Source: Ectothiorhodospira lacustris | Lineage (GTDB): Bacteria; Pseudomonadota; Gammaproteobacteria; Ectothiorhodospirales; Ectothiorhodospiraceae | Reading direction: 5' to 3' | Length of the DNA: 64,000 nt | Assembly: GCF_022227845.1 (NCBI RefSeq) | Contig: NZ_JAJNQN010000004.1 | Span: 1-64,000 of the forward strand | In this document: positions 1 to 64,000 of the stretch, piece by piece | Numbering within the stretch: the first letter of the stretch is position 1 | Layout: each line of letters begins with the position of its first letter | Translations under genes and position numbers: made by a program | The notes under the pieces: model-generated | Database searches by the model: none | Told to the model about the DNA's origin: nothing | What the model saw: only the letters and a program-made list of their open reading frames with translations

Positions 1-723
1 CTAGAGCATCTGAACGAACACTTATGCTCGCACCTGGATGGACGTTTGTCGCATTTCGCTTGTGAGCATCGGGTTCGCACGGACCAGGGTGGATGGAAGT
101 GGATATTGTCCCGGGGGCTGGTGGTGCGCCGCGATCCGCATGGCAAGCCGCTGCGTATGGTGGGTACTATCACCGATATCAGCGAGCGCAAACGTATGGA
201 GCAGGAGCTCCGAGAAATGGCCACGACCGATTACCTCACGGGCTTGGCCAATCGCCGCCATTTTCTGGAGCGCGTGACCGAGGAGCTGGCCCGCCTGAAG
301 CGGGATGGGGGCCATCAGGCGGTGGTGCTGCTGCTGGATCTGGATTACTTCAAGGCGGTGAATGACACCTACGGCCATTCTGCCGGTGATGCCGTCATCA
401 GGCATTTTGCCCGGTTGATGCGTGATTGCCTGCGCAGGATGGATGTACCCGGGCGTGTGGGTGGCGAGGAGTTTTCGGTACTACTGCCCGACACCGATAT
501 CGATGCGGCCCTGCATCTGGCGGAAAGGCTGAGAGCTCGGGTCGCCGAGGCTCCCGTGCAGGTCGATCACCAGCAGATCCCGGTGACGGTCAGCATCGGG
601 CTGACCTTGCTGACTCAGGCGGACGCCTCACCGTATGCTGCCCTGCAGCGCGCCGATTTGGCCCTTTACCGGGCCAAGGATAGGGGGCGTAATCGGGTGG
701 AGGTGCTGTCCGCGGGGGATTAG
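1..723 (+). CDS. PAS-GGDEF diguanylate cyclase, 5' end outside window
   Basis: The reading frame is open from base 1, so the gene begins upstream; only the last 240 codons are here. The first ~65 residues look like the end of a PAS domain with its PAC segment (the GTITDISERKR stretch is a typical PAS-to-GGDEF junction). The rest is a complete GGDEF domain: the DLDYFKAVND metal/GTP segment, a GGEEF active site, and an RRMD inhibitory I-site placed exactly five residues before it. It should therefore make cyclic di-GMP from two GTP and be subject to product inhibition. The sensory part that decides its signal lies outside the window. A TTG at position 46 could be called as a start but would cut through the PAS domain, so a partial gene is preferred. 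Confidence 0.9.
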   Translation, partial: LEHLNEHLCSHLDGRLSHFACEHRVRTDQGGWKWILSRGLVVRRDPHGKPLRMVGTITDISERKRMEQELREMATTDYLTGLANRRHFLERVTEELARLKRDGGHQAVVLLLDLDYFKAVNDTYGHSAGDAVIRHFARLMRDCLRRMDVPGRVGGEEFSVLLPDTDIDAALHLAERLRARVAEAPVQVDHQQIPVTVSIGLTLLTQADASPYAALQRADLALYRAKDRGRNRVEVLSAGD

Positions 724-950
724 AGCAGGGCGGTAGGGTCAGAAATGCCGGCACCAAGGTGTGCTATGCAGTTCCTGAAGGCAGGTGAGCAGTCGCCGAA
801 AGGTATCGCGGTGCCTGCCTGGCCACCGACTGGAGGCCCTGTTCGGAGGGCCGAAAAGGAGAGGGCGCAGGCTCTCTGCACCCGGCTCCGATCACAGCCG
901 TCCCGGTGGTCGCCGAGGCTCTTTATTAACCGCGAAACATAGGAGCAGTC

Positions 951-1592
951 ATGCACGGCCCGAGCCCAGAGACGAAGCACCCGATGGAGGGGTTCCCGCA
1001 GGTTTGCTTCATCCGCAATACGGTGCGCAATCCGAACATCATCATCGGCGAGTACACGTATTACGACGACCCGGAGGACGCCGAGGATTTCGAACGCAAC
1101 GTGCTCTATCACTTCCCGTTTGTCGGCGACCGCCTGATCATCGGAAAATTCTGCGCGATCGCGCGCGGCGTGCGGTTCATCATGAACGGCGCGAATCACG
1201 CGCTGTCCGGCATTTCGACCTATCCGTTCTACATCTTCGGCAACGGGTGGGAAGGGGCGGAACCGGCAGCGGCCGACCTTGCGTATAAGGGCGACACGAT
1301 TGTCGGAAACGATGTCTGGATCGGCTACGAGACGCTGATCATGCCCGGGGTACATATCGGCAACGGCGCGATCGTTTCGGCACGTTCCGTGGTGGTGCGT
1401 GACGTGCCGCCGTACACCATCGTCGGCGGCAACCCGGCGCAGCCGATTCGCCCGCGCTTTGCGCCTGATGTCATCGCTCGCCTTGAGGCCGTCGCCTGGT
1501 GGGACTGGCCGATCCAGAAGATCACCGCCCACCTGGACAGAATCACGGGCGCCGATGTCGACGCGCTGGAGGCGGTTGCTGCGAGCAATTGA
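951..1592 (+). CDS. Vat/CatB-type xenobiotic acetyltransferase (left-handed beta-helix)
   Basis: A 213-residue protein of the hexapeptide-repeat xenobiotic acetyltransferase family, which transfers acetyl from acetyl-CoA to hydroxyls of streptogramin A, chloramphenicol or other small molecules. Residues 75-100 carry the family signature, an N-H pair followed by STYPF and a GNGWE loop; the His is the usual catalytic base. Hexapeptide turns (IVGNDVWIG, IMPGVHIGNGAIV) follow, and the C-terminal VGGNPAQPIR motif is standard. AGGAG lies just before the ATG. The gene stands alone between a cyclase gene and an activase gene, with no resistance partner, transposase or integron end that I can see. Chromosomal family members often have unknown substrates, so antibiotic resistance should not be assumed. 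Confidence 0.9.
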   Translation: MHGPSPETKHPMEGFPQVCFIRNTVRNPNIIIGEYTYYDDPEDAEDFERNVLYHFPFVGDRLIIGKFCAIARGVRFIMNGANHALSGISTYPFYIFGNGWEGAEPAAADLAYKGDTIVGNDVWIGYETLIMPGVHIGNGAIVSARSVVVRDVPPYTIVGGNPAQPIRPRFAPDVIARLEAVAWWDWPIQKITAHLDRITGADVDALEAVAASN

Positions 1593-1736
1593 GTGTCACC
1601 GCCAGGCCGGTTGGGCAGCCCGAGCGCGACCGATTCTCGTCACGCCTTGATGTTCGGTGATCGGCAGAGTAATTAACAGCTTCACTCAATCAGATGACTT
1701 GTTGAGACCTGGCGCCAGCAGGACGACAATAAACGC

Positions 1737-4700
1737 ATGTTGCGGAACGACTCGCCCAAGCTCTACATCGATGCCGGGATCAGCCAGGTGAGGGCGGCAC
1801 TGTACGTCCACGGGTCACCGGTACGTGAGTGGGATCTGGCGGCTACCGGGGAATTACCCGGGCAGGTGCGCGACAGCGGCCTGAGGGCCGCAAGCCAGGA
1901 CAGCGCGGTGCGCATCACCGGCAAACTCGCCGAACCGGTACGCCGGCTGCTAGGGCGGGGTACCCTCATCCTGCCCGCCGCAGCCCTGTGGGCTGCCTTG
2001 CGTGAGCGCCAGCAGCGTGACTATCCCGGACAGCGGGTAGGCCTTCTGGAGATCTCCGCTTCCGGCTATCTGGCCCTTGCCCTGGATTGCCACGGTGGCG
2101 CCGGTGACACCGGCCTGGTCATCCACCCCCGCTGTGGCGCCGGTTCCGGCACCAACCTCACCCGTGTGTTGCAAAAGCTGGATGTCCCCCCCGAGGCCGT
2201 GGACACGCTGCTCGCGGAATACCTGGGCGAGACCGGCCGGGAGCGGCGGTCGGCCCTGCCGGTGCGGGCTGACCGCTGTGGCGTCTTCGGGGCCTCGGCC
2301 ACCATCTCCGACAAGAACCAGGGTATCCCGGTGGCCCATGCCCTGGCGGTCACCCTGAAGTCCGAGATCAACAAGGCCTGCCGAAGGCTGCCCCTGCCTG
2401 TGGATCGGGTACTGTTGTGCGGTGGCCTGTTCCGATGGGCCTTCGCCCGGGATTGCGCCGTGGATGCCCTGACCGCCGTCGGTGTGCCCCACGTCACCCA
2501 CATGGCCGACGCCAACCTGACGCTGGAGGGGTTGCGGGCGCTGGATGCAACGGCGCCGGATCCGACCACCGCGCCATCCCCACCTGCGGCCGCGGCGCCG
2601 GCGTTTGATCACCCGGCTTTCACCGCCCTGGAGTCTCAACTGGAGGAACGGGACCAGTTGCACCGCCTGCCCGCGCCTGCGTTGGACCCCGATGACTGGC
2701 GCCCTGGCCATCCGGTGAACATCGGCCTGGACGTGGGTTCCACCATGGCCAAGATGGTCATCGCCGATGCCGAGGACGGCCGTCTGCTGCACGCCGCCTC
2801 CCAGAGCAACGCCGGCGAGACCATCGCCACGCTCAAGGCCCTGTTCACTGCCCTGCAGGATGCCGGCCACCGTCACCTGAACGTGGGCCGCATCGGCATC
2901 ACCGGCAGCGCCCGCTACCAGGTGCGCGAGGCCCTCACCCGGCTTTATCCGGCACTTGAGGGACGGGTGGCGGTGATGGTGGAGAACTACGCCCACGCCC
3001 GGGGCTCCCTGGCGGTGGCCCGCGAGCACGTGGGCGCGCTGGCCGAGGCCGGGCATGATGTGGACACCCGCTGGTGCATCCTGGTGGATATCGGCGGTGA
3101 GGACACGAAGATCTCCACCCTGTTGCTGGAGCGCGGTGACCTGTTCGACAACGCCATGAACATCAAGTGCTCCGCCGGCACCGGCAGCCTCATGGACACC
3201 CTGGCCAGTCTGTTTGGTCTGCCCTCGGCCCGCGAGGCCTACGAACAGGCCCAGGCGGCGCCCGGCGCCCATGACCTGGATGCCACCTGCTCGGTGTTTC
3301 TCATGGAGCACGCCCGCACTCTGCAGGCCCGTGGCGTGGGCAACGATGTGATTCTCGCCTCCGCCTGTTGGGCGGTGGTGGAGAACATGGCCCGTACGCT
3401 ATGGAACCAGATCAGCCTGCCGCCCCGGACCGTGGTGCTGTTGCACGGTCAGCCGATGCTGGGTCGGCCGCTCCCCGCGGCGGTGGTCAGCCGCCTGCAG
3501 CGCCTGGTGGGGGCGCCAATCCATGGCCTGGTGCCCCCCTTGCCGGGTCACCGGGCCTGCCTGGGCCTGCTGCCGGGACCGGCAGAGACCCAGGACACCG
3601 TCAGCGTGCACCTGAACACCTTCATCCAGCGTGAGTACGACAAGCGCATCATCACCTGCAAGGGGGCTGTCTGCGGCGATCCCCAGGCCCGTTGCCACCG
3701 CACGGCCCTGAAGAGCATTGATCCCATGCAGGGCACGCTGCGCCTCACCTTGGGTGGCTGCAGTGCCATCAATGAGGCCACCGGCCGCAAGGGTGTGCGG
3801 GCATCGCCACGGGTGGCGGATCCCTACCAGGCGCTCTGGCGGCAAAGCGACCAGCACCTGCCGCGCAGCGAGGCACCGGATCGACTGGTCATTCCCAGGG
3901 CCTTTGCCGTTTCCGAATGGGCGGGGTTTTTCGCCGAGCTGTTCACCCAACTGGATCTCCCCGTGCATGTGGACAATCCGCAAACCGACGATGTCCTGGC
4001 CGGGCAGTCGCGATTTCGCGTGGATACCTGCGCCCCGCATCTGGGGGCCGTGGGCCAGTTGACCCGACTGGCGGGCGAACCCCATGGCTATATCCTGGCA
4101 CCGCAGATCGAGTTCCTGCCGCTGACCGGGGCCGGACTGGGACGCAGTTGCACCGTCAATCAGGGAGGACTGGCCACTGCGCGGGCCATGGCACAGGAGA
4201 CCCACCCAAAGGCGAGGATCCAGCTGTTTCACCTCAACCTGCGCCATCCCGATGCGGCCGCCCTGGCCGCCCAGCTGTGGCCGCAGTTGCGATCGGTGTT
4301 CGCCCATTACCACCGCAAGGTCGACCGGACCCGCCTGGAGTCGGCCATCGACCAGGCGCTGGCGGCCCAGCGGGCCTGGCGTCAGGCCCTGCAGGACACC
4401 CTGGCCGCCCAGTTGGAAGAGGCCATGGCGGATGGTCAGGAGATCGCGCTGGTGCTGGGCCGGGAATACATCCTCACCCCGGGGCTCTACGACAGCCACG
4501 CCGGCCGCCTGCTGCGTGACCGCGCTCTGGTGCCGGTGCCCGCCCATGTGCTGGACGTGACGGCGGATGACGACCTGGCCCATCTTTACTGGCGCAATCC
4601 CCAGGTCATGACCACTTTGGTGAGGGCGGTCAGCCGGCGCCGGCTGCATACCCGTCTGCGACATGAGCGCTTGCGGCGACTGTTCCAGCAGCTGGAGGCC

Positions 4701-6374
4701 CCGGACCGCCAGCCGTTGGCCCTGGTCTTCGTCTCCACCTTCCTGTGCGGCCCCGACAGCGTCACCCTGCCGCTGATGGCGGAGTTTGCCCGGCAACGGC
4801 CCTTCCTGCTGATCCAGTCGGATGCGGCCATCCAGGAACTGGCCCACCTGGAGAACCGGGTCAACACCCATGCCCAGCAGGTGCGGCAGTATCTCTCCCA
4901 GGGGGTGTGGCAGGCCCCGGAGGAGGGCTTCGAGGTCCAGACCCTGCAGCGGCTCACCGATCTCTCCGACGGCATCGATCCGGAGCGGGACGTGCTGGCC
5001 CTGCCCACTTTGGCGGACAACCGCTTCGTGACCTCGGTGCTGCAGAGCACCCCGCTGACCTGCCTGGACAACTACGACGACACCTACGACCTGGAGGCGG
5101 CCATCCGCCGCGGCCGCGCCGCGGCCGGCGAGTCGGTATGCGCCCCCCTGGCCGCGGTCTACGGCGACACCCTGTCCCTGGTGGAACGCTTTCGCCGCTT
5201 GCGGCAGGACCCGCAATCCCCGCTGTACGGCAAACGCCGCCTGCTGGTGTTCAACAACAAGGGGCTGGGCCCCTGCCGTCAGGGGCAGTACGTGGAGACC
5301 CACAAACTCCTGTTTCATCGTAATCCGGGTGACATCCGCGACGAGGCCGACGAGGGCGAGGCGGAGGATCTACTAAGGTTCCTGGTGGCCATGGAAGACC
5401 GGGGCTTTGACGTGGGCCTGGGCAAGGCGGTGTTGCTGCGTTGCATGCAGGGCGCGGTGCTGCAGGGCGTGTGTCATCAGTTGTTGTTCGAGGCAGCGGC
5501 CCGCTGCCCCGACACCGATGCCCTGGCGCGTCTGCGCCATGACCATCGTGCCCTGACGGAAGCCATCTTCCAGCGACAGCGCGAGTTCACGGCACCGGAA
5601 CGTGCGTTGTCCTGGTGGCCGGCCTGGACCCGCCACCGGCGCGCGCTGCAGCGGCCCTTGCGGGATTTCGCCGGGCGCTGGCTGGATCGCCCACCGGTCG
5701 CGGCGTCGCCGTTGAAGATCCATGTGGAAGGGGAGACCTACATGCGTGTGGCCCAGGTGGAAGCCCTGTTCGACTGCCTGCTCAGGCTGCTCGGACCGGG
5801 CCGTTTTCGCCTGACCTACACCCCGGTGTGGTCCTATCTGGACTACAAGAACGCCAGCCGGCGCTGGCGCAGCCTGGAGACGGTTCGGGAAAGTCACGCC
5901 CGGCTGTCCCGCACCACGGATCCAGATACCCGGTTATCGCTGCGTCGCCTGCGCAACGCCCGCACGGGTCGCTATCTTGGCGCCCTGGCCGTGGAATGGG
6001 GCTTTCGCCAGTGGCTGGCCCGGCCCCTCTACCGGGCGGCGGGCTTGCCGCTGCCTGAGAGCATGGCCCAGGCGTTGACCCGCTCCCGGCGATTGATCCC
6101 CACCGGCCGACCGGGCGGGGAACTCTCCCCCTACGTGGGCGAGGCCCTGGGCAAACTGGAAGCCGGTTACGACATCGTCTTCAATGTCGCCCCCGAGGGC
6201 TGCATGGTATCGAGCATGGGGGATGCCATGAGCGGACGCCTCACTGAAGAAGCCGGCGGCCGGGGCCGCATCCAGCCCCTGTTCTCCGCCCAGGGCACCC
6301 TGGACGAAGACCTGGTCTCCCAGGCACTGCTCCAGGCCGTGGGCCCCGAGGGGCTCTATCGTCGCTGGGGCTGA
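1737..6374 (+). CDS. giant CoA-dehydratase activase-related protein (two BcrAD/BadFG ATPase domains + HgdB-like/DUF2229 region)
   Basis: A 1545-residue protein of the 2-hydroxyacyl-CoA dehydratase activator superfamily. Residues ~1-270 form one ASKHA-type ATPase domain with a CGAGSG motif (~140) and a Cys-x-VF-x-x-S motif (~183). Residues ~325-580 form a second, more canonical one, with DVGST phosphate loop, DIGGEDTK (~450), KCSAGTG (~477) and CSVF (~520). In known activators these Cys residues bind the [4Fe-4S] cluster shared by two subunits; here both half-sites may come from one chain. From ~625 onward the protein resembles HgdB-like/DUF2229 regions with scattered Cys. Such proteins are widespread but their substrate is unknown. 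No dehydratase subunits are adjacent. An AGGAC-type ribosome site precedes the ATG. Confidence 0.85.
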   Translation: MLRNDSPKLYIDAGISQVRAALYVHGSPVREWDLAATGELPGQVRDSGLRAASQDSAVRITGKLAEPVRRLLGRGTLILPAAALWAALRERQQRDYPGQRVGLLEISASGYLALALDCHGGAGDTGLVIHPRCGAGSGTNLTRVLQKLDVPPEAVDTLLAEYLGETGRERRSALPVRADRCGVFGASATISDKNQGIPVAHALAVTLKSEINKACRRLPLPVDRVLLCGGLFRWAFARDCAVDALTAVGVPHVTHMADANLTLEGLRALDATAPDPTTAPSPPAAAAPAFDHPAFTALESQLEERDQLHRLPAPALDPDDWRPGHPVNIGLDVGSTMAKMVIADAEDGRLLHAASQSNAGETIATLKALFTALQDAGHRHLNVGRIGITGSARYQVREALTRLYPALEGRVAVMVENYAHARGSLAVAREHVGALAEAGHDVDTRWCILVDIGGEDTKISTLLLERGDLFDNAMNIKCSAGTGSLMDTLASLFGLPSAREAYEQAQAAPGAHDLDATCSVFLMEHARTLQARGVGNDVILASACWAVVENMARTLWNQISLPPRTVVLLHGQPMLGRPLPAAVVSRLQRLVGAPIHGLVPPLPGHRACLGLLPGPAETQDTVSVHLNTFIQREYDKRIITCKGAVCGDPQARCHRTALKSIDPMQGTLRLTLGGCSAINEATGRKGVRASPRVADPYQALWRQSDQHLPRSEAPDRLVIPRAFAVSEWAGFFAELFTQLDLPVHVDNPQTDDVLAGQSRFRVDTCAPHLGAVGQLTRLAGEPHGYILAPQIEFLPLTGAGLGRSCTVNQGGLATARAMAQETHPKARIQLFHLNLRHPDAAALAAQLWPQLRSVFAHYHRKVDRTRLESAIDQALAAQRAWRQALQDTLAAQLEEAMADGQEIALVLGREYILTPGLYDSHAGRLLRDRALVPVPAHVLDVTADDDLAHLYWRNPQVMTTLVRAVSRRRLHTRLRHERLRRLFQQLEAPDRQPLALVFVSTFLCGPDSVTLPLMAEFARQRPFLLIQSDAAIQELAHLENRVNTHAQQVRQYLSQGVWQAPEEGFEVQTLQRLTDLSDGIDPERDVLALPTLADNRFVTSVLQSTPLTCLDNYDDTYDLEAAIRRGRAAAGESVCAPLAAVYGDTLSLVERFRRLRQDPQSPLYGKRRLLVFNNKGLGPCRQGQYVETHKLLFHRNPGDIRDEADEGEAEDLLRFLVAMEDRGFDVGLGKAVLLRCMQGAVLQGVCHQLLFEAAARCPDTDALARLRHDHRALTEAIFQRQREFTAPERALSWWPAWTRHRRALQRPLRDFAGRWLDRPPVAASPLKIHVEGETYMRVAQVEALFDCLLRLLGPGRFRLTYTPVWSYLDYKNASRRWRSLETVRESHARLSRTTDPDTRLSLRRLRNARTGRYLGALAVEWGFRQWLARPLYRAAGLPLPESMAQALTRSRRLIPTGRPGGELSPYVGEALGKLEAGYDIVFNVAPEGCMVSSMGDAMSGRLTEEAGGRGRIQPLFSAQGTLDEDLVSQALLQAVGPEGLYRRWG

Positions 6375-6452
6375 GCAGCAGGAAGGTATCGATGATGTGA
6401 GTGTTACCCGGACGATGCCATGGCGCACCCGTATGATTCCGCAACAGAATGT

Positions 6453-7151
6453 TCAATTGATGCTTCGGCTGGGATGATTTTGCGCGGCTGACTGGATCGA
6501 GCACGCTATCGCAGTCCCGGCAATGATGGTCGCCGCCGCCAGCGGGATCAGTGCCCCGGTTGCGTCAATCGCCATCAAGGTCAGCGACCCGATCACGCAC
6601 CAGAGGGTGGGAATGGTCAGGGCGAGCCAGAGAGCGGGGCCGCGCAGGATGATCAACAGCACGCCCAGAGTGGCGATGGCAGTGGGGTCGGGGTGCAGCC
6701 CGTAGGTCTCGGCATGGCTCAGGCCTGGGCCGATGGTTGCCGCGATCAGAGGATAGCCAAACAGGGAAACCACCGTGATGGTCGTTCCGATCCAGGCCGA
6801 GAGCCCTTTGGATGGTCCTTGCGTCCTGATTGATCCGGCGAAAAAAGCGAAGGTGAGCAACAAAACGGCCTGGGCGACAAAGCCCCAGCCAAACCACGGG
6901 GCGGCCCAGTTCAGTTCGGCGTAATAGGTCAGGTGGAAGAGGATTCCGCTCGTCAGCCAGGCGGGGGCGAGCAGGACCAGGGCCATGCGCTTATTGCCGC
7001 GAAGCGCGAGCAGCAGGGCGGCCAGGCCGATAGATACAGCAACAATGTGCAGTGGCCAGAAGGTCTCGTTGATGCGCTCCAGCAAACGCCAGTAGATATC
7101 CGCGGTGAACGGGATGAAGTCTTCGAGGCGGTAGGTCTGCCAGTCACTCAT
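6453..7151 (-). CDS. multi-spanning membrane protein, probable DUF6064 family
   Basis: A 232-residue protein with a short cytoplasmic start (SDWQTYRLEDFIPF) followed by about six to seven hydrophobic segments spread over the whole length, and a polar C-terminal tail. The N-terminal pattern and size fit the uncharacterised DUF6064 membrane family; this assignment rests on recall of the family pattern and is moderate. It lies seven bases downstream of the aldo/keto reductase gene on the same strand and is probably the last gene of a three-gene unit. No catalytic or transport motif is visible, so no function is proposed. Confidence 0.7.
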   Translation of the reverse strand: MSDWQTYRLEDFIPFTADIYWRLLERINETFWPLHIVAVSIGLAALLLALRGNKRMALVLLAPAWLTSGILFHLTYYAELNWAAPWFGWGFVAQAVLLLTFAFFAGSIRTQGPSKGLSAWIGTTITVVSLFGYPLIAATIGPGLSHAETYGLHPDPTAIATLGVLLIILRGPALWLALTIPTLWCVIGSLTLMAIDATGALIPLAAATIIAGTAIACSIQSAAQNHPSRSIN

Positions 7152-7158
7152 TGGGCGA

Positions 7159-8088
7159 TTACAGCGACGCCACGTGGCGGATCATGCGTTCCCGCGTTGC
7201 CGGCGTTGGCATGGGGTCGTGGCCGGCGCGCATGTTCTCGATGACGTGCTCAACGCGGGTCGTTGCCGGGATGGCGCAGGTCAGCGCCGGATGGCTGACA
7301 ATGAACTTGAGCAGGAAGTCGGCCCAGTTGCGGCAATCGAATTCTTCAGCGGCCCATTCAGGGACTTCGTGTCGACGCTGGATGTTCTTGATCAGGCTGC
7401 CACCGTCGTACGGGCGATTAGCGATCACGGCAATGCCTTTTTCCTGCGCCAGCGGCAGCAGGCGATCTTCGACCCGGCGATGGGTGATGTTGTAGGTCAG
7501 TTGCACGAAATCGATGTCGTGTTCTCGCATGATGCGCTCGATTTGGTCGTGGCGGCGACCGTGCGAGGTGGTGATGCCGACATGAGCGATTTCGCCATCG
7601 GCCTTCATCTGCTTGAGTACGTCCAGGTGCTCGCGCCAGTCGGTGAGGTTGTGGACCTGGACCAGATCGAAACGGTCGACCCCCCAACGGTCGGACAGAT
7701 CGCTGATCTGCTCGCGTGTGCTGCCGCCGGCCGGGCTCCAGACCTTCTCCGCCGCGTAGAGCGAGTCCGGCTTGCCCAGTTTGTCGAGTGCATGGCCCAT
7801 GACGTCGGGTGCGGAGCCGTACATCGGTGAAGAATCCACCAGGCCGCCACCGTGTTCGAAGAAGGCACGAACGACCTCGGCCCGTGCGTCGAGCAGTTGC
7901 GGATCCCTGCCGACATTGAACGTCCGCCAGGTACCCAGGCCGATGACCGGCAGATGCCCGCCACCGGGGATGGCCTTGCGGAGCAGGCCGCCGGAGTCGG
8001 CAAAAGACGGATGCGGTGTAAACCAGGCCGCGGCGATGCCGCCAACGAGGAGTTTCAGGGCAGTTCGGCGCGAGTGGAGATGACTCAT
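7159..8088 (-). CDS. Tat-exported aldo/keto reductase
   Basis: A 309-residue NAD(P)H-dependent oxidoreductase of the aldo/keto reductase superfamily. It starts with a twin-arginine signal (SRRTALKLL followed by a hydrophobic stretch ending near residue 30, ALA-like cleavage region before SFADSGG), so the folded enzyme is expected in the periplasm with cofactor already bound. The TIM-barrel core is visible: GLGTWRTF at the first strand, DSSPMYGSA carrying the Asp and Tyr of the catalytic tetrad, AAEKVW carrying the Lys, and LVQVHN carrying the His. It overlaps the upstream membrane gene by four bases (ATGA) and is followed closely by another membrane gene, suggesting a small operon. The substrate is unknown. 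Confidence 0.88.
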   Translation of the reverse strand: MSHLHSRRTALKLLVGGIAAAWFTPHPSFADSGGLLRKAIPGGGHLPVIGLGTWRTFNVGRDPQLLDARAEVVRAFFEHGGGLVDSSPMYGSAPDVMGHALDKLGKPDSLYAAEKVWSPAGGSTREQISDLSDRWGVDRFDLVQVHNLTDWREHLDVLKQMKADGEIAHVGITTSHGRRHDQIERIMREHDIDFVQLTYNITHRRVEDRLLPLAQEKGIAVIANRPYDGGSLIKNIQRRHEVPEWAAEEFDCRNWADFLLKFIVSHPALTCAIPATTRVEHVIENMRAGHDPMPTPATRERMIRHVASL

Positions 8089-8504
8089 GACGACCTCGTT
8101 CGGAAAAGCTCAGGTTTGACTGCCACCGTAGCAAGAATCAGTGTGAAGGCGGAGAGCACGAAAACCTTGTTGACGAACCAGTTGGTCTTCCAGCTACTCC
8201 AGTCCGGTTCGGCCAGAAAGAGGGCGAACAGGGTCAGGATGATGATGATCTCGATGACCGACATGCTAACGGCCAGCCAGCGCGTGTACCAGGGCTGCAT
8301 CAACAGCGCCCAGCCCAGCCAGACATGCGCGACCGGCCACAAGTCCCAGAAGACGTAAGTGGCCCAGGGCTCGTCCGTGAACAGGGCGAAGGTGATCGGA
8401 AAGACGTACTTGATGAATGCCGACCAGGCGGCCAACACGAAAAGCAGGTGGGCGAGGAAGGTGATCCAGCCGGAATAGGGGGCTTGTAATCGGAATCGAG
8501 TCAT
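8085..8504 (-). CDS. small four-helix membrane protein
   Basis: About 139 residues with four clear hydrophobic segments, rich in Trp and Tyr near the membrane edges (for example a YVFWDLWPVAHVWLGW stretch). I do not recognise the family. The ATG at 8502-8504 is preferred because it gives a short polar start (MTRFRLQ) and there is no convincing ribosome site for the GTG nine codons upstream (8529-8531). Its stop overlaps the start of the reductase gene, so the two are almost certainly translated together. A membrane electron donor or anchor for the periplasmic reductase is possible, but nothing in the sequence such as paired haem His proves it. Confidence 0.7.
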   Translation of the reverse strand: MTRFRLQAPYSGWITFLAHLLFVLAAWSAFIKYVFPITFALFTDEPWATYVFWDLWPVAHVWLGWALLMQPWYTRWLAVSMSVIEIIIILTLFALFLAEPDWSSWKTNWFVNKVFVLSAFTLILATVAVKPELFRTRSS

Positions 8505-8771
8505 GTCGGGTCTCGGATTGTGGGCAACCACGGTGGCTGACCGGCCGGCGCGTTCAGGTCCACGCCATCCAGGGCACGGGTGCCGCCAAAGTCCCTTATC
8601 AGCCCTTCCATTTCGATCGCATCGCTCATCCCTACCTCAGGGGAGCCGGATTCGAATCCGAGTGCTATCGTATGTGAAGACAGTCTGCTGGAGATACACC
8701 CTCATGCTTGGCTGCCACGGGCACGGACTTGTTCGGGCCTCTCCCGGACGTTGGAGTGGAGGATATTCGTG

Positions 8772-9842
8772 ATGGGCCACCTGTTCAGGAAATCTTATCA
8801 TCCGCCGGGCACGGCTCCGGGAACGTTGCCCGAACAGGGGGCGGGAAAAGGGGCCGCCCAGATCCATCTCGTCCGTTACAGCGGGCGGAAGGTCGTTGAA
8901 CACGAGGACTGTGATCTCGCGCAATGCCTGGACACTGAAGGAGACGGCACTCTCTGGTGTCATCTGCAAGGGCAACCCTCTCCCGAGCAACTGGCCCGGC
9001 TTGGCGAGATGTTCTCGCTGCATCCCCTTGCGGTGGAAGACGTCGGAAATCACGGGCAGCGGCCGAAGGCCGACATTTTCGACGAGGGTGTGTTCGTGAT
9101 CCTGAACCAGCCGCGCTGGGACGAGAGCAACCTGGCGCTGGACCAGGTCAGCGTGTTCTTGGGCCAGAGTTTCGTGATTACCGTGCATGCGGGGCCGGGC
9201 GATCCCTTTGCTCCTATCCGTCGCCGGATCCGAAACACGAACCGAAATTTCTCCGGATTGGGCGCCCCATACCTGGCCTACGCCGTGATCGACATGGTCG
9301 TGGACCAGGCCTTTCCGATTCTGGAGGAACTTGGGTCACAGATCACGGACCTTGAGGATCGCGTGATGGAAACACCGGAACGGTCGACCTACGAGCAGAT
9401 TCACCTATTGCGGCGCGATCTGCTCGTGCTGCGTCGGCAGTTCTGGCCGGTGCGCGACATGCTCGGGAAATTGATGCGCGATGGCGAGGATCGGTTCAGC
9501 GAGGAAGTGATTCCTTACCTGCGTGATGTGCACGACCATACGATCCAAATTATGGACATCCTGGAGTCGTATCGCGAGATGAGCGCGAGCATGGTCGATG
9601 TCTTCATGTCATCGGTCAATCACCGGCTGAACGAAGTCATGAAGGTCCTGACGATCATCGCGACGATCTTCATTCCGCTGACGTTTCTGGTGGGTGTCTA
9701 CGGGATGAACTTCGCACATCCCGAGAGCCCGTGGTCCATGCCCGAACTCCACAGTTATTACGGGTATCCGGTGATCTGGATCGTGATGCTGGCCATCGCG
9801 GGGACGATGCTGTATCTGTTCCGGCGCCGGGACTGGTTCTGA
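8772..9842 (+). CDS. CorA-family divalent metal transporter
   Basis: A 356-residue CorA/ZntB-type channel for Mg2+ or another divalent cation. The long cytoplasmic domain (residues ~1-290) contains the conserved HPLAVEDV segment and long helices that form the pentameric funnel. Two transmembrane helices close the protein, with the signature YGMNF pore motif between them and a basic RRRDWF tail typical of the family. A longer frame is open upstream from 8580, but GGAGG at 8757-8761 sits ten bases before the ATG at 8772 and the first 64 codons of the longer frame show no family features, so the shorter start is chosen. The gene is transcribed away from the reductase block and converges on the lipoprotein gene. 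Confidence 0.9.
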   Translation: MGHLFRKSYHPPGTAPGTLPEQGAGKGAAQIHLVRYSGRKVVEHEDCDLAQCLDTEGDGTLWCHLQGQPSPEQLARLGEMFSLHPLAVEDVGNHGQRPKADIFDEGVFVILNQPRWDESNLALDQVSVFLGQSFVITVHAGPGDPFAPIRRRIRNTNRNFSGLGAPYLAYAVIDMVVDQAFPILEELGSQITDLEDRVMETPERSTYEQIHLLRRDLLVLRRQFWPVRDMLGKLMRDGEDRFSEEVIPYLRDVHDHTIQIMDILESYREMSASMVDVFMSSVNHRLNEVMKVLTIIATIFIPLTFLVGVYGMNFAHPESPWSMPELHSYYGYPVIWIVMLAIAGTMLYLFRRRDWF

Positions 9843-9995
9843 TCTGTCCGACCGTCGGGCGGGTCGCCGGGGTAACTCCGTGAGGGTCCGGTTGCCGGGT
9901 GGTTCGCTGGCGGTTGGCCCGGCGCTCAGCGATCGTCACCACCGGTGAGCATGATGGGTAGACAGGCCAGCGCCACCGCAAGCATCACCCACAGA

Positions 9996-10391
9996 TCAGG
10001 GCTGATGGGTGACTCTGATCCGCTTGCCAGCCTCCGGGGCCACCGGAAGCCAGGTACCGAACTGGGCGGAGTACGCCTGGCGGTTTTTGCGCATGGGGTA
10101 GGCGTCGGTTTCGGCCAGCAGATGACCGTCCTGGGCTAATACCTCGATATGAATGGTTCCGGGAATGGCGCCGCGGCGGTGGATATCATGGGCGATGGTC
10201 CCTCTGACCTGCAGACCTTCTTCGTATTGCATGACCCGGACGGGGCCGAACCTATAATCGGTTGAGTCGATGGTCTCGACTTCGAGCGTGCTTTGCGTGA
10301 TCTGTTCGGGCAGCAGGCTGCATGCCGGCGCCAGCGCCGCGAGGCCGAGGGCCAGCAGGATGGGTAACAACAACCGGTATCTGTCTTGCAC
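9996..10391 (-). CDS. small predicted lipoprotein
   Basis: A 131-residue protein with a type II signal peptide: a basic start, a hydrophobic core and a lipobox (LAPAC, Cys at residue 24). The mature part is a compact beta-rich domain of ~105 residues. I do not recognise a named family. It is the last gene of the minus-strand efflux cluster, about 45 bases after the DUF3240 gene, so a periplasmic accessory role for the metal pump is likely but unproven. The short 9843-9995 interval beyond it holds no further gene I can support. Confidence 0.75.
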   Translation of the reverse strand: MQDRYRLLLPILLALGLAALAPACSLLPEQITQSTLEVETIDSTDYRFGPVRVMQYEEGLQVRGTIAHDIHRRGAIPGTIHIEVLAQDGHLLAETDAYPMRKNRQAYSAQFGTWLPVAPEAGKRIRVTHQP

Positions 10392-10438
10392 GTTGATCTA
10401 CCTTTTCGGGGATGAATGGGTTGGATGAAAAACGGGAC

Positions 10439-10738
10439 CTAGAGGCGCCCTTGGTCCATGACCGGTACGCGCCAGTGATGAATGCCGCTGTCGGAAAAGT
10501 CCTTGCCAAGATCGTCCAGTACCGATTGGCTGGCTTCAGGGGGCAGGTGGATGAGTAACAGGGTCTTCGCCGTGTAACCCGCCACCTGTTCCGCCACCGT
10601 CATGGAGTGTTCCGATGAGCCATGTCCGGCCGCGGGCACACTGGTAAAGCCAGGGACATCGGGGCGATCCAGCAGCCATTCCGTGACCAGATCGGCGGTC
10701 TGGGGGGGCATGACCAGATAGAGCAACTGATACGTCAT
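10439..10738 (-). CDS. DUF3240 family protein, PII-like, next to metal pump
   Basis: A 99-residue soluble protein whose start (MTYQLLYLVMPPQ), GHGSS turn and overall size match DUF3240, a family with a predicted PII/CutA-like fold that occurs beside CzcA/CusA-type pumps. It begins eleven bases after the end of the pump permease gene and is clearly part of the same operon. The role is not established; ligand or metal sensing at the pump is a reasonable inference from the fold and the repeated gene neighbourhood. Confidence 0.8.
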   Translation of the reverse strand: MTYQLLYLVMPPQTADLVTEWLLDRPDVPGFTSVPAAGHGSSEHSMTVAEQVAGYTAKTLLLIHLPPEASQSVLDDLGKDFSDSGIHHWRVPVMDQGRL

Positions 10739-10749
10739 CTTGGATATCC

Positions 10750-13700
10750 TCAGGAAGGCAAAGGTTCGGTCTTGGCAGGTGAAGAACCAAAGCGCCGATA
10801 CAGGATGGGCAGCAGGATCAGGGTAAGCAGCGTGGCCGATGCCAGGCCGCCGATCACCACGATGGCCAGAGGGCGCTGGATCTCGGAGCCCGGGCCGGTG
10901 GCAAACAGCAGGGGCACCAGACCCAGTGCCGCGATGCTGGCCGTCATCAGGACGGGCCGCAGGCGTCGACGTGCACCTTCAACCACCACGACGTCCATGG
11001 GCTGTCCCTGGGCTCGCAGTTGGTTGAAATAGGTCACCATAACCACGCCATTGAGTACGGCGATCCCCAGCAGGGCGATGAAACCCACCGAAGCCGGTAC
11101 CGACAGGTATTCCCCAGTGATGGCCAGGGCAAATATACCGCCGATCATGGCAAAGGGGACGTTGGACAACACCAGCAGGGCCTGGCGCACCGAGCGGAAG
11201 GTGGAAAACAGCACCAGGAAGATCAACCCCAGGGCCATGGGTACCACCAGGGCCAGTCGGGCGGATGCCCGTTGCTGATTCTCGAACTCACCTCCCCACT
11301 CCAGGCGGTAGCCGCTGGGCAGATCCACCTCCTGCGCCACGGTTTGCTGGGCTTCTTCGACAAAGCCCACCAGATCGCGTCCCTCGACGTTGGCAATGGC
11401 CACGGCATAGGCCTGACCTCTTTCCCGGGTCAGCGCTACGTGCCCTTCCGTGATTTCAAAACGAGCCAGTTGGGTCAGCGGCACGGACTGGCCGCTGGGC
11501 AAGGTCACCTGCATGGCTTCTAAACGGGCGGGTGACTGGCGCAGTGCCTCGGTTCCACCGATCACCAGCGGGATGCGGCGGCCTTCGTCAAATACATGGC
11601 CGATGGGCCATCCTTCCAGCTGTGTCCTGAGCAGTGTGGACAGCGTGTCGGCGTCGATGCCCAGCCGGCCGGCCTCCATCCGGTCAATGGTGATATTCAT
11701 ATACTGAGCCCCCTCGTTGCGGGTGGTATAGACGTCCCGGGCTCCTGGTAAGGTCTGCAGCGTGTCGACGATGGCCCCAGCGATGCGGTTGAGCTGTTGT
11801 GGATCGGGACCCAGAACCTTGACGGCCAGATCGCCCCGGACGCCTGTGAGCATTTCCGAGACACGCATCTCGATGGGTTGTGTAAAGGCGTAACCCACAC
11901 CGGGAAACTGGTTCAGCACCTCACGGATGCCATCAATCAGGGCCTCGCGGTCTTCAAATCGCCATTCGGAGCGGGGGGCCAGGACCAGGAAACTGTCGGT
12001 CTGATTGAGCCCCATGGGGTCCAGTCCCAGCTCATCGGAGCCGGTCCGGGCGACGACGCCCCGTATCTCCGGGATCTGTTCCAGTAAGGCCGACTGGATT
12101 CGTTGGTCCAGGGCCAGGGATTCGTCCAGGGTGATGGAGGGCAGCTTTTCCAGCTGCACGATCAGATCGCCTTCATTCATGGTGGGCATGAAGGTCTTAC
12201 CCACCAGGCCAAAAACGCCGGCCGCGGCCACCAGCAGCAACCCGGCAATGGCCACCACCACCTTTTCATGGCGCATGGCAAGCCCCAGCGTGGGCATGTA
12301 GAGGCGGCTGAGCTGACGGGACAACCAGGGTTCATGATGGGCGCCCGTACCCAGCAGGAACGAGGCCAACACAGGGATGACCGTCAGTGAGAGCAGTAAC
12401 GAAGACGCCAGGGCAAAGATGATGGTCAGGGCAACGGGCTTGAAGAGCTTGCCCTCCAGGCCTTGCAGGGTGAGCAGGGGCAGGAAAACAATGATGATGA
12501 TCAGGATGCCCGAGACCATGGGTACGGCCACTTCCCGGGTGGCCCGATAGATCAGGTTCAGCCTGGGAAGGCGCCCGCCAGCGCCATGGGACAGTCGCGT
12601 GACCACGTTTTCCACCACGACCACGGCGGCATCCACCAGCATGCCGATGGCAATCGCCAGGCCCCCCAGGGACATGAGATTGGCAGACAGGCCGAATTGG
12701 CGCATCAGCACGAAGGTACCCATGGCGGCCAAGGGCAGGATCAGGGCCACGGTGAGGGCCGCACGCAGGTTGCCCAAAAACAGGACCAGCAGAATCAGGA
12801 CCAGTACCGTGGCTTCGATGAGCGCCTTGGTGACCGTATGCACGGCACGATTCACCAGCATGCTCCGGTCATAGAAGGGCTCGATGCGCACGCCTTCCGG
12901 TAGCACGGATTCGAGCGCCGCCAGCTCAGCCTTGACGCCTTCCACCACGGCCTGGGCATTGGCTCCACGTAGACCCAGGACCAGTCCTTGCACAGTCTCC
13001 CCCTCGCCGTTGCGGGTGACGGCACCATAGCGACTGAGCGCGGCCAGATGCACGTCTGCCACGTCACCCACCCGCAGGGGTTGCTGGGGATCCGGGACCA
13101 CGACAATGGCGGCCAGGTCGTCCAGGGTCCTGATGGCCCCTTCGCTGCGGACCAGCAGGGTTTCCTCACCCGCATCCAGGCGCCCCGCGCCGTCATTGCG
13201 ATTGTTGGCGCTGATGGCGGCCTGTAGCGTGTCCAGACCGATGCCATGCGCTGTCATGCGGGCCGGATCCGGCACCACCTCAAAGGTGGTGACGAATCCC
13301 CCCAGGGAATTGACCTCGGCCACGCCGGGAACGGACCGCAGTGCAGGGCGGATGGTCCAGTCCAGCAGCTCCCGTCGTTGCGCCAGCGTCAGGCCTTCGC
13401 CTTCGACGGTGAACATGAACATCTCCCCCAGCGGAGTGGTCATGGGGGCCATGCCGCCTTCGATGCCCTCAGGCAGGTTGTCCCAGGCCGTGTTCAGGCG
13501 TTCAGCCACTTGCTGGCGCGCCCAGTAGATGTCGGTACCCTCTGCAAAGTCCACGGTGATGTCGGTCAGCCCATACTTGGCAATGGAACGCATCATGGTC
13601 TGACGAGGAATGCCGAGCATCTCCACTTCAACAAGGCTGGTAATCCGGGTGGCGATCTCCTCGGGCGTCATACCCGGCGCCTTGATGATGATCTTCACCT

Positions 13701-13836
13701 GGGTGGTGGAGACATCGGGAAAGGCATCGATGGGGGTGTCCTGAAAGGCACGCCAGCCGGCGCCCATGAGGATCAGCACCACCAGGCACACGAGCAGGCG
13801 CTGGCTGAGGGAAAACTGTATCAAACGTGTCAGCAT
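10750..13836 (-). CDS. CzcA/CusA-type heavy-metal RND efflux permease
   Basis: A 1028-residue inner-membrane RND pump subunit of the heavy-metal (HME) class. The N-terminal helix is followed by the family start of the porter domain (DTPIDAFPDVSTTQVKI). The TM4 segment carries the LVDAAVVVVEN proton-relay motif, whose Asp and Glu are essential in characterised HME pumps. The chain shows the usual duplicated 6+6 TM layout with two large periplasmic loops. It drives metal export by proton influx through an adaptor and outer-membrane channel encoded just upstream. The stop and start spacings (5 bases to the adaptor gene) show one operon. The cation (Zn/Cd/Co versus Cu/Ag) cannot be decided by eye. 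Confidence 0.93.
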   Translation of the reverse strand: MLTRLIQFSLSQRLLVCLVVLILMGAGWRAFQDTPIDAFPDVSTTQVKIIIKAPGMTPEEIATRITSLVEVEMLGIPRQTMMRSIAKYGLTDITVDFAEGTDIYWARQQVAERLNTAWDNLPEGIEGGMAPMTTPLGEMFMFTVEGEGLTLAQRRELLDWTIRPALRSVPGVAEVNSLGGFVTTFEVVPDPARMTAHGIGLDTLQAAISANNRNDGAGRLDAGEETLLVRSEGAIRTLDDLAAIVVVPDPQQPLRVGDVADVHLAALSRYGAVTRNGEGETVQGLVLGLRGANAQAVVEGVKAELAALESVLPEGVRIEPFYDRSMLVNRAVHTVTKALIEATVLVLILLVLFLGNLRAALTVALILPLAAMGTFVLMRQFGLSANLMSLGGLAIAIGMLVDAAVVVVENVVTRLSHGAGGRLPRLNLIYRATREVAVPMVSGILIIIIVFLPLLTLQGLEGKLFKPVALTIIFALASSLLLSLTVIPVLASFLLGTGAHHEPWLSRQLSRLYMPTLGLAMRHEKVVVAIAGLLLVAAAGVFGLVGKTFMPTMNEGDLIVQLEKLPSITLDESLALDQRIQSALLEQIPEIRGVVARTGSDELGLDPMGLNQTDSFLVLAPRSEWRFEDREALIDGIREVLNQFPGVGYAFTQPIEMRVSEMLTGVRGDLAVKVLGPDPQQLNRIAGAIVDTLQTLPGARDVYTTRNEGAQYMNITIDRMEAGRLGIDADTLSTLLRTQLEGWPIGHVFDEGRRIPLVIGGTEALRQSPARLEAMQVTLPSGQSVPLTQLARFEITEGHVALTRERGQAYAVAIANVEGRDLVGFVEEAQQTVAQEVDLPSGYRLEWGGEFENQQRASARLALVVPMALGLIFLVLFSTFRSVRQALLVLSNVPFAMIGGIFALAITGEYLSVPASVGFIALLGIAVLNGVVMVTYFNQLRAQGQPMDVVVVEGARRRLRPVLMTASIAALGLVPLLFATGPGSEIQRPLAIVVIGGLASATLLTLILLPILYRRFGSSPAKTEPLPS

Positions 13837-13841
13837 GTTAA

Positions 13842-14930
13842 TTACTCACCCAGCCAGATGGCCTTCATTGCCGCAACACCGCGTATTGCCACCCGGTTGG
13901 AAGGCTCTAGTGGCGCGCGCACCACAACGGTCTGGTCTTCCTTTGCCACCACCTGTACTGGCTGGGGGAGGAATGCGTTGTCCGCATCCACAAGGATCCA
14001 GGTCTCGCCGCCATGGCGCACCAGTGCCGTGGCGGGGAGGCGCCAGTGCCCCGGTTGCAGCGGCTGGGCCAGTTGGATCTCCAGAAACTGCCCGGGCCGC
14101 AACCGCTCAGAGGCATCCGGGATTTGTGCCCGGAGCAAGATGCCCTGATCCTTGTCATGCACCATACTGCCGATGGCAATGACCTGGCCTTGCAGCCCCT
14201 GGGCCGGGAGCAGGACCGAGGTACCCACGGTGACTGTGTCCAGTTGCGTCAAGGGGACATGGATTTCCAGCCACAAGGGGTTCAGTTGGGCCAGGCGGTA
14301 GAGGGGCTCCGCCGTGTCCACGGACTGACCGGTTTCCACCAACTGCTTGATGATGGTGCCGGCGATGGGTGCGTGTACCGAAAGGGTGCCACTCAGTCGC
14401 CGGGTCCGTGCCAGTTGCCTTAAATCATCCTCACCCAGGCCGGCCAGGAAGAGCTGTTGCCTGAACTGATCCCGTTGATTGCTCAACTCCCGTTGCCGGG
14501 ACTGGGTTTCCAGCAGCCGACGTTGGGGAATCAATCCTTCGCGAAACAGGGTCTGATCCCTTGTCAGTGCCTGCTGGGCCAGCTCCAGCCGGTTCAGTGC
14601 ATCCAGGTACTGGCGCTGTGTATCCAGCAGCTCCGGGCTTCTCAGTTCGGCCAGCAGGGTGCCGCTGGACACGTGTTGGCCCTCTGCCACTGTCAGGTGT
14701 TCAATAACGCCGCTCTGGCGGGCGGTGATCACCCGCAGCTGCGCCGTGGGTATGGCCACCACCCCGGGATAGCGCCCGCTGAGGAAATGGTCGGCTGCCA
14801 AGGGGCTGGCCCACTCCACCCCCAGGGCTTGTGCCTGGGTCTTTGTCAACGGCAGTGAAGGAGGGGCCGCCGCGGCGATCTGGCCGCCGAGAAGGGCGGC
14901 CAGGAGCAAGGGAAATAGGGTGTATTTCAT
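13842..14930 (-). CDS. RND periplasmic adaptor (CzcB/CusB-like membrane fusion protein)
   Basis: A 362-residue periplasmic adaptor. It opens with a signal peptide, then a lipoyl-like half (TARQSGVIEHLTVAEGQHVSSG), a central helical hairpin rich in Leu, Gln and Arg (residues ~100-170), the second lipoyl half (VHAPIAGTIIKQLVETGQSV), and beta-barrel/membrane-proximal domains. In CzcCBA systems this protein bridges the permease and the TolC-like channel. No extra His/Met-rich N-terminal metal-binding segment is evident. It overlaps the channel gene by four bases and ends five bases before the permease gene. Confidence 0.92.
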   Translation of the reverse strand: MKYTLFPLLLAALLGGQIAAAAPPSLPLTKTQAQALGVEWASPLAADHFLSGRYPGVVAIPTAQLRVITARQSGVIEHLTVAEGQHVSSGTLLAELRSPELLDTQRQYLDALNRLELAQQALTRDQTLFREGLIPQRRLLETQSRQRELSNQRDQFRQQLFLAGLGEDDLRQLARTRRLSGTLSVHAPIAGTIIKQLVETGQSVDTAEPLYRLAQLNPLWLEIHVPLTQLDTVTVGTSVLLPAQGLQGQVIAIGSMVHDKDQGILLRAQIPDASERLRPGQFLEIQLAQPLQPGHWRLPATALVRHGGETWILVDADNAFLPQPVQVVAKEDQTVVVRAPLEPSNRVAIRGVAAMKAIWLGE

Positions 14931-16153
14931 TCGGGTATGACTCCCAGAGCCTGATTGAGACGTGCCTGGGCACGACCCAGTTCGATACGACGCTGTTCAA
15001 GATCCAATGCGCTGCTGCGGGCCAGCGCCTGGGCTCGCAAGAGTTGCACCAGATCGGTTTCTCCCAGATCAAAGGCGCGTTGCGCCATGTGCAGGGCATC
15101 CCGGGCCAGGGCTTCACGGTGCGTTGCCAGGTTCAGGGCCTCTTCAGCGCCCTGATGGGCCAGACGGGCCGATAACAACGCCTGCTCGGCGGTCAGCCGC
15201 GCCTGCTGGAGTGCCACGTCCTGTTCGGTCTGGGTCCGCATTGCCGAGGCGATGGCAGGCGCGGACTGCCCTGCGAGTCCAAAGGGGAGGGTGAGTGAAA
15301 TCTGCACGGCATCGTCGCTCTTTGCACCGCTGAACTCCCGGTTATTTCGGCCCCCGATACCCAATATCGGAGTCCCCGCCCGGGAACGCCGGGCCTGGAC
15401 GGTTTCAGCCCGGGCAAGGGCCAGGGCTTGCTGCGCTTCCTGTACCCGGGGATGGCCCGGTGGGAGCTCGGTGACGGGGGCAGGGGGTTCGTATAACGGC
15501 TCGGGTAAGGCCATCTGGCCTGTCAGTTGTCGGTACCCTGCCAGTGCAATCCGATGCGCGGACTGAGCATCACTCACGTCGGCCTCTCGATCGGCCACCT
15601 CCTGACGGATGGTCAGCAGGTCAAACTGCGCAAGCTCTCCAACGGCGACAAGCCTGGCGACCTTGGTCTCCAGATCCCGGCTGGTCTGTAGTGAAAGATG
15701 CATCTGCTGCAGGGTGGCTTCGGTGAGAACCACTTCCCACACCTGTTCCCGAACCCGGCCGGCCATGGTCCAGCGCTGCCGCAGGTCCAGGACGTCCGCC
15801 TGATCTCCCAGGGCCTGAGCGACCCCTTGCCGTGCACCGCGCTGGCCCTGCCACCACAGGGGCAACTCAAGCATGGCCTCAATCTCCCGGAAGCCCTCAT
15901 CATCCGTGATCTGGTCGGAGAGATAGTTCAGGGCCAGTGAGGGATCGGCGGCGAGAAAGCCGCTGCTCTGGCGATGCACGGCCTCTCCCTGCTGCCGCAG
16001 GCTGTTGCCCAAGGCCTGTTCGCCGCTACGTGCCAGGGCCTCCGATATCACCTGACCCAGCGTGTCGGCGCTTGCGGCCGTACTCGTCAGCACAAGGCAC
16101 AGGGGGAGCAGCACGTTCAGAGCCACTCGTTTGAAGCAGGGATGCGTTTTCAT
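14927..16153 (-). CDS. TolC-family outer-membrane efflux channel (CzcC-like)
   Basis: About 408 residues: signal peptide ending in an ASA site, then two copies of the outer-membrane efflux protein repeat dominated by long amphipathic helices. It would form the outer-membrane duct of the tripartite pump. The frame is open seven codons further up to a TTG, but the ATG at 16151-16153 gives a better signal peptide start. An 18-bp operator-like direct repeat lies 22 bases upstream (16175-16192), so this gene is probably the first of the pump operon and controlled by the nearby two-component system. Confidence 0.9.
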   Translation of the reverse strand: MKTHPCFKRVALNVLLPLCLVLTSTAASADTLGQVISEALARSGEQALGNSLRQQGEAVHRQSSGFLAADPSLALNYLSDQITDDEGFREIEAMLELPLWWQGQRGARQGVAQALGDQADVLDLRQRWTMAGRVREQVWEVVLTEATLQQMHLSLQTSRDLETKVARLVAVGELAQFDLLTIRQEVADREADVSDAQSAHRIALAGYRQLTGQMALPEPLYEPPAPVTELPPGHPRVQEAQQALALARAETVQARRSRAGTPILGIGGRNNREFSGAKSDDAVQISLTLPFGLAGQSAPAIASAMRTQTEQDVALQQARLTAEQALLSARLAHQGAEEALNLATHREALARDALHMAQRAFDLGETDLVQLLRAQALARSSALDLEQRRIELGRAQARLNQALGVIPE

Positions 16154-16174
16154 GGCCACAGCGTAGGCTCGCAA

Positions 16175-16192
16175 GCTTAAATCAACCTTAAA
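16175..16192 (-). promoter_or_regulatory. operator-like direct repeat upstream of the efflux operon
   Basis: The plus strand reads GCTTAAATCAACCTTAAA: two CTTAAA half-sites one helical turn apart. The same 18-bp pattern, GCTKAAWYCAMSCTKAAW, occurs at 17410-17427 and 19938-19955, each beside a promoter region of this gene block. The layout is typical of OmpR/PmrA-type regulator sites (tandem half-sites with 11-bp period), and the gene at 17423-18112 encodes such a regulator. Confidence 0.6.
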
Positions 16193-16267
16193 TGACAGCC
16201 GGCTGTTTCCTGGTGCCAGCGGACCACCTGGCCTTTCCAGCCGGGTGGGTGCGGTTGGAAGGATTTT

Positions 16268-16582
16268 TCAGCGCATGCCGGAATCATGTCGCAACAGGTG
16301 CCCGTCTTCCGCGTCCACGGTCATCCGGTGCAGGACGCCATCGACGCCGAGCGTCTTGACCCTGTAGACGTATCGCTCCTGTTCACGCTCCAGGCGGGAT
16401 TCGAGGATCTGTCCGTAGGCGGTCTTTCCGGATGTCTTGAGTACATGGTCCATGGGCTGGATCCGGTGGTCTGCCTGGAACTGGAGCACTTCCTGGGGAT
16501 CAATGGTTTCCGCCGCCGGGCCCACCGCGGGGATTAGAAGGGCCGCAAGCAGGGCAAGGGGAATGGTCTTCAAGGTTTTCAT
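16268..16582 (-). CDS. small periplasmic PepSY-like protein
   Basis: A 104-residue exported protein: signal peptide to about residue 23 (ending AAE), then one PepSY-like unit of ~75 residues (a QFQADHRIQPMDHVLK helix, an LESRLEREQERYVYRVKTL strand pair and a DAEDGHLL end). It is clearly related to the 103-residue protein at 19578-19889: both share the I-x-P-M-x-x-V-L, R-Y-V-Y-x-x-K and D-A-x-x-x-x-L pattern. PepSY domains are proposed to modulate neighbouring proteases or sensors; here a role with the membrane sensor kinase is inferred from context. Confidence 0.8.
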   Translation of the reverse strand: MKTLKTIPLALLAALLIPAVGPAAETIDPQEVLQFQADHRIQPMDHVLKTSGKTAYGQILESRLEREQERYVYRVKTLGVDGVLHRMTVDAEDGHLLRHDSGMR

Positions 16583-16666
16583 GGCGGGTACTCCCAGGGT
16601 TCAACGTCAACCGGTAAATGTGTCGATCAGGATTGTTCTTCGCAGGCTCGGCGGTAGATACGGGAT

Positions 16667-16797
16667 GTTCTGAAAAAGCCCCTTGCCGTCACTCCCGCGA
16701 AGGCGGGAGTCCAGGGTTTTCAGTCTGTGACTGGATTACCGCTTTCGCAGGAATGACAGGGATGCCGCACGCAACGTCCGAATGGCTTATTCAGAGC
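16667..16797. repeat. palindromic intergenic repeat element, copy 1
   Basis: An element of ~131 bases bounded by GTTCTGAA on the left and TTCAGAGC on the right. Inside are two palindromes: a perfect ACTCCCGC/GCGGGAGT stem at 16691-16710 and a decayed ATTaCCGC/GCaGGAAT stem at about 16736-16755. The same architecture occurs in inverted orientation at 22763-22997. The CTCCCGC...GCGGGAG cores resemble the dRS3-like/REP-like palindromes seen in many proteobacteria. Its right end covers the last codons of the cytochrome b gene. Confidence 0.75.
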
Positions 16798-17359
16798 GTC
16801 TCTTGCGGCCGGTGATCATGGCGCGCACCAGGTTCTCCTTCTGGGTCAGGCTGCCCAGCAGCACGCCGGTGAGATGGATCAGCACCAGGCCCAGGGTGAA
16901 GTTGGCAAGGAACTCGTGGATCTCCTCCACCGCCTCGGCCGTGCCGTGGCCGGCGCTTGCCATGAGTCCGGCCAGGGGACCCGCCGATTCCTCGGCTCCC
17001 AGGGTGGCGATGCCGCTGACAGTGAGGCCGATGAGACTGATGAACATCAGCACATAGATCCAGCCCGCCAGGGGGTTATGACCCCGGTGGTATTCGGGCT
17101 GCCCCCGCAGCAGCCCGCGGATGTGGGCCATGACCTCGCCTGGCGGCCGCACGAAATCCCGGAAGCGGGCATGGGTGCCGCCGATGAAGCCCCAGGGGAT
17201 GCGGGCCAGGACCAGCACAAGGACCGCGTAGCCAGCCAGCGTGTGTATGTCCATGGCGTCGTCACCGACGGCATAGGCGATGATGAAGGCGCTGGCCAGG
17301 CCCCAGTGGAAGATGCGAACGAAGGGGTCCCAGACCGTGATCTGACGGGAGGTGTTCAT
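16787..17359 (-). CDS. cytochrome b561-like di-haem membrane protein
   Basis: A 190-residue protein of the cytochrome b561/Ni-Fe-hydrogenase b-type family. Four hydrophobic helices are visible with His residues at the expected depths: IFHW in helix 1, DIHTLAGY in helix 2, EIHEFLAN and LIHLTGV in the last two helices. These would ligate two b haems and pass electrons between the quinone pool and a periplasmic partner. Its C-terminal codons run into a palindromic repeat. An operator-like direct repeat (17410-17427) sits between this gene and the regulator gene upstream, so it may be separately controlled. Confidence 0.88.
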   Translation of the reverse strand: MNTSRQITVWDPFVRIFHWGLASAFIIAYAVGDDAMDIHTLAGYAVLVLVLARIPWGFIGGTHARFRDFVRPPGEVMAHIRGLLRGQPEYHRGHNPLAGWIYVLMFISLIGLTVSGIATLGAEESAGPLAGLMASAGHGTAEAVEEIHEFLANFTLGLVLIHLTGVLLGSLTQKENLVRAMITGRKRRSE

Positions 17360-17409
17360 GGTATTGCTGCCCTCATGTGAGTGGAGATGGGGGCAGTGTG
17401 ACGCGGCAA

Positions 17410-17427
17410 GCTTAATCCACGCTTAAT
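17410..17427 (-). promoter_or_regulatory. operator-like direct repeat between response regulator and cytochrome b genes
   Basis: The plus strand reads GCTTAATCCACGCTTAAT, a perfect CTTAAT-N5-CTTAAT repeat, the form known for PmrA/QseB boxes. It overlaps the stop codon of the regulator gene and lies 51 bases before the cytochrome b start. It matches the other two sites of this block in sequence and orientation. Confidence 0.6.
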
Positions 17428-18112
17428 CCTTCTCCCGTTCCGGACCGGGAGCGGGCGGCTGCAGACAATATCCCTGGCCGCGGCGGGTCTGGATGAGATC
17501 CGGGCCCAGCTTCTCCCGCAGCCGGGAGATGTACACCTCCAGCACGTTGCTGTCCCGTTCGCTCTCGTATTCGTACAGATGCTCCGCCAGCCGGGTCTTG
17601 GACAGCACTTGTCCGGGATGACGCAGAAAGTAGCGCAGCAACTTGAATTCGGTGGCGGTGAGGGGTAACTCGTCGGGACCGTCCACCAGCACTTGACGCT
17701 GCTCGTCCAGGCGCCAGGAGCCCACTCGCAATGTGGTGTCCCTTACCGGTGCCGCACGGCGCAGCAGGGCCAGGATCCGGGCCAGCAGTTCTTCCACGTG
17801 AAAGGGCTTGCCCAGGTAGTCATCGGCCCCCTGCCGCAGTCCGTCCACCCGATCCCGCCAGCTGTTGCGGGCGGTGAGGATCAGCACCGGGGTGGTGACG
17901 CCGATCTCGCGCCAAGCGGCCAACACCGCCATGCCCGGCAGGTCGGGTAGTCCCAGATCCAGCACGATCAGGTCATAGGGCTCGGTCTCCCCCAGGTGCC
18001 GGCCGTCCACGCCGTTCAGGGCCAGATCCACCGCCAGCCCTTCCCGTTGCAGGCGCCGTTGCAGGCGCGCACCCAGTTCCGCATCATCTTCAACGATCAG
18101 GATTCTCATCAA
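17423..18112 (-). CDS. OmpR/PhoP-family response regulator
   Basis: A 229-residue two-domain regulator. The receiver domain (1-120) shows the acidic pair (VEDD), the phospho-acceptor Asp in LIVLDLGLPDLPG (~51), the Thr (ILTAR) and the Lys (LGKPF). The C-terminal winged helix (130-220) contains the LTATEFKLLRYFLRHPGQVLSK and SNVLEVYISRLREKLG elements of OmpR-type DNA-binding domains. It overlaps its kinase gene by 23 bases. The sequence is closest in pattern to QseB/PmrA/PhoP-type regulators. Three direct repeats around the locus are its likely targets. Confidence 0.93.
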   Translation of the reverse strand: MMRILIVEDDAELGARLQRRLQREGLAVDLALNGVDGRHLGETEPYDLIVLDLGLPDLPGMAVLAAWREIGVTTPVLILTARNSWRDRVDGLRQGADDYLGKPFHVEELLARILALLRRAAPVRDTTLRVGSWRLDEQRQVLVDGPDELPLTATEFKLLRYFLRHPGQVLSKTRLAEHLYEYESERDSNVLEVYISRLREKLGPDLIQTRRGQGYCLQPPAPGPEREKD

Positions 18113-19478
18113 ACTGTTCCCATAGTGTGTTCGGGGTGGAGCTTGAGGATGACGGAAACGATAGGGGCAGGGTCACGGTGACTCTCAGCCCGCCCAGGCC
18201 GGGGGAGGGGCCGTAAGTGATCCGGCCCTCATACTGGTCCACCACGTCCTGCACGATGCCCAGACCCAGGCCATGTCCGTCCCCCCGTTCGTCCAGGGGG
18301 CGGCCCGGGCGCCCCGGCAGCGGCATGTCCTCCGAGGGGATGCCGGGGCCATCGTCCTCAATGACCGCCCGTAGGGTGTGTTCACGGGTCGGGCTCACCG
18401 TCACCCGTACCCGGGAGGTTGCCCAGCGACAGGCGTTGTCCAGCAGATTGCCGAACATCTCCAGCATGTCTTCCCCATCCAGCGGCCAGGTGCCGGCGGT
18501 CACTTGCAGTTGCATCGTCACCCGATGTCGGTGGAGACGGTCCAGGGCCTCCACCAGGTCAGTCAGTTCCTTGCGGGCGTCAAAGCCGGCCCCGGGATGT
18601 CCCCGTCCGGCCAGACTGGCGCGGCGCATCTCCCGTTCCACGGTCTGGTGCATGGCATGCAGCTGTCGCCGGAGGGTCCCGGCGGTGTCTTCATCGCCCC
18701 GGGTCGAGAGTTCGTCCGCCAGTTGGGAGAGCACGGCCAGGGGGGTCTTCAGGGCATGGCTAACGTTGCCCAGCGCCCGGCGGCTGCGGGTCAGGCGCAG
18801 GCCGTGGTGACGGATGAGCCGGTTGACGGCCTCCAGCATGGGGGTGATCTCCCGGGGGGCGGGCAGGTTCACCGGCACCGCCTCGCCGGTCTCCAGCCGG
18901 CGGCAGGCGTCCACCGCCGCGTCCAGGGGGCGCAATGCGCGCTGGATCACCAGAAATTGCAGCAGCAGGGCCAGCCCCAGGGCCGCCAGGGTCATGGCCA
19001 TGAAGCGCCCTTCCAGTTCGTCCACGGCGGTCTGCATGGGCCCCAGTTCCTGGGCAACCGAGATCACCACGGCCTCGCCGTCGATGCGATAGCCGCGGCT
19101 GAGCATCAGCAAGGTCTGCCCCGCGGGTCCCTCCATGCGGGTGAGCCACTGCTCGCCTTCCGGTACCAGAGGCGATGTCAGGTCTTCGTCCCAGAGGGAG
19201 CGGGAGCGCACCACCGTGTGGGGGGACTGAATCCGGAAATAGTGCCCGGAGAGCGGGGTGCTGTAGATGATGCCCAGGGTGCGGTTGAAGGCGGCAGGCC
19301 CTTCCTCGCTGTCCAGCAGGTGTACGTACAGGGTATCGGCGTCATGTTCCAGCCGGTCCACCAGGTAGCCGTCCACCAGGACTCGGGACAAGGTCTTCAG
19401 ACCCAGCCCCTGGGCCGCCAGCAGGGCCAGCAGGCAGAGGGCGGCCAGCAGGCTCAAGCGGAATTTGAGGGAGTTCAT
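18090..19478 (-). CDS. membrane sensor histidine kinase (PhoQ/QseC-like)
   Basis: About 462 residues: TM1 (~5-28), a ~140-residue periplasmic sensor domain, TM2 (~165-185), a short HAMP-like linker, a dimerisation/phosphotransfer helix with the H-box VSHALKTPLAVLS, and a HATPase domain with N box (NLLDNACRW), DDGPGIP and GLGLGIV. The kinase is paired with the OmpR-like regulator. The ATG at 19476-19478 is chosen; a longer frame to 19523 would run through a terminator hairpin. The gene begins only 12 bases after that terminator's T-run, so it is either attenuated from the PepSY promoter or has its own start very close by. Confidence 0.9.
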   Translation of the reverse strand: MNSLKFRLSLLAALCLLALLAAQGLGLKTLSRVLVDGYLVDRLEHDADTLYVHLLDSEEGPAAFNRTLGIIYSTPLSGHYFRIQSPHTVVRSRSLWDEDLTSPLVPEGEQWLTRMEGPAGQTLLMLSRGYRIDGEAVVISVAQELGPMQTAVDELEGRFMAMTLAALGLALLLQFLVIQRALRPLDAAVDACRRLETGEAVPVNLPAPREITPMLEAVNRLIRHHGLRLTRSRRALGNVSHALKTPLAVLSQLADELSTRGDEDTAGTLRRQLHAMHQTVEREMRRASLAGRGHPGAGFDARKELTDLVEALDRLHRHRVTMQLQVTAGTWPLDGEDMLEMFGNLLDNACRWATSRVRVTVSPTREHTLRAVIEDDGPGIPSEDMPLPGRPGRPLDERGDGHGLGLGIVQDVVDQYEGRITYGPSPGLGGLRVTVTLPLSFPSSSSSTPNTLWEQFDENPDR

Positions 19479-19490
19479 TGCCTTGTGCTC

Positions 19491-19527
19491 AAAAAAACGG
19501 TGTGCCCGTCCATGGACGGGCACACCG
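19491..19527 (-). terminator. Rho-independent terminator after PepSY gene
   Basis: A perfect 30-bp palindrome (19498-19527, arms CGGTGTGCCCGTCCA and its complement) is followed on the minus strand by seven T residues (plus-strand A-run 19491-19497). It lies 50 bases downstream of the PepSY stop and just upstream of the kinase start. Confidence 0.85.
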
Positions 19528-19577
19528 GAACCGGGACAGCCGCCGGGACTTCAAGCGCCGCGTCCGGATCCTCCTGC

Positions 19578-19889
19578 TCAGCGGTCGCGTTCACGCTTGA
19601 TCAGACTGGCGTCGCTGGCGTTGAGATAGAGCTTGTGACGTACCCCGTCCGCGTCGAGGATCTTGAGTTCGTACACGTAACGGCCGTCTTCCCGTTCCAG
19701 TTCGGCCTCGATGAACTGCCCCGGCACGATCCCGGCGGCCTGCCTGAGCACCTCCTCCATGGGCATGATCTCCCCGGCGGCCCGCAGGCGCAGGATCTCG
19801 TTGTGTTCCATGCGGTCCCCGGCCGGACTCAGGCCGGGGGCGAGCAGTGCAAGGCACAGAAACGGTGTGGTCAATGATCGGATATGCAT
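19578..19889 (-). CDS. small periplasmic PepSY-like protein, first gene of sensor block
   Basis: A 103-residue exported protein with a signal peptide ending near ...LSPAGD and a PepSY-like domain (EILRLRAAGEIMPMEEVL helix, RYVYELKILDADG strands, NASDASLIK end). It is a paralogue of the 16268-16582 protein. Its promoter region carries an operator-like repeat at 19938-19955, 48 bases before the ATG, and a strong terminator follows it. PepSY proteins beside QseBC/PhoPQ-like kinases are common and may act as periplasmic modulators of the kinase; that role is inferred here. Confidence 0.82.
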   Translation of the reverse strand: MHIRSLTTPFLCLALLAPGLSPAGDRMEHNEILRLRAAGEIMPMEEVLRQAAGIVPGQFIEAELEREDGRYVYELKILDADGVRHKLYLNASDASLIKRERDR

Positions 19890-19937
19890 GGGCGTGCGCC
19901 TCTTGGTGTGGGTGTGGAGGGCAGTGTGCCACCGTAA

Positions 19938-19955
19938 GCTGAAACCAAGCTGAAT
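19938..19955 (-). promoter_or_regulatory. operator-like direct repeat upstream of PepSY gene
   Basis: The plus strand reads GCTGAAACCAAGCTGAAT, two GCTGAA half-sites with 11-bp period. It aligns base for base with the sites at 16175 and 17410 (shared GCTKAAWYCAMSCTKAAW), which supports one regulator acting on all three, including autoregulation of the sensor block. Confidence 0.6.
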
Positions 19956-20072
19956 TCGAGTTCACGATCTCGGTCATCAATACCCTTGACCCGTTTTCAA
20001 CAATTGCCGAAGTCGCGATTTGGTGTCAGATTGAAGGCCCGCTGCCGCGCAGTCCTTCAACGAGGGTAAGAC

Positions 20073-20813
20073 ATGAACGCCAGCAAGATATTGGACCAGT
20101 TGATTCGGCAGGCCGGTGGTCAGTCAGGCGGCGCTCGGCAAGGTGCGGGGGGCGTGGATCTCAAGGGTGTGCTGGATGGCCTGTCTCGTCAGCTGGGCGG
20201 CGGAGGGGGATCTGCCCGGCAGGGCGGCGGTCCGAGCCTGGATATGAAAAGCGTGCTGGGCGGTGGTGCACTGGGACTGCTGTTGGGTTCCAAGCGTGGC
20301 CGCAAGCTCGGTGGCAAAGCGCTGAAGTACGGCGCGCTTGCCGGTGTGGGCGCATTGGCCTGGAAGGCGTGGCAGAACACGCAAGGGTCAAATCAGGTCT
20401 CTCCCATAGGCGGAGAACCTGTGGAACGCCTGTCCGGTCCGGCGCGCGAGCATCGAAGCCTTGAACTCTTGCAGGCGATGATCATGGCGGCCCGTGCCGA
20501 CGGCCATATCGATGATCAGGAACGTGCGTTGATCACCGAACAGATCGATGCGTTAGGGGCGGATCAGGAACTTCACGCCTGGGTTGAGCGCCAGCTCTTA
20601 GTGCCGTTGGATGCCCGGGCGCTGGCGGCCCGGGTTGATTCACCCCAGGGGGCACGCGAGATGTATCTGGTCAGCGTGGCAATCGTGGATGAGCAAAATC
20701 CGATGGAGCGGGCCTGGCTCGATCAACTGGCTCAGGCTCTTGCATTGCCCAAGGATGTTGCCGATGAGCTGGAGCGGCTCGGGCGCGACCAAGTCACAGG
20801 GACATCCTACTGA
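20073..20813 (+). CDS. DUF533/TerB-like protein (YebE type)
   Basis: A 246-residue protein. The first ~60 residues are low-complexity Gly/Ser/Gln with two amphipathic segments, followed by a hydrophobic glycine-rich stretch (GGGALGLLLGSKRGRKLGGKALKYGALAGVGALAWKAW, described here by its two parts) that may insert in the membrane. Residues ~125-240 form a TerB-like helical bundle with the characteristic ARADGHIDDQERALI acidic loop. DUF533 proteins such as YebE are envelope-stress associated; the biochemical role is unknown. The gene is isolated; its 3' end abuts a pseudogene on the other strand. Confidence 0.85.
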   Translation: MNASKILDQLIRQAGGQSGGARQGAGGVDLKGVLDGLSRQLGGGGGSARQGGGPSLDMKSVLGGGALGLLLGSKRGRKLGGKALKYGALAGVGALAWKAWQNTQGSNQVSPIGGEPVERLSGPAREHRSLELLQAMIMAARADGHIDDQERALITEQIDALGADQELHAWVERQLLVPLDARALAARVDSPQGAREMYLVSVAIVDEQNPMERAWLDQLAQALALPKDVADELERLGRDQVTGTSY

Positions 20814-21030
20814 TGATCAGGCGGGTGAGCATGCGGCGGGTACCTTCCTCGCGCCCTTGTTCAAGGCCCTCCTGTCGCCAGTGTTTGGGCCACGTCTTGA
20901 TCCGCTCAGCCAACATGGTGTGCCTCGTGCGGTTCCTGTAAATCGTTCAGTTCGGGCAACTCCACGTCGGGTGCCCGGTGGGGGAGGAGTACGCGCCGTA
21001 TCCAGACCATGAAGGCCCGGCCGGTGCTTC
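20794..21030 (-). pseudogene. remnant of Rpn/transposase_31-type PD-(D/E)XK protein, C-terminal part
   Basis: On the minus strand two adjoining frames together read like the C-terminus of Rpn (recombination-promoting nuclease, transposase_31) proteins. The upstream frame (about 21030-20917) gives VWIRRVLLPHRAP and LPELNDLQEP. After a one-base shift near 20917 the next frame gives MLAERIKTWPKHW followed by QEGLEQGREEG and ends at 20794. The W-x-x-x-W then charged Q/E/G-rich helix is the typical family tail. The N-terminal nuclease domain is not recognisable, so this is a frameshifted fragment. Its last codons overlap the end of the DUF533 gene on the opposite strand. Confidence 0.65.
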
Positions 21031-21100
21031 GACGGCAGGCTGCATATCCGACGGCAACCTGTTTCTTCCAGCCGAGCTGGAACCTCCGGGTAGTGGCAGA

Positions 21101-21187
21101 TCAGTCTTTGCGCTTTGGGCAATCCTTGCAGTGCTTGCGCTCTTTGTATTTCTTGCAACATTTGGTTTTTTTGTTTTTTTTTGACAT
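21101..21187 (-). CDS. 28-residue Cys/Lys-rich small ORF
   Basis: An ATG at 21185-21187 opens a 28-codon frame ending at 21101. The product is strongly basic, begins MSKKNKKTK and has four Cys at positions 10, 11, 20 and 23 (CC-x8-C-x2-C) with a Tyr and CPKRKD at the end. The spacing suggests a tiny metal-binding knuckle. It lies 58 bases downstream of the membrane GGDEF gene on the same strand. There is no obvious ribosome site, and it sits in a decayed zone, so it may be a fragment or a chance frame; the paired Cys pattern is what argues for a real peptide. Confidence 0.4.
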   Translation of the reverse strand: MSKKNKKTKCCKKYKERKHCKDCPKRKD

Positions 21188-21245
21188 CAGGGCGGCTGTC
21201 GCGAGGTTGGGTCGTGGTGGATGTCGGTAACCGGTTCAATGCAGA

Positions 21246-22322
21246 TCAGACGAAGTTAGCCGATACGACCACTGACGTCGGCTTGCTCGACCCCGTTTCT
21301 TCATCGATGCAGATGCGATCCCGGCCCGCAGACTTCGCGGCGTACAGGGCGCGGTCGGCGCGCGACAACCATTCGCCTGGATCGGTGGCAGCGTTGAGCC
21401 CGGCTGCGCCGATGGACACGGTCACCATCCCGTCGGGTCCGCGCAGCCGTTCGTGAATCGCTTCTTGCAACTTCTCGAGGGCGGGTGCAATCCCTTCTGG
21501 TGGAGTGCCTGGCATGACCAGAACGAATTCTTCACCGCCATACCGGTAGAAGCTGTCGCAGGCTCGCACCGTATCTACTACGATCCTCGCGAGGTCAACC
21601 AGCACTTTGTCGCCCGCATCGTGGCCGTGGCGGTCGTTCACTTTCTTGAAGTGATCCAGGTCGATAAGTGCCAGGGCCGACGGCTCACCGCTGATCCTGG
21701 TGGCTTCTACGCGTGCGGTGATCTCGCGGCGAAGGGCGCGGCGGTTGCCGGCCCCGGTCAGCGGATCATGGTTGGCGATGACGTCGAGTTGGCGATGCTG
21801 GCGTGAGGTTTGCCAGGCAAAACCGAGGGAGAACACCGCGACCTGCACCGCGACAGCGATGTACGTGAACTGTTCAACACGGTGGGCGAACACCTCCTGC
21901 GTGCTGCCGACGGCACCGATAACCAACAATGAGAGCGCAACGCTCATACTCCTGCTGGCCATCAGGAAGATGCCGATCATCAGCGAGAACGACCACAAGT
22001 AGGACATTCCCATGACAAGGATCATGAACAGCGCACCGGTCGCAAGCACTATCGCAATCAGGTTGCCTGCCAGCACGGTGCGCCCGGTTTTCCAGGCATA
22101 GGCAAGGTTCCCCAGCATCGCCGCGACAAGCAGGCCATCAATCAACCCCACGATGACTTCGCCCTGAACCAGGCGGTAGATGGCGAACGGTGTTAAGGCC
22201 AGGGATGCAACGATGCTGAATATGCTCAGAATCAGCAAGTGGGTGTTGGACTTCAGTCGCTCGAGCGCACATGCACCGAGAGAGGTACCAGTTCCGATCC
22301 CTTTGGTATTTTCTTTGGTCAC
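21246..22322 (-). CDS. membrane-bound GGDEF diguanylate cyclase
   Basis: About 358 residues. Residues ~30-185 form five to six transmembrane helices without a named sensor motif (MASE-like arrangement). A GGDEF domain follows: DPLTGAGNRR, IDLDHFKKVNDRHGHDAGD, active site YGGEEF, and an RACD I-site exactly five residues before it, so a product-inhibited, active c-di-GMP synthase is expected at the inner membrane. A GTG at 22320-22322 (before TKENTKG) is preferred. A longer frame to the GTG at 22401-22403 overlaps the remnant of a toxin gene read in another frame, so its extra 27 codons look accidental. Confidence 0.87.
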   Translation of the reverse strand: MTKENTKGIGTGTSLGACALERLKSNTHLLILSIFSIVASLALTPFAIYRLVQGEVIVGLIDGLLVAAMLGNLAYAWKTGRTVLAGNLIAIVLATGALFMILVMGMSYLWSFSLMIGIFLMASRSMSVALSLLVIGAVGSTQEVFAHRVEQFTYIAVAVQVAVFSLGFAWQTSRQHRQLDVIANHDPLTGAGNRRALRREITARVEATRISGEPSALALIDLDHFKKVNDRHGHDAGDKVLVDLARIVVDTVRACDSFYRYGGEEFVLVMPGTPPEGIAPALEKLQEAIHERLRGPDGMVTVSIGAAGLNAATDPGEWLSRADRALYAAKSAGRDRICIDEETGSSKPTSVVVSANFV

Positions 22323-22365
22323 GGCGTCATTCTCGCGCGATTCGGTCGCCTGAGCAGGAGGATCC

Positions 22366-22620
22366 TCAGTGGTCGTCCTGATAGTCGACCAGGATCGTAT
22401 CACCGTTATCGAACTTGAAGGTCAGCCGCCACTTGCAATTGACCGAAACAGACCAATGCTCCGACGGGCTGCCCCTCAGTAGGTGCAGAGACCAGCCCGG
22501 TAGATTCATGTCCGCCGGCCGGATTCAGCACGGCGAGTTGATGCGACCCCCAAAGGTTTTCCGAGGCGGTTCGTTTTGGATAGGGCCGGCATGGGGCAAG
22601 TACCGATAGTGGCGGCGATC
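22366..22620 (-). pseudogene. frameshifted HigB/RelE-type toxin remnant
   Basis: One minus-strand frame ending at 22366 reads DMNLPGWSLHLLRG, then EHWSVSV, then WRLTFKFDNGDTILVDYQDDH, matching the C-terminal two thirds of HigB-1/RelE toxins (family pattern NLPG, LKG, W-V-x-V, NWR-x-x-F-x-F and a D-V-D-Y-x-D-Y-H end). Just upstream the matching residues (LAVLNPA) are in a different frame, and a stop interrupts the toxin frame, so the gene is broken. The N-terminal part beyond about 22620 is only faintly recognisable. No HigA antitoxin gene follows; the GGDEF gene occupies that position. Confidence 0.65.
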
Positions 22621-22762
22621 CCGAACGCAGCCGTTGGGTGAAGACGTTGGTGTAGGCCCCTCCAAATCCTTGATCGTCCGTTGTAGCGGATGCGTCGGCG
22701 CTTTTCCCAACCATGGTGTTTTCGGGCCGTTGCACCACTTGGTGAGTCAACGGGCCAGAGAT

Positions 22763-22997
22763 GTTCTGAACAGGTTATTCCCGCGCAAGTGGGAATCCAG
22801 TGCAGACTGAAAAGCCCTGGACTCCCGCTTTCGCGGGAGTGACGGAAAGGGAGGGCGGGAGTGAAGGGAAAGGAGGGAGTGATGGAAAGGAGGGAGTGAT
22901 GGAAAGGAGGGAGTGATGGAAAGGAGGGAGTGATGGAAAGGGAGGGCGGGAGTGAAAGATAGCGGGGCGGAGTGACGGAAAGAGGATTTTTCAGAGC
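22763..22997. repeat. palindromic intergenic repeat element, copy 2, expanded
   Basis: The same element as 16667-16797, inverted. It runs from GTTCTGAA (22763) to TTTTTCAGAGC (ending 22997). The two palindromes are intact here: ATTCCCGC/GTGGGAAT at 22777-22796 and ACTCCCGC/GCGGGAGT at 22821-22840, with the shared CTGGA and AGACTGAAAAGCCC spacer between. Between the second palindrome and the right end an array of GAGTGA-containing units has been inserted or amplified. Confidence 0.75.
22837..22986. repeat. 17-bp tandem repeat array inside the palindromic element
   Basis: GAGTGA starts occur at 22837, 22859, 22877, 22894, 22911, 22928, 22950 and 22970. The four central units are identical and 17 bp apart (GAGTGATGGAAAGGAGG); the outer units are diverged with 18-22 bp spacing. 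The unit resembles the sequence next to the palindrome (GAGTGACGGAAAGG), so it probably arose by slippage from the element's own end. The remaining 22998-23214 interval holds no gene I can see. Confidence 0.85.
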
Positions 22998-23214
22998 TTC
23001 CTCGGTGTGTTTCTACCGCTGGACGAGGTGAGTGGTGTGGGTGCTTTTTCTGGTGCTGAGGGTGCGAGAGGTCGTTTAAGTCCGTTCAGCCACATGCCTG
23101 AAACCGCCGATTCCGCTAGGATATCGGTGACAACTCCGCTCCTGCCCGTCGATGGCGGGCTTTGGCCGGGGGTTCCCAGCCTTCCAGTTCAGCTCATATG
23201 GTCGTCCTTACATC

Positions 23215-23754
23215 ATGAATATGCTTGTCAAACCCCTGGTCATTGTCGGCCTGCTTGCCCTTGGTGGCTGGTATTACTACGCGCCTTACTACACCGTGTC
23301 CCAGATGCAGGCAGCAGTGGAATCCCGGGATACCGATAAGCTGGCCCGCCACGTGGATTTCCCGGCCCTGCGGGAAGACGTGCGTCAGAGCCTCAATGAG
23401 GTCCTGGCCCAGGAACTGGCGGATTTTCGCCGGGATAACCCCTTCGGGGGGCTCGGCGTGGCCGTGGCGGGGGCGTTGCTCAAGCCGCTGGTGGATGCCG
23501 TGGTTTCTCCCGCCGGGGTATTCACCATTATGGAGGGGTATATCCCCGAGCCCGATGGCCGCGGCATGAGCTTTACTGCCCAGGGAGAAACCCGGACCCG
23601 CATGGGGTATGCGGGTCTGGACCGCTTCGTGGTCACCATCGAAAGTGAGCGTGACCCCGTTCAGCAGGTGGATCTGATCCTGCATCGACAGGGGAATTTT
23701 TCGTGGAAACTGGCCTCCCTGGGCCTCCCCTGGGCTTCCGGGGTCCGGCCCTAG
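23215..23754 (+). CDS. DUF2939 family protein
   Basis: About 179 residues: one N-terminal transmembrane anchor (LVKPLVIVGLLALGGWYYY) and a periplasmic domain with the DUF2939 pattern (YYTVSQMQAAVESRD, LARHVDFPALREDV). The ATG at 23215 is used; a frame extending to 23152 adds 21 residues without family resemblance. The function of the family is unknown. It converges on gltA, with 14 bases between their stop codons. Confidence 0.85.
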   Translation: MNMLVKPLVIVGLLALGGWYYYAPYYTVSQMQAAVESRDTDKLARHVDFPALREDVRQSLNEVLAQELADFRRDNPFGGLGVAVAGALLKPLVDAVVSPAGVFTIMEGYIPEPDGRGMSFTAQGETRTRMGYAGLDRFVVTIESERDPVQQVDLILHRQGNFSWKLASLGLPWASGVRP

Positions 23755-23768
23755 GGGACGGGCCGGCC

Positions 23769-25091
23769 TCACTCCGCCCTGTTGCGCTCCTCCATGGGCA
23801 GATAATGGGCGTCGGTGGTCCCCGTATAGATCTGCCGCGGCCGTGCAATGCGGCTGACCGGGGCCTGGTGCTGTTCCCACCAGTGGGCGATCCAGCCGGG
23901 CAACCGGCCGATGGCGAAGATCACCGTGAACATGTTGGTGGGAATGCCCATGGCCCGCAGGATGATGCCGCTGTAGAAATCCACGTTGGGATAGAGCTTG
24001 CGATCCGCGAAGTAGGGGTCCGACAGGGCGATCTCCTCCAGCCGGCGGGCGATGTCCAGCAGGGGGTCGTTGCGGTTGAGCACCGGCACCAGTTCCTGGG
24101 CGATCTTCTGCAGCATCTGGGCGCGGGGATCGAAGTTCTTGTAGACCCGGTGACCAAAGCCCATCAGGCGGACCTTGCTGTCCTTGTCCTTGGCCAGCTT
24201 CACGTATTCCTCCGGTGTGATGTTGCCCCGGTGGATCTGATCCAGCATGTTGAGTACTTCCACGTTGGCACCGCCGTGCAGCGGCCCCCACAGGGCGCAG
24301 ACACCGGCGGCACAGGAGGCGAACAGATTGGCGCCGCTGGAACCCACCATGCGCACGGTGGAGGTAGAGCAGTTCTGTTCGTGGTCCGCGTGCAGGATCA
24401 GGATCAGGTTCAGGGCCTTGCTGACGATCTCCGGACAGACGTACTGCTCGTAGGGCTGGGAGAACATCATGTGCAGGAAGTTGGGCACGTACCGCATCGC
24501 CGGATGGGGGTACATGTAAGGCAGGCCCTTGGAATGCCGGTAGGCGTAGGCCGCGACGGTGCGTACCTTGCTGATGAGGCGGGCCGAGGCCTGACGGAAC
24601 TGCTGCTCGTCTTCGAGTTCGTGCAGTTCCGGATAGAAGCAGGAGAGGGCATTGATCATGGCGGACAGGATGGCCATGGGCGGCGCGGCCCGGGGGAAAC
24701 CCTGGAAGTGATATTTCATGCCTTCATCGATGTTGGCGAAGCGGGTCAGATCCGCCGAGAAGGAGGCGTATTCCTCGGCCGTGGGCAAGGTGCCGTTGAT
24801 CAGCAACATGGCCACTTCGATGAAGGAGGGGCTGTCTGCAAACTCCTCGATGGGGATGCCCCGGTAACGCAGGATGCCCTGGTCACCGTCGATGAAGGTG
24901 ATGCCGCTCTCGCAGCTGCCGGTATTGCCGTAGCCCGGGTCCAGGGTGATGTGGTTGGTCTGGCTGCGCAGGTTGGAGATATCAATGGCGCGCTCGCCCT
25001 CGCTGCCCTCCACCACAGGGAGGCTGAGGGTCTGCCCGTCCAGGGTCAGGGTGGCGTTGCCTCGGGACGTGGATGGGTTCGGATTGGTCAT
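23769..25091 (-). CDS. gltA: citrate synthase, hexameric (type II) form
   Basis: A 440-residue enzyme condensing acetyl-CoA and oxaloacetate to citrate at the entry to the TCA cycle. All catalytic motifs are present: WGPLHGGAN (first His), MGFGHRVYKNFDPRA (second His) and PNVDFYSGIIL (Asp). The N-terminal ~60-residue beta domain (LTLDGQTLSLPVVEGSEG) marks the NADH-sensitive Gram-negative type. GGAGG lies seven bases before the ATG at 25089-25091; the frame is open ten codons further, but the ribosome site decides the start. The gene stands alone. Acetyl-CoA from the PFOR encoded at 46.7 kb would feed it in the oxidative direction. Confidence 0.96.
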   Translation of the reverse strand: MTNPNPSTSRGNATLTLDGQTLSLPVVEGSEGERAIDISNLRSQTNHITLDPGYGNTGSCESGITFIDGDQGILRYRGIPIEEFADSPSFIEVAMLLINGTLPTAEEYASFSADLTRFANIDEGMKYHFQGFPRAAPPMAILSAMINALSCFYPELHELEDEQQFRQASARLISKVRTVAAYAYRHSKGLPYMYPHPAMRYVPNFLHMMFSQPYEQYVCPEIVSKALNLILILHADHEQNCSTSTVRMVGSSGANLFASCAAGVCALWGPLHGGANVEVLNMLDQIHRGNITPEEYVKLAKDKDSKVRLMGFGHRVYKNFDPRAQMLQKIAQELVPVLNRNDPLLDIARRLEEIALSDPYFADRKLYPNVDFYSGIILRAMGIPTNMFTVIFAIGRLPGWIAHWWEQHQAPVSRIARPRQIYTGTTDAHYLPMEERNRAE

Positions 25092-25232
25092 GGAAGGACC
25101 TCCAGGGCGGGTGGGGGACAAAGTGACGGTTGGGCCGTAAGAGACTCAAGATATTCAATGCGGGCATCACTCTGCAATGGGCAAGCAGGTGCACCCCGAT
25201 CGGATGCATGGCTTGAAGCGCTGATCGGGCAC

Positions 25233-26375
25233 CTAAGGCGTTTTCTGCAGGCGTCTCAGCCGTTCCATGAGGCTAAGGCCTTGGTGTCCCAGTTGCCTGA
25301 GTTGGTCAGCCAATTGCTGTTGCGGCCCGAAGCGGGCTTCATCATAGCCATGGTGGCGGGCAGGCAAGTCCAGGCCATGGTCACCGACCGTGAATGTGTT
25401 GTCTCGGCTGAACAGGGCCTCCGAGCGCGGTGAGGGTGGCGGTGGTGATTCGGCTGGTGACGCCTCATCGGGTTCTTCCGGAGCCGCTCCGGTATCGTCA
25501 GGTGCCTTGGTATCGAGCCAGCACTGACTGAACAGGCGCCCGGGCGCCGTCACGGGCGGGGCGTTTTCCAGGGCATCCGCCATGCGCTGGAATGTCCTGT
25601 GGGAAGGGTCGTGTTCGGGGAACAAGGCCACAGGGTACTGCAGCAGTACGGCGTTTCGCAGGCTCTCATCCCGCTGGATGAAACTCAGGAAATTGACCCG
25701 GGCCTTGAGATATTTTTCAACGGCGCCGCTGAAGCGCTGGAAGACATCCCGTGCCTCATGCACATCGCCCACCATGTTGACCAGGACCTGACAGTTCACG
25801 TCCCCCCGCCGCAGGGCCAGCCGCAGCAACGAATAAGCGTCGGTCAGGGAAGTGGGCTCGGGGGTCAGTATCAGCAGCATGCGGTGGGCGGCACCGATGA
25901 ATGCCAGAGTAGTATTGGAAATGCCCGCCGCAGTATCCAGCAGTAGATAGTCGAACTCCCCCTCAATGCGGGCCAGTTCATTGGCCAGGTGCCGGCGCTG
26001 GGGTGTGTCCAGATCCACGCACTCGGCGATGCCGTTGGCTCCCGGGACCAGTTTCAGACCATGGGGGCCTTTCTGAATGACCGCTTCGATGGAGTGCTCG
26101 CCCGAGAGTACGTGTTCCAGACTGTACTCAGGCCGCATCCCGAGCAGGAGGCCGGCATTGGCCAGCCCCGTATCCGCGTCCAGAATGCAGACCTTGCGCC
26201 CACGCATGGAGAGGCACAGCCCCAGGTTGATTGCAATACTGGATTTGCCCACGCCACCCTTGCCGCTGGTAATGGCAATGACCTGGGGCCGCCGATCCTC
26301 TGCGCTGTTTGCCGATCCGGGTGGGCGCGTCGGATCTCGCGGGGCCTCGGTTTGAAGGTTGTCGGTGCTGGGCAT
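25233..26375 (-). CDS. MinD/FlhG-like P-loop ATPase with long C-terminal tail
   Basis: About 380 residues of the SIMIBI MinD/ParA family. The deviant Walker A (KGGVGKSS, ~residue 40), the DADTGLANAGLLLG segment, LLLDTAAG (Walker B) and the FlhG-like LTPEPTSLTDAYSLLR segment are clear, so it resembles FlhG/FleN/YlxH, which control flagellar number by counteracting FlhF/FleQ. Unlike typical FlhG (~270-300 residues), it carries ~110 extra residues: a Pro/Glu/Ser-rich linker and a polar helical end. No flagellar gene is nearby. It is divergent from the HDOD-kinase operon. Start: the ATG at 26375 fits the family better than the in-frame ATG at 26432. Confidence 0.82.
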   Translation of the reverse strand: MPSTDNLQTEAPRDPTRPPGSANSAEDRRPQVIAITSGKGGVGKSSIAINLGLCLSMRGRKVCILDADTGLANAGLLLGMRPEYSLEHVLSGEHSIEAVIQKGPHGLKLVPGANGIAECVDLDTPQRRHLANELARIEGEFDYLLLDTAAGISNTTLAFIGAAHRMLLILTPEPTSLTDAYSLLRLALRRGDVNCQVLVNMVGDVHEARDVFQRFSGAVEKYLKARVNFLSFIQRDESLRNAVLLQYPVALFPEHDPSHRTFQRMADALENAPPVTAPGRLFSQCWLDTKAPDDTGAAPEEPDEASPAESPPPPSPRSEALFSRDNTFTVGDHGLDLPARHHGYDEARFGPQQQLADQLRQLGHQGLSLMERLRRLQKTP

Positions 26376-26499
26376 GGTCCTGCTGTGCCTGTGGGCGCTG
26401 ACATGGAGAGGAAGGCCGATGGGGTGATCCATGGGCGGGTCGAGTGACAGCCCTGATCGGCAGTTTGTCGAGAGACGTACTTTATCTCAAAATCCGCAC

Positions 26500-26560
26500 T
26501 ATCATTGCGACTAAACAATATTTGTGATTAAACAGTTTAGTGTTGTAATTCTCACACCCG
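26500..26560 (+). promoter_or_regulatory. AT-rich divergent promoter region with inverted repeat
   Basis: The interval between the divergent MinD-like and HDOD genes has a markedly AT-rich core. It contains an inverted repeat ACTAAAC (26510-26516) / GTTTAGT (26535-26541) and a plausible sigma-70 pair on the plus strand: TTGTGA (26522-26527), 17 bases, GTAATT (26545-26550). The inverted repeat overlaps the promoter, as an operator would. Confidence 0.4.
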
Positions 26561-26647
26561 GCACGGCTGACCGGGGCTTTTCTGTTTGCCACCAGAGCGA
26601 GGGACAAGCGGTATGCATGTAACGACCCGCCGGGCCGTGGGGTAGTC

Positions 26648-28699
26648 ATGGCTCAGGAAAATCCACTGATGGAGACGATGCCGAGCCTGCCGCAGGTCCT
26701 GTTGAATATCCTGGATGCGATTCAGGATGAGCAGGCCGATCTGCGCAGCCTGGGCGAGATCATCCTGCAGGACCCGGCCATGACCGCACGCCTGATCGCG
26801 GTTGCCAACTCTGCTCACTACGCCAGGGCCGGAGGCTGTCGTTCTCTGGATCGCGCCATCATGGTCCTGGGGCAGCGCACGGTGAAAAACGTGGTCATGA
26901 CGGCGGCGATGAAGCAGATGTTTGACGAACTTGGCCGCCGTCATCGCCGCTTCCTCAAGGAATCCTGGCGCGGCACGCTGGTCACCGCCACCCTCGCCCA
27001 GGCCCTGGCCGCCCTGACCCGTTATCCTCGTCCGGAAGAGGCTTACCTGTGCGGCTTACTGGTCAACCTGGGACGCCTGGCCCGGCTGACCCTGGATGAG
27101 TCCCGTTATCCCGGACTTCTGGAGACGGCGGAGGACGATCAGGATCTGATCCGCCGGGAACAGGCCACCTACGGCAGCAGTCATTGCGAAGAGGCGGCCG
27201 GCCTGATGGCGCAGTGGGGGCTGAATCCCCTGCTGAGCGACGCCGTTCGCTATCATCTGGAACCGGCGCGGCAGGTGCGGGATGCCCATCACCTGGTGAA
27301 GCTGGTGAATCTGGCACATGCGCTGGGTGCGGGTGAGGCGATCACTGAGGGCGCAGCGGAGGCCGCAGACCTCCTGTTCGGACTCAACGAAGGCTTGAGC
27401 AGTGAATTGAGGGATAGCGTACAGGAAGATACCCGACGTCTGGCGGCGGCACTGGAGATTGAGCTTGATGATCGGGACCGGACGGCTTCCGACCGTCGCG
27501 CCGAGCAGCGGCTGGGTCAGTGTCTGGGTGATCTCGGTCAGCTGGATAGGGTCCAGGGAGAACTCAGCCAGGTTCGAGAGCTCAGACAATGTTGCCGGGC
27601 GGTGCGCAAGGTCCTGTTCATGACCCTGGGGGTGGAACACAGCCTGCTTTTTCTGGTCGATGCACGCCGCGAGCTCTTGAGTGCCTGGACCGATCCGGCG
27701 GATGATCCCGCCTTTGTGCTGCCCCTGGAGCGGGGCCGAAGTGCCGTCACCGACACCTGCCTGGATGGCCGCCTACAGGTGCTGTCCCGGTCCAAGGGCG
27801 ATGATCTTCCCGTGGTGGATCGTCAGCTCTTTGGGGTCTGCCATGCACGGCGGCTCTGGCTTCTACCTCTTGTCGGGACGGACCGTACCGTCGTCGGGGT
27901 GCTGGTGCTGGGGGTCGTCTCCGATACTCAGGCCGCCCAGCTGGAAGAACGTCGTGGTTTTGTGCGGGCCCTGACCGGAGAAATCGCCCGGGCGTTGGGC
28001 AATGGTCCCCCCCTTCCCGCGGGTGGCGACCCCGATTTGCAGCGGCGCATCAGTGAAGTCATCCATGAGGCGGGCAATCCCCTGACCATCATCCAGAATT
28101 ATCTGGCCATGCTGCGTATCAAGCTGGGAGAGACCTATGATGTGCAGCAGGATCTGGACCTGATCCGTGAGGAGATTGATCGGGTGGGGCGCATCCTGCT
28201 ACGGATGAAGGACGTGCCGGCCCTGGGGCAGGCGGATGACGTGCCCATGGATCAGCTGGTTCGGCAGGTGGCCGAAATCTTCAAGGGTTCCCTGTGCCGG
28301 ACTCGTGATGTCGGGCTTTCCCTGAGTCTGGCGGCGGGTGAGGCGGGCACTTTCGGTCACGCCGACCACCTGCGTCAGGTCCTGACCAATCTGCTGAAAA
28401 ATGCCATTGAGGCAGTGAACACGGGGGGTGAAATTCACGTTGCCACGAGCGCCCCGGTGAACCTCAACGGCTCTCGCTACGTGGAGTTGACGGTTCGGGA
28501 TAACGGCCCCGGTATCCCGGAGTCGATCCAGTCGCACCTTTTCTCTCCCGTGACCTCCACCAAGGGTGAAGGGCATTCCGGCCTGGGCCTGAGCATCACC
28601 CGGCGCCTGATCGACGAAATGGGCGGGAGTATCGTCTGTGCCAGTGGCGCACAGGGTACCCGCTTCCAGATTCTGTTTCCGCTCGATGGTCAGGGATGA
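26648..28699 (+). CDS. soluble HDOD-GAF-like histidine kinase
   Basis: A 683-residue cytoplasmic protein with no transmembrane segment. Residues ~5-205 form an HDOD domain (SLPQVLLNILDAI start, AMTARLIAVANSAHY and AIMVLGQRTVKNVV motifs). Residues ~300-450 look GAF-like. Residues ~460-680 form a kinase core: H-box ISEVIHEAGNPLTII, N box LTNLLKNAIEAV, DNGPGIP, and a GHSGLGLSI G2 box. The H-box has Ala-Gly-Asn-Pro after His-Glu, close to the NtrB/HPK4 style. It is the first gene of the signalling run and is followed 32 bases later by a REC-PAS-GGDEF-EAL regulator, its obvious partner. HDOD domains bind signals or act as scaffolds; the ligand is unknown. Confidence 0.88.
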   Translation: MAQENPLMETMPSLPQVLLNILDAIQDEQADLRSLGEIILQDPAMTARLIAVANSAHYARAGGCRSLDRAIMVLGQRTVKNVVMTAAMKQMFDELGRRHRRFLKESWRGTLVTATLAQALAALTRYPRPEEAYLCGLLVNLGRLARLTLDESRYPGLLETAEDDQDLIRREQATYGSSHCEEAAGLMAQWGLNPLLSDAVRYHLEPARQVRDAHHLVKLVNLAHALGAGEAITEGAAEAADLLFGLNEGLSSELRDSVQEDTRRLAAALEIELDDRDRTASDRRAEQRLGQCLGDLGQLDRVQGELSQVRELRQCCRAVRKVLFMTLGVEHSLLFLVDARRELLSAWTDPADDPAFVLPLERGRSAVTDTCLDGRLQVLSRSKGDDLPVVDRQLFGVCHARRLWLLPLVGTDRTVVGVLVLGVVSDTQAAQLEERRGFVRALTGEIARALGNGPPLPAGGDPDLQRRISEVIHEAGNPLTIIQNYLAMLRIKLGETYDVQQDLDLIREEIDRVGRILLRMKDVPALGQADDVPMDQLVRQVAEIFKGSLCRTRDVGLSLSLAAGEAGTFGHADHLRQVLTNLLKNAIEAVNTGGEIHVATSAPVNLNGSRYVELTVRDNGPGIPESIQSHLFSPVTSTKGEGHSGLGLSITRRLIDEMGGSIVCASGAQGTRFQILFPLDGQG

Positions 28700-28731
28700 T
28701 GCGACCATGAACACTTCCCGGACCCTGACTG

Positions 28732-30909
28732 ATGAACTCAGCATCACCTTTTCACGAACCGCAAGATCCCGCCTCCGCCCGCATTCTGCTGGTGGATGAT
28801 GACCTTCGCCTGTTGACGAGTCTGCGTTCACTGCTGGAGTTGCATGGTTTTCGGGCGGATACGGCGGGAGGCGGGCGTGAGGCCATGGACAAGCTGCGGG
28901 AACGCAGCTACGACCTGGTGCTGCTGGATCTGGCCATGCCCGAGGTGGGGGGGCGGGAGGTGCTGCGCTTCATGGCCGCCGAACAACTGCCCTGCATCAC
29001 GGTGGTGGTCAGTGCCAATAGTTCGATCCAGGACACGACGGGTGCCCTTCGGGATGGGGCCTACGATTACCTGAAAAAACCCTTTGTATCGGAAGAGCTG
29101 CTGGCCACCGTCAACAATGCCCTGCGTCGCAAGCATCTTGAGGAGATGAATCGTTGCATGCGGGGGCGCCTGGAACGCTCGGAACGCCTGCACCGACTGA
29201 TCGTGAACAATTCTCCCGATATCGTCTTCATTCTGGACGAGGCGGGACACTTCAGTTTCATCAACTCCCGGGTGACGGATCTGCTGGGTTATGCACGGGA
29301 AGTCCTGCTGGGGTGCCCGTTATTGTCGTTGGTGGACGAGGAAGACCAGGAAAAGGCACATTATTTTCTGGGTCAGGTGATGCGCCGACATCGGGATGTC
29401 CGTTCCGTGGAGTTGATTTTGCGTCCTTCCGGGCAGATACATAGCCGAAGACACTTCGAGGTGGCGGTCTGGCCCCAGCAGGAAGAGCTGGAGCATGGTC
29501 CCTTCGGTGATATGGCCCATTCCATCTACGGGACCGCCCGGGACATCACCGAGCGCAAGGAATCCGAGGCCTTCATCACTTTTCAGGCCTATCACGACCT
29601 GCTGACTCGCCTGCCTAATCGGGCCCTGTTCAAGGACCGGGTCAGCCTTGCCATTGCCCAGGCCCGGCGCAAAGGGGTGCGGCTGGCCGTCATGTTCATC
29701 GACCTCAACCGTTTCAAGGTCATCAATGATTCCCTGGGACATACTCTGGGGGACCGGCTGCTGCAGGCAGTGAGTCAGCGGCTACTGGCTTCCATCCGAC
29801 AGGGTGACACCCTGTCCCGTTTCGGCGGTGATGAATTCACTCTGTTGCTGCCGGAGGTCCAGGATGCCCACGCCGCCGGACAGGTGGCGCAGAAGATCAT
29901 CGACTGTCTGAGCCGTCCCTTCCAGATCGGTGGTCACGAGCTCTATGTGGGAGCCAGTATCGGTATCGCCCTGTATCCGGAGCAGGGGCAGGGGCTGGAT
30001 GAGCTGATCAAGCACGCCGACATCGCCATGTACCGGGAAAAGCGTTCCCGCAGGAACGGGTTCCGTGTCTTCGACCCCGAGATGGGCAGCGATGCCCAGC
30101 CTCTGCAGCTGGAACAGGATTTTCGGCGGGCGCTGGAGCGGCGGGAGTTTCAGATCCTCTATCAGCCCCAGGTGGATGCGGACCGAGGCCGCTTGGCCGG
30201 CGTGGAGGCGCTGGTCCGTTGGCCTCACCCTGTCCATGGTGTGCTCAGTCCTGCGGATTTCATTCCCTTGGCGGAAGAAACCCGTCTGATCATCGACCTG
30301 GATCATCTGACGCTGCGTTCGGCTCTGGAAGAGGTGGGGCGGCGTCATCTCGGGGGCTGCGCCGACATGAGACTGGCCGTGAATCTCTCGGCCATCGTGG
30401 TCGAGCATGACGATTTCGTTGCGCGGATCAGCGAGACGTTGTCGGAGACCCGTTTCCCGCCCCATCTGCTGGAGCTGGAAATCACCGAAAGCCTGCTGAT
30501 GAGCGATGCCCATGCCACGGTGGAGAAGCTCGCTGCCCTGAGTCGGCGGGGGATACGCATTGCCATTGACGATTTTGGGACGGGCTATTCGTCCCTGAGC
30601 TATCTGCAGAAACTGCCGGTGCATACCCTGAAGATCGATCGCAGTTTCACTCAGGGGATCAACGCCCGCGAAGATCAGTCCTGCCTGGTGAATGCCATCG
30701 TGTCCATGGCCAAGGGGCTGCAGATGGGGGTGGTTACAGAAGGGGTGGAGACCGAGGTGCAGATGGATTATTTACGCAGCCTGGGTTGTCCGATGATGCA
30801 GGGGTATCTGTTCGGGCGGCCGGCGCCGTTGTCGGACATTCTCGAACGACCGTTGCCGTTGGGTAATCGGGTAAATGGTCACCTTGATGAAGCTCCGCGA
30901 CAAGCCTAG
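28732..30909 (+). CDS. response regulator REC-PAS-GGDEF-EAL (c-di-GMP synthesis/degradation)
   Basis: A 725-residue regulator. REC domain (17-135): VDDD, DLVLLDLAMPE with the phospho-Asp, and KKPF Lys. PAS domain (~150-275) ending in GTARDITERKE. GGDEF (~285-445): MFIDLNRFKVINDSLGH, FGGDEF and an RQGD I-site five residues upstream. EAL (~465-710): [38 protein letters not shown] and QGYLFGRP, so all catalytic residues look present. Both activities are possible; which one dominates cannot be told from sequence. Phosphorylation by the HDOD kinase encoded just upstream is the likely switch. Confidence 0.92.
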   Translation: MNSASPFHEPQDPASARILLVDDDLRLLTSLRSLLELHGFRADTAGGGREAMDKLRERSYDLVLLDLAMPEVGGREVLRFMAAEQLPCITVVVSANSSIQDTTGALRDGAYDYLKKPFVSEELLATVNNALRRKHLEEMNRCMRGRLERSERLHRLIVNNSPDIVFILDEAGHFSFINSRVTDLLGYAREVLLGCPLLSLVDEEDQEKAHYFLGQVMRRHRDVRSVELILRPSGQIHSRRHFEVAVWPQQEELEHGPFGDMAHSIYGTARDITERKESEAFITFQAYHDLLTRLPNRALFKDRVSLAIAQARRKGVRLAVMFIDLNRFKVINDSLGHTLGDRLLQAVSQRLLASIRQGDTLSRFGGDEFTLLLPEVQDAHAAGQVAQKIIDCLSRPFQIGGHELYVGASIGIALYPEQGQGLDELIKHADIAMYREKRSRRNGFRVFDPEMGSDAQPLQLEQDFRRALERREFQILYQPQVDADRGRLAGVEALVRWPHPVHGVLSPADFIPLAEETRLIIDLDHLTLRSALEEVGRRHLGGCADMRLAVNLSAIVVEHDDFVARISETLSETRFPPHLLELEITESLLMSDAHATVEKLAALSRRGIRIAIDDFGTGYSSLSYLQKLPVHTLKIDRSFTQGINAREDQSCLVNAIVSMAKGLQMGVVTEGVETEVQMDYLRSLGCPMMQGYLFGRPAPLSDILERPLPLGNRVNGHLDEAPRQA

Positions 30910-31006
30910 GGGCGGTCTGTCAACGGCGTGTCACAGTGTCCGGTTAAAGTGACGCACCTATCGCGCCCCGGGATCGGGCGAATTCCCTCCGTTCCGGACC
31001 TGTACC

Positions 31007-32803
31007 GTGACTACCTGCCAGACCATAGAATGCATCCTTGCCCGCGGTGAACTGCATGCCCTGTTCCAGCCGGTCGTAGCCTTGCAGCAAGGCGGGATCA
31101 TGGGTTACGAAGGCCTGATCCGCGGTCCCTCCGACAGCCCCCTGCATGCCCCGCAGAAATTACTGGCCGAAGCAGCCCGCGCGGGGTGTCTGTTTGAACT
31201 GGATCTGCTCTGTCGTCGAGTGATTTTGGCGCGCTTTGCCGAGCTGGGGCTCCAGGGCCGCCTTTTCCTGAACGTCAATCCGGATGTGCTGGCGGATCGC
31301 AATGCGGTTCATGGCATGACGCTGCAGCTCTTGCAGGAGAACGGCATCGCCGCTGAGCAGGTGGTGATCGAGCTCACCGAGCAGCAGCCCATCCATGAGT
31401 ACGACATCATGCGCGAGGCGGTACGACATTACCGGGAAATGGGTTTCGCCATTGCGCTGGATGACTTGGGGGCGGGTTACAGCTGTCTGCGCCACTGGTC
31501 GGAGCTGCGGCCGGATTATGTGAAGATCGACATGCACTTTGTACAGAATGTGCACAATGATCCGGTCAAGCGCCATTTCCTGCATTCCATCCGGGAGATT
31601 GCCCACAGTCTGGGTACCCGTCTGATTGCCGAAGGCATTGAGACCGAAGCCGAGTACGAGGTGGTGCGCAGCCTGGAGATTCCCTATGGGCAGGGTTATC
31701 ACTTTGCCAGACCGGCCGCGAACCCGCCGCGGGAGCTGCGTTGTCTTGTTCGGCATCGGGGCGGTGAGATGTCCCGCTTGCGTCACCGGGGAGAGACGGT
31801 GGCTGTGCTGGCCCAGACCAATCCGACCACTTCCCCCGAACAGCCCCTGGGTACCACGGTCAGCCGCTTCCAGGCGGAGCCCGGCCTGCATTGTCTCCCG
31901 GTCATTCACGACGGCTGTCCCGTGGGCATCATCCGTCGCCATGACATCCTCGCGCTTTATTCACAACGGTTCAGTCGTGAACTGCACGACCGTAGTCCCA
32001 TCCGTTTCTTCATGAAACGGGACCCGCTGCTGGTTTATCAGGACCAGCCCCTGGAGCACTTGAGTGAAACCCTTACGGCTCGGGACACCATCGATGATGA
32101 GTTCATCATCATCGATGGGGATGGCCATTATGTGGGTGTCGGTCGACTGCTGGAGTTGCTGCGCCGGATCACCGCCCTGCAGGTGCGTTACGCACGCTAT
32201 GCCAACCCCCTGACTCAGCTTCCCGGCAGTGTCCCCGTCAATGAGCACGTGGATCGTCTGATCGAGTTGGGGGCGCCCTTCGTGGTGGCCTATTGTGATC
32301 TGGATAACTTCAAGCCCTTCAACGACTACTACGGTTACGCCCGGGGGGATCAGGTCATCTGTGCACTGGGAGAAATATTGCGGGAGGCACAGGAGGAGAC
32401 CGAGGATTTCCTGGGGCATGTGGGGGGGGATGATTTCATCCTGGTGCTTACCGGGACCGAGTGGCGCCGTCAGTGCAGGACGGTGCTGGATCGCTTTGCG
32501 GTTTCCGTCAGTGGTTTCTACGATGAACCGGAGCGGCGCATGGGGGGAATCCACACCCTGGACCGGCGGGGGGAGGAATGCTTTTTCCCCTTGCTGAGCC
32601 TGTCCATCGGAGCCGTGCAGGTGCAATCCGGCAGTTTCCGTTCTCATCTGGAGATCTCCCAGCGGGCTTCCGAAGTCAAATGCCGCGCCAAGGCGGAGGC
32701 AGGCAATGCCCTGTTCCTGGACAGACGGACCGCAAGGGACGGCACCTTGACTGGAATCTCCTCTGAGCCCACCTGCCTGCCAAGGCCGTTGCTGCAGCCA
32801 TGA
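31007..32803 (+). CDS. EAL-CBS-GGDDF protein, c-di-GMP phosphodiesterase with regulatory GGDEF
   Basis: A 598-residue soluble protein, GTG start. EAL domain first (~10-245): the signature is EGLIR instead of EALxR, but Glu, Leu and Arg are kept, and NVNP, ELTE, LDDLGAGYS, KIDM, AEGIE and QGYHFARP retain the metal and catalytic residues, so c-di-GMP hydrolysis is plausible. A CBS pair (~260-390) follows. A GGDEF domain (~405-580) has GGDDF in place of GG(D/E)EF and no RxxD five residues before it, so it may bind GTP as a regulatory domain rather than synthesise. It overlaps the phosphatase gene by four bases. The CBS pair is related to that of the downstream phosphatase. Confidence 0.88.
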   Translation: MTTCQTIECILARGELHALFQPVVALQQGGIMGYEGLIRGPSDSPLHAPQKLLAEAARAGCLFELDLLCRRVILARFAELGLQGRLFLNVNPDVLADRNAVHGMTLQLLQENGIAAEQVVIELTEQQPIHEYDIMREAVRHYREMGFAIALDDLGAGYSCLRHWSELRPDYVKIDMHFVQNVHNDPVKRHFLHSIREIAHSLGTRLIAEGIETEAEYEVVRSLEIPYGQGYHFARPAANPPRELRCLVRHRGGEMSRLRHRGETVAVLAQTNPTTSPEQPLGTTVSRFQAEPGLHCLPVIHDGCPVGIIRRHDILALYSQRFSRELHDRSPIRFFMKRDPLLVYQDQPLEHLSETLTARDTIDDEFIIIDGDGHYVGVGRLLELLRRITALQVRYARYANPLTQLPGSVPVNEHVDRLIELGAPFVVAYCDLDNFKPFNDYYGYARGDQVICALGEILREAQEETEDFLGHVGGDDFILVLTGTEWRRQCRTVLDRFAVSVSGFYDEPERRMGGIHTLDRRGEECFFPLLSLSIGAVQVQSGSFRSHLEISQRASEVKCRAKAEAGNALFLDRRTARDGTLTGISSEPTCLPRPLLQP

Positions 32804-34077
32804 CATCGTTATCCGCTCAGGTTCGGGATCGGGGTTATCTTCCCCTGACCCTCTCCAGTCACCCCGTCGGGTCTGCCCAGGATCTGCTGATTCACGTGGA
32901 CCCCGTGACTCCCGGCCATACCAACGAGCAGGTGGCCGAATTATTCAGCCTCAAGCGACAGGTGCAGAACCTGCCGGTGGTGCATGGCGAGCGCCCCATG
33001 GGGCTGATCAACCGCAGCCTGTTCCATAACATGATGGCCAAGCCTTATTACCCGGAACTCTACAGCCGCCAGAGTTGCATCGCCTTCATGGACAAGAATC
33101 CTCTGGTAGTGGAAACGGATACACGTATCGACACCCTCATGGCGTTGGCGGTGCAGACCGGAGAGAAGGTGTTTGCGGACGGCTTCATCGTCGTGGATGG
33201 CGGTTGTTACCGCGGGGTGGGGCAGGTCTTGGACCTCATGCGTGCGATGAACGAACTCCAGGCCCGCCAGCACCGCCAGCTCGTTGACAGTATCGACTAT
33301 GCCAGCACGATCCAGTCCTCCCTGCTCAAGTCTTCCCGTCAGGCCCTGAACCGGAGCTTGCCGGATCGACACTGGGTGTTATGGCAGCCCAGAGATACGG
33401 TGGGTGGGGACATCTTCCATTGCCTCACCCTGGAGGATGGTTTCCTGGTGTCCGTGTTCGACTGCACCGGTCACGGGGTCCCCGGCGCCTTTATGACGCT
33501 GATCGCCGGTGCCGCCCTGGAACGGGCCATCGCCCGCCATGGCCATGATGATCCGGCGCTGCTGCTGGCCTCCATGAACCGGTACATCAAGCAGACCCTT
33601 AGCCAGCACGACATTGCCCAGCGGAGCCAGGCGTTGCCCGATAATTCCGATGACGGCCTGGAGGGCGTCATCCTGCGGGGCTATCCCAGCGCCGGATATG
33701 TCTTGCATACGGGCGCCCGGATGCCTCTGATCCATGTCCGAACGGAAGGGGAGGGGCAGGCTGAGATCATCCGTTCGGAGCGTTGTGGTGTGGGTTACAT
33801 GGCGACGCCGTCGGGGCAGGTGTGGCGGAATCAGCGACTGGAGATGGCTGCCGGGCAGCGACTCTATCTGGCGAGCGACGGAGTGATCGACCAGATCGGC
33901 GGCCCCCGTCGGATCGCCTTTGGCAAGAAGCGGCTCCTTCAGTGCCTGCTGGACACCCGCACGCTGGACATGGCCGGTCAGAAGAATGCTTTCATGCAAT
34001 GTTTCATTGACTATCGTGGCCGCCAGGCACCGCGGGATGATCTCACCCTGCTGGCTCTGCAGTGGCCTGATGAGTGA
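32800..34077 (+). CDS. CBS-PP2C (SpoIIE-type) Ser/Thr phosphatase, SiaA-like
   Basis: A 425-residue soluble protein. Residues ~25-155 form a CBS pair (QNLPVVHGERPMGLI, FMDKNPLVVET, DGFIVVDGGCYRGVG). Residues ~180-420 form a PPM/SpoIIE phosphatase: the metal-binding motifs DTVGGDIF, VFDCTGHGVPGAFMT, LASDGVIDQ and PRDDLTLL are intact. The phosphatase domain and the three genes that follow match the SiaA-SiaB-SiaC-SiaD order of Pseudomonas, in which SiaA dephosphorylates SiaC. Unlike SiaA it has no transmembrane or HAMP region; the CBS pair replaces the sensor. It would thus respond to a cytoplasmic nucleotide-type signal. Confidence 0.87.
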   Translation: MTSLSAQVRDRGYLPLTLSSHPVGSAQDLLIHVDPVTPGHTNEQVAELFSLKRQVQNLPVVHGERPMGLINRSLFHNMMAKPYYPELYSRQSCIAFMDKNPLVVETDTRIDTLMALAVQTGEKVFADGFIVVDGGCYRGVGQVLDLMRAMNELQARQHRQLVDSIDYASTIQSSLLKSSRQALNRSLPDRHWVLWQPRDTVGGDIFHCLTLEDGFLVSVFDCTGHGVPGAFMTLIAGAALERAIARHGHDDPALLLASMNRYIKQTLSQHDIAQRSQALPDNSDDGLEGVILRGYPSAGYVLHTGARMPLIHVRTEGEGQAEIIRSERCGVGYMATPSGQVWRNQRLEMAAGQRLYLASDGVIDQIGGPRRIAFGKKRLLQCLLDTRTLDMAGQKNAFMQCFIDYRGRQAPRDDLTLLALQWPDE

Positions 34078-34088
34078 CGGAGACGCCC

Positions 34089-34649
34089 ATGAATCAGTAT
34101 CTCTCACCCTGTCATGATCATGATGAGTGCATCATCCGCAACCAAGGGCTGGTGTTTTACTACGTGGGCTATTTTTCCCAGAATATCATCAATGCCATCG
34201 GAGACGCGGTGCGCTTGAGACTGGAATGTTCCGAGACACCGGGCAGTCTGCGTCGCAAGATCTTTTCCATCTTTATCGAAATGGCTCAGAACATCGTTCA
34301 TTACTCCAGCGATCAGCTCACCCGAGGGGCCGATGAGGACCATGTGATGCGAGCCGGTTCGGTGTGCATCACCCAGGAGGAAGGGCGCTTCATGATCATT
34401 TGCAAGAATCCGGTGACTCCCGAGTGGGCGCAGCAACTGAGACAGGACCTGGAGGCCTTGCGTGTCATGTCCATGGATCAGATCAGGCAGTCTTATCGGG
34501 AGCAGTTGCGCAAGGCCGCCCCGGAGCACAGCAAGGGAGCGGGACTGGGTCTTCTCACCATCGCCCGGGATAGTAGCGGCCCCATCGAATTCGCGTTGGA
34601 GCCCGACTCCGCCGGAGACGTGATGTTTACCCTCAAGGCCACCCTCTAG
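34089..34649 (+). CDS. siaB: SiaB-like protein kinase (DUF6272)
   Basis: About 186 residues from the ATG at 34089. The pattern IIRNQGLVFYYVGYFSQNIINAI, the FIEMAQNIVHYS helix and the GAGLGLLTIAR segment match SiaB/DUF6272 proteins, which have a GHKL-like ATPase fold and phosphorylate SiaC in the antisigma-like partner switch. The N-rich ENAQNIVHYS-type box and the GLG loop are the ATP-site elements. An in-frame ATG at 34074 overlaps the phosphatase stop; GGAGACGCCC before 34089 makes the second ATG the better start. Gene order and tight spacing support the module assignment. Confidence 0.82.
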   Translation: MNQYLSPCHDHDECIIRNQGLVFYYVGYFSQNIINAIGDAVRLRLECSETPGSLRRKIFSIFIEMAQNIVHYSSDQLTRGADEDHVMRAGSVCITQEEGRFMIICKNPVTPEWAQQLRQDLEALRVMSMDQIRQSYREQLRKAAPEHSKGAGLGLLTIARDSSGPIEFALEPDSAGDVMFTLKATL

Positions 34650-34668
34650 GGCACGCAGGAGCTTCAAC

Positions 34669-35061
34669 ATGGATCACAGACTCTACATTCCTGCTTCCAG
34701 CAATACCCCCGAGGTGGATTTTGATTTTGCCGCCCGTCGCCTGAGTCTTCGCGGGGAGTCCTACCCCGAAAGTGCGGTGGGTTTCTATCACGAGATCCTG
34801 CTGCGTACGAAGGCGTTTCTGGCCACGCTGGAAAATGACTCGGTGCGTTTGGTCATCGAACTCAGATATTTCAACAGTTCCAGCACCAAGATGCTGTTCA
34901 ATCTGGTGGATGAACTCAATGTCGCCGCGGAGGCCGGTAACCAAGTGGCTCTGGACTGGTACCACGACGCCGAGGATGACACCATGCTGGAGTTTGGCCA
35001 AGAGCTGGCGGAGGATTTTCCGGAGATTGATTTCCGGACGCTGGCCATCGAATCTCCATGA
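34669..35061 (+). CDS. siaC: SiaC-like regulatory phosphoprotein (DUF1987)
   Basis: A 130-residue protein of DUF1987. The start (LYIPASSNTPEVDFDF), the LRGESYPE element and the YFNSSSTKML segment are family hallmarks. In Pseudomonas SiaC the Ser/Thr in this segment is the phosphorylation site; several candidate Ser/Thr are present here. Unphosphorylated SiaC binds and activates the cyclase SiaD in the known system. CAGGAGC lies just upstream. The gene sits 19 bases after siaB and 28 bases before siaD. Confidence 0.88.
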   Translation: MDHRLYIPASSNTPEVDFDFAARRLSLRGESYPESAVGFYHEILLRTKAFLATLENDSVRLVIELRYFNSSSTKMLFNLVDELNVAAEAGNQVALDWYHDAEDDTMLEFGQELAEDFPEIDFRTLAIESP

Positions 35062-35089
35062 GCAACGATACTCCGAGCGGGTACGGCTC

Positions 35090-35812
35090 ATGAAATCTCC
35101 AGACCTTTTCGATGCAGAGATACGGGTTCTGGAAAGTGCCCGTCAAGCGATGGAAAGCCGGGATGTCGAAGCCCATCGCGCCGCTCTGGACGGGCTGATT
35201 CGGGAATTTGATCGGGTCATCCGGGACATGCGACGTCTTATCAATCATGCCGATCGCACCGAGCGGGAACTGAACCGAGCGAATCGGCGCCTGACGGAGC
35301 TGACTCGCAGCCTGGCCTACCGGAACCGGCATGACGGCCTCACGGGCCTGCTCAACCGGGAAACCCTCATCGACGAGGCGGAGGCCCTGCTGGCGGTGCA
35401 GGGAATCGCCTTGATTCTCCTGGATATCGATCATTTCAAGCAGGTCAATGACCGCTATGGGCACCCGGTGGGTGACCGGATTCTGAAGGACGTGGCCGGT
35501 GCCATGCGCATCCAGGCCCCGGAGAATGGTCTGTGTGGTCGATTGGGGGGAGAAGAGTTTGCCGTGATTTTGCCTGGGCAGATCGGCGGCAAGGCACTGG
35601 GATGTGCCGGCTGTATTGCTGATGCCATTCGTGCCGTACGTCGGGAAGGTCATCCCGGACTTCGGGTGACGGCTTCCTTCGGCATCGCTTTTGCCGCAGC
35701 CGGAACCTCTTTTGACCGGCTCTACATCTGCGCCGATGATGCCCTCTACCGGGCCAAGCATAGCGGCCGGGATCGTATCGAGGTGGTGGGGGACTGCATC
35801 ACCCAGAGCTGA
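35090..35812 (+). CDS. siaD: SiaD-like diguanylate cyclase
   Basis: A 240-residue soluble cyclase. Residues ~1-75 form a helical/coiled-coil region (the SiaC-binding part in the known system). The GGDEF domain follows: DGLTGLLNRE, LLDIDHFKQVNDRYGHPVGD and the RLGGEEF active site. The position of the I-site holds PENG, so product inhibition through an RxxD site is not expected. The frame is open much further upstream (to 34772) but that stretch is the shadow of siaC; the ATG at 35090 gives the expected length. As the last gene of the run, it is the likely output of the HDOD/CBS/Sia cascade. Confidence 0.88.
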   Translation: MKSPDLFDAEIRVLESARQAMESRDVEAHRAALDGLIREFDRVIRDMRRLINHADRTERELNRANRRLTELTRSLAYRNRHDGLTGLLNRETLIDEAEALLAVQGIALILLDIDHFKQVNDRYGHPVGDRILKDVAGAMRIQAPENGLCGRLGGEEFAVILPGQIGGKALGCAGCIADAIRAVRREGHPGLRVTASFGIAFAAAGTSFDRLYICADDALYRAKHSGRDRIEVVGDCITQS

Positions 35813-35979
35813 TCGATACCCTGGGGTGTCTTTGCTTCAAGTAAAGATTCATACAGGTATGGGGTTGCTTTAATTTCATGGCGTCTTCCTGGAATGAGTG
35901 GCAGGGCGAGATTGGCCAAGGAAGTGAGCCATAGTGACCATGATTCTCCTTGCGTGGTTTTGGTACACCTTCCTCCTTG

Positions 35980-36014
35980 AAAAAGGGGATGCGGCCCGAG
36001 CCGGCCGCATCCCC
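35980..36014 (-). terminator. Rho-independent terminator after alkaline phosphatase gene
   Basis: A 12-bp perfect stem, GGGGATGCGGCC (35985-35996) and GGCCGCATCCCC (36003-36014), with a six-base loop, followed on the minus strand by T residues (plus-strand A-run 35980-35984). It ends the phosphatase transcript 29 bases past the stop. The 35813-35979 stretch before it shows no gene. Confidence 0.85.
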
Positions 36015-36042
36015 TGGGGTCTGTCCGTGATCGAGCCCGGCA

Positions 36043-37548
36043 TCAGGGCGTGGTGAGCTCCAAGTTCAGAGCGCGGGAGATCACCCGGTGCACGGCCGAG
36101 TTATCGATGTAGCGGCCGTCGCTGAAACCGATGATGTCCCGCAGTCCTGCGTCCGTCCCGATGACCAGATCGTAGAAATGTTCGGCACCGGCACCGTGGG
36201 CGAACATCAGGGTGTTTTCGTTGGTGTGGGTGCCGTAATGCCAGCGCACGCCGGGGAGGACGCCGGCGCCGTTGTTCTGGATGGGCTGGAAGGGGATGGT
36301 GTCGGAGTCCGGCCCCATGGGCATGGCGTTGCCATGGTCGGTGAGCACGATGACCAGAGTCTCATCCCAACTGCTGTTCTGCTCCACCCACTCCACCACG
36401 GCGGTCACGGAACGGTTGAAATCCACCTGCTCCTCGATGATGCGCGCAGTATCGTTGGCATGGGCGGCCCAGTCCACGGCGCCGCCTTCGATCATCACGA
36501 AGAAGCCGTCAGGATCCTGGCTCAGGTAGTTCAGTGCACCACGGGTCATGGTTTCCAGGGAAGGAACGTTAAGGTTGAAGGCCACGCCGCTGGGGTTGGC
36601 GGCGTCGGTGCCCATGACGGCCTCGGAGCGGTTGTACTGCAGGGTGTCATAGACTCGGGGGATCCCGATCAGACGCTCGGCCGTCAAGGACAGGGTGCCA
36701 GCGGCCAGGGCCTCGAAGTCCGACTTGTCCTCAACCAGCTGCCAGGGGCGAGCACCACCGGCGGTGCTGTTGCGTAGGCCTTCCCAGGTGGTGCGGGGGA
36801 TGAAGCCACCTCCGGTGCCCACCTCATTGGCATAACGGGGTTCGGATCTGGGCTGTCCGTTGGAGTCATACTCCGGGTGGCCACCACCCATGATCAGGTC
36901 CAGATGATCCCGTTGCACCATGAAGGTGGCGATCTCACCGTAATTGTTGCGACTGATGTTCTGGGCGCCGAAGGCCGCCGGGGTGGCGTGGCTGAAGGGC
37001 ACGCTGCTCAGCACGCCGGTGGCCTTGCCCTGCTCACGAATTTCCTGGGTGATGAAGGTCAGGGGCTGGGCAAAGTCATCGTAGTCGATAGCATTGTTGT
37101 AGGTCTTTTGGCCGGTGGCCAGTACGGTGCCGGCGGCGGCGGAGTCGGTGTAATCCTCCTTGAGATATTCGTAACCGGCGAAGTGGTTGGGTCGTCCGCC
37201 GGTGGTGGAATTCACCGGGGTGGTGTCCCAGGCCTGCTCCGGATCGTAGGTCACCTGGGGAATGCCGGTGAAGGTGGGGGTGTTGGAAGTGTTCAGAGGC
37301 GGGGTGATCATGCCGAGCTTGACGTCGAACCGGTCATAGGGCTGTTTGCCTTTCTCCCCGTATTCCCAGTAGCTGGCCATGTCCCAGGTTCCCCAGCTGG
37401 CGCCGTCGGTGATCATGAGGATCACATTTTTGGCCTGAGGACTCTGTTCGGCTTGATTGTTGCCGGAGTCATTGTCGTCGGAGCAGCCATGCAGCGATAA
37501 CGCCGCCGTCAGCACGGCTAAGGAAAGCGCACTTTTACGAAAGTTCAT
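36043..37548 (-). CDS. alkaline phosphatase, predicted lipoprotein
   Basis: A 501-residue PhoA-superfamily phosphomonoesterase. The N-terminus has a lipobox (LSLHGC, Cys 22), so the enzyme is probably lipid-anchored in the envelope, followed by an Asp/Asn-rich tether. Metal site and nucleophile motifs are visible: MITDGASWGTWD, the DSAAAGTVLATGQ nucleophile Ser region, MIEGGAVDWAAHAND and VIVLTDHGNAMP, and a TH near the end. It releases phosphate from organic esters. The 5' leader carries a 9-bp inverted repeat (37555-37583) immediately before the start codon; I see no convincing Pho box. Confidence 0.92.
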   Translation of the reverse strand: MNFRKSALSLAVLTAALSLHGCSDDNDSGNNQAEQSPQAKNVILMITDGASWGTWDMASYWEYGEKGKQPYDRFDVKLGMITPPLNTSNTPTFTGIPQVTYDPEQAWDTTPVNSTTGGRPNHFAGYEYLKEDYTDSAAAGTVLATGQKTYNNAIDYDDFAQPLTFITQEIREQGKATGVLSSVPFSHATPAAFGAQNISRNNYGEIATFMVQRDHLDLIMGGGHPEYDSNGQPRSEPRYANEVGTGGGFIPRTTWEGLRNSTAGGARPWQLVEDKSDFEALAAGTLSLTAERLIGIPRVYDTLQYNRSEAVMGTDAANPSGVAFNLNVPSLETMTRGALNYLSQDPDGFFVMIEGGAVDWAAHANDTARIIEEQVDFNRSVTAVVEWVEQNSSWDETLVIVLTDHGNAMPMGPDSDTIPFQPIQNNGAGVLPGVRWHYGTHTNENTLMFAHGAGAEHFYDLVIGTDAGLRDIIGFSDGRYIDNSAVHRVISRALNLELTTP

Positions 37549-37554
37549 ACCTTG

Positions 37555-37583
37555 CCTCGTGATTTGGTGAAAAGATCACGAGG
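37555..37583 (-). promoter_or_regulatory. inverted repeat in leader of alkaline phosphatase gene
   Basis: CCTCGTGAT (37555-37563) and ATCACGAGG (37575-37583) form a perfect 9-bp inverted repeat with 11 bases between, ending six bases upstream of the ATG on the minus strand. In the mRNA the proximal arm (…ACGAGG) lies beside the AAGG ribosome site, so it could be a translational hairpin; as DNA it could be a repressor operator. Confidence 0.5.
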
Positions 37584-37666
37584 AATCTAAAGTGTCTATG
37601 TTTAGCGGGGATTGGCCGTGCGTGAATATTGTGTAAAAGCCGCTCGCTGCCGCCGTTTCCGGCTAT

Positions 37667-39739
37667 TCAGAAACCGAGTCTGATTTGCCCGTAGAGGCCG
37701 CGACGGGTCCGTGCCGGCTGGAAGGTGGGTGTCAGGGAATAATATTCCGTGCGCTCGGAATCCAGCAGGTTCTGGGCCACCAGGGCCAGCTCTATCTTCT
37801 GCTGCGGCCGCCAGGCCAACCTTATATCCATCGTGGTATAAGCATCCAGGGGAGCAAGAAAGCGTTGGTAGCGTTGACCCACATATCTTATCCACAGATC
37901 CAGGTCCATCTGATGATTGAGGTTCCACGAGCTGCGCAAAGACGCGATGTGCCTGGGGATGAAGCTGGAAAAAAGGCGTTCACCGCCTGTAAATTCACCG
38001 ACGTCGTTGTAGCTGTAGGCGAGCTGAAAACGTAGTTTCTCACCGGCTCGCCAGTCGCCCGCCAACTCAATGCCCGTCACGGTGAGTTCACCGGTGTTGA
38101 TGAACTGTGTGGGTGAGATCAGGTACGCCTCGTTTTCTCCCATCAAAAGGGTGTCGGGATCGGTCTCCGTCGTGGCTGATCTGAGATTGTCATAGCGATG
38201 CACGAAGGCAGTCAGATCCAGGTAAAGATTAGGCGAGGGATGGCCCCGATAACCTGCCTCGAAGGCTGTCAGGCGCTCGGAGCCGTATGCATCATGGCCG
38301 CGTACTTCGCCCTGTATGGGTAGGTGCGCCAGAGATTCATCCACGGGTCGGTCGAGTCTGTATTGGCCTGGACGGGCCACGGTCAGGATGTAGTCCGCCG
38401 TGCGTTCGCCTCGGGAGGGGATACGTTTGGCGCGCGACAGGGACGTCCAGAGGCTGTGCCGGGGCGTCATGTTCCACAGCATGCGGATCGTCGGCTGGAA
38501 TTCCGTGCTTGTGTAACTGTTGTGGTCCAGGCGCCCACCCAAGGTCAGGCGCAGTCCCTGATTCAGCAGGACTTCATTCTGGGCAAACAGGCTGGCGATG
38601 TAGAGGGTTTCCCCGGGCCGGTCAAAGCGGGTGGTCAGGCCGCCGGAGATGCTGTCTTCGTACCAGCGATAGCCAGCCCCCCAGGTGATGGTGTGCCGAT
38701 CGGGAACATCCAGGCGCTGTTGGAACTCCAGGTCCACGATATGCTGCTGCTGGTCCGCGAGCATGACCGCTTCCAGATCGGAGTAACTCCAGGAGGCGTT
38801 GAACCTGATCTCTGACTGTTCCGAGGTCTGTCGGGTCAGGCCGGCCTGCACGTCCATGCCGGAGAAACGGTCGGTGATGGTTTCCACCCGCCGGTAAGTG
38901 GGTGGGAAGAGGGGGTCTCGGACGACACCGATATCGTCCGAGTCGACTCGAAACAGATTCCCCGCCACTATCCATCGGCCGAACGGCTCATCTCCATCCA
39001 GGCGGAAACCGGCCGAAACGTGATCCGCTTTGTCATGGTGATCATCACCGGATTCCGTCAGGGAGGCACGACCTTCACGGTTTTGCAGATAAACGCTGAA
39101 ACTGCGGTCTTCTCCCCAGTGCCCCCCCTGTCTCAACAGGGCGAACGGACCGGTGTCACCCCCGTACCCGGCGCTGATCAGGGTGCCGTGAATGGCATGG
39201 GAGGAGCGGGTGATGATGTTGATGACCCCATTGACGGCATTCACGCCCCAGGTCGCGCCCCCGGGGCCCCGGATGACTTCGATGCGGTCGATGTTTTCAA
39301 GGGGAATCTGCAGGGTGTTCCAGAGTACGCCGGAAAAGCTCGGGCTATAGGCGTTGCGGCCATCCACCAGCACCATGAGCTTGTTGGACAGGTATTCGGT
39401 GTGGCTGCGAATGGAGATGGCCCAGCGATCCTCGCTGATGCGGGCAACGTCCACCCCCGGGGCCAGGCGGAGTACCTCCGGCAGGGATCGCGCCCCCGAA
39501 CGCCGGATATCCTCGGCAGTAATGACATGCACGGCAGCGGCGACATCGGACAGACGCTGTGATCGACGACTGACTGTAATCACTTCCTGCTGTAGGAGAT
39601 CCTCCAGGGAGAGTTCGAGGAAATGCTCGATGTCTGCCGCCTGGACCAAGGATAGGGTGAAGCCGAGCACCATCAGGACGAGTACACAGGAGAGGCTTTG
39701 CATTGAGTGTGTCAGTCTGCCCGTGATGTGCGCACTCAT
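37667..39739 (-). CDS. TonB-dependent outer-membrane receptor
   Basis: About 690 residues. After a signal peptide (ending ...LVQAAD) comes a TonB-box/plug start with VITVSRRSQRLSDVAAAVHVITAEDIRRSGA, the plug motifs LRLAPGVDVARI, LVDGRNAYSPSFSGVLW and IEVIRGPGGATWGVNAVNGVINIITR, then a 22-strand barrel ending in aromatic RLGF. The frame is open 47 codons further up, but the ATG at 39737-39739 gives a normal signal peptide. The plug resembles receptors co-encoded with YfiR/CHASE8 kinases. It is the last gene of that operon; its ligand is unknown. Confidence 0.88.
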   Translation of the reverse strand: MSAHITGRLTHSMQSLSCVLVLMVLGFTLSLVQAADIEHFLELSLEDLLQQEVITVSRRSQRLSDVAAAVHVITAEDIRRSGARSLPEVLRLAPGVDVARISEDRWAISIRSHTEYLSNKLMVLVDGRNAYSPSFSGVLWNTLQIPLENIDRIEVIRGPGGATWGVNAVNGVINIITRSSHAIHGTLISAGYGGDTGPFALLRQGGHWGEDRSFSVYLQNREGRASLTESGDDHHDKADHVSAGFRLDGDEPFGRWIVAGNLFRVDSDDIGVVRDPLFPPTYRRVETITDRFSGMDVQAGLTRQTSEQSEIRFNASWSYSDLEAVMLADQQQHIVDLEFQQRLDVPDRHTITWGAGYRWYEDSISGGLTTRFDRPGETLYIASLFAQNEVLLNQGLRLTLGGRLDHNSYTSTEFQPTIRMLWNMTPRHSLWTSLSRAKRIPSRGERTADYILTVARPGQYRLDRPVDESLAHLPIQGEVRGHDAYGSERLTAFEAGYRGHPSPNLYLDLTAFVHRYDNLRSATTETDPDTLLMGENEAYLISPTQFINTGELTVTGIELAGDWRAGEKLRFQLAYSYNDVGEFTGGERLFSSFIPRHIASLRSSWNLNHQMDLDLWIRYVGQRYQRFLAPLDAYTTMDIRLAWRPQQKIELALVAQNLLDSERTEYYSLTPTFQPARTRRGLYGQIRLGF

Positions 39740-39777
39740 GATGGGGGTCCTGTTGGAAGGCGCATGCCGCAGAATGA

Positions 39778-41862
39778 TCAGGATAGCGTATGGGTATCCC
39801 AGTTCCGGCCAAACAGTGCGGGAATTTGGTCGGGTGCAATCGGCTGACTGAAGTAATAACCCTGCAGGGTATGGCAGCACTGTCGGCTCAGCATTTGAGC
39901 CTGTTCCATGGTTTCAACGCCTTCGGCGGTGACTGTGAAACCCAGGCTTTCCCCCAGAGAAATAATGGCCCTGATGATCGCCAGGCTCTCGTTATCATGG
40001 GGCAAGCCGCTGACGAAGCTGCGATCCACCTTGAGATTATGCAAGGGCAGTCGCTTGAGATAACTCATTGAGGAATAGCCGGTGCCGAAATCATCCAGGG
40101 AAAATTTCAGGCCCAGTTCATGCAATTCGCGCAGGGTCTGCAGCGTTGTAACGCGCTCATCCATCAAGGTGCTTTCCGTGATTTCCAGTTCCAGATAACC
40201 GGCCTTGAGCCCCGTGTCCCGGAGAATATTCCGGACGGTACTGATCAATGTGCCATTTCTGAACTGAACCGGTGAAAGATTCACTGCGACCTGCAGGGGA
40301 TAGCCTTGGTCGTGCCAGCTTGCGGCCTCCCGGCAGGCCGTGCGTAACACCCATTCGCCGATGGGAATGATCAGCCCGTTGTCTTCCGCCAAGGGAATGA
40401 ATTCCATGGGAGAGACCACTCCCTGCCGAGGATGTGCCCAGCGGATCAGGGCCTCAACGGACAGGATGCGCCCTGTGTTCAGATCCAGTTGCGGTTGATA
40501 AACGAGAAAAAACTCTTCCGCTTCCAGGGCGCGGCGCAGGTCCGATTCCATGTTCATGCGTCGCATGGCCTGATGGGTGAGCGACGGGCTGTAAAATTGC
40601 GTATTGTTTCGTCCCAGGGACTTGGCGTGGTACATGGCTGTGTCCGCGTGCTTGATCAGGGTATCGGCATCTTTGCCGTCATCCGGATACACGGCGATGC
40701 CGATGCTGGCGGTCAGTACCATTTCCCGTCCCGCAAGAAAAAACGGCCGGCGCAGGAGTTCCTGTATTCGGTGGGCCACCATCAGGGCATCTTCGGGGTG
40801 GGCCATATCCGGAATGATCACGGTAAATTCATCACCGCCCAGGCGGGCCAGATTGATTCCCCGGGATTCAAACGCCGGACGGGACACCGTGTCAGTGGGA
40901 CGCACTCCCAGGCGTAGACGCTGGGAGGCATGCTGCAGCAGCATGTCGCCGGTGGCATGGCCCAAGGTATCGTTGATGTGTTTGAAACCATCCAGGTCCA
41001 GGAACAACACCCCCAGCTGACAGTGACTGTTTCCGGCCCGGCGGATCTCTCCCTCCAGGCGTTCTACGAGATGCCGGCGGTTTGCCAACCCTGTCAGAGT
41101 GTCGAAGTAGGCCAGCCGATATATTTCGGAGTCGGCTTCCTTGCGGGCCGTGATGTCCCGGACCAGGCAGAGCGTTTCCTGGTCGTCGATGATCACGATC
41201 CGGGTTTCAAAGTAGCGAAGGGACCGATCCTGGTCCTGCAGGGTGTACTCGACGTACTGCATACCGCCTTCCTCACGCGCCTTTTTGACCGCGGCCAGAT
41301 AGGACTGGAAAACCTCGTCGGGCAGGTTTTGTTGCAGATGTGTACCGGGTGGGGGGTGGGAATGGTCGTTCTGGCCGGCCAGCCTGTCCAGCACCATGCC
41401 GTCATCGGTAAGCCGGAACAGGGTGTCCGGTAGTGCGCTCAGGATGGCGGCGTTACGGGCATTGGCCCGGTGCAGGTCCAGGCGTGTCAGGTGAGCGCGC
41501 CACAGGTACTTCACCCGGTGTCCGATGAGGTCCCAGTGGATGGGCTTGGAAATGAAGTCCGTTGCGCCCACCTCGAAAGCCCGGGTGATGGAGCCTACAT
41601 CGTCCATGCCGGTGACCATGACGATGGGCAACTCATCGCCGGCCTGCTGACGCAGGCGTTGACAGACCTCGAAGCCATCCAGGTCGGGCATGTCCACATC
41701 CAGCAGTACCATGTGGCAGTGCGCCTGTTCAAACGCGGCCAGTGTCTGCTCGCCATTCTGCGCGATGCAGGTGGTGAAGCCGGCCTTTTCCAGGGCGGTC
41801 GTCATCAGCATGAGCGTGGTGACGTCGTCGTCAGCCAGCAGAATCCGGACCCTGTCGCTCAT
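39778..41862 (-). CDS. response regulator REC-GGDEF-EAL
   Basis: A 694-residue regulator. REC (1-125): [14 protein letters not shown] with phospho-Asp, SKPI Lys. A PAS-like segment (~140-245) leads to the GGDEF domain (~255-420): [16 protein letters not shown] and LGGDEF. A ten-residue insertion (around [15 protein letters not shown]) replaces the normal I-site spacing, so feedback inhibition is doubtful. EAL (~440-690): [48 protein letters not shown], all catalytic residues kept. It overlaps the hybrid-kinase gene by four bases and is its probable output. Confidence 0.92.
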
Positions 41863-44216
41863 GTGGCTGCCTGTACCCGGGCACGGATTTCGTTCAGGGT
41901 TGTACGGGAAACCTGTCGGAATGCCGTTGATAGACCATCGGTCACGCCCATGGGGTTTTCACGGGCACAGGTTTCCAGTTGTCGGCAGACCTCGGACAGG
42001 CGCATGGCGCCTACGTTACCCGAGCTGGACTTCAAGGCATGTGCGGCACTGCGCAAGGCCTCGGCATCGCCCGTGGTCATGGCTTCTTCGATCTGTCGAA
42101 TCAGTGGAAGGGATGTTTCCAGATAGGCCTTGAATACCTTCATCAGAAGGTCCTGATCGGAGCCGCCGCCCAGGCGCAGCAGTCCATCAAGGGCCGGCTG
42201 GTGAAGCATCGAAGGGGTATCGGGGTGATCGAAAGGGGCCTGTGTCAGGTCATGGTCGGTCCGGGCGGCGGGCAGCCATTGCTGCAGCAGGCTGTAAAGT
42301 TGTTGGAGGGTATAGGGTTTCGGCAGGCAGGCCTGCATGCCGGCCGCAAGGCACTGATGCTGCTCCCGCACCGAGGCATTGGCGGTCAGTGCGATGACGG
42401 GTACCTCCCGGTGCCCCGGCGCCTGTCCCCCGCGTATCGCCGCGGTCGCCTGATAGCCGTCCATCACCGGCATCCGGCAATCCATCAGGATCAGGTCGGC
42501 CTTGATTGCATCCAGCATGGACACTGCCTCTTCTCCATTATTGGCAATGCTGACCCGGAGTCCCAGTTGTTCCAGCATGGCCTTGGCAACCAGCTGATTG
42601 ACCGGATTGTCTTCCGCCAACAGGATATGCCCATCCAGAGGCCGGATATCGCCCCGCCCTTCCTGCGACCCGCCGCTCTCCTGCATGGATTCCGGGTTCC
42701 CGAAGCAGGTGCTGCGCAGCAGCCTCAAGTGGACAACAAATGTTGAGCCTTGTCCAGGGGCGCTATGCATGTCGATGGCCCCCCCCATGAGTTCCACCAG
42801 ACGCCTGCAGATCGCCAGCCCCAGGCCGGTTCCTCCATAGCGCCGGGTGGTTGATCCATCTGCCTGAGCGAAGCGCTTGAATATTCTGTCCTTGGCCTCG
42901 GGTGCAATCCCGATGCCGGTGTCTTTCACTCGCAAATGGATCGAGTCCGCCTGGCCGGGGACCCTGTTGATCCGGGTAAACACCTGGATCTCCCCCTGGT
43001 CTGTGAACTTGATGGCGTTGCTCAGCAGATTGGTCACCACTTGCCGAAGCCTCAGGGGGTCGCCCTGAAACCACTGGGGCTGATCCGTCGGTGAGAAGTG
43101 CAGGGACAGCGTCAGGCCTTTCCTCTCCGCCGGTTCCTGGAACAGCTGGGCGCTGTCCTGGATCAGCGTCACCAGTTCGAAGTCCACTGACTCCAGTTGC
43201 ATATGACCGGACTCCGCCTTGGAGAAGTCCAGGATATCGTCAATGATCCCCAGCAGGTGGCGGCTGGCCTGGAGGGCGGTTTCGGCATAGTGACGCTGCG
43301 CGGTTTCCAGCGGTGTGTTCAGCAGCAGTTCAGTCATTCCCAGTACCCCGTTCATCGGGGTTCTGATCTCATGACTCATGGTGGCCAGAAACTCACTTTT
43401 GGCCCGGTTGGCGGCTTCTGCGGCCTCCTTGGCCTGGAGCAACTCGTAGGTTCGGGCCGCCACGTCTTCCTCCAGTTGCTCCTTTTGTCGGCCGAGACGC
43501 CGGTCCCGCTCCTGGATTTCGCCCAACATGCTGTTGAGGCCCTGCGCGAGGGTGCTGATCTCATGGATATTGCTGGTGCCGGCGCGGACGCCGAGATCCG
43601 CGTCCTGGGTGACGCGTTTCATCAGGGCGGTCAGATTCGATACCGGCTGGATCACCCTGTCCCCCAGGCGTGTCATCAGCATCCGGCTGGCAAGCAGGGC
43701 CAGCGCCGCGGCCAGTACGGTGATCAGGATCAGTACCAACATCTGCACGTAGAGTGATCGCAGGCCGATGACGATCTGAATTGACCCCAAAGCCTCGCCT
43801 TCCATGATGATCGGCTGGGTCAGTCTGACCGCCGTCAGTCCATAGTCCGTGTCCTCCCGCAGCTTCCCTGGGTCATCGATCCGGACAGCGGCAGTGGGCT
43901 GATAGCGGGCGAAGGGTCGGCCGTTCCTGTCGTAGATCACCGCCGCCCGGGCATCGGGGGAATGGCGCAGAGATGAGAGCAGGTCCCGGGCGGCCTTGTT
44001 GTCATCGAACATCAGGCTGGCGGCGGCATTTTCCGCCAGGACCCTGGTCTTGACCCGATTGGCATCCAGCAGGCTGAGAAGGCTGACGGTCAATCCGCCG
44101 AGGATGGTGATCACGGCCATGATCGCGACCGAGATCCCCAGCGCCGTGCCGTTGATGCGCCGCAGCCGCTCCGCCAGGGAGAGGTGCCGACTTTCCGGGG
44201 CCGTGGTGGGCTTCAT
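41859..44216 (-). CDS. CHASE8-like hybrid sensor histidine kinase with REC and HPt
   Basis: A 785-residue hybrid kinase. TM1 (~22-45), a ~110-residue periplasmic domain with the CHASE8-like [25 protein letters not shown] pattern, TM2 (~155-178), HAMP and a coiled coil (~180-270). His[21 protein letters not shown]. HATPase: [27 protein letters not shown] (~545-665): [21 protein letters not shown]. HPt (~690-785): [14 protein letters not shown] with the phospho-His. The chain holds a full His-Asp-His relay that can phosphorylate the adjacent REC-GGDEF-EAL protein. CHASE8 is also the periplasmic domain of YfiN, the partner of YfiR, which fits the YfiR-like gene directly upstream. Confidence 0.9.
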
Positions 44217-44764
44217 TGTTCCACCACCGTCGCCAGGCGCAGCAGTCTGGAACTGAGATTCAGGCCCTGTGAGCGAGCGGCCGTCAGGTTGGCTTCAAAG
44301 GCAATACGGTTGTGCTGCGTGACCATGTTGAGCGCCACGCCCTGCTGCACGGCGCCGGGTGAGTCGGCGACCGTCAGTATCGGTGAGCCCTGTACGCTAT
44401 CCAGTATCCGGGGCAGTTGCCCGATGACGGCTCGGCTGATAAAGACCACCTGGCAGTTCGGTAGCTCGGCCAGCGTCGAGGTGCGGTGGGTGACGATCCG
44501 GCGTGTCCCCACCCGGCGTCGGTCGAGCTTGGCCAGGTACTCGTCGAAGGGGTCGCGACCATGGACACAAAGGTTGAGGGTATCCCCGACGTACTCAGGC
44601 CATTCGGTGAACAGGGCGAAATTGTAGAGAAAGGCTGCCTTGAGCTGGTATTCGGAGGGGCTGCCCGCCGAGCTTTGGATGGGTGTGAAAACGAAGGGGA
44701 TATAAAGGAATAGAAAAGGGACGAGCATTCTCATCTGCGGTATGTCGCCCGCATGAGACCGCAT
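44213..44764 (-). CDS. YfiR-like periplasmic protein (DUF4154)
   Basis: About 183 residues with a signal peptide and a DUF4154/YfiR domain: [19 protein letters not shown] at the mature start, [25 protein letters not shown] and a C-terminal [25 protein letters not shown] element. In Pseudomonas YfiR binds the CHASE8-type periplasmic domain of YfiN and represses it. Here the neighbouring receptor is a hybrid kinase rather than a cyclase. AAAGGAC before the ATG at 44762-44764 decides the start; the frame is open to 44929. Overlaps the kinase gene by four bases. Confidence 0.86.
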
Positions 44765-44918
44765 GTCCTTTCTTCGAATGGTGTCCAGGTAAGCATTTCG
44801 AAGAGGGGCGCCGCCATGGCTTATTGAGTACGGGAAACAGTGTAGGACAAGCCCGCTCGCTTGTCTGCAGCCGGCCGGGGCGATAGGCTTTAGCCCCCTT
44901 TCAGCCCGGGTCCCAGTC

Positions 44919-45359
44919 ATGTTTGCCAACCAGAGCCGAGAGCAACTCAGACAGATGTATTGCCGGGCCTGGAAAAAATCCCGGGCCGGTGAGCCCCTGC
45001 AGCCGCTGGAACAACAGGTCGCCCGGGTGATTCAGGACCACCCGGAGTATCAGGCCATGCTGGAGGCGCCGGAGGCAGCCTTGGCGGCAGAGTTCACGCC
45101 GGAGCAGGGGGCGGTCAATCCCTTCCTGCACATGGGCATGCACCTGGCCATCCGGGATCAGGTGGCCACGGACCGTCCGCAGGGTATTCGCACGGTCTTC
45201 GAGCGATTGCTGCCCCGACTCGGCCCCCTGGAGGCGGAACACGTCATGATGGACTGTCTCGGCCAAGCCCTGTGGGAGGCGCAGCGTTTCGGCAGGGCAC
45301 CGGATGAGGCCGGCTATCTGGAATGCCTTCGTCGGGCAGCGGGCGGTACTTCGGCTTGA
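44919..45359 (+). CDS. DUF1841 family protein
   Basis: A 146-residue soluble protein of DUF1841. The start (MFANQSREQLRQMY), the HPEYQAMLE segment and the VNPFLHMGMHLAIRDQV signature are typical; length is that of the family. The two His around GMH and the later EHVMMDCLGQALWEAQ helix are conserved in the family, but no biochemical role is known. It stands alone before the rnf operon. Confidence 0.9.
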   Translation: MFANQSREQLRQMYCRAWKKSRAGEPLQPLEQQVARVIQDHPEYQAMLEAPEAALAAEFTPEQGAVNPFLHMGMHLAIRDQVATDRPQGIRTVFERLLPRLGPLEAEHVMMDCLGQALWEAQRFGRAPDEAGYLECLRRAAGGTSA

Positions 45360-45703
45360 ACCCTGCTGCCGGGCATTCCGGGGGTAGGATGTAGACAATT
45401 TTTTCGGCACGTCACATGAATCCGCGGCACATGCCCCGCCCGGCTCGGAAGGCACGCCTTGCCGGGGTGATCCTGGGTGAATGAGAACCGGTCAAGCCGT
45501 ATCTCCCTGTAGAAACTGAGTTTATAGCCCTCATGACCGGTTGCGAAATATCACTGCAACCCTTGTGAATTCGCAAACTCTCACCCGGAGTAGCGATTTT
45601 TCGTCGCCTTTGGCCCCTAATCCGCTTGACCCGACCAGCCCCGCAATGTACGTTTTGTCATCAATTGTTCACTGCACAAAAACCTGGTTATTAACTAAGA
45701 AAT
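45360..45703 (+). promoter_or_regulatory. 344-base leader region of the rnf operon
   Basis: No gene is visible here. The AT-rich half nearest rnfB contains a sigma-70-like pair TTGTTC (45665-45670), 17 bases, TTATTA (45688-45693). Its start site would fall only a few bases before the GTG start, giving a nearly leaderless message. Upstream an inverted repeat TTGCGAA (45541-45547) / TTCGCAA (45570-45576) could be an operator. A weak GG-N10-GC match at 45611-45628 was considered for sigma-54 but is not convincing. Confidence 0.4.
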
Positions 45704-46606
45704 GTGTTCACTGTGACTTCTCCGATCCTGCAAATTGCGCTGGCAAGCGGTTTCATGGCCGGTCTGGGGGTGCTCCTGGCCGGTATTCTGGCCATTGCCA
45801 ATCGGCGTCTCTACGTCTTTGAAGACCCGCGCATCGATCAGCTGGAGGACCTGTTGCCGCGTGCCAACTGCGGGGCCTGCGGTGTCGCCGGCTGTCGCCC
45901 GTTTGCCGAGGCCCTGCTGGAAGGTCGTCTGGAACCGGCGCGCTGCACGGTGAATTCCAACGACATGAATCAGCAGATCGCCGACATGCTGGGCGTGGCC
46001 CTGGGCAGCCATGAGCGCCGCATCGCCCGCCTGGCCTGTGCCGGCGGCTCTCATGTGGCCGCCACCCGCGCCCGCTACCAAGGCCTCAAGTCCTGCCGTG
46101 CTGCCGCCCTGGTGTCCGGGGGCGGCAAGGGTTGCAGCTGGGGCTGTCTGGGCTTGGGGGATTGCGAAGTCGTTTGCGATTTCGATGCCATTCGCCTGGA
46201 TCGTCATGGTCTTCCCGTGGTGGATCCGGTCCACTGCACCGGTTGCGGCGATTGCGTGGATGTCTGCCCGAAGAGTTTGTTCAGCCTGCAGCCGGAAAGT
46301 CATCGCCTCTGGGTGGCCTGCCTCAATAAAGACCTCCAGGATGAGGCCATGGCCCATTGCCAGGTGGTCTGCACCGCCTGCGGCCGCTGCGCCGCCGATG
46401 CGCCGGAGGGTCTGATCCGGATGGACGCCAACCTGGCCGTCATCGATTACACCAAGAATGCCCTGGCCTCTCCCGTGGCCATCCAGCGCTGCCCCACGGG
46501 GGCCATTGTCTGGCTGGAAGGGCAGGCGCCCCGCAAGGGGGCGGGCGCCCGCAAAGTCACCCGCAAGGAACCATTGCCACGCATGGAGCCCCTGCCGCGC
46601 GTCTGA
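45704..46606 (+). CDS. rnfB: Rnf complex subunit B (multi-cluster ferredoxin)
   Basis: A 300-residue RnfB. One N-terminal transmembrane helix (~10-30) is followed by the Fes/4Fe-4S domain (ANCGACGVAGC ... Cys after ~16 residues), a linker (GCSWGCLGLGDC) and two 4Fe-4S ferredoxin motifs (CTGCGDCVDVCPKS, CTACGRCAADAPEG; in the second the last Cys is supplied further on by RCPTG). RnfB accepts electrons from or gives them to soluble ferredoxin. A GTG start at 45704 is used; a GTG at 45713 is also possible. First gene of the operon; a PFOR gene follows instead of rnfC. Confidence 0.93.
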   Translation: MFTVTSPILQIALASGFMAGLGVLLAGILAIANRRLYVFEDPRIDQLEDLLPRANCGACGVAGCRPFAEALLEGRLEPARCTVNSNDMNQQIADMLGVALGSHERRIARLACAGGSHVAATRARYQGLKSCRAAALVSGGGKGCSWGCLGLGDCEVVCDFDAIRLDRHGLPVVDPVHCTGCGDCVDVCPKSLFSLQPESHRLWVACLNKDLQDEAMAHCQVVCTACGRCAADAPEGLIRMDANLAVIDYTKNALASPVAIQRCPTGAIVWLEGQAPRKGAGARKVTRKEPLPRMEPLPRV

Positions 46607-46737
46607 CCGCACGCTCGGCAGCTTCAGGGCTCGCCGGTCGACATGCCGTCGATCGGCTCTTTGGCATCCCCGCATGGAAAGCGCAGATACCGATTACAAA
46701 AACGTGACGGCCCATGAGCCGGCAGGAGAGAAACGAC

Positions 46738-49700
46738 ATGCTGTTCAAGCGCAAGTCATCGCAGGACTTCAAGTACCAGGGTACCCGTGCGGCCCTGGAC
46801 GGCAATACGGCCGTTATCTATTGCGAACGTGAGTCTTCGGATGCGGCGGGGGCCTACCCCATCACCCCGTCCACGCAGATGGGTGAGATGTGGGCCGAAG
46901 AGGTGTCCAATGGCCATATCAACATCTCCGGTCGCTCCCTGGTGTTCATCGAACCGGAATCCGAGCATGCCGCCGCCGCCGTGACGGCCGGTCTGGCCAT
47001 GACCGGTATGCGGGCCATCAATTTCTCCTCGGCCCAGGGCGTGGCGTTCATGCACGAGTCCCTGTATGCCGCCGCCGGCAAGCGTCTGCCCTATATCCTG
47101 AATATCGGCTGCCGTGCCATCACCAAGGCGGCGCTGAATGTGCACGCCTCCCACGATGACTACCACTGCGTGGACGACACCGGCTTCTTCCAGGTCTTCG
47201 CCAAGAATGCTCAGGAAGCGGCTGACTTGAACATCATCTCCCACAAGGTGGCCGAGCTGGCCCTGAATCCCGGTATCGTCGGTCAGGACGGCTTCCTCAC
47301 TACCCATCTGATCGAGTCCATGAAGGTACCGGAACGGGCGCTGATCGCCGAGTTCCTGGGCCGCCCTGATGACATGATCGAGTGCCCGACCCCGGCCCAG
47401 AAGATGGTCTTCGGTGAGAAGCGTCGTCGCATCCCCGCCACCTGGGACGTGGACAACCCCATGGTCTCCGGTGCCCTGCAGAACCAGGATGCCTACATGC
47501 AGCAGGTGGCGGCCCAGCGGCCCTACTTCTACGATCATGTGGCCGAACTCACCGATCAGTGCATGGAAGAGTTCTATCAGCTCACCGGTCGCCGCTATGC
47601 CCGTGCCTCCGGCTATCGTACCGACGACGCCGAGTACCTGATCGTGGGGCAGGGCAGCATGGTGGCCACTGCCGAGGCCGTGGCCGACCACCTGCGTGAA
47701 ACCCGCGGCATCAAGCTGGGTGTGGTGAACATCACCATGTTCCGTCCCTTCCCCGGTGCCCTGCTGGCCGCCCTGCTCAAGGGCCGCAAGGGCGTGGCCG
47801 TGCTGGAGCGGACCGACCAGCCCCTGGCGGAAGACCTGCCGCTGATGCGCGAGACCCGTTCCGCCCTGGGCAAGGCCATCGAGAACGGCCTGGCCGGCAA
47901 GGGCGAGGCCAAGCCGTATTCCGATTATCCGGCCTTTGATCGCAACGGCGACATCCCGCGCCTGTACTCCGGCGCTTACGGCCTGGGTTCCCGCGATCTG
48001 CAGCCCGAAGGACTGATCGCCGCAGTGGAAAACATGCTGCCCGAGGGCGGCAAGCGCACCTTCTTCTATCTGTCGGTGGACTTCATTCGTGATCAGGCCG
48101 CCAGCCCCAAGCAGGAACTGCATCAGCAGGCCCTGCTGGAGGCCTATCCAAACATCAAGAGCATGGCCCTGCGGGGGTCCGAGAACCCGAGCCTGATGCC
48201 TGATGGTGCCATCGCAGTGCGTCTGCACTCCGTGGGTGGTTGGGGCGCCATGACCACCGGTAAGAACCTGGCCATGACCCTGTTCGACCTGCTGGACTTC
48301 CACATCAAGGCCAACCCCAAGTACGGTTCCGAGAAGAAGGGCCAGCCTACTACCTACTACCTGGCTGCGGCGCCGGAGCCCATCCGCGTCAGCAACGAGC
48401 TCAAGCAGGTGGACGTGGTGCTGTCCCCCGATCCCAACGTGTTCGATCACTCCGATCCCCTGTCCGGTCTGAACAAGGGCGGCGTGTTCATCATTCAGTC
48501 TTCCCTGGAGAACCCGGAGGCGGTGTGGCGCAGTTTCCCGCCGGCGGCCCAGCGCTATATTCGTGACAATGAGATCCGCGTCTTCTACCTGGACGCCTTC
48601 AAGATCGCCCGTGACGAGGCCTCCAATGCGGACCTGCAGTTCCGCATGCAGGGCATCGCCTTCCAGGGTGCCTTCTTCGCCGCCTCCCCGGTGATGCAGC
48701 GCAAGAACCTCACCGAGCAGACCCTGTTCAAGGCCATCGAAGACCAGTTGCAGGAGAAGTTCGGCGGCAAGGGTGCCCGTGTGGTGCAGGACAACCTGCG
48801 CGTGGTGCGGCGTGGTTTCGACGAACTGGTGGAGATCACCGAGAAGCAGCCCACCACCGACAACCTGGCAGCCCTGGTGGATCGCAGCGCCCCGGAAATG
48901 CCGGTGATGCTCAAACGCATGCCTCAGTCTCTGAGTGCCTCCGGCGACATCCATCGCTTCTGGGAACAGACCGGCAGCTTCTATCTCTCCGGTCAGGGCA
49001 ATGACAATCTGGCGGACCCCTTCATCGGCATGTCTCTGATTCCGGCTTCCACCGGCATCTTCCGCGACATGACCCAGATCCGCTTCGACTATCCGGAGTG
49101 GCTGCCGGAGAAGTGCACTGCCTGCGGCGACTGCTATACCGTCTGCCCCGACAGTGCCATTCCCGGCCTGGTCCATACCCTGGGCGAAGTGTTCGAAACC
49201 GCCGTGCGTCGTATCGAGATCGGCGGCAAGCCCACCCGTCACCTGCGCCGTGCCGTACGTGACCTGGAAAAGCGCCTGCGTAATGCCCTGACCCAGGCCG
49301 GTGACGGTGCCGACGTGCGCGCCGAGCTGGATTTTGCCATTACCCATCTGCTGGCCGAGACCGACCTGCAGGGCGACGACAAGACCCGTCTGGAAAAGGA
49401 ACTGGGCTGGCTCAAGGAGTCCATCGGCGACTTCCAGTTCGCCGCCACCCGCCCCTTCTTCAGTGCCATGGAAAAGCGCACCAAGGGCAGCGGCGGTCTG
49501 TTCTCCCTGACCCTCAATCCCTACACCTGCAAGGGCTGCATGGAGTGCGTGCGCATCTGTGAGGACGAGGCCCTGGTGGTGACCCCGCAGACCCCGGAAA
49601 GCGTGGACACCATGCGCCGCAACTGGGACCTCTGGATGGATCTGCCCACCACCCGTCCGGACTATATCCGCATCGAGGACCTGGATGAGGGCATCGGCGC

Positions 49701-51759
49701 CCTGGAAACTCTGCTGCTGGATAAGAAGGCCTACGGCTCCATGAACTGCGGCGACTCCGCCTGCCTGGGCTGCGGCGAAAAGACCACCGTGCATCTGTTC
49801 ACCGCCACCGTGACCGCCCTGATGCAGCCCCGCGTCAAGGCTCAGCTCAAGAAGCTGGATGACCTCATCGGCCGTCTGGAACAGCATGTGCGTCTGAAGC
49901 TGGCGGAAGGCATGGACCTGTCCAACGTCCAGGCCGTCAATCAGGTGATCGGTGAGCATGCCGACAAGGACCTGACCCTGGCCCGCCTGTCCACCGCCCT
50001 GGATGCCGGCGGTAGCCATACCGTCGATCCGGACTGGTTGCAGTGGATTACCGGCGTGCTGGCCAGGCTCAAGGATCTGCGCTGGCGTTATCTGGAGGGC
50101 CCATCCGGCCGTGGTCGCACCGAGATGGGCGTCATCAACGCCACCGGTTGTACCTCCGTATGGGGTTCCACCTTCCCCTACAGCCCGTACCCGTTCCCCT
50201 GGGCCAGCCATCTGTTCCAGGACACCCCGTCCATGGCCATGGGCATTTTCGAAGGCCATATGGCCAAGATGGCCGACGGCTTCAAGGCCATCCGCATGGC
50301 GGAGCTGGAGCTGGCCGGCACCTACAATCCGGTGGAGCATGAGCCCTTCTTCGCCCAGTTCAACTGGGAGCAGTTCAGCGACGAAGAATTCCACCTCTGC
50401 CCGCCGGTAGTGGGGATCGGCGGCGACGGTGCCATGTACGACATCGGCTTCCAGAACCTGTCCCGTGCCCTGATGTCGGGCATGCCCATCAAGGTGCTGG
50501 TGGTGGATACCCAGGTGTACTCCAACACCGGTGGCCAGGCCTGTACCTCCGGTTTCGTCAGCCAGGTGTCCGACATGGCCCCCTACGGCAAGGCCTGGAA
50601 AGGCAAGGAAGAGATCCGCAAGGAGATCAGCCTGATCGGCCTGGCCCACCGCACCAGCTACGTGATGCAGGGTGCCATCTCCCATGTGACCCACCTGCTG
50701 GAGAGCTTCATCGAGGGTCTCAACGCCCGTCGTCCGGCCCTGTTCAACGTCTATGCCGTATGCCCGCCGGAGCATGGGGTGGGTGATGACGTGGCCTTCG
50801 CCCAGTCGAAACTGGCGGTAGAGTCCCGTGCCTATCCGTTGTTCCGCTACAACCCGGACAAGGGTGTGACCTTCCGCGAATGCTGCACCCTGGAAGGCAA
50901 CCCGGCCATCGATCAGGACTGGCCCACCTACACCCTGACGTATCAGGAAGAGGACGGTAGCCAGGCCACCATGGAACTGCCCATGACCTTCGCCGACTTC
51001 GCCCTGACCGAAGGTCGCTTCCGCAAGCACTTCCGCAAGGCCCCGGTGGAGACCTGGAACGACGACATGGTGCCCATGGCCGAGTTCCTGCAGTTGTCCG
51101 AGGATGAGCGGGAAGGTCGTTTCCCTTACATCTGGGCCGTGGATGCCAAGAACCGCCTGACCCGGGTGCTGGTGTCCGAGGAACTGGTGCTGTCCGCCGA
51201 AGAACGTCTGGAGTTCTGGCATCAGCTCAAGGGCCTGCTGGGTCTGGATCACGAGGTGGTGGACGTGGACGCCGTGGCGGCCCAGACCCGCGCCGACATG
51301 GCCCAGCGTCTGTCCAGTGCCCTATTGTCCCTGGTCAGCGGCGAGGGCGCCGCGAAGCTGGCGGATACCCTGCAGGCACCCGCGCCTGCACCGGTGGTGA
51401 TTCCCGCCGCCCCGACGGCACCGGCCCCCGCCGTGTCGGCAGCGTCGGTCAATGGCAGCAACGGCAACGGCAACGGCAACGGCCATGCGGCTCAGGGCAA
51501 CGGGCTGGAATACGAACCGGTCTGGGTGGAAACCACCGAATGCACCGCCTGCGACGAGTGTGTGCAGATCGCGCCCGGGGTGTTTGTCTATGACGACAAC
51601 CGCCAGGCAGTGGTGACCAATCCCCAGGGGGCGCCGTACAAGGACATCGTGCGGGCCGCCGAGAAATGCACCGTGATGGCGGTGCATCCGGGCACCCCCT
51701 TCAACCCCAACGAGCCCGATGCTGAAAAGCTGATGAAGCGGGCCCTGAAGTTCAACTGA
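46738..51759 (+). CDS. nifJ: giant pyruvate:ferredoxin oxidoreductase with fused C-terminal ferredoxin
   Basis: A 1673-residue 2-oxoacid oxidoreductase (typical PFORs are ~1170-1230) that interconverts pyruvate + CoA and acetyl-CoA + CO2 with ferredoxin. Domain order: pyrimidine/TPP-binding start (DGNTAVIYCERESSDAAGAYPITPS), CoA and gamma domains, two 4Fe-4S motifs (CTACGDCYTVCP ~795; CKGCMECVRICE ~930), proximal-cluster Cys (CLGCGEKT ~1007, ATGCTSVWG ~1135), TPP core GDGAMYDIGFQNL (~1229) with SNTGGQ. Two helical insertions, ~80 residues between the Fer4 motifs and ~110 before ATGC, lengthen the core. An Ala/Pro then Asn/Gly linker (~1540-1590) joins an extra mono-cluster ferredoxin (CTACDEC ... 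C). GGAGAG precedes the ATG at 46738. It lies between rnfB and rnfC. Confidence 0.93.
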   Translation: MLFKRKSSQDFKYQGTRAALDGNTAVIYCERESSDAAGAYPITPSTQMGEMWAEEVSNGHINISGRSLVFIEPESEHAAAAVTAGLAMTGMRAINFSSAQGVAFMHESLYAAAGKRLPYILNIGCRAITKAALNVHASHDDYHCVDDTGFFQVFAKNAQEAADLNIISHKVAELALNPGIVGQDGFLTTHLIESMKVPERALIAEFLGRPDDMIECPTPAQKMVFGEKRRRIPATWDVDNPMVSGALQNQDAYMQQVAAQRPYFYDHVAELTDQCMEEFYQLTGRRYARASGYRTDDAEYLIVGQGSMVATAEAVADHLRETRGIKLGVVNITMFRPFPGALLAALLKGRKGVAVLERTDQPLAEDLPLMRETRSALGKAIENGLAGKGEAKPYSDYPAFDRNGDIPRLYSGAYGLGSRDLQPEGLIAAVENMLPEGGKRTFFYLSVDFIRDQAASPKQELHQQALLEAYPNIKSMALRGSENPSLMPDGAIAVRLHSVGGWGAMTTGKNLAMTLFDLLDFHIKANPKYGSEKKGQPTTYYLAAAPEPIRVSNELKQVDVVLSPDPNVFDHSDPLSGLNKGGVFIIQSSLENPEAVWRSFPPAAQRYIRDNEIRVFYLDAFKIARDEASNADLQFRMQGIAFQGAFFAASPVMQRKNLTEQTLFKAIEDQLQEKFGGKGARVVQDNLRVVRRGFDELVEITEKQPTTDNLAALVDRSAPEMPVMLKRMPQSLSASGDIHRFWEQTGSFYLSGQGNDNLADPFIGMSLIPASTGIFRDMTQIRFDYPEWLPEKCTACGDCYTVCPDSAIPGLVHTLGEVFETAVRRIEIGGKPTRHLRRAVRDLEKRLRNALTQAGDGADVRAELDFAITHLLAETDLQGDDKTRLEKELGWLKESIGDFQFAATRPFFSAMEKRTKGSGGLFSLTLNPYTCKGCMECVRICEDEALVVTPQTPESVDTMRRNWDLWMDLPTTRPDYIRIEDLDEGIGALETLLLDKKAYGSMNCGDSACLGCGEKTTVHLFTATVTALMQPRVKAQLKKLDDLIGRLEQHVRLKLAEGMDLSNVQAVNQVIGEHADKDLTLARLSTALDAGGSHTVDPDWLQWITGVLARLKDLRWRYLEGPSGRGRTEMGVINATGCTSVWGSTFPYSPYPFPWASHLFQDTPSMAMGIFEGHMAKMADGFKAIRMAELELAGTYNPVEHEPFFAQFNWEQFSDEEFHLCPPVVGIGGDGAMYDIGFQNLSRALMSGMPIKVLVVDTQVYSNTGGQACTSGFVSQVSDMAPYGKAWKGKEEIRKEISLIGLAHRTSYVMQGAISHVTHLLESFIEGLNARRPALFNVYAVCPPEHGVGDDVAFAQSKLAVESRAYPLFRYNPDKGVTFRECCTLEGNPAIDQDWPTYTLTYQEEDGSQATMELPMTFADFALTEGRFRKHFRKAPVETWNDDMVPMAEFLQLSEDEREGRFPYIWAVDAKNRLTRVLVSEELVLSAEERLEFWHQLKGLLGLDHEVVDVDAVAAQTRADMAQRLSSALLSLVSGEGAAKLADTLQAPAPAPVVIPAAPTAPAPAVSAASVNGSNGNGNGNGHAAQGNGLEYEPVWVETTECTACDECVQIAPGVFVYDDNRQAVVTNPQGAPYKDIVRAAEKCTVMAVHPGTPFNPNEPDAEKLMKRALKFN

Positions 51760-51761
51760 CC

Positions 51762-53099
51762 ATGGGCATCCTGTCATTTCTGACGGGGCTCACCTTCCCC
51801 CGGGGGGTCCATCCCCCCGGGTTGAAGGAAGACACCCGTGGCAAGCCCATTCGTCGGTTGCCCTTTGCACCCCGTATGGTGATACCCCTGCAGCAGCACT
51901 TCGGCCGGCCCTCCCGACCCTTGGTGCTCAAGCACCAAGAGGTGCTGCGAGGGCAGCCCATCGCCGAGGCGGATGGTTTTGAGTCCGTGACCTTGCATGC
52001 CCCGGTGACCGGGGTGGTGGAGGGGATCGAACTCATGCCTACGGCCAGAGGACCCAAGACCGAATCCATCCTGATCCGTACCGCGCCCGGTGACAGTCAG
52101 GCCATTCACTGGTCCCGGCCCCGGGATCTGGAACGGCTCAACCGCCCGCAACTGATCCAGGCGATTCAGGAAATCGGCCTGGTGGGGCAGGGCGGGGCGG
52201 CGTTTCCGACCCACATGAAGCTGTCGGTGCCGGATGGCTTCGACATCGATACCTTGGTGATCAATGGCTGCGAGTGCGAGCCCTATCTCAGTGCCGATCA
52301 CCGCATCATGCTGGAACAGACCGATGCGGTGATCGTCGGTATCCGTATCGCCATGAAGGCCGTGGGGGCCACCCGTGCCGTCATCGGGGTGGAGGATGAC
52401 AAACCCGACGCCATCGAGGCCCTGCAGGCCCGGCTGGACAAGGAAGGCCCCATCTCCGTGGGCAAGGTCCGGAGTAAATACCCCCAGGGTTCGGAGAAGA
52501 TGCTCATCAAGGCCCTGCTCAAGCGGGAGGTGCCCTCCGGACATTTCCCGTACCACATCGGGGTGGTGGTCAACAACGTGGGCACCATGGCTCAGCTGGG
52601 TACCCTGCTGCCCCGGGGCGAGGGTCTGGTGGAGCGCGTGGTGACCGTGGCCGGTCCCGGCATCACCCGTCCGGGGAATTACCGGGTACCCATCGGTACC
52701 CCGCTGCGCTATCTGTTGCAGCACGTGGGTTTCACGGGCAGTGACGCCAGCCACATCATCCTGGGTGGCCCCATGATGGGCAATACCGTCTCATCCCTGG
52801 ACGTGCCCGTCACCAAGGGGGTGTCCGGCGTGGTGGTGCTGCCCGATCCCGAGGCGGAGGACACTCGCATGCAGCCCTGCATCCGCTGCGGACGCTGTGT
52901 GGAGGCCTGTCCGGTGGGACTGAACCCCTCGGACCTGGGCAAGCTGGCCGCCGTGCGCCAGTACGAGGTGATGGAGGAGCGCTACCATCTCAATGACTGC
53001 TTTGAGTGCGGCTGCTGCAGCTATGTGTGCCCCTCCAATATCCCTCTGGTGCAGTACTTCCGCATCGCCAAGTCCCTGAACCGGGAGCGCCTCAAGTGA
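51762..53099 (+). CDS. rnfC: Rnf complex subunit C (NADH/FMN, Fe-S)
   Basis: A 445-residue RnfC. N-terminal barrel-sandwich part (GGVHPPGLKEDTRGKPI), Rossmann-like NADH/FMN region (GLVGQGGAAFPTHMKL and INGCECEPYLSADHRIMLE), SLBB segment, and two C-terminal 4Fe-4S motifs (CIRCGRCVEACPVG, CFECGCCSYVCPSN). It exchanges electrons between NADH and the membrane subunits. It starts two bases after the PFOR stop, so the two are translationally linked, and overlaps rnfD. Confidence 0.95.
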   Translation: MGILSFLTGLTFPRGVHPPGLKEDTRGKPIRRLPFAPRMVIPLQQHFGRPSRPLVLKHQEVLRGQPIAEADGFESVTLHAPVTGVVEGIELMPTARGPKTESILIRTAPGDSQAIHWSRPRDLERLNRPQLIQAIQEIGLVGQGGAAFPTHMKLSVPDGFDIDTLVINGCECEPYLSADHRIMLEQTDAVIVGIRIAMKAVGATRAVIGVEDDKPDAIEALQARLDKEGPISVGKVRSKYPQGSEKMLIKALLKREVPSGHFPYHIGVVVNNVGTMAQLGTLLPRGEGLVERVVTVAGPGITRPGNYRVPIGTPLRYLLQHVGFTGSDASHIILGGPMMGNTVSSLDVPVTKGVSGVVVLPDPEAEDTRMQPCIRCGRCVEACPVGLNPSDLGKLAAVRQYEVMEERYHLNDCFECGCCSYVCPSNIPLVQYFRIAKSLNRERLK

Positions 53100-54118
53100 C
53101 CCCGCTGAAAATCGAACTCAAGACCTCGCCGCACCTGAAGCAGGCGGGCAGCGTGGAGCAGATCATGCGCCACGTCACCTATGCCCTCCTGCCCATCTGC
53201 GCCTTTTCGGTCTATCACTTCGGCATCAGCGCCCTGGCGCTGATGATCACTGCCACGGTGACCTGCGTCCTGACCGAGCACCTGTTCGCCAAGCTCTCGG
53301 GCAAGCGCACCAGCGTGTCCGATTTCAGCGCCGTCATCACCGGCCTGCTGCTGGCCCTGACCCTGCCGCCATCCTTCCCCCTGTGGATGGCCGCCCTGTC
53401 CGGTTTCATCGGTATTTCATTGGCCAAGGTCATGTTCGGCGGCATGGGGTATAACCTGTTCAACCCGGCCCTGGTGGGGCGGGCGTTTGCCCAGGCGGCC
53501 TTCCCGGTTTCCGTCTCCACCTGGACGGTGCCGGGTCATCCGGACCGCTTCACCGAGTTCCTGCCGTCCACCCTGGCCATGCCCTTCACCACGCCGGCGC
53601 CGGTGGATGCCTGGACGGCGGCTACGCCCTTGGCCCAGTGGAAGTTCGACGGTATCCATGCGGATGCCTGGTCCCTGTTCACCGGCATGACGCCGGGTTC
53701 CGTGGGCGAGACCTCGGCCATCCTGATCCTGCTCTGCGGCCTCTACCTGATCGCCCGGGGCATGATGAACTGGCGTATCCCGGCCGCAGTGCTGGGCAGC
53801 GCCTTTGTCACCGCCTCGGTGTTCTACTGGATGGATCCCGCGTTTTACCCCACACCCTGGTTCGTGTTGCTCTCCGGTGGTCTGATGCTGGGCGCGATGT
53901 TCATGGCCAGTGACATGGTGGCTTCGCCCATTACCCGGTCGGGGATCTGGATCTACGGCATCCTGATCGGTTTCCTGGCGGTGATCATCCGGTTCTTCGG
54001 CGGTCTGCCGGAAGGCATCATGTACGCCATCTTGCTGGGTAACGCGGTGGCACCGCTGATCGAACGCATCACCCAGCCCAGGCCCTACGGCAGTCGCAAG
54101 CGGAGGGACGCGGCATGA
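53096..54118 (+). CDS. rnfD: Rnf complex subunit D (membrane flavoprotein)
   Basis: A 340-residue integral membrane subunit of the NqrB/RnfD family with about ten helices. The FTGMTPGSVGETS segment (~residue 200) matches the place where FMN is covalently attached to a Thr in RnfD. FGGMGYNLFNPALVGRAF is a family signature. The GTG start at 53096 overlaps the rnfC stop by one codon; a longer frame to 53006 lies inside rnfC and is rejected. Confidence 0.95.
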   Translation: MTPLKIELKTSPHLKQAGSVEQIMRHVTYALLPICAFSVYHFGISALALMITATVTCVLTEHLFAKLSGKRTSVSDFSAVITGLLLALTLPPSFPLWMAALSGFIGISLAKVMFGGMGYNLFNPALVGRAFAQAAFPVSVSTWTVPGHPDRFTEFLPSTLAMPFTTPAPVDAWTAATPLAQWKFDGIHADAWSLFTGMTPGSVGETSAILILLCGLYLIARGMMNWRIPAAVLGSAFVTASVFYWMDPAFYPTPWFVLLSGGLMLGAMFMASDMVASPITRSGIWIYGILIGFLAVIIRFFGGLPEGIMYAILLGNAVAPLIERITQPRPYGSRKRRDAA

Positions 54119-54804
54119 GTACGACCCAGACTTCTTCCGTGGCCCGCCCAGCGCCCACCTCCAGCTTCAGGCTGGTGGGCACCCTGGGATTGATCGCCCT
54201 GTTTTCGGGATTGCTGGTGGTGAGCGTGTTCGAGTTCACCAAACCCTATATCGAGGAAAACCAGCGGCGCGCCCTGGAGGCCGCTGTATTCCAGGTGGTG
54301 CCCGGCGCGGTGTCCCGTCAGGACTACGTGCTCACCGCCGAGGGCCTGTTCCCGGCCGCCGAGGCCCCGGCACCCGGGCAGCGGGTGTTTGCCGCCTACG
54401 ATGCCGAGGGCAGTCTGCGGGGCATTGCACTGCAGGCCTCGGCCCGCGGCTATGCAGACGTGATCCGCGTCCTCTACGGCTATGATCCGTCCTGTGAATG
54501 CATTATCGGCATGACCGTACTGGAGACCCGGGAAACCCCCGGGCTGGGCGACAAGATCGAGACCGATGCCCGTTTCGTGGCCAACTTCGAGCGTCTGGAT
54601 GCCCGACTCAATCCGACCGGCACCGGCCTGGCCAATGCCATCGTCACGGTGAAGCAGGGCCACAAGGAACAGCCCTGGGAGATCGACGGCATCACCGGGG
54701 CCACCATCTCCGCCAATGCCATCGGACGCATGCTGAGCGACAGTGCCGATACAGTGCTGCCGCGACTGGTGCCCTACTGGACCGTGCTTGAAGGAGGCGC
54801 CTGA
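54115..54804 (+). CDS. rnfG: Rnf complex subunit G (covalent FMN)
   Basis: A 229-residue subunit: one N-terminal transmembrane helix (~20-42) and a periplasmic FMN-binding domain. The DGITGATISANAI motif carries the Thr to which FMN is linked by ApbE (SGAT/TGAT motif). GYDPSCECIIGMTVLETRETPGLGDKI is the family core; the Cys pair is unusual. It overlaps rnfD by four bases. Confidence 0.95.
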   Translation: MSTTQTSSVARPAPTSSFRLVGTLGLIALFSGLLVVSVFEFTKPYIEENQRRALEAAVFQVVPGAVSRQDYVLTAEGLFPAAEAPAPGQRVFAAYDAEGSLRGIALQASARGYADVIRVLYGYDPSCECIIGMTVLETRETPGLGDKIETDARFVANFERLDARLNPTGTGLANAIVTVKQGHKEQPWEIDGITGATISANAIGRMLSDSADTVLPRLVPYWTVLEGGA

Positions 54805-54806
54805 AC

Positions 54807-55466
54807 ATGGCGGCCAATACCGAAAAACCCATCACCCTGGATACCTTTCTGATCGGTCTCTGGCGGGAGAATCCGGTGTTCGTCATGCTGCTGGGCATGT
54901 GTCCCGTGCTGGCGGTGACCAACTCCGTGGTCAACGCCCTGGCCATGGGGCTGGCCACCACCTTCGTGCTGCTGTGCTCCACCGCCCTGGTGGCGCTATT
55001 GCGCCGGCACATCCCCAAGGAAGTGCGCATCGCGTCCTATATCGTGATCATCGCCACCTTCGTGACCGTGGTGGACTATCTGATCCATGCCATCAGCCTG
55101 GAGATCTATCAGGCCCTGGGCGCCTTTATCCAGCTCATCGTGGCCAACTGCATGATCCTGGGCCGGGCCGAGGCGTTTGCCTCCCGCAACCGGGTGAGCA
55201 CCACCGTGGTGAACTCGTTGGGCATGGGCATCGGCTTTACCATCGCCCTGCTGTGCCTGGGTTCGGTGCGTGAACTGCTGGGGGCCGGTACGTTGCTGGG
55301 CATTCCGGTGTTCGGTGAAGGGTTCGAGCCCTGGATCATCATGCTGCTGCCGCCGGGTGGTTTCTTCGTCCTGGGGGCCTGGCTGCTTCTGTTCGCCTGG
55401 GTCAAGGAGCGGCAGCTCAAACAGAAGACGGCCGACGCCGGGGAGGCGGGTGTCCATGCACGCTGA
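54807..55466 (+). CDS. rnfE: Rnf complex subunit E
   Basis: A 219-residue, six-helix membrane subunit. The N-terminal NPVFVMLLGMCPVLAVTNSVVNALAMG and the [21 protein letters not shown] motifs contain the Cys residues that, with RnfA, bind the intramembrane [2Fe-2S] cluster. It starts two bases after rnfG and overlaps rnfA. It is a paralogue of the partial gene at 63559-64000. Confidence 0.95.
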   Translation: MAANTEKPITLDTFLIGLWRENPVFVMLLGMCPVLAVTNSVVNALAMGLATTFVLLCSTALVALLRRHIPKEVRIASYIVIIATFVTVVDYLIHAISLEIYQALGAFIQLIVANCMILGRAEAFASRNRVSTTVVNSLGMGIGFTIALLCLGSVRELLGAGTLLGIPVFGEGFEPWIIMLLPPGGFFVLGAWLLLFAWVKERQLKQKTADAGEAGVHAR

Positions 55467-56046
55467 TTCACTGACCTACATCTTTTTGAATGCGGCCATC
55501 ATCAATAACTTCGTGCTGGCCCTGTTTCTGGGGATCTGCCCCCTGCTGGGGGTCTCCGGCAAGATCAGCACGGCCTTCTCCATGGGGCTGGCCACCGCCT
55601 TCGTGATGCTGATCAGCTCGGTGTCGGCCTGGCTGATCAATGAGTTTTTGCTGTACTTCAATCTGGAGTTCCTGCGCCTGATCGCCTATATCGCGGTGAT
55701 CGCCTCGGCGGTGCAACTGGTGGAGATGACCATCAAGAAGTTCAGTCCGCCCCTGTACCGGGCGCTGGGGATCTTCCTGCCCCTGATCACCACCAACTGC
55801 GCCATCCTGGGTGTGGCCCTGTTCCAGACCAACTATGAGTACAGCTTCAGCCAGTCCCTGGTGTACAGCCTGGGGGCCGGCGCGGGCTTCATTATTGCCA
55901 TCGTGTTGATGGCGGGGCTACGAGAGAAGCTGGAACTGGCGGATGTGCCGGCCATCGCCCGGGGCGCGGCCATGAGTCTGATGCTGGCGGGGATCCTGTC
56001 CCTGGCCTTCATGGGCTTTGCAGGCCTGGGCGGCAGCACGGCATGA
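55456..56046 (+). CDS. rnfA: Rnf complex subunit A
   Basis: A 196-residue, six-helix membrane subunit inverted relative to RnfE. ALFLGICPLLGVSGKISTAFSMG and ITTNCAILGVALF hold the two cluster-ligating Cys. Start ATG at 55456 is inside the end of rnfE (11-base overlap); the longer open frame to 55270 is rnfE read out of frame. Overlaps the next small gene by four bases. Confidence 0.95.
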   Translation: MHADSLTYIFLNAAIINNFVLALFLGICPLLGVSGKISTAFSMGLATAFVMLISSVSAWLINEFLLYFNLEFLRLIAYIAVIASAVQLVEMTIKKFSPPLYRALGIFLPLITTNCAILGVALFQTNYEYSFSQSLVYSLGAGAGFIIAIVLMAGLREKLELADVPAIARGAAMSLMLAGILSLAFMGFAGLGGSTA

Positions 56047-56243
56047 TGACCTATCTGCTGGCGGTGGGCCTGATCTTCCTGATGTTTGCCGGCTGGGTGC
56101 TGGTGCAGGCGGCGGCCCGCCGCCTGGCCCGGCGTCACCCGGAGCTGGGGCCGTTCCGGGAAGGGGGGGGCTGCGGTACGGGGCAGTGCGGTTGCGGCTC
56201 GCCCTGTAGCAAGCGTCGTCAGGCAGTGCGGGACGCTCACTGA
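56043..56243 (+). CDS. small Cys-rich membrane protein, NqrM/DUF539-like
   Basis: A 66-residue protein: one transmembrane helix (~4-26), a basic stretch, then a Cys cluster CGTGQCGCGSPC followed by a charged tail. Size, topology and the C-x4-C-x-C-x3-C pattern resemble NqrM (DUF539), which is needed to build the Cys-ligated iron centre between NqrD and NqrE. RnfA and RnfE are the homologues of NqrE and NqrD. The gene overlaps rnfA (ATGA) and ends the operon, so a role in RnfA/RnfE cluster assembly is the natural inference. The family match is by eye only. Confidence 0.65.
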   Translation: MMTYLLAVGLIFLMFAGWVLVQAAARRLARRHPELGPFREGGGCGTGQCGCGSPCSKRRQAVRDAH

Positions 56244-56274
56244 CTCCGTCGCAGCCGGCCTGTGCCCTCAGGCG

Positions 56275-58710
56275 TTAGGCGGCGAACTGCGCCTCGATCT
56301 CCGCCGCCGACACCGGGCGGCTGAACAGGAATCCCTGGCCCACCCGGCAGCCGTGCTCCAGCAGAAAATCCCGCTGGGCGGTGGTTTCCACCCCCTCTGC
56401 GATGACCTCCAGGCCCAGGTTCCCGGCCAGACCGATGATGGCGCGGATGATGGCGGCATCCTCCGGGTGGGCGGCGGGGTCGTCCGCCAGATCCCTGACG
56501 AAGGACTGATCGATCTTCAGGCTTTGCACCGGCAGGCGCTTGAGATAGTTCAGGGAGGAATAGGCGGTGCCGAAGTCGTCAATGGAGATGCGAAAGCCCA
56601 TGCGGGTGAGCTGCGACAGAATGTCGATGGTCTGTTCCACGGAACTCATGGCGGCGCTCTCGGTGATCTCAAACTCGATCAGCCGGGTGTCCACCGCGAA
56701 CTCCTCCATGATCTCCATGATCCGTTCCAGCAGATCCGACTGATGAAACTCCCGCGGGGACAGATTGATGGCCAGCGGCAGCAGGGGCTGCCCCTCCGAC
56801 TGCCAGGCCCGAATCTGCAGGCAGGCCTGCCTGAGCACTTCCGAACCCAGCTCCAGGATCAGCCCGGTCTCTTCCGCCAGTGGGATGAAACGTCCAGGCA
56901 TCACCATGCCCCAGTCCGGGTGTTGCCAGCGGATCAGGGCTTCCATGCTGAGTATGCGGTTGGTGCGCATGTCTACGCGGGGCTGGTAGTGAAGTAGAAA
57001 CTGCCCCTGCTCCAGGCCCTGGCGCATGGCCTGCTCCAGCTGCATGCGCTCATGGAGTTGCTCGTCCAGGTCGCGGGTATAGAAGTGATAACTGCGAGGG
57101 CCGTGTGCCTTGGCCCGTGACAGGGCGACATCCGCATGCCGGATCAGGTCTTCGGCGCGTGCGCTGTCGGCGGGGTACATGGCCAGGCCGATGCTAAAGC
57201 CGGTGACCAGCGTGACCTTATCCAGCGTAATGGGCTGGGTGAAGGCCATTTGCAGTTTTTCCACCACGGGCACCACATCCCGGGGGGCATGGAGCTGGGT
57301 GAGCATGAGGATGAATTCGTCACCACCAAAGCGCGCCACCGTGTCTCCCTCGCGCAGCAGCCCCTTCAGGCGAGCGGCCACGCGGCGCAGCAGCTGGTCC
57401 CCCTGCCCATGGCCGAGGGAGTCGTTGATGGTCTTGAAGTCGTCCAGGTCCAGAAAGGCGACGGCGAGCATGGTCTTGTCACGGCGCGCCTGGGCCAGGG
57501 CCTGGGTCAGTCGGTCCATCATGAGATCCCGGTTGGGCAGCCCGGTGAGGTTGTCGTGGAAGGCCAGGAAGTCCAGGCGGTCCGTGAGCTGCTTGCGATC
57601 GGTGATGTCCTCCGCGAGCTTGATGTACTGGACAATGGTGCCGTCTTCATCGCGAACCGGGTAGATGCGGGCTTGTTCCCAGTAGGTTTCCCCGGATTTC
57701 TTGCGGTTGCGGAATTCGCCTTCCCATATTTGTTCCCTCTGCAGGGTGGTCATCAGATGACGCTGACCCGTGTCTTCAACGGGATGTTGCGCCAGGGACT
57801 GGACATTGGCCCCCAGCATTTCCTCCGGGGCGAAGCCGGTCACGTCGCAGAAACGATGATTGACGTACTGGATGGCGCCGTCGGGATCGGTGATGACGAC
57901 AATGCTGGGACTCTGGTCCACGGCAAAGGCCAGCCGCTGCAAATGGCTCTCGGTGCGGCGGCGGTCGGTGATGTCCAGATGTGAGCCCACCATGCGTGCC
58001 GGCCGGCCGTCGGCGCCATGGATGACTGAGCCCTGGGCCAGCATCCAGCGGTAGGAGCCGTCCTTGTGGCGCATGCGAAATTCCATGATATAGCGCCCAT
58101 CGGGTCTTTCCAGGTACGTGGTCACCTGTTTTTGCGTTGCCTCCCGGTCCTCGGGGTGCAGCAATGCCTGCCAGGCGGTGTAGTCATGGCCGATCTCTTC
58201 TTCAGCGTAGCCCAGTTGTGTTTTCCATTCCGGGGAGTAGTACACCTCGCCGGTCTGCAGATCCCAGTCAAACAGGCCGATGCGCCCACCCTTGATGGCC
58301 TCCTGAAGCCGCATTTGATCCCGAAGTTTTTCCTTGCGTTCTGTGATATCGCGAAGGTAGACCACGGATACTTCCCAACCTTCCATGCGCATGGGAACCG
58401 CCCGCAGATCGGCGGACAGAATGCCGCGGGAGGCATGGGCAATCTCGATTTCCATGGGTTCGTCGGGGCTTACCACGAAGCCGAAAATTTCTCCGCGGAG
58501 CTGCTCAACCGGAGTGCCGAACAGGTGGGCGGCCGCCTGATTGGCATATTGAATGATGCCCTGGGCGTTCAGCAGCAGGATGGCGTCGGAAGCCTGCTCG
58601 ACCATCTGTTCAAAGTGACGGGCACAAGGTGTGTGGATAGTCATCACCGTACGCTCAGGCTTCTGGTCGGGGAGTGCCTTGTCAGGTGGCGGCTTGATGG
58701 GCTTGATCAT
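56275..58710 (-). CDS. multi-PAS GGDEF-EAL protein
   Basis: An 811-residue soluble protein. Three PAS domains (~25-130, ~145-265, ~270-390; PAC ends YLRDITERKE, SHLDITDRRR, LAEDITDRKQ), then GGDEF (~395-555) with DLDDFKTINDSLGHGQGD, FGGDEF and an REGD I-site five residues upstream, then EAL (~570-811) with MEALIRW, INLSP, FEITES, IDDFGTAYSS, KIDQSF, AEGVET and QGFLFSRP. Both enzymatic domains look intact. The C-terminal end faces the rnf operon. The ATG at 58710 gives the longest start; an in-frame ATG at 58644 is possible. Confidence 0.9.
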   Translation of the reverse strand: MIKPIKPPPDKALPDQKPERTVMTIHTPCARHFEQMVEQASDAILLLNAQGIIQYANQAAAHLFGTPVEQLRGEIFGFVVSPDEPMEIEIAHASRGILSADLRAVPMRMEGWEVSVVYLRDITERKEKLRDQMRLQEAIKGGRIGLFDWDLQTGEVYYSPEWKTQLGYAEEEIGHDYTAWQALLHPEDREATQKQVTTYLERPDGRYIMEFRMRHKDGSYRWMLAQGSVIHGADGRPARMVGSHLDITDRRRTESHLQRLAFAVDQSPSIVVITDPDGAIQYVNHRFCDVTGFAPEEMLGANVQSLAQHPVEDTGQRHLMTTLQREQIWEGEFRNRKKSGETYWEQARIYPVRDEDGTIVQYIKLAEDITDRKQLTDRLDFLAFHDNLTGLPNRDLMMDRLTQALAQARRDKTMLAVAFLDLDDFKTINDSLGHGQGDQLLRRVAARLKGLLREGDTVARFGGDEFILMLTQLHAPRDVVPVVEKLQMAFTQPITLDKVTLVTGFSIGLAMYPADSARAEDLIRHADVALSRAKAHGPRSYHFYTRDLDEQLHERMQLEQAMRQGLEQGQFLLHYQPRVDMRTNRILSMEALIRWQHPDWGMVMPGRFIPLAEETGLILELGSEVLRQACLQIRAWQSEGQPLLPLAINLSPREFHQSDLLERIMEIMEEFAVDTRLIEFEITESAAMSSVEQTIDILSQLTRMGFRISIDDFGTAYSSLNYLKRLPVQSLKIDQSFVRDLADDPAAHPEDAAIIRAIIGLAGNLGLEVIAEGVETTAQRDFLLEHGCRVGQGFLFSRPVSAAEIEAQFAA

Positions 58711-59009
58711 GGAAGGAGGGGATGACTCTGAATAATCCGGTGTGGCTCGGGTCCTGAGTCAGGTCCTTTTCAGGCGGCCAAGGGTATGTTGGGAAGCGGA
58801 AGCTGTCGTTGGATGATCATAGCATGGGTCCGGGCTTGGTTCGTGGCGGGGCCGCGTCTGCGTCACTGCGGCTGGAAAATACTGTAGAATCCCGGCTGGT
58901 CGATTCATTCAGGACAAGGCGTTGTCTTGGGCGATATTTGCCGATCGTACCTCCTCTATCCCCCGGGGCTCAGGCCGCCGAGCCACTTTAAATAATCCGT
59001 TCCCGCCCG
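58711..59009. other. divergent intergenic region, no gene seen
   Basis: This 299-base space separates the divergent GGDEF-EAL and PilZ genes. I see a possible -10-like TAGAAT near 58885 on the plus strand but no convincing -35, and no RNA gene or repeat. Confidence 0.4.
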
Positions 59010-59765
59010 ATGACTCATAACTCCTCGACCCTCATTCGCAATCGAAAGCGTCAGGCCGGCATTTTCAACGCGTTGAAACAGAGTCGCTCTCTGCTCATGA
59101 TGTATGCCCCGGAGCGCAGGCAGCAAGGGCTCACCCAGATCATTGAACCGGATCTTGATGGTGAGGAAGTGCTGTTTGATATTCCCAACGATGAAGCTCT
59201 GGTGAAGGTGCTTGAAGAGGGGGTACGTCTGACGGTGAGCGGTTTGCTTCAGGGTGTGCCGGTGCGTTTTGATACCTGCGTCATTCGTCGTGATCAATAC
59301 GATGGTGAAGAAGTGTTGGCCTGCCGGTGGCCCGACGCGCTGGATTATCAGCAACGTCGCAACGCTTTCAGGGTGCAGATTCCCCGCGGCATGGACGGCC
59401 ATGTCCTGTGGTTTCGGGAGCGACGCAGGCATCACCCGCCTGCCGGGGAGGCTCAGGTAGACGTGGATGAGGACCTGCTCCATGAGAGTCGCCCTTCGGA
59501 TCTTTCCATTCAGGGCATGTGTCTGGAATACGAGGCGGTGGAAGGTGATGATCCGCAGATCGGCGATGCCGTGTTGATCCGGGAGCTTCGCATCGGCAAC
59601 CAGCTGTGGTCGGATCTTCGTGCCGAGGTGCGAAGCATCCAGGTGCTGGAGAGTCGGTCCCTGCTGAGACTGGGGGTGCTGTTTCTGGAACTCAGTCCCA
59701 GTACGGATCGCTCATTGAACCGCTTGTTGATGGAGCTTCAGCATGATGCCGCCCGGCGGCTATGA
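59010..59765 (+). CDS. YcgR-like PilZ c-di-GMP receptor
   Basis: A 251-residue protein with a YcgR-type N-terminal domain (~15-115) and a C-terminal PilZ domain. The c-di-GMP-binding residues are visible: the RRNAFR box (~115-120, RxxxR type) and DLSIQG (D-x-S-x-x-G, ~165). YcgR proteins slow flagellar rotation when loaded with c-di-GMP, but no flagellar gene is near, so another target is possible. It lies between two GGDEF-EAL genes and overlaps the end of the next one tail-to-tail by six bases. Confidence 0.87.
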   Translation: MTHNSSTLIRNRKRQAGIFNALKQSRSLLMMYAPERRQQGLTQIIEPDLDGEEVLFDIPNDEALVKVLEEGVRLTVSGLLQGVPVRFDTCVIRRDQYDGEEVLACRWPDALDYQQRRNAFRVQIPRGMDGHVLWFRERRRHHPPAGEAQVDVDEDLLHESRPSDLSIQGMCLEYEAVEGDDPQIGDAVLIRELRIGNQLWSDLRAEVRSIQVLESRSLLRLGVLFLELSPSTDRSLNRLLMELQHDAARRL

Positions 59766-62700
59766 AGGCCTTGAGGCGATCGGCAGGCCCACCAGTTCTC
59801 CCCAGCTCATGGGCCGTCCGAACAGATAGCCCTGAAAGGCGCGGTAACCCAGGTCCTCCAGAAAGGCTTTTTGCTCCGGCGTTTCCACGCCTTCGGCCAG
59901 TACTTCCAGACCCAGCCCCTCGCCCAGAGACAGGGCTGCCCGCATCAGGGAAGCATCATCTTCGTGGTCCAGGGCCCGGTGCAGGAAGCTTTCATGGACC
60001 TTGATCTGATCCAGGGGTAGCCGTCGCAGATCTCCGACAGACAGTTTCCCGATTCCGAAATCATCCAGGGAAAAGCGCAGGCCGCAAGCCCTGAGTCGTT
60101 GCATCCTGGCAATGGCTTCTCCCATATCCCCATCAAGGCTCTCTTCATTGACTTCCAGGCGGATGCGATGAGGATCGACGCCGGTTTTTTCAATCGCTTC
60201 CGTCATCATCGCTTCCAGTCCCGGCTGGCGGAACTGCCTGGGGCTCAGGTTGATGGCCAGTACCACATTTGACCAGTCGCGATGCTCACACCAGCGTTTC
60301 ATATCCTGAAACCCCTGTTCCATGATCCACTGCCCGATGGAGAGCATCAGCCCGGACTCCTCCGCCACCGAAATCACCTGAGCGGCACTGATGAGGCCTT
60401 GCCGGGGGTGTCGCCAGCGCAGCAAGGCTTCCGCCGCCCGGATGCGGCCATGGTGATCATATTGTGGCTGGTAATACAGGGTCAGATGTCGATTGATCAT
60501 GGCCTGGTGCAGTTCATGGACCATGATGGAGCGGGTTTCCAGTGACGATTGCATGGAGGGTTCGAAGACGCGTATGCCGTTGCGCCCCTGACGTTTGATC
60601 TCATACATGGCCATGTCGGCCTGTTGCAGCACCTCTTCGGCACTGACGGCATGGCCGCTGAAGAGGCTGATGCCGATGCTGGGGGTTGCGACATGTTCCA
60701 GCGTGTTGAGGATGTAGGGCCTGCCCATGGCATTGAAGATCTTGTCGCCGATATCCCGCGCCATCTTCAGGGCCTCTTCTTCCTGCGAACCCAGGTTTTC
60801 CACCATTACGATGAATTCATCCCCGCCCAGCCGGGCCACCGTGTCCATCTCTCTGACGCAAGTCTTGAGCCGCTGCCCCACCTGTTGCAGCAGCAGGTCT
60901 CCAGTGCTGTGTCCGTAGGTATCGTTCAGGGCCTTGAATCGATCCAGATCCATGAACAGCAGGGCCCCGTACTGACCACTGCGCTTGCCGGAGACCACCG
61001 CCTTGTCGAGTCGGTCCAGCAGCATGCGTCGGTTGGGGAGCTGGGTCAGTGCGTCATAGAAGGCCATTTGTGCGATGCGCTCATTGGCCTGTTTCTGCTC
61101 GGTCACATCCCGGATGACCGACATGACCTCCCAGTCATTGAGCTTCACCAGCCGGGCCTCGAAGGTGCGCCGGTCGCCGGATACGTCCAGCGTGTATTCC
61201 ACGAAATGCATGCGGTCCTCCGCCAGGACTCGCCGAATGGCGTCCAGAAGGCGAACGGCGATCTCCAGGGGCAGCACGTCGGACACGTTCTTGTGCAGGA
61301 AGGATTCGGGGGATTTGTAAAGGAGGCTTTTCTGACCGGCATGCCAGTCCAGATAACGCCCGTCATGGCTCATGCGGAACATCAGGTCGGGCATGGCCTC
61401 CAGCAGGGCGCGGTTATAGCGTTCGCTTTTTGCCAGCGCCGCCTCCACCTCCTTGATGCGGGTCTGGTCGAACAGATAGCCGCGCAGACGCCCCGTGGGT
61501 CCCGTGTCATTGCGTTCCGGGCGGGTGAAGTCGTAAAACCATCGGTAGTGCCCGGACTTGTGGCGCAGGCGGTAGGATTGCTCGAATTGAGTCGTGTCGG
61601 CTTCCATGTGCTCCCGGTGCTCTTTGAGTATCCGCGCACGATCCTCCGGATGGATCAGGTCATCAAAGCAGAATCCCGGGGTACGCAGCTCATCCGGTGC
61701 ATATCCCAGCAGGTCAAGGGCATTGTCCGAGGCATAGAGGATGCGTCCGGTCTCGACCGACTCCCAGATGATGAGCATCACCGGGCCGGTGGCAAACAGC
61801 CGCCGCTCTTCCCGGAGCTGGCGCTCTGCTTCCTTGCGGCGATGGATGTCTTTGTTCACCCCGATCACCCGCGTGGGCCTGCCCTGCGAGTCCCGGCTGA
61901 TCACCTGCCCCTGGTCCAGGATCCATAGATAACGGCCATCCTTGCAACGCAGTCGGTATTCCGACTCGTAGATCGGGGCAAGGCCGTCCAGGTGCCGTTG
62001 GAGATCCTTCAGTACCCTGTCCCGGTCGTCGGGATGCAGGCGCGCCTCCCAGGCATCAAGCGACGGGGATATCTCTTCGGGCGCATAACCCAGCATCAGT
62101 GCCCAGCGGGGAGAGTGATAGGTCTGCCCGGTGACGATATTCCAGTCCCACAGACCCTGATTGCTGCCCTCCAGGGCAAAGCGCCAGCGCAGCTCATTGT
62201 CCTGAATCGTGGTGTGCTGTGCCTCGGCCTGAACCCGTAGACGGATGTTCTCGTTGAAACTGGCCTGAATGCGCGAGGCGCTGACGAAGACGAACAACAG
62301 GAAGAGGCAGACGATCAATCCGGCCATCACGGACAGGGCCCCATCCTGTAGCAGCAGGGCAATGGCCAGCGGCACGAGCATCGGGGCGACCAGAAACAGG
62401 GTGGACAGCCGGTCGGTGGCCAGGGCGATGATGGCCCCGGCGGTGATGCCGGCGATGGCAAAGGCCAGGAAGGCCTGGAAGCTCAAGTCACCGGACTGGG
62501 TGAGCAAGGTGCAGCCGATGCCCCAGCCGATGCCGGCGGCCAGGGTGCTGGCCCTGAAACGCCACAGCCAGACAGGGTGCTCGGGGGTGTCGGTGCGCCG
62601 AAAGGCCAGCCACAGTCTGCCCCGGAGCAGAGCGACCAGCAGGACGAGGCAGAACCAGCCCAGCAGCGGGAGGGCCGGCAGCACGGGCAAATGAATCAGG

Positions 62701-62792
62701 CCCAGGATGGCGGCCGCGCCGATAGACACCGCCGTGGTGGCGGGCAACCCCTCGTAGAGGTAGCGTGTCTTTTCGGTTTCCATTTCCAACAT
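59760..62792 (-). CDS. membrane-anchored multi-PAS GGDEF-EAL protein
   Basis: A 1010-residue protein. Residues ~15-170 form five to six transmembrane helices. Three PAS domains follow (~195-320 with GVNKDIHRRKE end; ~325-450; ~455-570 with VIRDVTEQKQ end). GGDEF (~580-745): FMDLDRFKALNDTYGHSTGD, LGGDEF and an REMD I-site five residues upstream. EAL (~755-1005): AEALLRW, INLSP, LEVNEE (the usual E-I-T-E-S is diverged), LDDFGIGKLS (usual FGTGYSS changed), KVHESF, AEGVET, QGYLFGRP. The changed EAL loop suggests weak phosphodiesterase activity. GGAGG lies eight bases before the ATG. Confidence 0.88.
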   Translation of the reverse strand: MLEMETEKTRYLYEGLPATTAVSIGAAAILGLIHLPVLPALPLLGWFCLVLLVALLRGRLWLAFRRTDTPEHPVWLWRFRASTLAAGIGWGIGCTLLTQSGDLSFQAFLAFAIAGITAGAIIALATDRLSTLFLVAPMLVPLAIALLLQDGALSVMAGLIVCLFLLFVFVSASRIQASFNENIRLRVQAEAQHTTIQDNELRWRFALEGSNQGLWDWNIVTGQTYHSPRWALMLGYAPEEISPSLDAWEARLHPDDRDRVLKDLQRHLDGLAPIYESEYRLRCKDGRYLWILDQGQVISRDSQGRPTRVIGVNKDIHRRKEAERQLREERRLFATGPVMLIIWESVETGRILYASDNALDLLGYAPDELRTPGFCFDDLIHPEDRARILKEHREHMEADTTQFEQSYRLRHKSGHYRWFYDFTRPERNDTGPTGRLRGYLFDQTRIKEVEAALAKSERYNRALLEAMPDLMFRMSHDGRYLDWHAGQKSLLYKSPESFLHKNVSDVLPLEIAVRLLDAIRRVLAEDRMHFVEYTLDVSGDRRTFEARLVKLNDWEVMSVIRDVTEQKQANERIAQMAFYDALTQLPNRRMLLDRLDKAVVSGKRSGQYGALLFMDLDRFKALNDTYGHSTGDLLLQQVGQRLKTCVREMDTVARLGGDEFIVMVENLGSQEEEALKMARDIGDKIFNAMGRPYILNTLEHVATPSIGISLFSGHAVSAEEVLQQADMAMYEIKRQGRNGIRVFEPSMQSSLETRSIMVHELHQAMINRHLTLYYQPQYDHHGRIRAAEALLRWRHPRQGLISAAQVISVAEESGLMLSIGQWIMEQGFQDMKRWCEHRDWSNVVLAINLSPRQFRQPGLEAMMTEAIEKTGVDPHRIRLEVNEESLDGDMGEAIARMQRLRACGLRFSLDDFGIGKLSVGDLRRLPLDQIKVHESFLHRALDHEDDASLMRAALSLGEGLGLEVLAEGVETPEQKAFLEDLGYRAFQGYLFGRPMSWGELVGLPIASRPS

Positions 62793-62901
62793 CCCGTGAC
62801 CTCCAGGCCCAGGTCGGGCCGCAACCCGAGCATGTCATCTCCGGCCGCAAACTTGCCGGACTCCTGTCGTACGCTGGTCCCGCCCGAGGCTCCCCCGGCC
62901 C

Positions 62902-63549
62902 TTACGTGGAGGCCGGGGACGGGACTTTGTCCTTGAAATCACAAAGATCGGCGATCAGGCATTGCCCGCACTTGGGGGCGCGAGCGGTACAAGTATAGCG
63001 GCCATGCAGGATCATCCAGTGATGGGCGTCCTGTCTGAATTCGGCGGGCACCACGCGCAGCAGTCGTGTTTCCACCGCCGACGGGGTCTTGCCCGGCGCG
63101 ATCCCGGTGCGGTTGGCGACGCGGAAGATATGGGTATCGACGGCGATGGTGGGTTCGCCGAAGGCGGTGTTCAGCACCACGTTGGCGGTCTTGCGCCCGA
63201 CCCCGGGCAGGGCTTCCAGGGCGGCCCGCTCACGGGGCACTTCACCTTGCCACTGATCCACCAGGATACGGCAGGTCCGGATGATGTTTTCCGCCTTGCT
63301 GTTGTACAGGCCGATGGTACGGATGTAGCCCTTGAGCCCTTCCAGCCCCAGGTCGAGGATGGCCTGGGGGGTGTCGGCCACGGGGAACAGCAGGGCCGTG
63401 GCCTTGTTGACACCCTTGTCGGTGGCCTGAGCCGAGAGGATCACGGCGATCAGCAGTTCAAACGGGGTGCGGTAGTTCAATTCCGTGGCGGGGTGGGGGT
63501 TGGCCGCCCGCCAGCGGGTGAATATCTCCCGGCGCTTGTCATTGTTCAT
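62902..63549 (-). CDS. nth: endonuclease III
   Basis: A 215-residue DNA glycosylase/AP lyase for oxidised pyrimidines. Helix-hairpin-helix LPGVGRKTANVVL contains the catalytic Lys, and VDTHIFRVANR the Asp. The C-terminal 4Fe-4S cluster loop is complete (C-x6-C-x2-C-x5-C, in CTARAPKCGQC...C). It lies nine bases after an rnfE gene, the gene order seen in many gammaproteobacteria. Confidence 0.96.
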   Translation of the reverse strand: MNNDKRREIFTRWRAANPHPATELNYRTPFELLIAVILSAQATDKGVNKATALLFPVADTPQAILDLGLEGLKGYIRTIGLYNSKAENIIRTCRILVDQWQGEVPRERAALEALPGVGRKTANVVLNTAFGEPTIAVDTHIFRVANRTGIAPGKTPSAVETRLLRVVPAEFRQDAHHWMILHGRYTCTARAPKCGQCLIADLCDFKDKVPSPAST

Positions 63550-63558
63550 CCGTCCGCC

Positions 63559-64000
63559 TCAGGCCCGGGCCTCCCTGAGGGCTTCGGCGCGACGGGCTGC
63601 TCGTTTCTCCAGTCGGTCATCCACCAGGTTCTTCATGGCCAGCAAGAGGCCCAGGCCGATGAAGGCCCCCGGTGGCAGGATGGCCAGCAAAAAGCCCCGG
63701 TAGTCTTCGATCAGGGTCACGGTGAGTCCCCGTGCCGCCTCGCCGAACATCAGGTGCGCCTGATCGAACAGGGTGCCCTGGCCGATGGCCTCGCGCATGG
63801 CACCCAGGGCCACCAGCACCAGGGTGAAGCCGATACCCATGATCAGCCCGTCGACAAAGGCCTTGGGGATGGTGTGCTTGGAGGCAAAGGCCTCGGCCCG
63901 ACCGATGATGGCGCAGTTGGTCACGATCAGCGGGATGAAGATCCCCAGCACCAGGTAGAGTTCATGGAAGTAGGCATTCATGGCCAGTTCGATGGCGGTG
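63559..64000 (-). CDS. rnfE: second Rnf complex subunit E, 5' end outside window
   Basis: The last ~147 residues of an RnfE/NqrD-family membrane protein; the frame runs off the right edge. [21 protein letters not shown] is the Cys-bearing cluster motif and [18 protein letters not shown] the C-terminal helix. It is clearly different from the operon copy at 54807-55466 (which has [19 protein letters not shown]). Its position before nth matches canonical rnfABCDGE-nth loci, so a complete second rnf operon probably continues beyond the window. Confidence 0.93.

Follow-up and report, generated by a model that had tools for sequence, protein, structure and literature searches.

A soluble, CBS-containing relative of the SiaABCD partner switch linked to an EAL-CBS-GGDDF gene in Ectothiorhodospira lacustris

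Gene content of the locus

The window, i.e. the whole 64,000-nucleotide stretch of Ectothiorhodospira lacustris DNA analyzed here, carries a cluster of five genes on the plus strand (31007-35812). According to their ORFs and to Pfam and NCBIfam profile searches of the five proteins, they encode: (i) an EAL-CBS-CBS-GGDDF protein of 598 aa, predicted to be a c-di-GMP phosphodiesterase (31007-32803), (ii) a soluble SiaA-like CBS-CBS-PP2C phosphatase (32800-34077), (iii) a SiaB-family kinase of 186 aa (34089-34649), (iv) a SiaC-family phosphoprotein of 130 aa (34669-35061) and (v) a SiaD-like GGEEF diguanylate cyclase of 240 aa, counted from an in-frame ATG at 35090 (35090-35812). ORFs and family profiles thus agree with the original prediction that the last four genes occur in the Pseudomonas order. 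In a simple hydropathy scan, none of the five proteins showed a transmembrane segment.

The EAL gene overlaps the phosphatase gene by four bases, as had been predicted: the stop of the former and the start of the latter share an ATGA (32800-32803, plus strand). This junction, the sole clean 4-nt overlap within the cluster, suggests that translation of the two genes is coupled. The overlap is also 4 nt in locus L049 and is longer, according to the listed ORFs, in L050. A gene encoding a REC-PAS-GGDEF-EAL protein (28732-30909, plus strand; ORF and Pfam) lies directly upstream of the cluster, with a gap of 97 nt, and is possibly part of a longer operon; it is also found on the 5′ side in L049 and L050 and is absent from the stretches of L045-L048. 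Since the gene set of the cluster is present in six other Ectothiorhodospira genomes, and phosphatase, SiaB and SiaC genes occur together in 80/80 other loci (best 80 of 405 relatives), this gene set is not due to chance.

Predicted functions of the five proteins

The first protein has Pfam scores of 176 bits for EAL, 57 for GGDEF and 43 for CBS. Its EAL domain spans about 31007-31726, its CBS pair about 31790-32200 and its GGDDF domain about 32204-32731, with the GGDDF motif at 32423-32437; its AlphaFold2 model has a mean pLDDT of 81.9 and a pTM of 0.46. Ten residues of the EAL domain that we take to be catalytic (E35, N89, E122, E125, D152, D153, K173, E209, E212 and Q229) are present in 23/23 aligned homologues, i.e. 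the residues expected of an EAL phosphodiesterase appear to be complete.

The second protein matches SpoIIE in Pfam (73 bits), and its top NCBIfam match is SiaA. It comprises a CBS pair (about residues 25-150) and a PP2C/SpoIIE domain (about 186-422). The CBS pair is weak in Pfam (one repeat, 21.7 bits vs a cut-off of 24); a CBS match at E ≤ 0.01 is found in 34/37 aligned homologues, and the AlphaFold2 model (mean pLDDT 87.5) shows two CBS-like units followed by a long helix and then by the PP2C part. Pfam found no HAMP domain in this phosphatase. Hydropathy, Pfam, homologues and model therefore all support the earlier claim that a CBS pair stands in place of a membrane/HAMP sensor. The PP2C part matches that of Pseudomonas aeruginosa SiaA (6k4e; Z 34.0, rmsd 1.8, 246 aligned), and D199, D204, D221, D360, D413 and D414 are kept in 37/37 aligned homologues, as in a SiaA-kind PP2C/SpoIIE phosphatase with conserved acidic residues.

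The CBS modules of these two proteins are homologous by sequence (alignment of 127 columns, probability 98%, E 2.1e-13), and their helices and strands follow one another in the same order in both predicted models. Adenosine-binding CBS domains carry the ribose-phosphate motif G-h-h-[T/S]-x-x-[D/N]. In CBS1 of the phosphatase, the T/S position is N in 31/37 aligned homologues and S in 6/37, and D or N is found at the D position in 0/37; CBS2 is mixed (T/S in 12/37, D in 25/37). In the EAL protein, CBS1 has T at the T/S position in 2/23 homologues, the window sequence retaining the D, and CBS2 has T/S in 13/23 and D in 10/23. The adenosine motifs of both proteins thus appear mostly degraded relative to AMP- or ATP-binding (Bateman) modules, and the nucleotide-like signal proposed initially is hypothetical. 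A ligand may be bound by other CBS residues.

The third and fourth proteins exceed the curated cut-offs of their families: the third matches DUF6272 (135 bits) and SiaB_fam_kinase (207 bits; cut-off 85), and the fourth matches Pfam SiaC (127 bits; cut-off 24.5). The ORF of the third gene opens at 34074, and its start is probably the ATG at 34089, which is preceded by GGAG; aligned with P. aeruginosa SiaB (6kko), the protein retains EMxQNxxHY. Ser70 of the SiaC-family protein (34876-34878) aligns with Thr68 of P. aeruginosa (alignment with 6k4f and 6kko), and Ser is found at this position in 84/84 CBS-type loci.

The fifth protein matches GGDEF (117 bits in Pfam), and its top NCBIfam match is SiaD. 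It shows a SiaC-docking-like ADR (35249-35257), a PENG that replaces RxxD (35519-35530) and a GGEEF (35546-35560). D138 and both Glu of GGEEF are present in 69/69 aligned CBS-type loci, as is the stalk Asp equivalent to D83 of P. aeruginosa, a residue of SiaC contact in SiaD (accessible part of PMC8457831). At the neighboring docking position, S82 of P. aeruginosa, the window has Ala, as do 7/69 CBS-type loci; Glu occupies the Q86 position in 68/69, including the window, and the stretch between stalk and GGDEF is 7 residues longer than in P. aeruginosa in 68/69. The RxxD feedback site is found in 0/71 CBS-type loci compared to 30/38 non-CBS loci. The other Arg of the I-site (R201 in P. aeruginosa) is Cys in the window and is kept in 14/69 CBS-type cyclases, so that loss of feedback is uncertain across the whole branch.

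Comparison with known partner switches

SiaABCD of P. aeruginosa, which we take to be PA0172-PA0169, shares with the window the A-B-C-D order, the PP2C fold, the sequences of SiaB and SiaC, and a GGEEF cyclase with the SiaC-contact Asp in its stalk. However, SiaA of P. aeruginosa is membrane-bound and carries a HAMP domain (accessible part of PMC7647112), whereas the phosphatase of the window is soluble with a CBS pair. The window also differs by the Ser at the SiaC site (Thr in P. aeruginosa), by PENG instead of RxxD in the cyclase and by the EAL gene that heads the cluster. All four proteins score well below the NCBIfam equivalog cut-offs for SiaA, SiaB, SiaC and SiaD (203/700, 96/225, 81/150 and 139/290 bits, respectively). 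From gene order and family cut-offs, this locus is a predicted SiaABCD-type switch, not a strict Pseudomonas-type equivalog set.

SpoIIE/RsbU-RsbW-RsbV switches likewise consist of a PP2C phosphatase, a kinase and a Ser-phosphorylated switch protein, and structures of RsbU and SpoIIE are among the fold matches of the phosphatase; their target is a sigma factor, whereas that of the window would be a cyclase, by homology with SiaD. The CBS-type loci of Burkholderiales, Halothiobacillus and others have the same CBS-PP2C phosphatase, SiaB, Ser-type SiaC and, if present, cyclase devoid of RxxD. They have either no EAL partner or a downstream GGDEF-EAL gene (DUF3369-GGDEF-EAL in L079 and L084, the two examined by Pfam), compared to the upstream EAL-CBS-GGDDF gene of the window.

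Prevalence and phylogeny of CBS-type loci

The scan for CBS phosphatases confirmed 405 relatives, and the neighborhoods of the best 80 were examined. In a sample of 299 Burkholderiales genomes, 48 encode SiaC, with the CBS form in 31, the non-CBS form in 21 and both in four. CBS-type Sia phosphatases are thus common among genomes. The original prediction stated that it would be refuted if known Sia loci routinely had the CBS/EAL form: for the CBS form this is true of genomes, and our literature search found no published description of it. A SiaB+SiaC tree of 127 loci (84 CBS and 43 non-CBS rows), built by a quick method that gave long-branch warnings and with CBS rows chosen with a CBS query, places the CBS form on one side of a single branch (one change, SH-aLRT 100), and SiaB and SiaC of the window group with those of other CBS-type loci.

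The membrane-bound Pseudomonas system therefore has a common relative in the soluble CBS switch. In Pseudomonas, a membrane phosphatase links the switch to detergent and membrane stress (PMC7278518 and accessible part of PMC12834913); in the CBS branch, an internal signal would control the same kind of cyclase switch.

Proposed mechanism and linkage of EAL genes

On balance, we lean towards a Sia-type partner switch that operates in the cytoplasm and is joined to a phosphodiesterase. Following the mechanism of the P. aeruginosa switch (PMC7278518), the SiaB-like kinase would phosphorylate Ser70 of SiaC, the CBS-PP2C phosphatase would strip this phosphate, and unphosphorylated SiaC would bind the SiaD-like cyclase at its stalk, thereby switching on c-di-GMP synthesis. 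Since the cyclase lacks RxxD, its output could be limited instead by the EAL-CBS-GGDDF phosphodiesterase. Since the CBS modules of phosphodiesterase and phosphatase are homologous, a single cytoplasmic ligand would set both activities, driving synthesis and breakdown in opposite directions. It should be emphasized that RxxD is missing from CBS-type cyclases with (n = 30) and without (n = 39) an adjacent EAL gene, so that replacement of feedback by a phosphodiesterase is hypothetical.

The initial claim that breakdown, phosphatase sensing and synthesis are wired into one operon holds for the tie of the EAL gene, and its breakdown part follows from the conserved EAL residues as a prediction. Despite rearrangement, the same EAL-CBS-GGDDF subtype lies within 2.6 kb of the operon in 7/7 CBS-type Ectothiorhodospira genomes, where its position ranges from an overlap with the operon or a place at its head to a tail-to-tail junction or a separation of 2.4-2.6 kb. 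This, together with the ATGA overlap, argues against the reading that only the four sia-type genes form a switch and that the EAL gene is an independent neighbor, perhaps co-transcribed but not functionally joined, which we regard as unlikely. That reading draws on the richness of this stretch in c-di-GMP genes (31 EAL matches in the genome, six of them in the contig; another EAL gene just upstream) and on the orientation of the EAL gene, which does not run in the same direction as the operon in 4/7 genomes. The five-gene order headed by the EAL gene, for which the original prediction suggested a genome survey, is rare: it is found in 3/7 CBS-type Ectothiorhodospira genomes (window, L049 and L050) and, with a gap of 641 nt, in L100; L137 also begins with EAL-CBS-GGDDF and lacks siaD. 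Among the best 80 of 405 loci, 47 have no adjacent EAL gene, in line with an independent neighbor. The 33 others have 34 in total, where the flank rate predicts 3.8 (slots of 2 kb on each side); this excess of about nine times speaks for a joined EAL gene, as do 13 changes of adjacency on the SiaB+SiaC tree. EAL-CBS-GGDDF proteins occur in 24/32 CBS-form Burkholderiales genomes (one of the 32 being doubtful) compared to 83/267 others (Fisher p 2e-6, kinship not corrected), a further point against an independent neighbor, and are likewise enriched in those with the non-CBS form only (11/16). Full-length matches are present in 39/50 genomes with a CBS-type locus (count of rows) but inside only 10/80 fetched neighborhoods (best 80 of 405); most of these proteins are thus encoded away from such loci, which fits an independent neighbor, and sharing of the CBS type is no peculiarity of the operon.

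GGDDF and five other GTP-site residues of the EAL protein are invariant in 23/23 aligned homologues, as if kept for binding. This protein might then be a trigger enzyme or receptor that senses c-di-GMP (and GTP via GGDDF) and gates the phosphatase by contact, providing feedback and not bulk breakdown. Homologous CBS modules that could co-assemble and the start-stop overlap would fit such a role, as would Bordetella DdpB (BB2957), which has the same domains and GGDDF, carries ESL at its EAL motif and is described as of unknown activity in the accessible part of PMC12805831; no sia link of DdpB is mentioned in that part, whereas the window protein is sia-linked. However, the ten intact EAL residues of the window protein fit an active enzyme, and we consider a trigger enzyme quite improbable. 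It is very unlikely that EAL-CBS-GGDDF is the target of SiaC in part of the CBS branch, the cyclase being one target among several: although 10/80 loci (best 80 of 405) have no SiaD-like match beside siaC while the contig continues, L088 and L108 have EAL-CBS-GGDDF directly after siaC in place of siaD and L128 encodes there a protein with the signalling domain of chemotaxis receptors, a SiaD-like gene follows siaC in 7/7 CBS-type Ectothiorhodospira genomes, the docking Asp is kept in all 69 aligned CBS cyclases, and the tree places L088 and L108 at a large distance from the window.

Our preferred reading of a switch joined to a phosphodiesterase can be extended, at low probability, to a distinct and widespread branch in which the task of limiting the product would have passed from the feedback site of the cyclase to a separate phosphodiesterase linked to the same cytoplasmic ligand, the Ectothiorhodospira phosphodiesterase and phosphatase forming one CBS-joined assembly with reciprocal synthesis and breakdown. 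With their CBS sensor, Ser site, lack of RxxD and repeated phosphodiesterase recruitment, CBS-type loci provide a ready test of c-di-GMP limitation without RxxD.

The host genome also carries a second, membrane-type siaABCD (L038), likewise with EAL neighbors. It has the same four components with an EAL gene in front, but its SiaA has a HAMP domain, two predicted transmembrane segments and a match to Cache below the threshold, its neighbor encodes NIT-GGDEF-EAL, its SiaC site is Thr and its cyclase carries RRYD. Such a genome, in which both forms coexist, offers a natural setting for studying how two such switches stay apart.

A soluble Sia-type operon headed by an EAL gene

All five genes that the original prediction had placed at 31007-35812 of the window are present there as ORFs on the plus strand and belong to the expected domain families (Pfam/NCBIfam). 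They encode an EAL-CBS-CBS-GGDDF protein (gene 1, 31007-32803), a soluble SpoIIE/PP2C phosphatase with a CBS-like pair (gene 2, 32800-34077), a predicted SiaB-family kinase (gene 3, from the ATG at 34089 to 34649), a SiaC-family protein (gene 4, 34669-35061) and a predicted GGEEF cyclase with SiaD as its best NCBIfam match (gene 5, from the ATG at 35090 to 35812). The four-base overlap announced for the EAL and phosphatase genes is also real, genes 1 and 2 sharing ATGA. No transmembrane (TM) segment was predicted in the five proteins.

The PP2C part of gene 2 closely matches the SiaA-PP2C structure of P. aeruginosa (6k4e; Z 34.0, rmsd 1.8, 246 aligned residues); the rows shown by this structure search are PP2C matches and the other parts of the protein are barely tested by it. 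The CBS pair is weak in Pfam (21.7 bits for a cut-off of 24), and a CBS match at E<=0.01 was obtained for 34 of 37 gene 2 homologues. In the AlphaFold2 model (37 sequences, mean pLDDT 87.5), a long helix links two CBS-like units to the PP2C domain. Taken together, Pfam, weak PDB profile matches and the secondary structure of the model suggest a CBS fold for this region.

Immediately upstream of the cluster, same-strand genes for an HDOD histidine kinase and a REC-PAS-GGDEF-EAL protein occupy 26648-30909, with gaps of 32 and 97 nt, and the operon may comprise seven genes. This pair also lies upstream of the related loci L049 and L050 and is absent from the L045-L048 stretches. The promoter and terminator scan returned one promoter-like and four terminator-like sites, i.e., chance level (shuffle means of 2.1 and 3.4); since these counts are within the shuffle range, no operon limit was taken from them. 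Rfam gave no match over 25000-42000. On the minus strand, a TonB-receptor ORF (37667-39880) overlaps an upstream GGDEF-EAL-type ORF (39778-41862) by about 100 nt as listed, and the receptor gene probably begins downstream of the listed start.

Prevalence of the CBS form

Searching the species genomes with gene 2 yielded 405 confirmed loci, of which the best 80 were taken further; as they were retrieved with a CBS-PP2C query, these 80 are CBS loci by selection. CBS-PP2C, SiaB and SiaC are all present in 80/80 of them, and none of their phosphatases (0/80) has a predicted TM segment. A SiaD-like match beside siaC is missing in 11 of these best 80 loci, including L106, whose contig ends inside the gene. 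Seven CBS-type A-B-C operons (L115, L116, L117, L128, L134, L136 and L144) have neither a SiaD-like nor an adjacent EAL match; in L128, siaC is followed by a gene encoding a chemotaxis-receptor signalling domain and, in L144, an HDOD-domain gene abuts siaC tail to tail.

In the order of Herbaspirillum (Burkholderiales), SiaC was found in 48 of the 299 sampled genomes, and an unbiased SiaC search retrieved the same 48. Phosphatase matches in these genomes are CBS + PP2C in 31, PP2C alone in 21 and both in four. The 21 include G462 (L209), which has a doubtful partial match to the CBS query from residue 51, domain check finding no CBS match. Among 16 PP2C-only genomes examined out of the 21, the phosphatase carries two predicted TM segments in 15 and none in one (L192). 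A class-wide sample yielded SiaC in 12/370 genomes, and none of the four stretches that fit a pattern when viral contigs were scanned with SiaC encodes a relative. Given the 31/48 Burkholderiales genomes and the 405 loci, the CBS form is encountered regularly where Sia occurs and is not the novelty of a single genome.

The CBS loci as a separate branch

In a tree of SiaB and SiaC from 127 loci, built without the phosphosite column, a single branch (SH-aLRT 100) separates CBS from non-CBS loci; the tree was obtained by a quick method with long-branch warnings, and intermediate forms may be missing since the CBS rows were picked by a CBS query. The 43 non-CBS rows comprise one typed P. aeruginosa row, with labels set by hand, and rows from SiaC-family searches or from the Burkholderiales phosphatase search. 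L068-L073, which are named copies of the L045-L050 genomes, and L179, which lacks SiaB, were omitted.

Two candidate hallmarks of this branch were rejected. The residue at the position of P. aeruginosa Thr68 is Ser in 84/84 CBS rows, but it is also Ser in 17 of the 43 non-CBS rows (Thr in the other 26). Likewise, the RxxD feedback motif occurs in none of the 71 CBS cyclases with data and in 30/38 non-CBS ones (P. aeruginosa included), but the eight non-CBS rows devoid of it, all of order B-C-D-A, show that its absence is not confined to CBS loci. This B-C-D-A layout was observed in genus g3 of the window's family (L051, L052, L054-L057, L188 and L189), with a two-TM phosphatase of ~550-560 aa, a Ser site and no RxxD. 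Within the CBS branch, the absence of RxxD offers no contrast by EAL adjacency: 69/69 with data lack the motif, 30 with and 39 without an adjacent EAL gene.

Aligning the cyclases of 69 CBS and 36 non-CBS loci shows that D138, both Glu of GGEEF and the stalk Asp equivalent to P. aeruginosa D83, which contacts SiaC according to the available part of PMC8457831, are kept in all of them. The Ser82 position is Ser in 61/69 CBS cyclases and Ala in the window. R201 is retained in 14/69 CBS cyclases (Cys in the window) compared to 35/36 non-CBS ones; the same part of PMC8457831 lists R170, Y172, D173 and R201 among the I-site residues and reports that R201A abolishes feedback inhibition. R125 could not be placed, its column being Ser in P. 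aeruginosa. In 68/69 CBS cyclases, the stalk Asp and GGDEF are seven residues further apart than in P. aeruginosa.

EAL partners of the CBS operons

Among 10 Ectothiorhodospira genomes, seven carry the CBS form, seven the membrane form, and two have no SiaC. Of the seven CBS-form genomes, three (the window, L049 and L050) have the EAL-CBS-GGDDF gene at the head of the operon or overlapping it; in two more (L045 and L046) the gene and the operon adjoin tail to tail, and in the remaining two (L047 and L048) the gene sits on the opposite strand, 2.4-2.6 kb downstream. The strongest indication of a functional tie is that this gene has stayed close to the operon despite such rearrangement. The predicted five-gene order is thus real in the window but rare elsewhere, this head position being found in 3/7 CBS-form Ectothiorhodospira genomes, window included. 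The window's genome (3.28 Mb) has two SiaC genes, the second belonging to a membrane-type siaABCD (L038) whose phosphatase has SpoIIE and HAMP domains, two predicted TM segments and a Cache match below threshold, with Thr in SiaC and RRYD in the cyclase. At this second locus (G000:C1, 3892-12693), two EAL genes flank siaABCD: NIT-GGDEF-EAL upstream (gap of ~20 nt) and a downstream GGDEF-EAL gene that overlaps siaD by 4 nt.

Overall, 33 of the best 80 of 405 CBS loci have an EAL gene next to the operon, with 34 such genes observed for 3.8 expected from the same-flank rate (Poisson; kinship ignored). On the SiaB+SiaC tree, EAL adjacency concerns 34/84 CBS and 5/43 non-CBS rows, with 13 changes. 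EAL-CBS-GGDDF lies upstream of the operon in Ectothiorhodospira, L137 and L100 (641 nt away). Many Burkholderiales have a GGDEF-EAL gene after siaD, encoding DUF3369-GGDEF-EAL in the two loci examined by Pfam (L079 and L084); in L201, PAS-GAF-GGDEF-EAL follows a membrane-type siaD. In L088 (11208-13136) and L108 (11277-13184), which lack siaD, EAL-CBS-GGDDF directly follows siaC in its place, and this arrangement suggests that the SiaC target has possibly changed.

EAL-CBS-GGDDF proteins, with both EAL and GGDDF parts matched, occur in 107/299 Burkholderiales genomes (two further matches are EAL alone). They were found in 24/32 genomes with a CBS-type phosphatase match, G462 being counted as CBS only here, compared to 83/267 others (Fisher test; kinship ignored); non-CBS-only genomes are enriched too (11/16). 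The ten EAL residues checked, the GGDDF motif and five further residues of the GTP site are the same in 23/23 homologues.

Proposed mechanism and signal

In P. aeruginosa, SiaC is phosphorylated by the kinase and dephosphorylated by the phosphatase, and free SiaC activates the cyclase (PMC7278518; available parts of PMC8457831 and PMC7647112). By homology, the kinase of the window would phosphorylate SiaC, the phosphatase would reverse this and free SiaC would activate the cyclase, while the predicted phosphodiesterase (gene 1) would work against the cyclase, most probably under control of the ligand that governs the switch. Compared to P. aeruginosa SiaABCD, the features proper to the window system are the CBS sensor, the Ser site, the absence of RxxD and the predicted phosphodiesterase.

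Homology between the CBS modules of genes 1 and 2 extends over 127 columns (31% identity, E 2.1e-13), with identical helix and strand order in their models, although the pTM of 0.46 makes domain placement in the gene 1 model unreliable. This shared CBS type is not peculiar to the operon, since unlinked EAL-CBS-GGDDF homologues, compared in the genomes of 50 of the 80 loci, match over their whole length, CBS region included. The ligand of the switch is likely cytoplasmic, as originally proposed, but its nucleotide nature was a guess: the usual adenosine-phosphate motif is not found in CBS1 of gene 2 and is mixed in CBS2. Hence, the outline of the original prediction was right, but the CBS form is common and the exact gene order rare.

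In literature mostly outside subscription journals, we found neither a published link between SiaA, a CBS domain and c-di-GMP, nor a partner switch joining c-di-GMP, a CBS domain and PP2C, nor any work joining three of CBS domain, SpoIIE, phosphatase and DUF6272. Among the matches listed for pairs of SiaC, DUF1987 and CBS, all but PMC8457831 appear unrelated by title. Bordetella DdpB combines CBS with GGDDF and ESL, its activity being given as unknown in the available part of PMC12805831, and the accessible text of a review of c-di-GMP sensing mentions energy sensing by CBS domains and makes no connection to Sia (PMC8846402).

Other sensor arrangements were observed. In L074, a Halothiobacillus-type locus, a histidine kinase gene (2904-4286) located ~4.6 kb from the CBS-type Sia operon encodes a protein whose N-terminal part is related to the gene 1 CBS module. 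In L180 (G238:C1), one SiaB-SiaC pair lies amid four PP2C-domain genes of differing size, one encoding 1915 aa, and several sensors could possibly feed one switch.
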